Source of the DNA: Akkermansiaceae bacterium
GTDB taxonomy: Bacteria > Verrucomicrobiota > Verrucomicrobiia > Verrucomicrobiales > Akkermansiaceae
Reading direction: 5' to 3'
Assembly: GCA_025362955.1 (NCBI GenBank)
Contig: JANYFB010000098.1
Span: 1-35,059 of the forward strand
DNA length: 35,059 nucleotides
The position numbers and the translations under genes were made by a program. Positions 1-35,059 of the stretch are shown here, piece after piece. The notes beneath the pieces are model-generated. The model was not told the DNA's origin. It saw only the letters and a program-made list of their open reading frames with translations, and did no database searches. The first letter of the stretch is position 1. Every line of letters begins with the position of its first letter.

Positions 1-2
1 CA

Positions 3-650
3 CTGTCCACGGCGATGAAGGGGTTCCGCGATACGCCGGTGCGGGACAGTCTGGTTTATGTGACTTTCCACACGCCGATTTTTTGGTTCTATTTCCTGTT
101 TATTTTCCCGCTCATCACGATGCATTTGTTTTCCGAAGAAGAGCGATTGGGAACTTTGGAAACGCTGTTCACGGCCCCGGTGCGGACTTGGCAGGTGGTC
201 TTCTCAAAATACACGGCGGCGATGATTTTCTACACGACGCTGTGGATTCCGGGGCTAATCCAGTTCAAAATGTTTGAGTGGGCGACGCATCTTCCGCCCG
301 CATGGACACCCGGAGCACTCGGTGGAGCCTTCACAATTGTGATGCTGATGGGCGCGGCGTTCACGGCCATCGGTTGTCTGGCCTCGGCCCTGACATCGAG
401 CCAGATCATCGCGGGAATTCTAACGATCGGACTGTTGGTGATCCAGTATTTCCTCGGTTATGTGACAATTATCTGGGGGGAATCCTTCGCCGGGGCATCG
501 TTTTTCCACTACATTTCCTCGCAACAGCATCTGCACTATTTCGCGAGTGGATTGTTCGACACGCGGCCAATGGTTTATTTTCTCAGCCTTGCGTTGTTTG
601 TGCTGTTTCTAACTTATCAGGTTGTGGACTACCGCCGCTGGCGCCGCTGA
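3..650 (+). CDS. GldF-like ABC transporter permease, 5' end outside window
   Basis: The reading frame is open to the left edge, so the true start lies upstream. The first ATG inside the window (position 15) falls in the middle of the protein. The visible 215 or so residues match the C-terminal two thirds of GldF / ABC-2 type permeases: a membrane segment, then the family signature 'ITMHLFSEEERLGTLETLF' followed by TAPV and 'VVFSKYTAAMIFY', then three or four further hydrophobic segments and a short basic tail ending RRWRR. In the family this is the inner-membrane subunit of an ABC exporter; its ATPase gene would be expected just upstream. It is followed after 20 bp by the GldG-like gene, supporting one operon. 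The substrate cannot be read from the sequence. In Bacteroidetes the equivalents affect gliding motility, but here only the exporter architecture is supported. Confidence 0.85.
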   Translation: MSTAMKGFRDTPVRDSLVYVTFHTPIFWFYFLFIFPLITMHLFSEEERLGTLETLFTAPVRTWQVVFSKYTAAMIFYTTLWIPGLIQFKMFEWATHLPPAWTPGALGGAFTIVMLMGAAFTAIGCLASALTSSQIIAGILTIGLLVIQYFLGYVTIIWGESFAGASFFHYISSQQHLHYFASGLFDTRPMVYFLSLALFVLFLTYQVVDYRRWRR

Positions 651-670
651 TTTTCATTATTCCCCGCGTC

Positions 671-2218
671 ATGTCCGACACTCCAGCCGAGTCCTCCGTG
701 AAGAAAAAAACCGCCCGCCCGCTGAACCGTTGGGGATTGGGGACGCTTTCGGCGCTCCAAGTCGTGTTTCTTGGGATCATTCTGGTGGCGCTGAATTATC
801 TGGCCGCCAGCCATTTTACCCGGATCGATCTCAGTCGTGAGGAGGCTTACACCCTATCCCACCATACCAAAACGTATCTGAAGGACAAGGTGTTGGCCGG
901 TCGCCCGACGCCAATCAAGTGGATCATGGCCTTTCGACGGAGTTCGCCGTTTTACGAACGCGTCCGGGCCTTGGCAGAGGAATACGCCAGAATTTCCAAT
1001 GGCAAAATACAGTTAGAAATCGTCGATCCGCTGCGGAGTTCGGACCGCACGCAGGAGGTCGCCGCTGCTTATGGTCTGCCTCTCACGAAGGATTTGCTCA
1101 TTATGGACGCACGGACGGACGACGGCCCGGTCTCGACCGAGGACAAGAGCGGCAACCACATTCTCAATCCCAACGTCAAGGTGATCGTCGCCGAGGACAT
1201 GGCTATTTACACCACGGCGGATACCCAACGAAAAATCACCGGCTTCCAGGGCGAGGACGTCTTAACCGCCCGCCTCGTGGAGTCCATCGAAGGCCGGGCG
1301 CGCAAGATGGTCTTTCTCGCGGACAAAAGCCGACTCGATTCCGAAGGCGAAAATTCGCCGATGAAATCGCTGCGGGACACCCTGCTTTTCCAAAACGTCG
1401 AGCTCACGGGCATCAATCTATCAGGACTATCTGAAATTCCCGCGGACGTGGAGGGCGTGGCCTTGGTGGCTCCCAAATACGATTTCACGAATGAAGAGAT
1501 CGCTGTGTTGGAAAAATATTGGAATAGCCCTCGGGCGGCCCTGTTAGTCATGCTCAAGCCCGGAGAAACTCCGCCGAAATTCCGGACATTTCTGCGAGGC
1601 TACGGCGTCACTCCACGGCGCGACCGGGTGATCGCCCTCACGGACAAACGCATTGATACTACGGTGCGGGCCGTTTTCACCTATGGGGTGGACTTCACCA
1701 AGGACCTCGCCGGGCAAGCGACGGTGTTAGAAGGGGCCAGTTCCTCGCTGGAAGTCCGCGAAGGCGCGGAGGATCTCATGAACCGCCAGATCAATCCCAT
1801 CGGCCTGATTCAAGCCGCTGATGGGTTCTGGGGGGAAACGAAATTTGGCGAAAAAAACGTCGCCTTCGACGAAAAGGAAGACACTAAAGCGCCGCTTTAC
1901 CTCGCCGCCTGCGTCACTCGCGGCGCTGCGAGCGACGACCGTTTTTCCGCAGATACCTCGCGAATGGTGGTCATTTCTAACACCGATTTTCTGGAGCCCA
2001 AACAACAGCGCGCGGACAACATCGACTTCCTCGCCTCTACTGTGAACTGGTTGATGAACCGCCAATCCCTCGCAGGTATCGGGCCGCGGTCGATACCCCT
2101 TTACAAGCTGCCGATTCTTGATGCTCAAGTCTCATTCATCAACCGGGTCAATCTATTTTTCCTGCCCGCGCTCCTGATTCTGATAGGCGCGTTCGTCTGG
2201 TCTTCGCGCCGTGTTTGA
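671..2218 (+). CDS. GldG-family ABC exporter auxiliary protein
   Basis: A 515-residue protein. The frame is open further upstream to 278, but that part overlaps the permease gene in another frame, so ATG 671 (MSDTPAESSV) is preferred. After a basic N-terminus (KKKTARPLNRWG) there is one membrane helix (around residues 25-45), then a long extracytoplasmic region containing 'RIDLSREEAYTLS', which matches the start of the GldG / ABC_transp_aux domain ('lDLT.ekryTLs'), and a C-terminal membrane helix (NLFFLPALLILIGAFVW) ending SSRRV. This two-helix layout with a large outside domain is usual for the family. GldG-type proteins pair with a GldF permease, as the preceding gene suggests. The next gene starts 6 bp downstream. 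No Shine-Dalgarno sequence is visible before the start. Confidence 0.85.
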   Translation: MSDTPAESSVKKKTARPLNRWGLGTLSALQVVFLGIILVALNYLAASHFTRIDLSREEAYTLSHHTKTYLKDKVLAGRPTPIKWIMAFRRSSPFYERVRALAEEYARISNGKIQLEIVDPLRSSDRTQEVAAAYGLPLTKDLLIMDARTDDGPVSTEDKSGNHILNPNVKVIVAEDMAIYTTADTQRKITGFQGEDVLTARLVESIEGRARKMVFLADKSRLDSEGENSPMKSLRDTLLFQNVELTGINLSGLSEIPADVEGVALVAPKYDFTNEEIAVLEKYWNSPRAALLVMLKPGETPPKFRTFLRGYGVTPRRDRVIALTDKRIDTTVRAVFTYGVDFTKDLAGQATVLEGASSSLEVREGAEDLMNRQINPIGLIQAADGFWGETKFGEKNVAFDEKEDTKAPLYLAACVTRGAASDDRFSADTSRMVVISNTDFLEPKQQRADNIDFLASTVNWLMNRQSLAGIGPRSIPLYKLPILDAQVSFINRVNLFFLPALLILIGAFVWSSRRV

Positions 2219-2224
2219 ACTGCC

Positions 2225-4111
2225 ATGCGTTCCTTCGGTTTCACCCTGATTCTTTTGCTGTTAGCCGTCCTCGTCTGTGGCTTGGCGGGCTGGCAGTGGA
2301 CCCAAGGAAATTTCGATTCACTTCTCGGCGCGCCTCCGGTTCCGTTAGGCGAACGAATCTATTCCGGCTTTAGTCCATCCGAGGTGAAGCATCTCCAAAT
2401 TTCCCAGAACGGCGTGGCAGCCACCTTTGATCTTACGGAAAAAGGCTGGCAATCCACCATGCCGTGGAAGGACCGGATGGACCCGCGCGCGGCCGTGAGT
2501 ATTATTCAATTCACGCTCGGCCTGCGGGTGGAGGATTTTGCGGAGCGCGAGGAAATCGACGCCCAAAAGGCCGGCCTGCGCGAAAGCGGCACCGAGGTCA
2601 GGCTGGAAAAAGGAAATCACCAGCTACTCGCCCGATACAAGCTCGGCCGCCAGACGCCGTGGCTGGCCACTCTGAAAGACATGGAAAAGCCCGTGCCGAC
2701 CGTTTTCATCCAACCTCGTGATGCGAACCACAAGCGCTACATTTACGCCTGTCCTGGTGATATTGCGCCGCTTTTCAAAGACGGCTTGAAATTCCTCCGC
2801 GACCACCGCCCGTTTTATTTCAACCCTGTGGCGCTTCAAAAAATCCGCATCCGTGCCGAGCAGGGCGAACTCACCCTTGGCCGGGAAACTCCGAAAAGTC
2901 CGTGGCGCGTGGTTAAGCCCCTCGATCTCGCGACCGACCCCAAGGCGATCAAGGCTTTGCTTGAGGGACTCTATGAATTGCAAGCCGTGAAAATTTCAGA
3001 CCGGGCCGCAGTCACCTTGCCCGCCATCGGCACGCTTCCCAAGTCCGGACAAATTTCGCTGGTTTCCTTCGGCTCCGAGATCGAAACGGTGCTCGATATT
3101 TTCCCACCTGAAACGCCCGAATCGCGGGTAGTCCGGGCCACGGTGAGCGACCGACCGGACACCCTTTTCGACTTGCCACTTAAGCCCGAACCGGACCTCG
3201 TTTCTCTAGCAGATCTACCGCTGGCCGTCAATGACCTGCGCGAACCGACTCTCACCAATTTGAACATCCAGTCTTTGCGAGGTGTCCTGATCCAGCCCGC
3301 CACCGGCACGGAAATTCTTATTTCGCGCACGCCCCCGCAGCCGTGGATGGCCACCATTGATGGCCAAGCTCAAGAGGCCAATGAAGAGCGTCTTTTTGCG
3401 TTGCTGAAGGCGGCGACTGAAGCCCGCGCTCTCGGTTTCGAGACGGATGCCGCGACCGATTTCACGCCTTGGGGGCTGAACCGGCCGTTCCTAAAATTGC
3501 GCTTTCTCGGACAGGACAACCAAGGACTTGAACTCGCCTTTGGGATCGACGGCAAAGGCGGCTATTTCGTCAATCGGTTAGGCACACCCACGGTGATGCG
3601 GGTCGATCAATCTCTGGTGGCCTCCATTCCTGTTAGACCATACGAGTGGCGTCGGGCATTGCTCTGGTCGATTGACCCAATCCACCTGATGTCCGTCGAG
3701 CGCAAGACGGGGGTAGAAGCTCCGCTGGAATTACGATACGATGATCAAAAGGCGGATGGATGGACCGCCATCCGTGACGGCAAGGATCTGACTTCAACGC
3801 TCGCTCCGGCGCGGGCAAATTATATGTTAGGCATCCTGGAAGGCCTCAAAGTCACCCGTTGGCTCTCGTCTGAGGATGCTTCCGCCGCCACGGCGCTTGC
3901 CAATCCATCGCTGAGCTTCAAAATTATTGAAAAGGGCACCGACGATACGGATACCTTCACCGGACTTATCACCCGTGAGGTGGTGCTGGCTCCCTCCACT
4001 ACCGGCTCGAACCCCGCTTTTTACTACGGTCGCCTCGATTCCGATGCGAACCCGTTCCTGCTAGACCGGGAGACTTATGCCAAGCTGGCTACGGATGTGA
4101 TAGAGAAATAG
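2225..4111 (+). CDS. DUF4340 domain-containing membrane-anchored protein
   Basis: A 628-residue protein with a single N-terminal membrane helix (FTLILLLLAVLVCGLAGW) and a long extracytoplasmic part with no cysteine-rich or enzymatic motif. The order of short beta-rich segments ('LQISQNG', 'VRLEKGN', 'YKLGRQTP', 'WRVVKPLD', 'VFIQPRDA') and the position directly after a GldF/GldG pair match DUF4340 proteins, which commonly form the third gene of such exporters outside the Bacteroidetes. Function is unknown; being tethered next to the exporter, it may bind or guide its substrate in the periplasm (inference). The start lies 6 bp after the preceding stop, with no Shine-Dalgarno motif. The 3' end overlaps the convergent trpA gene by 23 bp (4089-4111). 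Confidence 0.8.
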   Translation: MRSFGFTLILLLLAVLVCGLAGWQWTQGNFDSLLGAPPVPLGERIYSGFSPSEVKHLQISQNGVAATFDLTEKGWQSTMPWKDRMDPRAAVSIIQFTLGLRVEDFAEREEIDAQKAGLRESGTEVRLEKGNHQLLARYKLGRQTPWLATLKDMEKPVPTVFIQPRDANHKRYIYACPGDIAPLFKDGLKFLRDHRPFYFNPVALQKIRIRAEQGELTLGRETPKSPWRVVKPLDLATDPKAIKALLEGLYELQAVKISDRAAVTLPAIGTLPKSGQISLVSFGSEIETVLDIFPPETPESRVVRATVSDRPDTLFDLPLKPEPDLVSLADLPLAVNDLREPTLTNLNIQSLRGVLIQPATGTEILISRTPPQPWMATIDGQAQEANEERLFALLKAATEARALGFETDAATDFTPWGLNRPFLKLRFLGQDNQGLELAFGIDGKGGYFVNRLGTPTVMRVDQSLVASIPVRPYEWRRALLWSIDPIHLMSVERKTGVEAPLELRYDDQKADGWTAIRDGKDLTSTLAPARANYMLGILEGLKVTRWLSSEDASAATALANPSLSFKIIEKGTDDTDTFTGLITREVVLAPSTTGSNPAFYYGRLDSDANPFLLDRETYAKLATDVIEK

Positions 4112-4904
4112 AGCTTCTCGTCGCAGCAATGAGTGGGGCCGTGAAGTCGCGGACGGCTTTGGCGGCATTTTGGGGAAACAGTTCGACTTGTTTGACGATG
4201 GCGGAGCCGACGATGACTCCATCCGCAACGCTTGCAACAAGGGCCGCTTGCTCGGGAGTGGCAATGCCGAAGCCGACGCAAACGGGGACGTCGGTGTGTG
4301 CCTTGATCGAGGTAACGAGGGCGGCGATGTTCGCGGAAGGTGCGCCGTGGGAGCCTGTGACGCCGGTTCGGGAAAGTGCGTAGATAAATCCCTCTGCGGT
4401 TTCCGCCAGAATTTTGACCCGCTCCGCCGGTGTGGTCGGGGCGATGAGGCGGATGTGTTTCAACCCCGCACCCAGCGCGAGATCCTGGTTAAGCACGGCT
4501 TCATCGGGCGGAAGGTCTAGCAGAAGGATGCCGTCAGCTCCGGCGGCTGCGGCGTCTTGGTGGAACTTCTCAAAGCCGTAGGTGAAAACCGGATTCAAAT
4601 AGGTGAACAGGACGATGGGTGTCTGGTGGGTTTCGCGGAAGCGGCGGATGAGTTCGATGGAACGGGCGGTGGTCATGCCAGACTTGAGCGCGCGCTCGGC
4701 GGCCATTTGGTTCACGATGCCGTCGGCTAAGGGATCGGAAAACGGCAGGCCGAGTTCGATGATATCGGCTCCGGCATCGGCGAGGGACTGGATGATTTCT
4801 AATGAAGTTTCAAAATCCGGATCACCGGCAGCGACATAGGCGACGAAGGCTTTTTGGCCAGATGCGCGAAGATGGGCGAAGGTGGAGTCGATGCGGTTGG
4901 GCAT
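4089..4904 (-). CDS. trpA: tryptophan synthase alpha chain
   Basis: A 271-residue TrpA, normal length. It cleaves indole-3-glycerol phosphate to indole and glyceraldehyde 3-phosphate in the cytoplasm, as partner of TrpB. The catalytic glutamate and aspartate are present in 'IIELGLPFSDPLADG', and the phosphate-binding and lid regions are recognisable ('NPVFTYG', 'LLDLPPDE', 'YALSRTGVTG', 'VGFGIATPEQ', 'DGVIVGSAIV'). The frame is open upstream to 4967, but that extension is translated heptamer repeat DNA (reading like 'LSINNQISTIN'). ATG 4904 (MPNRIDSTFAHL) is therefore chosen, which fits the family N-terminus. No other trp gene lies in the window, so it is separated from a trp operon here. The 3' end overlaps the convergent DUF4340 gene by 23 bp. 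Confidence 0.96.
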   Translation of the reverse strand: MPNRIDSTFAHLRASGQKAFVAYVAAGDPDFETSLEIIQSLADAGADIIELGLPFSDPLADGIVNQMAAERALKSGMTTARSIELIRRFRETHQTPIVLFTYLNPVFTYGFEKFHQDAAAAGADGILLLDLPPDEAVLNQDLALGAGLKHIRLIAPTTPAERVKILAETAEGFIYALSRTGVTGSHGAPSANIAALVTSIKAHTDVPVCVGFGIATPEQAALVASVADGVIVGSAIVKQVELFPQNAAKAVRDFTAPLIAATRSSISLSHP

Positions 4905-4913
4905 AGGGAAGAA

Positions 4914-5008
4914 GTTGATAGTTGAAATTTGATTGTTGATAGAAAGCTGAGGGGGGTCGAAAGCCAATGTTTTTTCTGACCATCAACTCTCAACCAGTGA
5001 CCATCAAC
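4914..5008. repeat. two opposed arrays of degenerate heptamer repeats
   Basis: The spacer between trpA and the acyl-ACP synthetase holds two in-phase heptamer arrays on opposite strands. On the plus strand 4914-4941 reads GTTGATA GTTGAAA TTTGATT GTTGATA (four units, i.e. TATCAAC-type on the minus strand). Positions 4974-5008 read TTCTGAC CATCAAC TCTCAAC CAGTGAC CATCAAC (five units). The consensus is roughly WWTCAAC, and the two arrays face each other across about 32 bp. Similar seven-base tandem repeats are known between genes in several bacterial groups, notably cyanobacteria. Here they fill most of the 108-bp spacer and create the false N-terminal extension of trpA. Because the arrays are inverted, a weak stem-loop between them is also possible. 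Confidence 0.7.
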
Positions 5009-5012
5009 TTCT

Positions 5013-7163
5013 TCAAGCGTTCTGTTTCGCCAGCGCCTCGCAAGACTTGATGTCGAGCTTGCCGGAGGCGAGGACGGGAATTTCCGTGACGGCGATAATT
5101 TTTTTCGGGCACCAGAGAGGAGACAACCCTTCGTCTAGCAGTTTGTAGCGGAGGTCGATGCATTCCTGTTCGACTGCGGGTCCGGCAATGGTGGAGAGCA
5201 GCAAAATGGCTTCACCTTTCTGTTTGTCCGGGATGCCGACGACAGCAATGCGGCGTTCGGCCTCGGAGTCAAGGCCGAGGACTTTGTTAACGGCGGCTTC
5301 AACGGTTTCGTGAGGAACCATTTCACCGGCGATCTTGGAAAAACGGGAAATCCGGCCTTCAATGTAGAGAAATCCGTCGTCATCGACGCGACCGACATCG
5401 CCGGTGCGGAACCAGCCGTCTGATAGAACTGCGGCGGTTTTTTTCGGGTCGCCGAGATAGCCTTTGAAGACGTTAGAACCTTTGAACCAGATGATGCCCT
5501 GTTGGTTGATAGGCACCTCCTTGTCGGTGACAGGATCAGTGATTTTAATGGCCAGCCCCGGCAGCAGTTGGCCGACGGAACCGTTGCGGGAAGAGGGCAG
5601 GGTGGGGGCGTCCTTTTGCGGTTCGAGGTCCGGCAGATTGACGTTCGTGGCGGGTGATGTTTCGGTTAGGCCATAGCCTTCTTGAGGACGGACGCCGAAT
5701 TTTTCCTCGAAAGCGGCTGCAAGCGATTGAGGGAGCTTTTCCGCGCCGGTGACGACGAGCTTGAGCGATGTAAATTGTGCGGGATCGATGCGCTTCATGT
5801 AGCCGCGCAGGAAAGTGGGAGTGGAGAGGAAAATGTTAATCTGATGGAGTGCAATGAGTTCCGCGAGACGCTTGGTTTCTAGCGGACTCGGATAGGTGAC
5901 GAGGTTCACGCCATCAATAATCGGAAACCAGAGAGTGACCGTGCAGCCGAATGAATGGAAAAGCGGCAGGCAGCCGAGGATTGCGGAGTGGTTAGGTAAA
6001 TCGAGGCGGGCACCAAACTGGCAGACGTTTGCGAGGACGTTGCGATGGCTAAGCACGACGCCTTTGGGCTCGCCGGAAGAGCCGGAGGTGAAGAGCAAAG
6101 TCGCCTCGTTTTCACCACGGTTCTTGTCCAGCCCTAACAGGGTTCCGAGAATGCCTGCGGAGAGGATTCTGGACATGATGGACCATTGCACAATCTTGCT
6201 CTTGAGTGTGGGAAGAACGCGCTCAATGAAAATCAGGTCCCGGTTAGGCGGCCAGGGAAACGAGGAAATTTTTCTAACAAATGGGTCAGCGGTGATGAAG
6301 CGATCCACATCGGCTTGGCGGATGCATGATTTAACCGCGTCGTGACCGGCGGTAAAATTCAGGTTGACGGGGACTTTTCCGGCGAAGAGGACCGCGAGGT
6401 TGGCGATGAGTCCTGCCTTGCCAGGGGGGAGGACGATGGCGACGCGCTTTTTATCCGTTTCCGCTTTGATAAACTTCGAAAAGACAATCGCTCTGGCAAG
6501 GATGCCATTAAAGTCGAGTTCAGAGTCATCCGCGCCGTCGATGATCTTGTTTTTGGAGCCGTGCTTTTTGAGGCCTTTGAGGAGAGCCATGGCCAGCGAG
6601 TCTTTGAAGAGTGAACGCGAGGTGTAGGCTTCTTCATTGGCTTCTAGCAATTTCTGAAAAAAGGTCGCAATGCTGGCATTGCCCTTAGAAATTGGCTCGC
6701 CGATGACGATGACGGCGGATGGCAGCGACGATTTGCGCTCAATGCTCAGAGTGGATTCCCGCGGGCAATCGACGGCGACCGGGAGGATGGGCAGTCCGAA
6801 TCCGCAAAGCATCTTTAAATGAGCCGCCGGGATGTGACACGCGGTCCCTGGCCGTGCGGTTGCGCGTCCAGGCACGAAAATCAGCACGCCGCCGTCAGCG
6901 AGATAAGGTTCTAACTGGCTTCCGGCCGCTGCAGGGGCGGCGTCGGTGGATGAAAACATCGCGCCAGAACCTGATTTTTCCAAATGCGCCAAGAGGGCCG
7001 GGTCATGGTGGGCGGTTTCCTCAACCAGCCAGGTGATTTTTCGACTGGCGAAAAGTTTTTCAAAAACATGGAGGGACTCGAGATCGAGCCGTCCAGGAAC
7101 GACGAGAATGCCTGTCGCAGGGAGACGATCTTTGCGAAGGAGTTGGATGGAAGCAGAAGGCAT
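5013..7163 (-). CDS. acyl-[ACP]/acyl-CoA synthetase with degenerate PlsC-like N-terminal domain (Aas-like)
   Basis: A 716-residue protein with the layout of Aas: an N-terminal region (about 15-170) resembling a 1-acylglycerophosphate acyltransferase and a C-terminal AMP-binding ligase. The ligase has the ATP-binding loop 'LLFTSGSSGEPKG' (about 356-368), 'GYGLTETSP' (about 496-504), 'GWFRTGDVGRVDDDGFLYI' and the catalytic-lysine motif 'PVLASGKLDIKS' (Lys about 702), so it should activate fatty acids as acyl-AMP. In the acyltransferase part the expected NHxSxxD block reads 'VVPGRLDLES' and lacks the histidine, and the EGTRS-like site reads 'FVPGRATARPG'. That half is therefore probably inactive or structural. 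ATG 7163 (MPSASIQLL) is preferred over an in-frame TTG at 7247, which adds residues unlike the family. It is transcribed in the same direction as the upstream histidine kinase, with a gap of about 124 bp. Confidence 0.88.
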   Translation of the reverse strand: MPSASIQLLRKDRLPATGILVVPGRLDLESLHVFEKLFASRKITWLVEETAHHDPALLAHLEKSGSGAMFSSTDAAPAAAGSQLEPYLADGGVLIFVPGRATARPGTACHIPAAHLKMLCGFGLPILPVAVDCPRESTLSIERKSSLPSAVIVIGEPISKGNASIATFFQKLLEANEEAYTSRSLFKDSLAMALLKGLKKHGSKNKIIDGADDSELDFNGILARAIVFSKFIKAETDKKRVAIVLPPGKAGLIANLAVLFAGKVPVNLNFTAGHDAVKSCIRQADVDRFITADPFVRKISSFPWPPNRDLIFIERVLPTLKSKIVQWSIMSRILSAGILGTLLGLDKNRGENEATLLFTSGSSGEPKGVVLSHRNVLANVCQFGARLDLPNHSAILGCLPLFHSFGCTVTLWFPIIDGVNLVTYPSPLETKRLAELIALHQINIFLSTPTFLRGYMKRIDPAQFTSLKLVVTGAEKLPQSLAAAFEEKFGVRPQEGYGLTETSPATNVNLPDLEPQKDAPTLPSSRNGSVGQLLPGLAIKITDPVTDKEVPINQQGIIWFKGSNVFKGYLGDPKKTAAVLSDGWFRTGDVGRVDDDGFLYIEGRISRFSKIAGEMVPHETVEAAVNKVLGLDSEAERRIAVVGIPDKQKGEAILLLSTIAGPAVEQECIDLRYKLLDEGLSPLWCPKKIIAVTEIPVLASGKLDIKSCEALAKQNA

Positions 7164-7287
7164 TTTTTGAAATTCGGTAAAGGGGATAGGCTCAAAGCCA
7201 CGGGTCCGCAGGGATTTACGCGAATTTTTCACAGCCTCGCACGGCAATTTTATGAATAAGGCAGGATTTTCCGATGGATCTCAGCGC

Positions 7288-8502
7288 TCAATGCATTTCC
7301 CGAGGTACTGTAATCAGGAACTTGGTCTCGCTGCCGGGGACGGAGGTAACACCGATGCTGCCGCCATGGGCTTCGATCGCGCGTTTCACGATGGAGAGGC
7401 CCAGCCCGGTCCCTTTGATTTCCTGCTGGGAATGGTGTTTTTCGACTCGGAAAAACCGGCGGAAAATGTGCGGAAGGTCGGCGCTTGGGATTCCCACGCC
7501 GTTATCTGCGACCCAGATGCGGATCGTCTCCCCCGCGAGTTCGCAGCCGATCTCGACTCGGAGGCCGCTGTGAGGGTTCTGCTTGAGCGCGTTTTCGACG
7601 AGATTGAAAAGGACCTGCGTCCAGTAGAACCGATCCCCTTGCAGCACACAATCCGGGTCTGGCATCGTGACGATCATTTCGGCGTTTTGATTACGGATGA
7701 CCGATTCGAGACGTTCGAGAATGTCCTTGATGCAGGAGCGGAAGCGGAAGGGCTCGATTTTAAGCGCATTCGCCTCGCCGGATTCCAATCGGGAAATGAC
7801 GAGCATGTCCTCCACGATGCGCGAAATGCGGTCAGCGTGTTTCCGCATGATGGTTAGAAATCGGCGGGCCATTTCCGGCTCCTCGATCATGTCATCATCT
7901 AACAAATTCTCAAGATAACCGTTGATGATAGCCAGCGGCGTGCGGAGTTCGTGCGAGGCGTTTGCAACGAAATCCTTGCGGACTTGTTCGATCTGATGTT
8001 CGGCAGTCACGTCGCGGATGATGACACGGGTGGTGGGAGCACCGCCTTTGGGATTGGAAAGTTGCGCGGCATCGATGATCCACGCGTTGACCCCGCGGGT
8101 TTCGAGATCGCCGCGCGGTGAAGTTTGTTGAGGAAGGACGACGCGGGATTGCACCGGCTCGCCGGTGGCAAGGCAACGGAGCAGGGCATCCGCCAGTCGC
8201 GGATCAAGGAAGGCCTCGCTAACAGGCCGGTCGAGCAACTCGCGCTGGCCGAAAAGTGCGCGGGCTGCTTCATTGGCAAAGCGGATGTTCGCGTCCGCAT
8301 CGACGAGAAGGAAGGCGTCGCCGAGGGCATTAAGCAGCCGGTTGCGTTCCTCGCGTGCTTGTTTGAGATCGAGTTCGAGACGGAGTTTCCAAGCATTAAC
8401 TTCTGCTTCTGATTGCTTGCGGGAGCCACGGTGACGGAAGGCGAGGATGGCGAGTGCGGCGAGTGCTGACAGGGTCGCGAAGATGGAGATTTCAGTGGTC
8501 AT
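7288..8502 (-). CDS. PhoR-type sensor histidine kinase
   Basis: A 404-residue membrane sensor kinase. Order: one N-terminal membrane helix (ATLSALAALAILAF), a short charged coiled region, a PAS domain (about 55-170, 'ALGDAFLLVDADANIRFAN'), a HisKA domain with the phospho-acceptor histidine in 'FVANASHELRTPL', and a HATPase domain with N box 'NLVENALKQN', G1 'VADNGVGIP', F-like 'FRRFFRVEK' and G2 'GTGLGLSIVKR'. All kinase boxes look intact. It lacks the large periplasmic sensor loop of many kinases, so the signal is probably read by the PAS domain or through a partner, as in PhoR. The start ATG overlaps the stop of the response-regulator gene in an ATGA tetranucleotide (8499-8502), indicating coupled translation. 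No pst/pho genes flank the pair, so phosphate sensing is only a guess. Confidence 0.93.
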   Translation of the reverse strand: MTTEISIFATLSALAALAILAFRHRGSRKQSEAEVNAWKLRLELDLKQAREERNRLLNALGDAFLLVDADANIRFANEAARALFGQRELLDRPVSEAFLDPRLADALLRCLATGEPVQSRVVLPQQTSPRGDLETRGVNAWIIDAAQLSNPKGGAPTTRVIIRDVTAEHQIEQVRKDFVANASHELRTPLAIINGYLENLLDDDMIEEPEMARRFLTIMRKHADRISRIVEDMLVISRLESGEANALKIEPFRFRSCIKDILERLESVIRNQNAEMIVTMPDPDCVLQGDRFYWTQVLFNLVENALKQNPHSGLRVEIGCELAGETIRIWVADNGVGIPSADLPHIFRRFFRVEKHHSQQEIKGTGLGLSIVKRAIEAHGGSIGVTSVPGSETKFLITVPREMH

Positions 8503-9182
8503 GCCTCGACTTTGGCAACGCAATAGCCGATGCCACGCACGGTTTCAACCCATGCCCCGTGAATCCCGAGTTTTTGCCGCAGGCGCTTCATATGGGTATC
8601 CAGTGTGCGACTGTGGGTTGCGTCGCTATAGCCCCAGACGGTGCGAAGCAAGTCGTTGCGATCCTGGGGCTTGCCGGAGCGTTCGCACAGAAATAAGAGG
8701 AGTTTAAACTCGGTCGCAGTAAGTTCGGCTGGCTCGTTATCTAAATAAAATTTCAGTGAGTTCTTATCGAAACGAAAGGGTCCGTAAGTGAAATCAACCG
8801 CACCTGGCGGGGCATCCGCCCGTTTTAGAATGGCTTGGACCCGCAACATCAATTCTTTTGGGCTGAAGGGTTTGGTGAGATAGTCGTCGGCACCTGCCTC
8901 GAGGCCTTGAATACGGTCCTCCGTTTGCGCCCGCGCGGTAAGCATGATTACCGGGGTGTTCGCAGTGCGTGGGTCGCGCCGCAGTTCGCGGAAAACCGAG
9001 TAACCGTCCCGGCCTGGCAACATGAGATCGAGTAAAATTAAATCCGGTCGCTCCCGCAGGGCAAGCTCAGTCCCTTCTACACCGTCGTGGGCTTTGATGA
9101 CCTCGTAGCCTGACCTCTGGAGGTTGAAGCCGATCAAGTCGGCGATGTCGCGTTCGTCCTCGACAATCAGAATTCGATGCAT
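8499..9182 (-). CDS. OmpR/PhoB-family response regulator
   Basis: A 227-residue two-domain regulator of standard length. The receiver domain (1-120) has the acidic pair in 'ILIVEDERD', the phospho-acceptor aspartate in 'LILLDLMLPGRDG', the conserved Thr region 'VIMLTARAQTED' and the Lys in 'DDYLTKPFSPKEL'. The C-terminal winged helix (about 130-225) has the OmpR-type 'ELTATEFKLLLFLCERSGK' and 'SRTLDTHMKRLRQKLG'. It should be the DNA-binding partner of the kinase that follows in the same operon (4-bp overlap). A 9-bp inverted repeat covers its start codon (listed separately). No Shine-Dalgarno sequence is visible. Confidence 0.95.
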   Translation of the reverse strand: MHRILIVEDERDIADLIGFNLQRSGYEVIKAHDGVEGTELALRERPDLILLDLMLPGRDGYSVFRELRRDPRTANTPVIMLTARAQTEDRIQGLEAGADDYLTKPFSPKELMLRVQAILKRADAPPGAVDFTYGPFRFDKNSLKFYLDNEPAELTATEFKLLLFLCERSGKPQDRNDLLRTVWGYSDATHSRTLDTHMKRLRQKLGIHGAWVETVRGIGYCVAKVEA

Positions 9183-9211
9183 TGCGTGAACAAAGTAGCG
9201 GGACGCAATGC
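9179..9211 (-). promoter_or_regulatory. inverted repeat covering the response-regulator start codon
   Basis: Perfect 9-bp arms GCATTGCGT (9179-9187) and ACGCAATGC (9203-9211) with a 15-bp spacer. In the minus-strand transcript the ATG at 9180-9182 sits inside the 3' arm, so a hairpin would hide the start codon. Alternatively the palindrome is a DNA operator for the regulator itself or another dimeric protein. The sequence alone does not distinguish these. Confidence 0.45.
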
Positions 9212-9243
9212 GTGTCGCGAACCCAAGGCGTGTGACGATTTGG

Positions 9244-10149
9244 TCACAAGAGATCTTTCCCTATGTAGCTTCCGGGCTGCGTTGTCCGGGCGATTCCGAT
9301 CTTGACTCCTGCCTCGATGGAGGTGTTCACCCCGGTCCGGACTCCGTCACCCAAAACTGCTCCAAATTTCAGACGACCGGTATTCACCGGCTTGCCATGG
9401 ACCATCGAAACATGGTGTCTTCCGTCGTGGCGGTGATTCTCGGTACAGGTTCCCGCTCCAAGCGTGACATGGGTGCCGATGATAGAATCCCCGACGTAGC
9501 ACTGCCGGGAAATGTAGGTGTTGTTGTAAACGATCGAGTTTTTCACCTCCGCACCGTTTCCGACGAAGCAATTCGCACCGATGCTGGTGGCGCCACGGAT
9601 AAACGCGTTCGGCCCGATTTGACTGTTAGGCCCGATAACCACGGGCCCTTCAATTACTGTGCCGGGAAGGATTTTCGAACCATTTGCAAGGCGGATGCAG
9701 CCGCTCAAACTTGCCAACGGGCTCACTTCACCCAGTAGCGAGGTTTCGTCCATCAGAGCTAGCACTTCTTCATTCATCCGTAGCAGATCCCAAGGGTAAA
9801 TGACCGGGAAGCAGTCGGCATCAGTGACGATTTTATCAACGCACTCGCTCGGATCGGCAGAACCTTTCCAAGCGAGGATGTTTCCGTCACTGTCGAGCAA
9901 ACAAGCGGTGTTGGGATTTCTGCCCAGCAGCAAAAGCGCACCAAGCTCGATCCAGTTATCCAGCGGAATTCGCAAAGTCCGTGCCTCGGCTTCATCAGGA
10001 TCAACAAGTTGTAATCCCGCCCTGCGCAAGTCTGCGGAGAGTAATTCCTTCATCGGCAGATTGGCAATGAGGCAGGCCCCGAGTTCCCGGTTGGCGGTGA
10101 TCGGAGAACAAAGGGCGGGATTTCGCGGGGGTAAAAGGGTGGCCTGCAT
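9244..10149 (-). CDS. left-handed beta-helix protein, GlmU C-terminal-like putative sugar-nucleotide acyltransferase
   Basis: A 301-residue protein. The C-terminal half (about 140-290) is a hexapeptide-repeat beta helix ('VIEGPVVIGPNSQIGPNAFI', 'SIGANCFVGNG', 'YVGDSIIGTHVTLGAGT', 'AVLGDGVRTGVNTSIEAGV'), closest to the acetyltransferase half of GlmU-type enzymes. The N-terminal half looks like a reduced nucleotidyltransferase fold ('ITANRELGACLIANLPMKE') without the GXGTRM pyrophosphorylase loop. The catalytic histidine that GlmU carries before YLGD is not present at the equivalent spot ('ISRQCYVGDS'), although 'TENHRHDGRHH' provides other histidines. Precise substrate unknown; cell-envelope sugar metabolism is plausible. 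ATG 10149 (MQATLLPPRN) is taken as start; an in-frame GTG at 10170 is an alternative. It is divergent from the cyclase gene. Confidence 0.75.
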   Translation of the reverse strand: MQATLLPPRNPALCSPITANRELGACLIANLPMKELLSADLRRAGLQLVDPDEAEARTLRIPLDNWIELGALLLLGRNPNTACLLDSDGNILAWKGSADPSECVDKIVTDADCFPVIYPWDLLRMNEEVLALMDETSLLGEVSPLASLSGCIRLANGSKILPGTVIEGPVVIGPNSQIGPNAFIRGATSIGANCFVGNGAEVKNSIVYNNTYISRQCYVGDSIIGTHVTLGAGTCTENHRHDGRHHVSMVHGKPVNTGRLKFGAVLGDGVRTGVNTSIEAGVKIGIARTTQPGSYIGKDLL

Positions 10150-10446
10150 GGGTTTACGAAATTCCAGCACGAACCCGCTGGAGATACACGCAAATTTTAC
10201 GAATTCTTGGATGTGCGATCAGGCGGACTCCGCCAAAACTCAAAAAGCGGAACTTTCCCGCATTTTCAAGCAATGAAAAATGCAAAACGCCTGCACGGAG
10301 GCCATTTTCAGCCGTTTTGGATTTTCCTTCGAGGATGCTAATTCACAAACCTTACATCGAGCGGCACCCGCCGAGTTGCGGATTGTCAAGAGGATCGTCA
10401 AAGGACAAGCTGGCCTTCTCATTCTCCGCCCGCCCGACATCCAGCC
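10150..10446. other. divergent intergenic region with small palindromes
   Basis: A 297-bp stretch without a gene between the divergent beta-helix and cyclase genes; it must hold promoters for both. Visible structure: a tight palindrome GGCGGA-C-TCCGCC (10222-10234), an AT-rich inverted repeat GCATTTT/AAAATGC (10260-10266 and 10277-10283), and two similar segments TCAAGAGGATCG and TCAAAGGACAAG at about 10387-10411, upstream of the cyclase start. I could not assign a convincing -35/-10 pair or a riboswitch. Confidence 0.4.
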
Positions 10447-12528
10447 ATGAAACCCAAGCTCCAGCGGCCGCTGATCGTCCTCGCCATCTGCGCGGTGTGC
10501 ACGCTTGGGTTCGTGGTGTTGTGGGCGCAGGGATTCGTGCCCTTGCAGCAGATAGAATTTTTCGCGCAGGACTGGCAGACGCGGCTCGGGCGCAAGACCC
10601 CGGTGGACGACCGGCTCGTGCTCATCGGCATCGACAAGCCGGTTTATTCATCGGACTTCAGCGATCAGGAACTGGCGCGAGAGCCGGTGTTGCGGAATTT
10701 GCAAACCGCCTTCCCTTGGTCGCGAGCAGTGTGGGCTAGGCTGATAGAAAAGCTGGGAGATGCCGGTGCAAAAGTCATCGTCATCGACCTTGTGTTCGCC
10801 GCTCCAGGAGAAGGAGACGCTGAATTCTATCAGGTGCTGGAGAAATACAAAGACCGCATCGTCATCGGCTACAACATCAACACTGGGAAAACAGAACGCG
10901 GCGAATTTAATGAACTGATGTTGCCGACGGATACGGTGATTGCCCCGACCGCGACGAGTTCTCCAGTGCAGGATGATCGGTTAGGGTATGTGAATATCTG
11001 GCCGGATTTCGACGACACGCTGCGCCGCGTGAGCCTCCGCAAGACCTCCGCGCAGGTGGGCGACCTGGTTCCCGAGGGTGTCATGTTAGAATCTCTCGAC
11101 GCCCGCACGCTGCGAAAATTTGGTCGGGCAGATGCCATCCCCGCGGGATACAGTGCCAGGTTGTTCCGCTACACTGCGGCGGGTGGCTCCACTTATAAAC
11201 CCTGTCCGATCGGTGAGGTTCTCTCACCGGGATTGTGGGAAAAATCCTACGCCAACGGGGGATTCTTCAAAGATAAAATCGTCCTGATCGGCCCGACGGC
11301 GGAAATTTTCCACGATGAGCACAACACGCCTTTCATCGATCCCAAAAAAATGGGAGGTCCGGAAATCCATCTGCAAGTCCTCAACGCCGCGTTGCACGGC
11401 GAATTCCCGAGTGAGTCTTCCCTGACCGGGAGTTTGTGGATCATCGTGATGTCTGGCGTGATCGCTACGGCTCTGTGTTTTATTGTCCGCCAGCCGGCGA
11501 AGCGTCTGTTAGCGGTGGTGGGATTGTGCATGGGCTATGCGGTTTTCGGGCAAGTGCTGTTTGATCGCGCCGGAGCCTTCATTCCCCTGGCCGTGCCATT
11601 GATGGTATTGGTGGTAAGCAGCTTAATCGCACTTTCCTATGATTTCGTCCTAGAGCGGTTAGAGCGGATGAAACTGCGGAACACGATGGGTCTCTACTTT
11701 TCGCCTCGGGTGTTAGAGGCCGTGCTGGCGGACCCTGGCTCGATGGAGCCACGCCGTGCCGACGTGACGCTCTTGCTAACAGACCTACGCAATTCCACGC
11801 CGCTGGCGGAGGCGCTCGGACCGCAGGGGATGTTCGAGCTCCTCAACCGCGTCTTCGAGGCACAGACAAACGCGATCATGGGCGAGGAGGGAAATCTTGA
11901 ACACTTTCTCGGCGACCAATTCCTAAGCTATTGGGGCGCGCCGCAACCCCAGCCCGACGCCGCTGATCGGGCCAGTCGCGCAGCCATCAAGTTGATCACT
12001 GCGATGGAAACCCTCCGCCCCACGCTATCGCCGGAGGTGCAGAAATTATTCGGTTATGGCGTCGCGCTGCACAGTGGAGCCGTGCTCGTCGGCAATAAAG
12101 GCTCTGCACAACGGCTCGACTATGGCCTCGTGGGGGACACGGTGAACGAGGCGGCGCGGGTGGAGGCGTTGACGAAGTATTACGGTGCTAGGCTGTTAGT
12201 GACGAGCGTGACTTTCGGACAATTCAGTGACACCCCGAAACATCGCCTCGTGGATCGCGTCATCGTCAAAGGCAAAAGCGAGCCTGTGGAGTTGTTTGAA
12301 TGTGAGAATCCCTGCACGACACAAGATTTTGAGGAAATTTGCCGACGCTATCAGATAGCATACGCCGAGTACGTCAGTGGTTGCTTTGAGGAAGCCCGGG
12401 CACAATTTGCATCGCTGGTGCTGGAATTTTCCGATGGCCCGAGCAAGGCCTTATCCGCGCGCTGTGGGGAGCTGATAGAGCATCCCCCTAACGCGTGGAA
12501 GGGCATTTGGAAGATGGACGCGAAATAA
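10447..12528 (+). CDS. CHASE2-domain class III adenylate/guanylate cyclase
   Basis: A 693-residue membrane receptor cyclase. Order: N-terminal signal-anchor helix (about 8-29), periplasmic CHASE2 sensor (about 35-320, with 'LVLIGIDKP', 'KVIVIDLVFA', 'GFFKDKIVLIGPTAE', 'MGGPEIHLQVLNAAL'), three closely spaced membrane helices (about 329-398), a short linker and a class III catalytic domain (about 435-620). Metal-binding aspartates are D446 ('LLLTDLRNST') and D490 ('EHFLGDQF'). The purine-selecting pair is H486 where adenylate cyclases usually have Lys, plus D558 ('RLDYGLVGDTVN'). The transition-state Asn/Arg are N567 and R571. It should make a cyclic nucleotide in response to a periplasmic signal, but the His substitution makes the product uncertain. 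A C-terminal tail of about 75 residues resembles a TPR-like helical segment. Monocistronic in appearance. Confidence 0.93.
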   Translation: MKPKLQRPLIVLAICAVCTLGFVVLWAQGFVPLQQIEFFAQDWQTRLGRKTPVDDRLVLIGIDKPVYSSDFSDQELAREPVLRNLQTAFPWSRAVWARLIEKLGDAGAKVIVIDLVFAAPGEGDAEFYQVLEKYKDRIVIGYNINTGKTERGEFNELMLPTDTVIAPTATSSPVQDDRLGYVNIWPDFDDTLRRVSLRKTSAQVGDLVPEGVMLESLDARTLRKFGRADAIPAGYSARLFRYTAAGGSTYKPCPIGEVLSPGLWEKSYANGGFFKDKIVLIGPTAEIFHDEHNTPFIDPKKMGGPEIHLQVLNAALHGEFPSESSLTGSLWIIVMSGVIATALCFIVRQPAKRLLAVVGLCMGYAVFGQVLFDRAGAFIPLAVPLMVLVVSSLIALSYDFVLERLERMKLRNTMGLYFSPRVLEAVLADPGSMEPRRADVTLLLTDLRNSTPLAEALGPQGMFELLNRVFEAQTNAIMGEEGNLEHFLGDQFLSYWGAPQPQPDAADRASRAAIKLITAMETLRPTLSPEVQKLFGYGVALHSGAVLVGNKGSAQRLDYGLVGDTVNEAARVEALTKYYGARLLVTSVTFGQFSDTPKHRLVDRVIVKGKSEPVELFECENPCTTQDFEEICRRYQIAYAEYVSGCFEEARAQFASLVLEFSDGPSKALSARCGELIEHPPNAWKGIWKMDAK

Positions 12529-12602
12529 GGATGTTGAAGAAGTCGCAGCCCCCGAACTGAAGGCTTTCGAAACTTTGCTGCAATCCTGATCCTCTGGAAT
12601 AG

Positions 12603-13073
12603 TTATAACCATTTTAGCGAGGACCAGTTGACGAGCAAGTGAATGGCGTTATCCGCCACGATGATCAACATTCCCGCAAGCCAAGGCTGCACCTCCGACG
12701 GGTAGCCGGTGATCTTGCAATTACTCCATGACAGGCGGCGGCACTCGCGTTGCCAGTCATCGATTTGGATCGCCCGATCCTGGTCATTTGCAGCACGCTT
12801 GATTGAAAACCTGTCGCACAGCCACTTCGGCCACAGACCGAGGACGATATTTTTAGCCCAAACCACATAGCGGGCCAATCCGAAGCGGTCGATCAGCAGA
12901 TGGCTGCCGCAAATGACACCCCATGCCGCCCACGAAGGTTGCAAGAGCCAGAATGAAAGCGAGTAGGTGACGGCATGGAAGCCGGCCCACGCGCTGGAAC
13001 TCCGCTTCTTCGCACTCATGTGTTCACTCTGGAGGAGGTAATCCCCGGCCAGGTGCAGTAACAATTGCAGCAT
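12603..13073 (-). CDS. DUF3307 domain-containing membrane protein
   Basis: A 156-residue protein starting with the DUF3307 signature 'LLLHLAGDYLLQSEHMSAKK' and a second conserved histidine in 'WAGFHAVTYSLSFWLLQ', followed by 'VICGSHLLIDRFGLARYVVW'. Three or four hydrophobic segments indicate an inner-membrane protein. Between the third and last helix there is a polar insert (about 80-130) with 'TGYPSEVQPWLA', a version I associate with phage-encoded members, though no phage genes surround it. Function unknown. The 3' end faces the cyclase gene across 74 bp with no clear terminator. Confidence 0.8.
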   Translation of the reverse strand: MLQLLLHLAGDYLLQSEHMSAKKRSSSAWAGFHAVTYSLSFWLLQPSWAAWGVICGSHLLIDRFGLARYVVWAKNIVLGLWPKWLCDRFSIKRAANDQDRAIQIDDWQRECRRLSWSNCKITGYPSEVQPWLAGMLIIVADNAIHLLVNWSSLKWL

Positions 13074-13109
13074 TCGGTATTCGGTTAGATAAGTTCCGTC
13101 TTGCCGCTT

Positions 13110-14030
13110 CTAGTGAATCGGCGGATTAGGGTCGGTCACCAATGGAGGGTTGATGACCGAGGGGTAAACCATCGGAATGTAGATGGGCAAAAGTAGGGAA
13201 CCACCCGCGGTGCCGGGTGGGGGGCCGACATTTCCGTGGCCCGGAAAATTTAAAGGATTCCACACCGAATTGAAGAAATCTACATAGTACTGCGAGTCAT
13301 TCATTTGAAGAATGGTAATATCGAGTCCCACGCCGACGTCTCCCCAAGACATCGAAATCGACACAAGACCGTCGGAGATTTGTTGATTCTGCCGTTCTAT
13401 CGCCGCTTCAATGAGCGAGCGCGATGAAAGCGGCTGGGAAAATCCCACGACCAGCAGCAGGTGGGACGCCAATTCTCCCAAATCGAAATCGATCACCGGA
13501 CCGAACCCGGTGCCGTCGGCTGACACGATCACCATTTGTCCCGGTTTCAGTTTGATAGACAGCCCGTTGGCCAAGGTCACTTCCACGGATCCTTCGAGGT
13601 CGAGGACTTTAAAACGGCCGTCAGCCAGGACCGCGCCGATTTCCGTAGTCCCCAGCACCGCCGCCGAGCTTCCGTGGTATTTGATTGAGCCGCCACCCGC
13701 ACCCGCTGGCGAATGGAATAAAACACTGCCTTTTTTCAGCAGCAGATCCCGCCCGCCCTCCGCAAAGGTGAAGGTGGTGTTCGCGCCTACCCGCGTGATC
13801 GTTTGATCCTTAGCCGTCAATTCCACGCGGGACGATTGGCCAGTTCGCACCAAGTCCGGCACTTTGAATAGGTCATTCGTTTTGGCAGGTGTACCGGTCT
13901 TGTTCGTCGCGGTCACCACATGAGCCTCTTGAATGATTTCAGTGAAGATGCTTTCGGTGAGCGGCAGCGGATCTGCCGCCGTCAAGCCCCAGCAAAGCAT
14001 CCAAGCCACCGGTATAAATGTTGTTTTCAT
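13110..14030 (-). CDS. exported FecR-domain protein
   Basis: A 306-residue protein with a cleavable signal peptide (MKTTFIPVAWMLCWGLTAAD). A FecR fold spans about residues 55-190, with the typical run 'DLVRTGQSSRVELTAKDQT', 'RVGANTTFTF', 'LLLKKGSVLFHSPAG', 'AVLGTTEIGAV', 'VLDLEGSVEVTLANG', 'KLKPGQMVIV'. The C-terminal third is proline- and glycine-rich and ends in a polar PPIH tail. Classical FecR proteins sit in the membrane and relay siderophore signals to a sigma factor. This one has no membrane helix after the signal peptide and no sigma or TonB gene nearby, so it more likely belongs to the secreted FecR-only proteins common in Verrucomicrobiota. ATG 14030 is chosen because it starts the signal peptide; the longer frame to 14099 has no such feature. 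Confidence 0.85.
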   Translation of the reverse strand: MKTTFIPVAWMLCWGLTAADPLPLTESIFTEIIQEAHVVTATNKTGTPAKTNDLFKVPDLVRTGQSSRVELTAKDQTITRVGANTTFTFAEGGRDLLLKKGSVLFHSPAGAGGGSIKYHGSSAAVLGTTEIGAVLADGRFKVLDLEGSVEVTLANGLSIKLKPGQMVIVSADGTGFGPVIDFDLGELASHLLLVVGFSQPLSSRSLIEAAIERQNQQISDGLVSISMSWGDVGVGLDITILQMNDSQYYVDFFNSVWNPLNFPGHGNVGPPPGTAGGSLLLPIYIPMVYPSVINPPLVTDPNPPIH

Positions 14031-14189
14031 GGTTGAATGGTGATCGGGGTTGAAAGGAGATCCAGTGCGGGAAATCTGATTTGCCTCGATCTTATCCATC
14101 CGCTCGTGACCGCCAAGGAATTAGATCATAATCGCAGTTTGACTCGAATGCTTGGTTCGTAGAGCGATGGGCTTCCGGAACTCGCGGTC

Positions 14190-15296
14190 TTACACGCTGA
14201 ATTTTGAATGCCACTCCCCGTAAACCTTTGGCGAAATCTCAGATGGCTTGATCTCCGACCGTCCACCCCAGAATACGTTGGTGTAGGATATCGGAATTCC
14301 AACCGCTGCCAGGTGCTTGTCAATCGCCGCCTTGTGCTCTAAGACTCTCGGTTTTTCCGTGCCGTGCATCACGCCCATGATATTGACGTTGCCGAATTGT
14401 GGACCTCCCTCACGCCAATAGGCATGGGTCATGCAAAAATGTCGTCCCACCTCTCCGCCCGCCTCGATTTCCCGGCCCTTCGGAACAGCCCAATGGAACA
14501 GGCCGTTGAAACGGGTGACGCGCTCGCCGGTGGCCGATGGCTTGACGTGTTCGAGAAATGTCGAGAAACGCCCGATCACTTTTTTTGCGTTCAGTGTCTC
14601 CGCCACCTCACAAAAACGATCTAACGTGACACCAGCGATTTCCGCCCGCTTGGCCCAAGGATTTCCGCAGATTTCATCGAGTGCGAGTTCCTCCTTCAAG
14701 GCTAACAGCACTTGCCATTCTTGCTCCGTTAGATCGACTGCGGTGGTGGTCATCATGACTGCCGCTTCATCCGCCATATCGCCGGGTTCCAAAATTTTCC
14801 TCCGGGTATGGCCCACGCCGAGGGCGAAAACCCCGTGCGCCGGCATCAACAAGTATTCCGTCGCACCCGTGAGTCGGAGCAGCGCCGTGGCATGAAAATC
14901 CAGCGATTCTCCCACTGGAACCTTGAGCGTTGTCCACAGCCGATAACCGGAACCCGACACCTCTGTATCCGTGGAGCGGATTACCACATGCCCGGAAAAC
15001 GGATCTATCTGGGACATGAAATCAAACGCAGCGTTCAGCTTTTCCTCAGGCACCTTCCAAGCGACTAAGGCTCCGTGCGCCAGCTTTGTAGAAAGTAGAG
15101 TCTGCCGCACCCTGCGGACCACCCCGGCCTCGACCATCGCGCGGATTCGTTCGATCACGATTTCTAACGGCACCTCGGATTTTTCTGCGATGACATGAAA
15201 CGGCTGGCGTTGGAATCCGGCGATCAAGTCCTCGGAAATTGCCAAGATCGATGCGTTGACTGGGTCGGAATGCTCGACTGGGATGGAGGAATTCAT
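14190..15296 (-). CDS. two-module AsnC/Lrp-type protein resembling fused siroheme decarboxylase AhbA/AhbB
   Basis: A 368-residue protein made of two repeats of a helix-turn-helix plus RAM/AsnC-ligand fold. Module 1 (about 15-170) begins 'EDLIAGFQRQPFHVIAEKSE' and has 'EAGVVRRV' and 'GYRLWTTLKVP'. Module 2 (about 188-368) has 'LTEQEWQVLLALKEELALDE', 'RFNGLFHWAVP' and 'MTHAYWREG' (H291, Y293, R295), then 'GNVNIMGVMHG' and 'YTNVFWGGRSEIKPS'. These blocks parallel AhbA/AhbB (NirDLGH) siroheme decarboxylases, where matching modules bind siroheme and a His/Tyr/Arg set is conserved. Module 1 lacks an equivalent His-x-Tyr-x-Arg. No haem or siroheme gene is adjacent, so a regulator of the AsnC family remains possible. 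ATG 15296 is chosen; the longer frame to 15488 overlaps the upstream gene's end. Confidence 0.78.
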   Translation of the reverse strand: MNSSIPVEHSDPVNASILAISEDLIAGFQRQPFHVIAEKSEVPLEIVIERIRAMVEAGVVRRVRQTLLSTKLAHGALVAWKVPEEKLNAAFDFMSQIDPFSGHVVIRSTDTEVSGSGYRLWTTLKVPVGESLDFHATALLRLTGATEYLLMPAHGVFALGVGHTRRKILEPGDMADEAAVMMTTTAVDLTEQEWQVLLALKEELALDEICGNPWAKRAEIAGVTLDRFCEVAETLNAKKVIGRFSTFLEHVKPSATGERVTRFNGLFHWAVPKGREIEAGGEVGRHFCMTHAYWREGGPQFGNVNIMGVMHGTEKPRVLEHKAAIDKHLAAVGIPISYTNVFWGGRSEIKPSEISPKVYGEWHSKFSV

Positions 15297-15429
15297 AATT
15301 GGAAATGGATGCGGAGTTTGCCCGATACCGCTCGGATCAGCCGGCAATTTCAGGGACGAGATGCCTGAGGTAATCCAGAGCAGGCTCGCGATCAAGGATT
15401 CGTCCTTCAAGTTGGTCGGTTTGGGCCTA

Positions 15430-17622
15430 TCACAGCAAAGCGTGGAGTTCCTGCCAATCTCGAATGGTGAAATCCGGCGTGGAATCACCAGGACGGAGTG
15501 AGCATGAATGGCCTATAAATAGGACGGTGCGGAATCCGGCGCTTGCGGCGGGAAGAATGTCCTGAAGGGGATCGTTTCCAATGTACAGGGTTTCGGCGGG
15601 AGTGATGCCCCGGCCTGCGAGGCGGTCAGTTAGGATGGTGAAAAGTTCCGGCGAGGGCTTGGCGATGCGGTGCTGATAGGAAAGGAGGGTCAGCTCGGGG
15701 GCGAACAAATCCGCGATGGGACCGAGCGATGGCAGGGTGTTGCACTGAGCGTTTGATAGAAGGCCGAGCGAGATACCGGAGCGGGCGAGGCGCTGGATGA
15801 AATTTTCCGCGCCGGGCATCGGTTTGACAGGGTGCCATGCGCCCTCAAGAGCTTGAACAAGCGGGGTGATATCGTTGCCCGCCTCGATCTCGAGAATTTC
15901 CCGCCAGAGGGTGCGAAGGTCAATCTCCGGGAACGGCACGCCGGCGGCAGCATGATGGCGGAGGACTGCGGCGTGGAGTTCCGTGCTGGGAGAAACCGGC
16001 GGCGTGTGGCCGAACTGGCGGAGGATTTCCCGGAGAACGGGATCAATGAAGGGATCAGATGTCACCCCACCAGGCGAGGCAATGAGAAGGGTGCCGTAGA
16101 TGTCGAAGATCACAGCGCGAAACGCTCTCTTCGGAGCAGAATCCGATCGGAGGGAAGAGAGCAGGAAATGGAAATCCTCTGGCCGGAGGTGCGCAGCTAG
16201 AATGGCGGCGGGCGGGACGTGGCGGAGCGCTGAGATGGGAGCATTTAGTAATTGCCAATAAAGCGCGGTGATAGATTTCTGATAGGTTTCCGCTGAGTAA
16301 GGCGTGAGTTGATCGGGGGTAGCGGTAGGGTGGCGCTCGGGGAGGACCGTCGCCAGCCACTCAATTGCGGGTTGAGTGATATCGCCAGATTTCATCAGTG
16401 GAATCGCACGTTGGGACGGGTCCGCGAGGCGCTCGATGACGCCTTGCTGAAGTGGCTCCGGCAGATTCCCGAAATCGACGAGTCCGTTGTTTATCATGGC
16501 GGCGAGGGCCGCGCCGACCGGGTTGCCCGTGAGCGGTCGTCGATAAAGGCGATAGTCCCTTTGGAGGTCGAGGGTGAGGTGATCCCTCAGAATAGTGATG
16601 TCCACCCACTCGATGGGGATGAGGATGGCATCGTACAATCGCCCGGCCTGGATACCGTGCTGTGCGTGGTCCGCTGTGATGTGCGTGAGATTTCTGCCGA
16701 TGAGTGGCTTCCCTCGGGCGACGGCTTCGAGAAATGTTAGGCCGAATCCCTCGGAAACGGAGGTGGTGACGAAATGGGTGGCATGGCGGACCCAGGAATC
16801 GAAATCGGTCGCCGCACCGGGTTTCGGTGAGAAGTGATCCGCGACGCCGAAGCCGATTGCCAAGTGGTGTTTGTTAGCGAATCTTTGCCAGTTCTGATAG
16901 ATCGGAAGTGCTTCGCGATTTTCCGGCGCACGGCTGATGGCGACGCGGGTGCCAACGGGCGCTAGCATGGCGAGGAGAACGAGCTCGCCGATATTTTTCC
17001 GCCGGATGCCTCTCATTGGGGCGAAGAGAAGAGGCTCTACCGCAAAGTCGCCAAGGGGCGCGGAGGTAGAGTGGGGGATCGGGTTTGGGAGCAGGGTGGC
17101 GTTTTCGGGCGGGAGACCGGCGGCGATGAAGCAGTTGAGATCGCGGGAGTTGAGAAAGGCGTAGTGGATGCGGGAGGAAAATGGATAGAGCTTTTGGTAA
17201 TGTGCGATGAGAGGGTAGTTCGCAGGTCTGCCTTGTTCGGCGAGGTCGTGGATTTGGAGGATCAAGCGCTCGTTTTCCTCGGCGAGTTGGGAAATGACCT
17301 CGGGCATGAGGCAATTTTTTCCTAGGGAATGATTGTGGAAGTGCCAAATGTCCGGTGGTGCGCCGAGAGCGTCGATGGCGGCAAGACGGAGAGTTTTTGT
17401 TAGCTCTGTGGCGCTCTGGAGGCCAGGTGTGGTGAGGTAACCGAGGGCGGGGATGACGCGATGGGATAGGCCAGTAAAACGAGAGGCTTGTGGAAAGACG
17501 CACCAACCGCTCGATAGGATGACGTGGGGGACGCCGGAGACTGTTAGTGCGCAGGAAGCCCGCTCGATCACGCAGGTGACGCCGCCGGGATCGAGGTGGT
17601 AGTGGACGATGGCGACTCGCAT
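15430..17622 (-). CDS. fusion: GT-B glycosyltransferase (GT4-like) + HAD-superfamily hydrolase
   Basis: A 730-residue two-domain protein. Residues 1-380 look like a retaining GT-B glycosyltransferase: 'MRVAIVHYHLDPGGVTCVIE' with the glycine-rich start, 'DIWHFHNHSLGKN', 'LLFAPMRGIRRKN', and the EX7E donor motif 'SEGFGLTFLEAV' (E291, E299). Residues about 500-730 are a HAD domain: motif I 'VIFDIYGTLL' (D507, with Tyr 509 where phosphatases have Asp), motif II 'LGLLSNAQ' (S623), motif III Lys655 in 'IAKPSPELF', motif IV 'YIGNDPLQDIL' (D684, D688). The middle (390-495) is mostly helical and unrecognised. A glycosyltransferase joined to a HAD domain recalls sucrose-phosphate-synthase-like enzymes, but this HAD belongs to the IA/REG-2/dehalogenase type. 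Sugar acceptor unknown. It starts 11 bp after the GNAT gene. Confidence 0.85.
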   Translation of the reverse strand: MRVAIVHYHLDPGGVTCVIERASCALTVSGVPHVILSSGWCVFPQASRFTGLSHRVIPALGYLTTPGLQSATELTKTLRLAAIDALGAPPDIWHFHNHSLGKNCLMPEVISQLAEENERLILQIHDLAEQGRPANYPLIAHYQKLYPFSSRIHYAFLNSRDLNCFIAAGLPPENATLLPNPIPHSTSAPLGDFAVEPLLFAPMRGIRRKNIGELVLLAMLAPVGTRVAISRAPENREALPIYQNWQRFANKHHLAIGFGVADHFSPKPGAATDFDSWVRHATHFVTTSVSEGFGLTFLEAVARGKPLIGRNLTHITADHAQHGIQAGRLYDAILIPIEWVDITILRDHLTLDLQRDYRLYRRPLTGNPVGAALAAMINNGLVDFGNLPEPLQQGVIERLADPSQRAIPLMKSGDITQPAIEWLATVLPERHPTATPDQLTPYSAETYQKSITALYWQLLNAPISALRHVPPAAILAAHLRPEDFHFLLSSLRSDSAPKRAFRAVIFDIYGTLLIASPGGVTSDPFIDPVLREILRQFGHTPPVSPSTELHAAVLRHHAAAGVPFPEIDLRTLWREILEIEAGNDITPLVQALEGAWHPVKPMPGAENFIQRLARSGISLGLLSNAQCNTLPSLGPIADLFAPELTLLSYQHRIAKPSPELFTILTDRLAGRGITPAETLYIGNDPLQDILPAASAGFRTVLFIGHSCSLRPGDSTPDFTIRDWQELHALL

Positions 17623-17633
17623 GTTGGAATGGG

Positions 17634-18092
17634 TTAGGTGGTTTCCGTGCCTTTCCAATCGCAGATGGATTTGACGAAATGGAAGCCCCGGATTTCAAAG
17701 CCGAGGCGGTGATAGAGGCGGTGTGAAGGGTGGTTCGCGGTGTAGCTGTCGAGGACGACGAGCTTACAATCTCGGTCGCGGGCGAGGTTTTCAAGATGCT
17801 GGATTAGGAGACTACCGATGCCGGCGGAGCGTTGTGCCGGATCGACGACGAGATTGTCGATTTCAAGATAGCGTCCGCACCAGATTTTCGTAGCAATCCA
17901 CGCACCGGCGACGGCCACCAGCGTTTCGTCGGAAAAAGCACCGATGAGTTCGTAGTGTGAATGCTCCGTTAGGACGGTATGGAGTCGCTCGGCAATGACT
18001 TCCGCAGGGGTCTCGGGATTGAGGGTGACGAGCAGGCTTGCAGCGGCGGTTAGATCAGCGGCAACCAGGTGACGGATGCGAATTTCAGCCAT
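17634..18092 (-). CDS. GNAT-family N-acetyltransferase
   Basis: A 152-residue single-domain GNAT, standard length. The acetyl-CoA binding segment is 'LVVDPAQRSAGIGSLLIQHL' (Q/RxxGxG/A type), preceded by the beta strands 'ELIGAF' and 'LVAVAGAWI' and followed by 'CKLVVLDSYTANHPSHRLYHRLGFE', which splits into 'LVVLDSYTANH' and 'RLYHRLGF', the usual C-terminal strand and helix. Substrate cannot be predicted. It lies between the M16 peptidase (38 bp upstream) and the glycosyltransferase-HAD gene (11 bp downstream), all on one strand, so it may be cotranscribed with them. Confidence 0.92.
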   Translation of the reverse strand: MAEIRIRHLVAADLTAAASLLVTLNPETPAEVIAERLHTVLTEHSHYELIGAFSDETLVAVAGAWIATKIWCGRYLEIDNLVVDPAQRSAGIGSLLIQHLENLARDRDCKLVVLDSYTANHPSHRLYHRLGFEIRGFHFVKSICDWKGTETT

Positions 18093-18130
18093 GGGAGGGA
18101 AAGGTCCGCTTAACGTGATGCGGAGGAAAC

Positions 18131-21064
18131 TTACTCGGCAGGCTTGATGGACACCACGAGGGCGTTCTCCGCAGTGAGATATTTTTTTGCGAGTGCGTTG
18201 ATTTCCGCTAGAGTGATCGAGCGGTAGTCGGCATCCCGACTACGGGCAAGATCCAGACGGCCGGGGTCGCTTTGGGATTGGCTCATGACGGTGGCGAGCC
18301 AGTAACCGTTGTCGCGGAGTGATTTGGCGAGCTGACCGAGGGTGGGCTTGAGGGCGCGGTCAAGTTCGTCTGCGGTGGCACCTTCCTTGGCGAATTTATC
18401 GGCGAGGTCGCGCATGGTCTTGAGTAGCAGCTCAAGATCCTCGGGTTTTCCGACGCTCTGGCCCATGATGTAGCCGACTCCTTCAAGTGCATCGGAACCA
18501 GCAGCACCGGCATCCGGGCTGTAAGAGGCACCGAGTTTTTCCCGGACTTCCTGGCGGATGCGGTCGCTGTAGATTTCCGCTACAATATTGAGGCGGCGGA
18601 ACTCTTTGAGATTTCCCCGGATACCGACGGTTTGCCAAAGCGTGCTGGCTATACCCTGCGGAATTTTTGACTCGTAAGTGAAAGTCTTGGCGGCGGGAGC
18701 ACTGGGAAATTGAATCTTGCGAGCTTCCGTTAAAGCCGGTGGGGACGAGGCACGAGTGGAAATGGCTCCAAAGGTGGCAAGGAGTGCGGGCTGGATTTTT
18801 TCGATTTCAAAATCTCCCACGATGGTGAGTTCAAGGTAGCCTTTGGTGAGTTCGGGGGTGAGCCACTTTTTAGCATCGTTGATCGTGTAAGCGGAAAGTT
18901 TCTCCACGGGAGCAATGGTAAAGCGCGAGTCTCCACCATAGAGCCAGGCTTCCATATCTTTCTGAGGTCCGGCGGCGGTGTGCTTGAGTTGCTGATAGAG
19001 CATGGGGATTGCCTTTTGAAACTGCCACAGCGCTTCCTCACGGTAGCCGGGATCAGTTAGGGAGGCGCACATGAGCTGGACCTGAGTCGTGAAATCCGCC
19101 GGGGTGGTGGTTCCTCCGAGGGTGAACGCGTCTTCGCCAATTGCCAAAGAGCAGCCGACATTTTTCCCTGCTAGAATCTGTTGGAGATCATCGTTCGAGT
19201 GCTTACCGAGGCCGCCGCCTTCGAAAACCGCAGTGGCGAAGGCATCCAGCATCGGCATGTTCTTGGGCTGGATGAGCTTGCCGGAGCCGATCCTGGCGAG
19301 CAGGCGGATTTTTCCCTTTTCAAAATCGGTCGGCTTGAGATTCACGCGCACTTGGTTCGATAGGACGAGCTGGGTGATGCCAAGATCCTTGATCTCCTTG
19401 TGAGAAGCCACGCTCCCGGGCTTGCCAAAATTCGTGTAACCAAAGGTCTGGAGCGCATGGGCGGAGGGTGCGGCCACTGCCTTTCCATGGGATTCATCGA
19501 AAAGCGCCGCAAGATCTTTTTCGGCATTGTTAGGCTTTTCCTTTGTCGTTAGAACCAGATGGAATCCTGGTGCTTCCCAGAATTTCCTCAGTGCTTGGTG
19601 GCACGCTTGGATGTCGATGGAATCAAGGGCATGCTTCGCGAGGGCAAGATCGGTTAGAGGGTCGGAAAAAACGTCGTTGTCATTCACAGTGTCGGCGAGG
19701 CCAGTAGCGATGGCCTCGGACTTGCGGGTGGCTTTTTGTTTTACCTCCTGTTCATAGGCATTGAGCACGTTGGATTTCGCTTCAGCGAGTTCCGCATCGG
19801 TAAAACCGTGGTCGATGGCGCGGCGGAATTCCTGCTCCAAAATCGGCACTGCCTCCTGCCAGCGGTCGTCGGCAGCGGTGACATCAATGGAGCCGATTTC
19901 GACATAATTGAAGAGGTTGCTGTTGGAAATGGTGCCGGATGCGATGGCGGATCCTTCCATTTTAGAAAGCCGCTCAAACCGTCTGCCAATGATCGAGTGG
20001 GCAATTTCGAGGGTCATGTGTTGGGCCCTGTTAGCGGCGGTGTCTGGCTTTTCGACGTAAGGCCGAATGAGCATGAGCGAGACATCGGTGGAAGTTATTT
20101 CCTTGTCGGCAAAAACGGCGGTTTCGACGCCCTCGGGCTGCTTGATCGGTCCGAGAACCGGGTTTTTTCCCGGTTGGGTGGGATTAGACATCGAGCTGAA
20201 GGTTGTCTCGATTTTTTCCTTCATCTCCTTGGCGTCGATGTCTCCGACTACGATGAAAGTCATCCGGTTCGGGACATAGAAGCGGGAGTAGAGATCTACG
20301 AAACGTTCGCGCGGGGCGGATTTGATCACATCTTCAATCCCGATGGGAAAGCGCTTGGTGACAAGGGAACCCGGAAGAAGTTTTGCGAATTGCTGCTCCA
20401 TAATGCGGGTTTCAACGCTGTCACGGCTGACTTTTTCTGATAGAATCACGCCGCGTTCCTTGTCGATTTCCTCGCCTGTAAGCAGTGCGCCATCGGCGAA
20501 ATCCCGCATCACGGTGAAGCCGAGTTTTTGGGTGTCCGGCGAGAGATCCGGTAGGTCTAACATGTAGGCGGTTTCGTCGAATGAGGTGTGGGCATTGATG
20601 TGTGCACCAAACGAGATTCCAAGCCGCTGCATTTTCGGGACGAGATCCTCGGCGGAATAATCTTTGGAACCATTGAATACCATGTGCTCAAGGAAATGCG
20701 CGAGGCCCTGCTGATCGTCCGCTTCCATCAGAGAGCCAGCGGCGATGTGGAGACGAAGGGAGACCCGCTTGGGCGGCTCGGCATTTGGATAGATGATGTA
20801 GCGGAAGCCATTTTCCAAGGTTCCAAAGGTGGCACCCTTGTCAGGAGCAATGTCGGAAGAAGCCTGAGGCCACGGGCGGGGCATGGTCTTCGCGGCTGTG
20901 GTGTTGACCGGAGGGGTGATCGCGTCGGACTCTCCGGGATCTGCCGCAGCCGCCTCGACTGGCGGCAGCGGGCCGGTAAGGGGCGGTTGATGGGAGCGCA
21001 CCGAAAGGAACACAGCTAGGACGGCGAGGATGAGGACGAGAATAAACGGCGTGGCCTTCTGCAT
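18131..21064 (-). CDS. M16-family (pitrilysin/insulinase-like) zinc metallopeptidase, membrane anchored
   Basis: A 977-residue protein with an N-terminal signal-anchor helix (ATPFILVLILAVLAVFL) and a proline/alanine-rich linker, then two M16 halves. The active half carries the inverted zinc motif HxxEH as 'GLAHFLEHMVFNG' (H123, E126, H127) and the distal ligand E203 in 'EIDKERGVILSEK', spacing 76, as expected. The second half ('KSEAIATGLADT', 'IGSGKLIQPKNMPMLDAF', 'GLGKHSNDDLQQILAG') lacks the zinc motif and forms the other side of the chamber. Length fits the 100-kDa single-chain PqqL/pitrilysin-like group. It probably degrades peptides in the periplasm. ATG 21064 (MQKATPF) is chosen over 21100 because it directly begins the signal anchor. 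Confidence 0.94.
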   Translation of the reverse strand: MQKATPFILVLILAVLAVFLSVRSHQPPLTGPLPPVEAAAADPGESDAITPPVNTTAAKTMPRPWPQASSDIAPDKGATFGTLENGFRYIIYPNAEPPKRVSLRLHIAAGSLMEADDQQGLAHFLEHMVFNGSKDYSAEDLVPKMQRLGISFGAHINAHTSFDETAYMLDLPDLSPDTQKLGFTVMRDFADGALLTGEEIDKERGVILSEKVSRDSVETRIMEQQFAKLLPGSLVTKRFPIGIEDVIKSAPRERFVDLYSRFYVPNRMTFIVVGDIDAKEMKEKIETTFSSMSNPTQPGKNPVLGPIKQPEGVETAVFADKEITSTDVSLMLIRPYVEKPDTAANRAQHMTLEIAHSIIGRRFERLSKMEGSAIASGTISNSNLFNYVEIGSIDVTAADDRWQEAVPILEQEFRRAIDHGFTDAELAEAKSNVLNAYEQEVKQKATRKSEAIATGLADTVNDNDVFSDPLTDLALAKHALDSIDIQACHQALRKFWEAPGFHLVLTTKEKPNNAEKDLAALFDESHGKAVAAPSAHALQTFGYTNFGKPGSVASHKEIKDLGITQLVLSNQVRVNLKPTDFEKGKIRLLARIGSGKLIQPKNMPMLDAFATAVFEGGGLGKHSNDDLQQILAGKNVGCSLAIGEDAFTLGGTTTPADFTTQVQLMCASLTDPGYREEALWQFQKAIPMLYQQLKHTAAGPQKDMEAWLYGGDSRFTIAPVEKLSAYTINDAKKWLTPELTKGYLELTIVGDFEIEKIQPALLATFGAISTRASSPPALTEARKIQFPSAPAAKTFTYESKIPQGIASTLWQTVGIRGNLKEFRRLNIVAEIYSDRIRQEVREKLGASYSPDAGAAGSDALEGVGYIMGQSVGKPEDLELLLKTMRDLADKFAKEGATADELDRALKPTLGQLAKSLRDNGYWLATVMSQSQSDPGRLDLARSRDADYRSITLAEINALAKKYLTAENALVVSIKPAE

Positions 21065-21088
21065 GGGGCCAGCGTGGTTGAGTAATAA

Positions 21089-21113
21089 CCGGTTTGGCAA
21101 CGCCGAAAACCGG
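21089..21113. promoter_or_regulatory. inverted repeat upstream of the M16 peptidase gene
   Basis: Arms CCGGTTT (21089-21095) and AAACCGG (21107-21113) flank an inner GGC-AAC-GCC, so a 10-bp stem with a two-base bulge could form. It lies 25-50 bp before the M16 start and 100 bp before the tRNA. No T-run follows on either strand, so it is not a typical terminator; a protein site or 5'-leader hairpin is possible. Confidence 0.3.
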
Positions 21114-21215
21114 CGGATTGCAGCGCTCGGATTTCATTCTCCGGAAACTTTCGGAAAACGGGATTGCAATCTACTTGCCGACATGATGTTTTCCCGCCCG
21201 ACCAATCAATGATGT

Positions 21216-21302
21216 GCGCGCGTGGCGGAATTGGTAGACGCGCTAGATTCAGGTTCTAGTGGGGGCAACCCTGTTCAGGTTCGAGTCCTGTCGCGCGCAC
21301 CA
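21216..21302 (+). tRNA. tRNA-Leu, anticodon CAG
   Basis: An 87-base class II tRNA with the CCA end encoded. The acceptor arms GCGCGCG (21216-21222) and CGCGCGC pair fully, followed by A and CCA. The D arm is GCG...CGC with GGTAGA in the loop. The anticodon stem CTAGA/TCTAG encloses the loop TTCAGGT, giving anticodon CAG. The 15-base variable arm TGGGGGCAACCCTGT is the long type of tRNA-Leu, and the T loop is TTCGAGT. The T stem TCAGG/CCTGT has a T-T mismatch at its first pair. It reads opposite to the genes on both sides. Confidence 0.97.
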
Positions 21303-21406
21303 TTTTCCCGACGCTGGGAGCGGCCTGAAGATCGGCCAATAGCAGTGAATTTTCACAATAACATCTGCCGCCGTTTTTCAGTTAGATCAAAAGAACTTGC
21401 CGAGAA

Positions 21407-21426
21407 AATCTTGAAGAACACTTCAA
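21407..21426 (-). terminator. weak candidate terminator after the GH43 gene
   Basis: Perfect arms TTGAAG (21411-21416) and CTTCAA (21421-21426) with an AACA loop lie 29 bp past the GH43 stop. On the minus strand the hairpin is followed by GATTTTC. The stem is short and AT-rich, so it may be only a weak terminator of the glycan-degradation operon. Confidence 0.3.
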
Positions 21427-21454
21427 CTTCCCTGCGTTTGCGAGTGAAGTAAGT

Positions 21455-22453
21455 TCATTTTTTAATAGCGGGTTTGCCCAAGGCTGTTGCGAGTCCATCA
21501 TATTCCGCTACGTTAAGTGGCAAGATTGATCCGTGGCGGAAAAGGAAAGGAAAACTAAAGTTCGGGCCATCCTTAAATTGCCCTGACGCCAGATCCTCGG
21601 TCACGTATGGCTGATAGCCTTTTCCTTGACTGTAAAGGTCCAGAACGAGGCACCAGATCGCGGGCTTACCGTCAGCGGCCGGTTTGAGCTGATAACACTC
21701 GGGACCTTCATACCCCTGCAACTTTGAAAGAGAAAACTGAGGTTTGTCGTGCCAAGGACCCATCAATTGGTCGCTGACCTCCATGGTGATCGCCTTGAAT
21801 TGCTCGTCCTTCGAGAAGCGGTAGTATTTGTTACCTTCGCGAACAATATCCGTGTCGATGACATGACCCGGTTTCTCAATATAAATGAACGGTACGCCGA
21901 AGGTCCGAAAATCCTTCGTTCTGGCGGCCCAGATGCGCTGTTTTGCGAACTTATCACTCCGATTGGTTGAAGCCCAATAAACCAAATAATCTTGAGTGGC
22001 TTCGTCATACACAGCCTCGGGAGCCCAAGTGCAACCTGCATCCGCAGCGGCCACGCGCACGAGCCTCGGCGGTGACCAATGCACCAAGTCCGTCGATTCC
22101 CATATCACGATGGATTTGCTTCCCGCCGTCTGTGCCTTTTTCCAGTCGTGGGTTAAATTAATCGAGAGATCCGTCGCCAGAATATAGAATGTTTTACCAT
22201 CGTGGGAGCGCAAAAGATACGGATCGCGGACGCCTTTGTCGCCAAGCTTGCTAACCAAAACCGGATCTCCGCCGTTCAACGCATCCCACTGGCGACCGTC
22301 CTTACTCAACGCGAAATAGATCTGCTCCGTCAGGGGAGATTTTTCACCCTTAAATGTCACAAAAAGATAGCCGCCGTCAGCTGCGAATGCAGAGACATGA
22401 GCGATGAGTGTTAACAAAATCGGTAAAAAATTTTTCAGGAAATATGGGGTCAT
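21455..22453 (-). CDS. exported glycoside hydrolase family 43 protein
   Basis: A 332-residue protein with a signal peptide (about 1-24, cleavage near SAFAAD). The five-bladed propeller motifs of a GH43 subgroup are visible: 'GGYLFVTFKGE' at the start, 'IYFALSKDGRQWDALNGG', 'GVRDPYLLRSHDGK' (D77), 'IVIWESTDLVHWSPPRLV', 'CTWAPEAVYDEATQDYLVYW', 'VIDTDIVREGNKYY' and 'GYEGPECYQL' (E249, the likely general acid). Members act on arabinosyl or xylosyl groups; with PL10 and CE12 genes beside it, arabinan or pectin side-chain trimming is the best guess. It is the last gene of the cluster and stands 136 bp from PL10, so it could have its own promoter. Confidence 0.9.
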   Translation of the reverse strand: MTPYFLKNFLPILLTLIAHVSAFAADGGYLFVTFKGEKSPLTEQIYFALSKDGRQWDALNGGDPVLVSKLGDKGVRDPYLLRSHDGKTFYILATDLSINLTHDWKKAQTAGSKSIVIWESTDLVHWSPPRLVRVAAADAGCTWAPEAVYDEATQDYLVYWASTNRSDKFAKQRIWAARTKDFRTFGVPFIYIEKPGHVIDTDIVREGNKYYRFSKDEQFKAITMEVSDQLMGPWHDKPQFSLSKLQGYEGPECYQLKPAADGKPAIWCLVLDLYSQGKGYQPYVTEDLASGQFKDGPNFSFPFLFRHGSILPLNVAEYDGLATALGKPAIKK

Positions 22454-22589
22454 GGTCGTATGCTTGTTGGAACTGTCATTATTTTACTACGATCGTCGTT
22501 ATCCGGCAGGACATTGCCAATGTGCGTGAAAAATGCACGCGTCGATTTCCGTGGATGTGGGTTCTTCATTTCACACAATAATCCTCCGC

Positions 22590-23666
22590 TCACTTGGAGC
22601 GCTCGCCGCGAATGGATTCTTGCCATCGTGGATACTCTTGGTTCAAGAGCGGCTGTGGCCAGTTGTACAACCAACGGTATCCGTTCCGGCGTTCGTAGCC
22701 GATTTCGGCCAGTTCATGCTTTGCGACTCCATCGCGATCAGAGAAAATCGGCAAGTTGGTACCAATTTCGTAAAATCGGGCCCACAGTAGGGGAGCGGCG
22801 GGATCGGCGACCACTTGCCGGTCATTGCCTTTCGGGAACTTGGGATCGGAAATCTCGTCCACGCGGATTCCTTTAAGAGCCGCAACACGGAACCACGCAA
22901 CCGCCGATTCAACAGCAGTGATCACATCCTGGCCGGGATGTTCAACGCTCATCAATAGCCGGGTAATGCCGACCGACTCGGCCCCACTCAGCGAGACAAG
23001 CTCGAAGGCCCGGGCCGGACGGGGACTATAGTCGATCTCGTCATGCTGGGCGCACCATGCGGTCAATTTACCATTTACTCGGATCTGACACTTCAAGATG
23101 CAATCCAGGCCGCGCGTGAAGGCGGCGCGGGCCGCCTCTCTCCGTACGGTGTCCAAAAATACATAACTATTTGAAGTGTATAATTCCCGAAGGAAAATCA
23201 TTACGCGGACCATTGCATCATCATTGAAAGTGATATGCCGGTGGTATTGTTTGTCAGGCGGATAAAATTGTGGCCACCCCCCAGTGGGATACTGAGCCTT
23301 GAGTATATAATCCACTCCCATTTCGAACGCATGCTGGTATTGCTTGTCGTGGGTCGAATTGAAAATACGGGCTAGGAATCTCAACTCGTCCGTGGTCGCG
23401 TGGTTATCAAACGTAGGTTTGAGTTCTGAGCGATTGCCTTGGAAGGGTTTTGAAGTGGTATCGGTATTTTTCGGCCAACCGCCTAGTTCGGATTGGTAAG
23501 AAAGAATGTTGGAGGCTGTTTTTACGGCTTCAGGGCTGGCGAACCATGGCTCTGGATTTGCCAGAAATTTTCCGGTAACATCCCCAGCTTGCAACGGCCC
23601 AGATAGCAGGAGGACGAGCGCAATTCGCGATGTGAATTTCCTGACCGATGGAGCATTCGAAGTCAT
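22590..23666 (-). CDS. exported pectate lyase, family PL10
   Basis: A 358-residue protein with a signal peptide (ending near PLQAGD). All PL10 landmarks are visible in order: 'LGGWPKNTD', 'TFDNHATTDELRFLARIF', 'YPTGGWPQFYP', 'HITFNDDAMVRVMIFL', 'CILKCQIRVNGKLTAWCAQH' and the catalytic-region block 'DEIDYSPRPARAFELVSLSG' with the conserved arginine, ending 'GYRWLYNWPQPLL'. The family beta-eliminates polygalacturonate with calcium, giving unsaturated oligogalacturonides. The length is a single catalytic domain with no carbohydrate-binding module. This gene is the strongest indicator that the cluster targets pectin. It starts 18 bp after the CE12 gene, within one operon. Confidence 0.94.
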   Translation of the reverse strand: MTSNAPSVRKFTSRIALVLLLSGPLQAGDVTGKFLANPEPWFASPEAVKTASNILSYQSELGGWPKNTDTTSKPFQGNRSELKPTFDNHATTDELRFLARIFNSTHDKQYQHAFEMGVDYILKAQYPTGGWPQFYPPDKQYHRHITFNDDAMVRVMIFLRELYTSNSYVFLDTVRREAARAAFTRGLDCILKCQIRVNGKLTAWCAQHDEIDYSPRPARAFELVSLSGAESVGITRLLMSVEHPGQDVITAVESAVAWFRVAALKGIRVDEISDPKFPKGNDRQVVADPAAPLLWARFYEIGTNLPIFSDRDGVAKHELAEIGYERRNGYRWLYNWPQPLLNQEYPRWQESIRGERSK

Positions 23667-23684
23667 GAAAATGGTGTGATCCGG

Positions 23685-24914
23685 TTAGTTTCCAAGCGGT
23701 TTATCGGCCGACTTGACAGGGCTAACAGGCATTAGAAACGTGGCAACCGCATCAGGCTTTGATGGGGAAAAATCGCCGAAGTCATCTACAATGGATTCCG
23801 CCAATGGCAACTTTGCTTGTTTGATTCCTTCAATGATGCACTTGGCAAGCTCGTAGCTTCCATAATTGTTATGATGGGTTCCGTCTTGGAATGCCTTGGC
23901 CAAGTCCGCGCCAAGTGCATGATAGAAAACGCGGCTCATCGCGTGCAGATCGATCAACGCGCAATTTTGTTCTTTTGCCACGGCGATAACCGCATCGGGA
24001 TAACCGACCAGTGTATCATGATCCACGCCGCCTTTGCGCTCCATGGAAGTGACCAACACCGGCGTGCCTCCGAGTTCACGCGTGCGTGAAATAACCATTT
24101 TCAAATTGGTTTTATAGGTTTCTATCCTGTCCTCGCCCTTTTCCTTTTGGTCGTTGTGGCCGAATTGAACAAATAGATAATCGCCCTTTTTCATCTGGCT
24201 AAATACTTTATCAAACCGCTTGGCATGGAGGGAGCCACCAAGAGTCTCACCGGATTCCGCATGATTGGACACGGCAACTTCCGGTTTGAAAAAGCGTGGC
24301 AGCATTTGCCCCCAACTGTTCCATGGTTCCGCCGGTTGGTCGCACACTGTCGAGTCACCTAACACATACACAGTGGGGACATCGACCTTTTCGATTTTCA
24401 GGGCAGAGATGGTTGGATGATCCCCGTTGAATTCAAGGGTTAATTTTTCGTCCCAGTTCCAGAGTTCGGTAGTCATTTCGCGTTGCTTGAGAGACACACG
24501 ATTTTCTCCGGAAAATTTCGGGGTTCGCACGTTATTGATGAAGCTGCGGTCTTCCGATTTACCGGGAGCCGCATGAACTTTTTCCACCATCAGTCGGCGC
24601 AGTTCCGACTTCACTGTAGTTGTAGATTCGCCTGTTTTGTCTCCGAACAACACCCTAACCTTATAGTTTCCATCAGGCAGTTTGACGGAAAAATAAAAGG
24701 GCGCCGCACTGGTGATGGCCTGGTTACCTTCTGTCACTGTCGCGCCGGGTTCGAAGCCATAACCGGTCTGAGTGGAATAAATATCGGTTGGGGATACGCG
24801 TTTGGAACCCGCCATGCCTTTACCTCCGAAATCAAAATTAAAGGAGGTCTGAGCACACAGAAACGCACTACTGATTGCTAGAAATAGCGTGGAAAGATGA
24901 TATGTTTTTTTCAT
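23685..24914 (-). CDS. exported rhamnogalacturonan acetylesterase (CE12-like SGNH) with N-terminal beta domain
   Basis: A 409-residue protein: signal peptide (about 1-21), an N-terminal beta-sandwich (about 24-175, beginning 'FNFDFGGKGM' with 'YSVKLPDG'-like strands; reads 'FYFSVKLPDGNYKVRVLFGD', similar to the galactose-binding or malectin-like region of this family) and an SGNH hydrolase (about 180-400). The catalytic set is complete: S188 in 'VYVLGDSTVCD', G in 'HAESGETLGG', N254 in 'FVQFGHNDQ', and D344/H347 in 'DGTHHNNYGS'. The role is removal of acetyl esters from rhamnogalacturonan I, opening it to lyases. It is the first of two CE12-like genes here, separated by 4 bp, and differs from its neighbour by the extra domain and an intact triad. 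Confidence 0.9.
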   Translation of the reverse strand: MKKTYHLSTLFLAISSAFLCAQTSFNFDFGGKGMAGSKRVSPTDIYSTQTGYGFEPGATVTEGNQAITSAAPFYFSVKLPDGNYKVRVLFGDKTGESTTTVKSELRRLMVEKVHAAPGKSEDRSFINNVRTPKFSGENRVSLKQREMTTELWNWDEKLTLEFNGDHPTISALKIEKVDVPTVYVLGDSTVCDQPAEPWNSWGQMLPRFFKPEVAVSNHAESGETLGGSLHAKRFDKVFSQMKKGDYLFVQFGHNDQKEKGEDRIETYKTNLKMVISRTRELGGTPVLVTSMERKGGVDHDTLVGYPDAVIAVAKEQNCALIDLHAMSRVFYHALGADLAKAFQDGTHHNNYGSYELAKCIIEGIKQAKLPLAESIVDDFGDFSPSKPDAVATFLMPVSPVKSADKPLGN

Positions 24915-24918
24915 TGAA

Positions 24919-25860
24919 TTACTCAGTTTGGTTTTTGTCGGGAGCGGGCTGACTCAAATCCGCTGGGGCAATATTTGTTGCCTTGTCAGAAAAGAATTTA
25001 GACAGTGGATTATCTTTGAGCCCTTTGATTGCGGCGATGACACAAGCGGCGTTTGTCTCCGCGCCTGCTTGGCTGGTATGGGGACCGGCACCGACGATGA
25101 ACAATGGGTTCACTTTTTCCTGCCCGAGTTCATCATACTTGCGTGCGATGATTTCATTGATATCGAGAAATGCCACGGATTCAGATTTGGCGACTTCTCC
25201 AGCCCAACCTGCATAGTCATTCTTGTTGCGGGCGGCGCTGCCATTTTTCCAATCATTATGGGGAATAAGTGAACACACCATCGGCGTCGCGTGTTTCGCC
25301 TTCACCTCGGCAATAATGGCTTTTTCATACCAACCAAACGAATGAACAATCTCGTGTTGTTGGGTAATGAGATTGTCAATTTCCTGAGTTTCGTCGCCCG
25401 CACCTTTGATCGTGCCACGGGCGCGGCTTGCGTCATTAACTGCAGAGGAGTCGTTGTGGCCGAACTGCATGATGACAAAATCGCCGGGTTTGATTATATT
25501 CAGCACACGAGGCCATTGGTCGCGATAGTAGGTGCGGCTGCTTGTGCCGCCTAACGCACGATTCACAACATTAATGCGGTTCGTGTCAAAGAACGGAGCA
25601 AGAAAGTCGCCCCAGCCCCATTGTCCACCGGTTCCAGTGCCTTGACCATTTCTCACGGTAGAATCGCCGATGAGGAACAAGGACGGTAGTTTGGGATCGG
25701 CAGGTTCAGATGCTGTCCGAGAGCCGGTAGCGTGGGGATGTTCCGCCTCGCTTGCCGGCTGAGCATCAACGGAAACCGCTAGCAATCCCACGCCGATCAC
25801 TGCGGCCATGAGATTAAAAAAGCGGCTTGAGTCGTTCACGATGCTGGTTTGACAATTCAT
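24919..25860 (-). CDS. exported CE12-like rhamnogalacturonan acetylesterase homologue lacking the triad aspartate
   Basis: A 313-residue protein with a signal peptide (about 1-33) and one SGNH domain. Block I 'LFLIGDSTVRNGQGTGTGGQ' (S67), 'RALGGTSSRTYY' and block III 'FVIMQFGHNDSSAVND' (N136) match CE12. The block V region reads 'FIVGAGPHTSQAGAETNAA': histidine H261 is kept, but the Asp expected three residues earlier (DxxH, as in DHTHTS) is Ala258 (codon at 25087-25089). The rest of the domain is well preserved, so this is not random decay. The gene sits 4 bp before the intact CE12 gene and 2 bp after the GH2 gene, in the middle of the operon. Confidence 0.9.
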   Translation of the reverse strand: MNCQTSIVNDSSRFFNLMAAVIGVGLLAVSVDAQPASEAEHPHATGSRTASEPADPKLPSLFLIGDSTVRNGQGTGTGGQWGWGDFLAPFFDTNRINVVNRALGGTSSRTYYRDQWPRVLNIIKPGDFVIMQFGHNDSSAVNDASRARGTIKGAGDETQEIDNLITQQHEIVHSFGWYEKAIIAEVKAKHATPMVCSLIPHNDWKNGSAARNKNDYAGWAGEVAKSESVAFLDINEIIARKYDELGQEKVNPLFIVGAGPHTSQAGAETNAACVIAAIKGLKDNPLSKFFSDKATNIAPADLSQPAPDKNQTE

Positions 25861-25862
25861 TA

Positions 25863-28424
25863 TTATAACCTGTCCTTAGTCGGAACCATCTTGGATTCGA
25901 CTTTGATCGTGGCGGTTCCCAAACCTCCGCGTGAGGCGGTGAGGGTGATGGGCCCGGCGGTTGAAATGGAGCGGATGGCGACGCGGTTGATTCCACATTC
26001 GGTGTCGAGCCAGAGATTGTTGATAGATTGGGTTTTGCCGCTGTTATAGCCGCCGCGCCAGATGGCTGGTCCCTCCAGTTTGAAGTCCACGCGGCCCTCG
26101 TCGGTAGGACAACGCCGTCCTTGCGCATCCACAACTTCCACATCGAAGAGTGCCACATCCGACCCATCGGCTAACAACCCGTCGGGCGAAATATGCGGGG
26201 TGAGTTTCACGGTTTTGGCCTCACCTGCCGTTTCGATTTCTTCATGTGCGACGATCGTTCCATTGGATTTCGCAACCGCACTGACTTTTCCAGCTTCAAA
26301 TTTAATTTCAGGAAAAGCAAAGATATAGCCATTCGTCGGCGTTTTCACGCTGCCTTTGGATTTGCCATTTACGAAAAATTCCACTGCGTCGCAATGGTTT
26401 GCCGCGACGTAAACTGTTTTGACTGTGTTAGGAGGATAATTCCAGTGACCAATGATGTGAATGTCCGGCGCGTCGTTCTGCATCACGCGATAGACATAAT
26501 AGGCCTGCTTCGGAAGCCGCACGGAATCCACCTTTCCGCTGACACGGCAGACTTCGCTGCTATCTTGGCGACCGTCGGCGTTAGAGTCCGACCAATAAAT
26601 CGAAGCATAGCCCGCCCACTTTGAATGGGCCGCGTCCGTGTTTGAGATCTTATTACGTGCGTATGCATCGTAGCGCTCCGCTGCGGCAATACAGAAGGTT
26701 TCCGAGTTCCAGGAGTAGGTGTCGTTAGGCCCCTTTTTGAAACCCATGTGGGGCGGAGAAAAGTCATCCCAAAAGCGCCGGGCGGCCTCATCGCGGAAAT
26801 CCTCCGTCTCGATGAAAGGCGCGCGGTCGCGGCGCTCGTCACTGTAGGCGCGGAACTGATCGGACGGCCCTTTACGACCATCTTTTTTATCGTCCTGACC
26901 AATCATCACACCGAAGTACTCGGCGATGGGTGTGGCTGTAGGTTCGTTTAAAGTGCGGCAACCCATCACGCGTCCGCCTTTGGGATCGAGTTCTTTCCGT
27001 AATTCCACCATTTGCGTCAGGTGTTCGGTGGTGACGCCGTTGTTGCCCGCTTCCCATAATAAAATGCTCGGGTTGTTGCGGAAATAAATCATTGAGTCCC
27101 GCATGACTTCCATGCGTTGCTCCCACTGGCGGCTGGCGACAGCGGGTTGCAGGCGCTTATCAAGGGTCGGGTCGCCCTCTTTGTCACCTGCGGGACAGGC
27201 TTGGATGATTCCCGCCTTGTCACAGGCACGAACGTCCACGGCCTGCGGTGAGATATGCATCCAGCGGATATAGTTTGCGTGCGTGCTGCGGATGAACTGC
27301 GCGTTGAAGTCATGAATCCAATCAGGAAATGCCTCGCCAAGGCCCGCCCATTCGTTGGAAGAGCGTTGTGCGTAACCGGTCAGCCAGACAAATTTATCAT
27401 TTAGATAAACACCACCCGTACCCACGCCGCCCTTAAACTCTGCTTTGCGGAAACCGGTATGGATTTTCTGCATATCCACGACCTTATCGTCCACGGTGAG
27501 CATGGAGTAAACATTATAAAGATAGGGCTGTGTATCGCTCCAAAATTTTGCGTCGGTCAGTTTGGCAGTGGCAGAAAAGATTTCAGTTTGACCACTCACC
27601 AAGTCGAGAGGATCGCTTTCAATTTTCGCGCAGACCTTTCCATCCGCATCCACCACGACGGCGGTTAGGGTGATCGATTGCTGGTCGCCGGACTCGTTAC
27701 GAACTTGGGCCTCAATATTCACGTCACAGGTTTTATCCTTGATCTGAAAATTGGATGGATAGATATAGGTGCCCGTCGTTTTCAAGTTTTCAAAAAGCGG
27801 CAGTGTCTGATAGACCTTGCCTGTCAGGTGCAGCCGAATGTCGTGATTGAGCCCGCCGTAATTCGGATTGAAGGCGCGACCCATCCATTCGAAACCAGCA
27901 CCGCTTGCTTGTTCGGAGTAGTCGTTGCTGTTGTCCACTTTCACTGCGATGACATTGTCTGCATCGCCAAAATTCACGAAGTCCGTCAGGTCGAGCCCGC
28001 AAGCGGTGATGCCGTTTTCAAACCTGCCGACCAACTTGCCGTTTACCCAAAAGCGCCCGGCTTGTTTCAGTCCTTCAAATTCCAAAAAGGCCTTCCCGCC
28101 CTTTCCGCCCGCAGGGAGTTTAAAATGTTTGCGATACCAAGTGATGCCTGAAAATGCCTTTCGGTCGCCTCCACTGTGGCTAATGATGTCGTTATAGGAA
28201 TCAACGTCATTGTATGTATGCGGAGCGCTGACATTGCTCCATTTTGAGTCGTTGAAGGCGATTTGGTTGGCATCCGCCACGTCTTCTCGAATGAATTTCC
28301 AGCCGGAATTAAAGTTATAACTTATGCGAGGGGAGGGCGGTAAAGCAGAGGTCGGCGCTGCCGCGTAGAGCTGATTTGCGCCTGAGAATAGTATGGTCGC
28401 GGCGACTAGAGAGTGAAAGTGCAT
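25863..28424 (-). CDS. exported glycoside hydrolase family 2 protein with non-canonical acid/base site
   Basis: An 853-residue protein with a signal peptide (about 1-22). It has the GH2 order: sugar-binding jelly roll (about 35-200, 'WYRKHFKLPAG', 'FWVNGKLVGRFENG'), immunoglobulin-like domain (about 220-330), TIM barrel (about 335-600) and further beta domains, including a big-Ig-like C-terminus ('GLLADGSDVALFDVEVVDAQG'). The usual acid/base motif WSxGNE reads 'SILLWEAGNNGV' (W457-N462), with Asn in place of the Glu. A possible nucleophile is E539 in 'APFIETEDFRDE'. The change suggests a divergent GH2 subfamily using E458 or another residue. Substrate unknown; galactosyl or uronosyl side groups of pectin are plausible from context. 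It starts 9 bp after the fucosidase stop. Confidence 0.9.
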   Translation of the reverse strand: MHFHSLVAATILFSGANQLYAAAPTSALPPSPRISYNFNSGWKFIREDVADANQIAFNDSKWSNVSAPHTYNDVDSYNDIISHSGGDRKAFSGITWYRKHFKLPAGGKGGKAFLEFEGLKQAGRFWVNGKLVGRFENGITACGLDLTDFVNFGDADNVIAVKVDNSNDYSEQASGAGFEWMGRAFNPNYGGLNHDIRLHLTGKVYQTLPLFENLKTTGTYIYPSNFQIKDKTCDVNIEAQVRNESGDQQSITLTAVVVDADGKVCAKIESDPLDLVSGQTEIFSATAKLTDAKFWSDTQPYLYNVYSMLTVDDKVVDMQKIHTGFRKAEFKGGVGTGGVYLNDKFVWLTGYAQRSSNEWAGLGEAFPDWIHDFNAQFIRSTHANYIRWMHISPQAVDVRACDKAGIIQACPAGDKEGDPTLDKRLQPAVASRQWEQRMEVMRDSMIYFRNNPSILLWEAGNNGVTTEHLTQMVELRKELDPKGGRVMGCRTLNEPTATPIAEYFGVMIGQDDKKDGRKGPSDQFRAYSDERRDRAPFIETEDFRDEAARRFWDDFSPPHMGFKKGPNDTYSWNSETFCIAAAERYDAYARNKISNTDAAHSKWAGYASIYWSDSNADGRQDSSEVCRVSGKVDSVRLPKQAYYVYRVMQNDAPDIHIIGHWNYPPNTVKTVYVAANHCDAVEFFVNGKSKGSVKTPTNGYIFAFPEIKFEAGKVSAVAKSNGTIVAHEEIETAGEAKTVKLTPHISPDGLLADGSDVALFDVEVVDAQGRRCPTDEGRVDFKLEGPAIWRGGYNSGKTQSINNLWLDTECGINRVAIRSISTAGPITLTASRGGLGTATIKVESKMVPTKDRL

Positions 28425-28433
28425 GAAGGTTTT

Positions 28434-30047
28434 TTACTGGGGATTTCCGGAAAGAGTCGCGGTGGCAGGATTAGTTTTCGCGCCGATGATCTTAAGCGAG
28501 TATGCGTATTTGCAGGGAGCGGTGCCGGGGAGTCTTACCTTCAATCCGGTGGAGTCTTGGGTGAACTGTAATTTTGTGTTGGAGCCCACCAGCGTGACAG
28601 CGCTAATTTTCCCGGAGGATGCACCATCGGCCAGGGAGGCGATGACCAGTTCTCCTGTAGGCCAATTACCTACGATAATGGCATAAAGTGCGTCACCCTT
28701 GACGGTGAAATGAAGGTTCATTTTTCCCCGTCCGCCTTCACTAGCTTGGGTCCAGTTATGAGTGTCGTAGATGGCTTCTCCGTTTACGCCGAGCCATTGG
28801 CCGATTTCGAGTAGGGTAGTTTGTTGTTCTTGTGGAAAAGTCCCGTCCGCCTTGGGTGAAAGATTAAGTAGCAATGTGCCATTCTTGCTTACTGTATCCA
28901 CAAGCTTGCCAATGATTGAACCCGGGCTGCTGACGTGCATATCGCTGGTATAACCCCAAGTGCTGCCGATAGGCTCGTCAACCTGCCATGCCCCGGTGCG
29001 GATACCGGAAGGCGAACGGCCACCGATTTTTTCGAAGTCAATGATCGAACCAATGGTCTCCGTATTTTTATCAGTCGGTGAATAGGCAGCCTTCTTGGTG
29101 CTGATAGAAACATCCTTGCCCCAGCTTTTCGCGCGGTTGTAGTAGTAGGTGGCGAGTTGGAGCTTGAGTGGATCAAGAAAGCGTTGATCCACCCCGTTGT
29201 CGAACCATAGCATATCGGGTTGGTAACTATCGATTAGCTCGACGTTGCGTGCATACCAGTTGAGGAGAAACTTTTTGCAGGCCTCATCGCTGCGGTCGGC
29301 GACATTATAGAAATCTGCCCACTTTGGATCGTAGAGGTCGGCGTGGTTGGCTTTAAGGATGTTCGTCAAGTCTCCGGGCGGATTGATGAATTGGAAATTT
29401 TCAATACCGTGATTTGATACACCGAACTTGAGTCCTTGTTTCCGAACGGCCTTCGCGAGATCGCCTATCAAATCGCGCTTGGGCCCCATTTGCTTGGCAT
29501 TGAAGGGTGTCACAGCGCTGTCCCACAGCGCGAAATTTTCGTGATGCTGCGCGGTTGGGATTACGAACTTCGCTCCTGATTTTTTAAAGAGTTCGGCCCA
29601 AGCATCGGGATCGAATTTCTCCTGCTTAAAGAGCGGGATGAAATCCTTGTAACCAAATTTATCCTGCGGGCCGAAGTGTTCCTCGTGCCATTTCCGATCC
29701 GCGCCATACATGTGTTTTTCATACCACTCGTTATGATGCGCGGGCACGGAATAGAGCCCCCAATGCATGAAGAGGCCGAATTTCGCGCCATTGAACCATT
29801 GCGGAACCTGATAGTTTTTCTTGAGCGATTCCCATGTTGGCTGGAAGGGGCCGGGCGGAAGTTTCGTGGGAATCCGTGCAACGGCGGCTTCCACAACTTC
29901 GAGACGGGTTTCCGGTGCCATGTCGAAGCCTTGGGAATTTCCACCATCGGCCAGCGGATTGGCAGTTTGTGCAAATGCCGGGAATGATGAAACCCATGCG
30001 ACGATGGTGAAACAAGGTAAGTGAATGAATAATCGTTTTCCGTTCAT
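28434..30047 (-). CDS. exported alpha-L-fucosidase, family GH29
   Basis: A 537-residue protein with a signal peptide (about 1-27, ending FPAFAQ). GH29 motifs are clear: 'WFNGAKFGLFMHWGLYSVPA', 'EWYEKHMYG', 'FKKSGAKFVIPTAQHHENFA' with the paired histidines, 'PKRDLIGDLAKAVRKQGLKFG' split around RDL, and the nucleophile D283 in 'DMLWFDNGVD'. 'LVDTVSKNGTLLLNLSPKADG' closes the barrel, followed by a C-terminal beta domain (about 430-537). It should release alpha-L-fucose (or a close relative such as methylfucose or L-galactose) from side chains. Spacing of 9 bp to the genes on each side puts it in the operon. Confidence 0.94.
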   Translation of the reverse strand: MNGKRLFIHLPCFTIVAWVSSFPAFAQTANPLADGGNSQGFDMAPETRLEVVEAAVARIPTKLPPGPFQPTWESLKKNYQVPQWFNGAKFGLFMHWGLYSVPAHHNEWYEKHMYGADRKWHEEHFGPQDKFGYKDFIPLFKQEKFDPDAWAELFKKSGAKFVIPTAQHHENFALWDSAVTPFNAKQMGPKRDLIGDLAKAVRKQGLKFGVSNHGIENFQFINPPGDLTNILKANHADLYDPKWADFYNVADRSDEACKKFLLNWYARNVELIDSYQPDMLWFDNGVDQRFLDPLKLQLATYYYNRAKSWGKDVSISTKKAAYSPTDKNTETIGSIIDFEKIGGRSPSGIRTGAWQVDEPIGSTWGYTSDMHVSSPGSIIGKLVDTVSKNGTLLLNLSPKADGTFPQEQQTTLLEIGQWLGVNGEAIYDTHNWTQASEGGRGKMNLHFTVKGDALYAIIVGNWPTGELVIASLADGASSGKISAVTLVGSNTKLQFTQDSTGLKVRLPGTAPCKYAYSLKIIGAKTNPATATLSGNPQ

Positions 30048-30056
30048 AATTCAAAG

Positions 30057-31547
30057 TTAGTTGGCAGGCCGGGTGTCGGTGCAGAATTGCGCGGCGGGCA
30101 GACCGGCGGCATTGAAGAGATTACAGCCGTCGGGGAAATTCACCCAAGCATAGCGTGCGGCTATTGGAGTGGATACTTGCGGGTTACTCACGACCACTGA
30201 GTCGCCGTCGATTTTAGCCTCGGCAGGGAGGAAATTCATGTCCGCACCGGCAATTTCAAACCATTTGAGAGGTCCACCGTCCTTGGCCACGAGCTCGCCG
30301 TTAGTATGGGTGAATTCCACGCGGATGGAGTTACCCTCGATTTTCATGGAATCATACACAGGACCGGAAAATTCGATTTTCTTTTCATAGACATTGGCCA
30401 TTGCAATGCGTGCCAGTCGGTTGCCCACATCCTGTTTGTTATGCGGATGGACGTTTTTCGCCTCGCCGATGTCGGTAGTGACAGCCATTCCGGTGTTGGG
30501 AAGCGAGAGGACCGAGGCTTGGGCTTGGCGGACGAGCGGACTATTGCTGGCAGCTTCTTGTCCGGCGAGTTGCACGATATAGAATGGAAAATTTCCCTCA
30601 CCCCAAAGCTGTCTCCAATCGTGGATGAGGGTTGATTGCACTTGTGGATAGAGTGCGACTCCCGTGCTACCACCCACAATGGATTCTCCCTGATACCAGA
30701 TGACACCGCGAATCGCAAAAGGGATGACAGGACGGATCATGCCGTTGAACAAGACCGTGGGGTTGTGTTGGTCCTGTGAGGGATCCTTCGAGCCGAATTT
30801 GACGTTAGGAGTCGTTGACGCCACGAGGGGCGGGGGATTCGTGAGAAAATCATGTACCGCCGTGTCAAAACGATTCAGCATCGGATTCAACATCGGATCC
30901 GCAGTCAGTGCCTCGCGACGAATCCATGCTTCTGCGGTGCTTGCACCAAAAGCCAATGTGACAATCCCGACAGGGGTCTGGATTTCTTTCTGCAAATCGC
31001 GGGCGAAGAAATAGCCGACTGCGGAAAAAGATGGAGCCGTTTCCGGACTACAGACTTTCCATTCCCCACCGACCGAAGATTGTGGCGTGTAGGACTTGCT
31101 AGCAGTGCCGGTGAACATACGGATGAGTGGAAATTTCGCGGCGGCGATTTCTTCATCCTCATTCACAACACCTGCGAAATATTTGACTTTTTTCGACATG
31201 GAAAAGTCCATGTTTGACTGTCCTGAAGCCAGCCAGACTTCTCCCACTAACACGTCGTCCAAAATCAACGGCTGTTCTGTGTTTGAACCGGTAATCGTGA
31301 GGTCCCTGCTATCCGCCGAGGTTTTCAAGGGTTCGAGATCCGCACGCCATTCGCCATTCGCGGCGGCTTTCACGGAAACTTTCTGTCCGGCAAATGCCAC
31401 AGTAACTTTTTCATCCGCATCCGCAGTGCCCCATATCGGAACCTTCATGTCGCGTTGCAAAACCATGTGGCAGGTGAAGGGGCTGGCAAGCTTGACTTCC
31501 GCCATCACGGACCCACTAAGTATTAATGTTAGAATGAGGGCTTTCAT
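30057..31547 (-). CDS. exported sialate O-acetylesterase-type SGNH esterase
   Basis: A 496-residue protein with a short signal peptide (MKALILTLILSGSVMAE). The N-terminal beta part has 'MVLQRDMKVPIWGTADADEK', and the SASA-type hydrolase core has the nucleophile S111 in 'VWLASGQSNMDFSMS', 'FSAVGYFFARDLQKE', 'FGASTAEAWI', 'GVIWYQGESIVGG' and the late block 'TTDIGEAKNVHPHNKQDVG' with Asp/His. The family removes O-acetyl groups from sialic acids or from plant polysaccharides. In a pectin/fucose context deacetylation of plant glycan is more likely than sialate. The start codon directly follows the GH2 stop (no gap), indicating coupled expression. Confidence 0.92.
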   Translation of the reverse strand: MKALILTLILSGSVMAEVKLASPFTCHMVLQRDMKVPIWGTADADEKVTVAFAGQKVSVKAAANGEWRADLEPLKTSADSRDLTITGSNTEQPLILDDVLVGEVWLASGQSNMDFSMSKKVKYFAGVVNEDEEIAAAKFPLIRMFTGTASKSYTPQSSVGGEWKVCSPETAPSFSAVGYFFARDLQKEIQTPVGIVTLAFGASTAEAWIRREALTADPMLNPMLNRFDTAVHDFLTNPPPLVASTTPNVKFGSKDPSQDQHNPTVLFNGMIRPVIPFAIRGVIWYQGESIVGGSTGVALYPQVQSTLIHDWRQLWGEGNFPFYIVQLAGQEAASNSPLVRQAQASVLSLPNTGMAVTTDIGEAKNVHPHNKQDVGNRLARIAMANVYEKKIEFSGPVYDSMKIEGNSIRVEFTHTNGELVAKDGGPLKWFEIAGADMNFLPAEAKIDGDSVVVSNPQVSTPIAARYAWVNFPDGCNLFNAAGLPAAQFCTDTRPAN

Positions 31548-33893
31548 CTATTTTCTAGTTGCGGAGGTGATGGTCACCGAACCAGCCGTCAATCCGGGAG
31601 AAGATGCTGTTAGGATAATGTCACCGGTCATCCCGGTTGCTTTCACGAATGCGACGCACTCGCCCTGAAAAGCGTGACGAGAGGGAGCTTGGAAGAGTTC
31701 ATGGCTCGCGTTATCACCATTGTCCACTGCGGCAATGACACCGGAAGCAGATACTTTGAAATCGATCAAATCACTCGCACGAGGAATCTCAACGCCTTTG
31801 TCATCGACGATTTTGGCACGCACAATTGCCACCTCATTCCAGTCAGCAGAGAGTTTCTTAGTTTCCGTCAGCAGCATAATTTTCGCCGGTTTTCCGGCGG
31901 TTTGCAATTCTTCGGTGGCGACGATTCGTCCGTCGTTTTTAGCAACGGCCTTCAAGGTTCCCGGAGCGAAGGAAACCTTCCAAGTGCGGGCTGATGCGTC
32001 TGCGTTAAGAGGTTTCATCCCGAGTGATTTGCCATTGAGGAATAATTCCACCTCCTTGGCGTTAGAGTATATTTCCACCTGCTCGTCGTGGGTTTGCAGG
32101 TTCTGTGGCGTCCAATCGGAGAACAATACCTGAGTGTGGCGTTCTTCCGCACCGTAACCGGGATCAGCAGGCATTTCATCGGTGTTGGAAAGGCGGCGGG
32201 CGATGGCGACCATCGGCACGTCGCTCCACCAGCTCTGGCGTTCGCGAGCAAGCGGGCGGATCGTGCCGGTGCGGTCGAGCAATCCAGAGCCGTGACCGAT
32301 GATCGGCCAGTGGCGAGATTCACCCAGGTAATCGATGCCCGTCCATAGAAACTGCCCGGCGTAAGGCGGATTGTCGCGGAGCGCGAGCCACGCCTTGCGG
32401 TCGTGCCCATTTTCCGTACCGACGATTTTTCGCGTGGGTTTCTGGACGTGGGCGGCAATGATTTCCTGCTCCCGATAGTTCTGGCCGACGACATCTAGAA
32501 TATCCGCTAGGCCATTGTCGTAGTCATGGCTGACGTTTGGTCGAAACAATGCTTGGGTAACGGGTCGGGTGGGATCGGCGGCGTGCGCGACTTCCACCAG
32601 ACCTGCTAGAATGGGCTTGGCGCTTTCCGGATGTGGGGTGTCGTGAATTTCATTTCCGACGCTGTAAAGAATGATGCACGCATGGTTTCGATCACGAAGA
32701 ATCGCATCCCGCTCGTCGATCTTTGACCATTCCTTGAAAAATAAATGATAGTCGGAAGGATTTTTTGCCACCGTCCAGCAGTCAAACATTTCATCCATCA
32801 CGACAAATCCCATGCGGTCGCACAGGTCTAAAAAGTCTGGAGAGGGTGGGGTATGGGCAGTGCGGATCGCATTCACGCCGACGGTTTTCAGGTTTTTCAA
32901 GCGATCTTCCCAAATGGAAAGCGGAACTGCGGCACCGAATGCGCCACCGTCCGCGTGCAGACAGACGCCCTTGAGTTTGAAATTTTTACCATTCAACCAA
33001 AACCCGGTTTCTGGCTCAAATCGTGCGGAACGGACTCCTAACAATGTAGTATGGGTATCGACGACTCCGGTTCCGGCGCGGAGCTCGCTGACGACCGTGT
33101 AAAGGTGCGGGGCATCCAAATCCCATAACTGTGGAGAGGCGAGAATGAGTTGCTGTGCGACATTTTCATTGCCGCTGGCTGCTAGATTTACGCCGGTTTC
33201 CATCATCCCGGCGACTTTCTTGTCAGCAGAGAGGAGCGTGGTCCTCACAATCACTTTCCCGGTGACTTGGGTTTGATTTGTGATGGCAGTAGAGATTTTC
33301 ACCGTGGCCTTCTGAGGTGAAACATCCGGGGTGGAAACGAAAACTCCGTTTTCAATGATATGCACCGGATGGGTCACTAACAGCCGAACGTGCCGGTAAA
33401 TTCCCGCGCCAGAATACCAGCGGGAGGCAGGTTGGGCTGAGGTATCAGTGCGGACGGCGATGACGTTTTCCCCGCTTGGCTTGAGGTGGGATGTTAGGTC
33501 ATAACTGAAGCCGACATAGCCAGTCGGGCGGTGGCCGAGGTGGAATCCGTTGATCCAGACGTCGCTGTTTTGCATCACGCCGTCGAATTGAATTGCGACG
33601 CTCCCGGGATTGGCGGGGAGTGTGAAATGCTTTCGATACCATGCGATGCCGCTGGGCATGAAAGCGCCCGCGCCGCCGGTGGGGTTGGTTTCAGCGAACG
33701 GTCCTTCGATGCTCCAGTCGTGCGGCAGCTTCACGGATGCCCACTTTGTTTCATTTTGTGATATCGCCTCCGCTCCCGCTTGCTCTCCGCGGAAAAATTT
33801 CCAGTCTTGTTCAAAATCCGTGATTTCTGGCGCCGCACACAAAAGCGGTGCCGCAGATAGCATCGCTGCTAGAATACGCATGGTATCATTCAT
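31548..33893 (-). CDS. exported glycoside hydrolase family 2 beta-galactosidase-like enzyme
   Basis: A 781-residue protein with a signal peptide (about 1-20). It shows standard GH2 domains: jelly roll (about 25-175, 'VKLPHDWSIEGPF', 'WYRKHFTLP', 'VWINGFHLGHRPTGYVGF'), Ig-like domain, TIM barrel (about 295-600, 'LKGVCLHADGGAFGAA', 'VNAIRTAHTPPSPDFLDLCD'), a DUF4982-like region and a C-terminal Ig-like domain. Acid/base E415 is in 'ILYSVGNEIHDT' and the nucleophile E494 in 'RKIVGTENGHD', both canonical, unlike the other GH2 of this cluster. Galactosidase activity is the likely role. It is the first gene of the operon; the leader (33894-33979) holds its promoter. GGGA about 5 bp before the ATG is the only near-Shine-Dalgarno I saw in the cluster. 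Confidence 0.93.
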   Translation of the reverse strand: MNDTMRILAAMLSAAPLLCAAPEITDFEQDWKFFRGEQAGAEAISQNETKWASVKLPHDWSIEGPFAETNPTGGAGAFMPSGIAWYRKHFTLPANPGSVAIQFDGVMQNSDVWINGFHLGHRPTGYVGFSYDLTSHLKPSGENVIAVRTDTSAQPASRWYSGAGIYRHVRLLVTHPVHIIENGVFVSTPDVSPQKATVKISTAITNQTQVTGKVIVRTTLLSADKKVAGMMETGVNLAASGNENVAQQLILASPQLWDLDAPHLYTVVSELRAGTGVVDTHTTLLGVRSARFEPETGFWLNGKNFKLKGVCLHADGGAFGAAVPLSIWEDRLKNLKTVGVNAIRTAHTPPSPDFLDLCDRMGFVVMDEMFDCWTVAKNPSDYHLFFKEWSKIDERDAILRDRNHACIILYSVGNEIHDTPHPESAKPILAGLVEVAHAADPTRPVTQALFRPNVSHDYDNGLADILDVVGQNYREQEIIAAHVQKPTRKIVGTENGHDRKAWLALRDNPPYAGQFLWTGIDYLGESRHWPIIGHGSGLLDRTGTIRPLARERQSWWSDVPMVAIARRLSNTDEMPADPGYGAEERHTQVLFSDWTPQNLQTHDEQVEIYSNAKEVELFLNGKSLGMKPLNADASARTWKVSFAPGTLKAVAKNDGRIVATEELQTAGKPAKIMLLTETKKLSADWNEVAIVRAKIVDDKGVEIPRASDLIDFKVSASGVIAAVDNGDNASHELFQAPSRHAFQGECVAFVKATGMTGDIILTASSPGLTAGSVTITSATRK

Positions 33894-33974
33894 ATCATTC
33901 CCGAAGTGTTGGGTTGTTAGAAAGTAAACACCCGGAAAGGTGACGGAGTTGCACTGATGTTATAAAGTCCCGAC

Positions 33975-34015
33975 AAAAAGTGGCGGACTCTTCCGCTTGG
34001 GAAGGAGTCCGCCAC
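33975..34015 (-). terminator. rho-independent terminator of the beta-strand-repeat adhesin gene
   Basis: On the minus strand, starting 16 bp past the stop codon, a GC-rich stem GTGGCGGACTC (paired with GAGTCCGCCAC), extended by TTCC/GGAA with one bulged base, closes a five-base loop and is followed by TTTTTG (plus strand AAAAA at 33975-33979). This isolates the glycan-degradation operon from the upstream adhesin transcript. Confidence 0.88.
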
Positions 34016-34030
34016 GATGGGGATATCTGA

Positions 34031-35059
34031 TTAAGGTTGCTTGGTCACAATGAGACGGGCGAACAGATCCGTAACACCCACCGGAATGGGGATGGTGACG
34101 GTAACGGTTTCGGTAGTGCCATTGTCCACCACTCCGGTCATCCCGGCGGTGGCGGTGGTCCAGCTTCCAATATCGAGAGTTGAAGAATACTCGACCGTTG
34201 GAATAAAGCCTGCGGTAACGGCCTCTTTCAAGCGGGTGTAAGTGAAGATCAGGTTTGTCCCCGACGTCACCGAGGTGGGCAGGTTGGATTGTGCACCGTT
34301 GGCAGGACTGCTCGAGAGGAGATATTCCACCATGTTTGCTACGCCGTCGGAATCAGGGTCGGCAAGGTGTCCAATGATCGCAGGATTGGTTGAGCCGGGA
34401 TAGAAGCCCAAGATCCAGTTCTCATAAGGATCGGAACCGACCTGCAGTTTTCCAGTTCCGGTGAAGAGTGTGCTGGTGTGAGCGGCCCCGGAAGTGGGTG
34501 AGCCCCAAGTCCCGGTTAATTGCTGAACTCCGTCGATGAAGAGCTTGGCCACTGTGTCGATGCCGACGTATGGTAAGTCCAATACCGTGTTGGTTGTAAG
34601 TAGGACACTCGAAGTGTCTGCTAGAGATGTCGCTGTCGGCAAGCTCAGCGTGCCGCCTAGGACAGTGGTATCTCCGGTGTAAGTGGGAGCGACCGAAAGA
34701 ACCATCGTTCCCACGCCGGACTTGGTGAGTCCGCTCGCTACGGGAGCAAAAGGTGTCACCGCACCTGGGAAGTCGGCCAAGGGAACAGAAACCGTGAGAT
34801 CGGTTGCCACGCTGCTAGTTATATCTGGGACGTTAAACGTCGTGGAGTTGCCAGCCACCACGTCACCGACGTTGATCACGGAGTTTGCCGCTGCGGTTTT
34901 TGTAATGATCGAAGCAACCGTGCCGCCGATTGTGACGGTTCCTTTAAGTCCAAAGGCGCCGAAGTTAGTATTGATCGAACCACCGTCAGCTCGTAACTCG
35001 CCGCCATTGATTTTGAGATTCCAAGTCGCGTTGAAACTGCCGTTGCTGGTCACCAGACC
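34031..35059 (-). CDS. autotransporter-associated beta-strand-repeat surface protein, C-terminal part
   Basis: The frame is open to the right edge, so only the last 342 residues or so are seen; these proteins often exceed 1000 residues. A complete PF12951-type repeat is visible: 'GLTKSGVGTMVLSVAPTYTG' followed by DTTVLGGTLSL, with a degenerate partner before it ('LKINGGELRADGGSI'). After 'LFTGTGKLQVG' comes the Verrucomicrobiota-type tail: 'YENWILGFYPG', 'ADPDSDGVANMVEYLL' (calcium-binding-like DxDxDG), then a beta-rich end finishing 'DLFARLIVTKQP'. There is no PEP-CTERM motif and no outer-membrane barrel, so attachment is unclear. The Ser/Thr/Gly-rich, lysine-poor composition fits an exposed adhesin. 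It is followed by a strong terminator. Confidence 0.85.
   Translation of the reverse strand, partial: GLVTSNGSFNATWNLKINGGELRADGGSINTNFGAFGLKGTVTIGGTVASIITKTAAANSVINVGDVVAGNSTTFNVPDITSSVATDLTVSVPLADFPGAVTPFAPVASGLTKSGVGTMVLSVAPTYTGDTTVLGGTLSLPTATSLADTSSVLLTTNTVLDLPYVGIDTVAKLFIDGVQQLTGTWGSPTSGAAHTSTLFTGTGKLQVGSDPYENWILGFYPGSTNPAIIGHLADPDSDGVANMVEYLLSSSPANGAQSNLPTSVTSGTNLIFTYTRLKEAVTAGFIPTVEYSSTLDIGSWTTATAGMTGVVDNGTTETVTVTIPIPVGVTDLFARLIVTKQP

Follow-up and report, generated by a model that had tools for sequence, protein, structure and literature searches.

One GH2 protein encoded in the window (the whole analysed stretch of 35,059 nucleotides from an Akkermansiaceae bacterium) carries asparagine at the position usually held by the acid/base glutamate of the family. 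It is reasonably likely that this protein is a secreted, retaining enzyme of subfamily GH2_21 with E541 as its nucleophile, in which the acid/base role has moved from position 462 to E416, and that it cuts terminal beta-linked uronic acid. In the proposed mechanism, the enzyme would most likely take a terminal beta-linked uronic acid of the GlcA type off a glycan that is perhaps pectic. E541 would act as nucleophile in a retaining GH2 mechanism, and the acid/base role would pass from residue 462 of loop 4 to E416 of the neighbouring loop 3, so that position 462 would be free to vary. The replacement of the acid/base Glu by Asn is a true observation, and it has a published explanation in PMC12243196.

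The protein and its active-site positions

The positions on which the argument turns are the following.

25863-28424, minus strand: GH2 protein, GH2_21-like, 853 amino acids, no internal stop
27264-27266, minus strand: R387, conserved Arg of barrel strand 2
27177-27179, minus strand: codon GAG, E416 in loop 3, proposed substitute acid/base
27039-27056, minus strand: residues 457-462 (WEAGNN motif), where barrel strand 4 ends and in loop 4
27051-27053, minus strand: E458, invariant Glu
27039-27041, minus strand: codon AAC, N462, usual acid/base position
26802-26804, minus strand: E541, catalytic nucleophile by alignment
26793-26795, minus strand: R544, putative carboxylate-binding residue
26787-26789, minus strand: E546, invariant in the 118 listed subfamily members
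31548-33893, minus strand: second GH2 (Pfam), canonical GNE, internal comparator

The 853-residue protein has an N-terminus that, judged by eye, resembles a secretion signal, and its Pfam matches to PF02837, PF00703 and PF02836 (the GH2 sugar-binding, middle and barrel domains) exceed the cut-offs. The usual Asn-Glu acid/base motif of GH2 in loop 4 is absent, N461-N462 standing in its place. An earlier note on this DNA had pointed to the motif, and on re-reading the open reading frame WEAGNN was indeed found at residues 457-462, with N462 encoded by AAC at 27039-27041, two base changes away from GAA or GAG; the locus was right, the span given for the motif (27035-27055) lying a few bases off the actual 27039-27056. 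The second GH2 of the cluster does carry the canonical GNE, as had been said. Canonical GH2s such as this one share with the window protein the domain order, the nucleophile, the Arg of strand 2, the His of loop 2 and Asn461, but retain Glu at 462 and in most cases carry Trp at the position of E416.

Relatives and comparison set

Relatives were sought in 145 genomes from the host's family, which yielded, besides weaker GH2 matches, five proteins 38-44% identical to the window protein, with E, E, A, R and H at residue 462. For the contig scan the best 80 of 573 confirmed relatives were used as loci, and residue frequencies at 462 are therefore no census. The titles of these 80 listed loci include Verrucomicrobiota, Bacteroidota, Planctomycetota, Acidobacteriota, Firmicutes and Pseudomonadota, the nearest among the matches listed being records whose titles read Limisphaerales or Verrucomicrobia subdivision 3, with identities of about 80%. 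Two more searches gave matches at E 1e-100 in 25 of 387 and 6 of 239 genomes, the window's own counted. With identical segments merged and open frames shorter than 400 amino acids excluded, all searches together provided 157 distinct GH2 open frames: 118 members of the subfamily, partial proteins among them, one excluded fragment (L116) and 38 other GH2s from the fetched loci, 26 of which came out of loci L001-L038.

Residue 462 across the subfamily

The earlier note had suggested a GH2 subfamily without the usual acid/base Glu, and the sampled relatives agree with this: Glu is missing at position 462 in 83 of the 118 listed members. The residues found there are Glu (35), Asn (33), Thr (15), Lys (12), Gln (9), Ala (5), Ser (3), Arg (2), His (2), Asp (1) and Tyr (1). 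In the comparison set, all 38 GH2s outside the subfamily have Glu at this position, preceded by Asn. In the tree, Glu at 462 is confined to one clade of 60 rows (35/60), and the other 58 subfamily rows have none. Homologues with Glu at 462, which the same note had named as something that would refute its reading, do exist (35 of the 118 listed), all of them in that one clade, to which the window protein does not belong. The inner clade that contains the window protein (34 rows) has Asn in 15, Thr in 14, Ala in three, Gln in one and Ser in one, and no Glu. These clade counts are taken from the drawn tree, which was computed with FastTree only, with column 462 omitted, and carries a long-branch warning. 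In the tree alignment, two of the eight outgroup rows (L022 and L032) are shifted to Asn at 462, where a second alignment places Glu.

With 29 state changes on the tree, column 462 ranks 36 of 259 scored columns (residues 330-624), and it therefore acts like a variable position, unlike a catalytic one. R387, H390, E416, E458, N461, E541, R544 and E546 show zero changes; together with D414, R437 and R549 they are invariant in the 118 listed rows. We tentatively suggest, at a little under even confidence, that the acid/base role moved once, at the root of the subfamily, from loop 4 to loop 3 as a Trp/Glu exchange, that all members use the loop-3 Glu, and that Glu462 was retained or regained as a non-essential residue. 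In the 35 listed members that keep Glu at 462, the residue could still work there.

At three loci (L052, L053 and L059) two or three subfamily genes lie close together, with Thr in some and Ala in one at position 462 in each, duplicates that have diverged at the old acid/base site.

Relationship to 6HPD and to subfamily GH2_21

The AlphaFold2 model of the 853-residue protein has a mean pLDDT of 90.9 and a pTM of 0.92. Its best structural match is 6HPD (Z 44.5, 1.8 A over 776 residues; next entry Z 37.5), an entry titled 'The structure of a beta-glucuronidase from glycoside hydrolase family 2', which is also the closest solved structure by sequence (E 5.8e-179; next chain 8.1e-52). We take 6HPD to be T2KN75, the P17_GH2 of the ulvan pathway of Formosa agariphila, an identity that fits both its Trp and the title of the entry. 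The two proteins share the fold (38% identity), the nucleophile Glu, the loop-3 Glu and the strand-4 Glu, and in both the acid/base Glu is replaced, by Trp in 6HPD and by Asn462 in the window protein. With its Glu in loop 3 and its Trp in loop 4, 6HPD shows the reverse of most other GH2s compared. It differs from the window protein in that its chain (990 residues) extends past the window protein's end and in having Ser at the position of Asp414.

A 2025 paper (PMC12243196) splits GH2 into 23 subfamilies and reports some that depart from the Asn-Glu motif, which is thus not universal. For GH2_21 it describes beta-glucuronidase activity, naming one characterised beta-glucuronidase and discussing T2KN75; the acid/base Glu is Trp in the characterised beta-glucuronidase and often Lys, Arg or Asn elsewhere, and another highly conserved Glu (E402 of T2KN75) is proposed as the substitute. 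Both the Trp replacement and the hypothesis of a substitute are credited there to a 2019 paper on the ulvan pathway. The same paper describes GH2_19, in some members of which NE is replaced by TV, NA or NQ; this different GH2 group of furanosidases likewise loses the acid/base Glu. PMC8511951 lists P17_GH2 among ulvan-degrading enzymes, PMC8360166 notes that GlcA side chains have been reported on ulvan rhamnose, and passages of PMC9549685 and PMC7953866 contained nothing decisive. Among the papers listed in the literature searches, none besides PMC12243196 seemed from its title to deal with the subfamily, and we do not claim that the argument for E416 or the Trp/Glu exchange is unpublished.

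By its likeness to 6HPD, the window protein would belong to GH2_21. If this assignment is right, the subfamily as described in PMC12243196 already explains WEAGN(N), an outcome that the earlier note had listed as one that would undo its reading. E416 aligns with E411 of 6HPD, and the equivalent of E458 is residue 443. E402 of T2KN75 most likely corresponds to E411 of 6HPD and hence to E416, since the numbering is then shifted by only 9; correspondence to residue 443 is disfavoured because, with a shift of 41, the protein would begin only beyond the first strand residues of the GH2 fold.

Which glutamate could replace the acid/base

On comparison of the invariant residues, the E416 column was found to set the subfamily apart: it is Glu in 118/118 listed members as against 0/38 other GH2s, which have Trp there in 25 cases and Trp at 415 or 416 in 35. 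The E546 column is also Glu in all 118 listed members, and in one of the 38 other GH2s. According to the AlphaFold2 model, E416 lies five residues past barrel strand 3 (407-411) and residue 462 in the loop after strand 4 (454-458), the loops bearing the two adjoin, and E546 comes after the strand-7 nucleophile. The general acid is expected across the sugar from the nucleophile, which would favour E416. A profile alignment to the genome's own LacZ-type GH2 placed a gap in the loop-3 stretch and so gives E416 no definite counterpart in LacZ. D414 beside E416 is likewise invariant in the 118 listed members, but is Ser in 6HPD. The window protein belongs to a group in which residue 462 varies while E416, E458, N461, E541, R544 and E546 do not, and we infer E416 of loop 3 to be the general acid/base, the substitute that we favour. 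The shifted catalytic residue envisaged by the earlier note is, in this sense, the best explanation, with E416 fitting the role.

That note had itself looked to E458, the Glu of WEAGN with which barrel strand 4 ends, and to E539. E541, the second Glu of IETE, and not E539, occupies the nucleophile column, since this column is Glu in 118/118 listed members and 38/38 other GH2s. E458 is an unlikely substitute. It is invariant in 118/118 listed members, has a Glu as its counterpart in 6HPD and lies only four residues before 462; however, Glu also occurs there in five of the 38 other GH2s, all five with Asn-Glu, so that it is not specific to the loss of the acid/base, and its position inside strand 4 (454-458) suggests that the side chain probably lies deeper in the barrel than that of loop residue 462. 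E416 fits better. It is quite unlikely that the subfamily does without a dedicated enzyme acid, with catalysis relying, for example, on help from the substrate or on a leaving group that departs readily, and with no role for the invariant Glu residues other than to shape the site. Tolerance of Lys, Arg, Thr, Ala and Asn at 462 among the 118 listed members would agree with such an arrangement, but an invariant, subfamily-specific E416 beside loop 4 is the simpler explanation.

R544 is present in 118/118 listed members and in 0/38 other GH2s, where His (14) and Ser (14) are found. In LacZ, His540, near O6 of galactose, has the same spacing after the nucleophile. Placed three residues past E541 with this spacing, R544 may by analogy bind the carboxylate of the uronic acid.

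Selection on the genes

Twelve gene pairs were picked by hand for dN/dS; two were saturated, and the other ten gave values of 0.04-0.29, rough ratios because several dS values exceed 1. The window gene gave 0.06 against L039 and 0.04 against L042. Two sister pairs differ by Glu against Lys at 462, in each case through one base of the codon: L071/L100 (GAA vs AAA) with a dN/dS of 0.05 and L075/L082 (GAG vs AAG) with 0.13. The top value, 0.29, belongs to a paralogue-like pair with Ala and Thr at this position (L053, L062). The genes tested look to be maintained under purifying selection whichever residue they encode at 462.

These results bear on the proposal of the earlier note that the protein might only bind sugar. 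The absence of the textbook acid/base would suit a non-catalytic GH2, but we consider it very improbable: the nucleophile E541, the strand-2 Arg R387, the loop-2 His H390 and N461 are all kept, in 118/118 listed members, the window gene is under purifying selection against its two near relatives, and PMC12243196 describes as a beta-glucuronidase one member of GH2_21 that lacks the Glu. That a canonical enzyme was altered by an isolated mutation or by a sequencing error is refuted, in keeping with the earlier claim of no sequencing slip, by GNN in 13 of the 14 relatives about 70% or more identical (GNT in the other, L049) and by Glu in 0/34 inner-clade rows, and the same 13 relatives together with purifying selection in the tested pairs rule out a sequencing error or a pseudogene.

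Gene neighbourhood and possible substrate

The gene lies in a minus-strand cluster which runs, from the second GH2 (GNE), through SASA, the GH29-type fucosidase, the GH2 with GNN, two GDSL genes and the pectate lyase to a GH43-like gene.

30057-31547, minus strand: SASA-type carbohydrate acetylesterase
28434-30047, minus strand: alpha-L-fucosidase, GH29-type (Pfam Alpha_L_fucos)
24919-25860, minus strand: GDSL/SGNH esterase
23685-24914, minus strand: GDSL/SGNH esterase
22590-23666, minus strand: pectate lyase
21455-22453, minus strand: GH43-like (Pfam GH43 below and GH32N above cut-off; NCBIfam alpha-arabinofuranosidase below)

An open frame at 34031-35053, adjoining the glycosidase cluster, matches an autotransporter-type beta-strand repeat.

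A conserved operon was rejected as a general rule: among 28 inner-clade loci, several of them short, and with matches between the two GH2s excluded, only L042 kept four other window-gene homologues (both GDSL, SASA and the GH2), and six more kept one. At L042:6159-16855 the GH2 (GNE), GH2 (GNN), SASA and GDSL genes occur at 58-79% identity in a partly changed order, and no match to the GH29 or the pectate lyase was found in this locus.

Across the 80 loci, some pectin-type neighbours are met repeatedly. The neighbours of the 52 listed outer loci include GDSL (17), SusC (13), GH28 (11), GH43 (11, largest cluster), GH39 (8), PL11 rhamnogalacturonan lyase (7), GH115 (7), GH88/105 (6) and GH106 (4), and those of the 28 listed inner loci GH28 (4), GH106 (3), SASA (3), GDSL (2), GH29 (2), PL11 (1) and GH115 (1). 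A labelled carbohydrate-active neighbour is present in 12 of the 28 listed inner loci and absent from 16, some loci being short. Since each label comes from one scanned representative of its neighbour cluster, the counts are without control loci and only 12/28 inner loci are labelled, the pectin context is only suggestive. The neighbourhood of the window gene, with its pectate lyase, differs from the known system (6HPD, T2KN75, P17_GH2), which is that of the ulvan pathway. The protein is probably an exo-beta-glucuronidase, perhaps acting on pectin-type glycans; a pectic, rhamnogalacturonan-like substrate is only a guess.

Probable horizontal transfer

Among the matches listed, the GH2 gene at 25863-28424 is 77-80% identical to Limisphaerales-type genes (L039-L043), and its best relative inside the searched host-family genomes reaches 44%. 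For a housekeeping-type gene of the same contig, acyl-ACP ligase-like (5013-7247), identity is 69-76% in five genomes from the host's own genus and only 37-42% in the five that hold L039-L043. As the ligase-like gene is close to its own genus and the GH2 gene to Limisphaerales, the contig fits the genome, and horizontal exchange of the GH2 gene between distant lineages is probable. One record titled Caulobacteraceae (L066) holds a partial gene that the tree separates by zero distance from the Limisphaerales gene of L039, and is perhaps a misbinned contig. Elsewhere in the window, the frame at 14190-15488 shows partial matches to both subunits of siroheme decarboxylase, AhbA and AhbB, in one chain, below the curated cut-offs.

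Implications

What this analysis adds to the published explanation is how far the substitution extends, where it falls on the tree, how specific E416 is relative to E458, and a possible context of pectin type. GH2 proteins without Asn-Glu should neither be discarded as dead nor annotated as beta-galactosidases. For many members, the neighbouring genes give a hint of pectin-type glycans in addition to ulvan. The subfamily can be regarded as a natural experiment on the relocation of a catalytic acid: its related enzymes differ at the old site (Glu, Lys, Asn, Thr or Trp) and share a single unchanging Glu at the possible new one, which makes the question directly testable.
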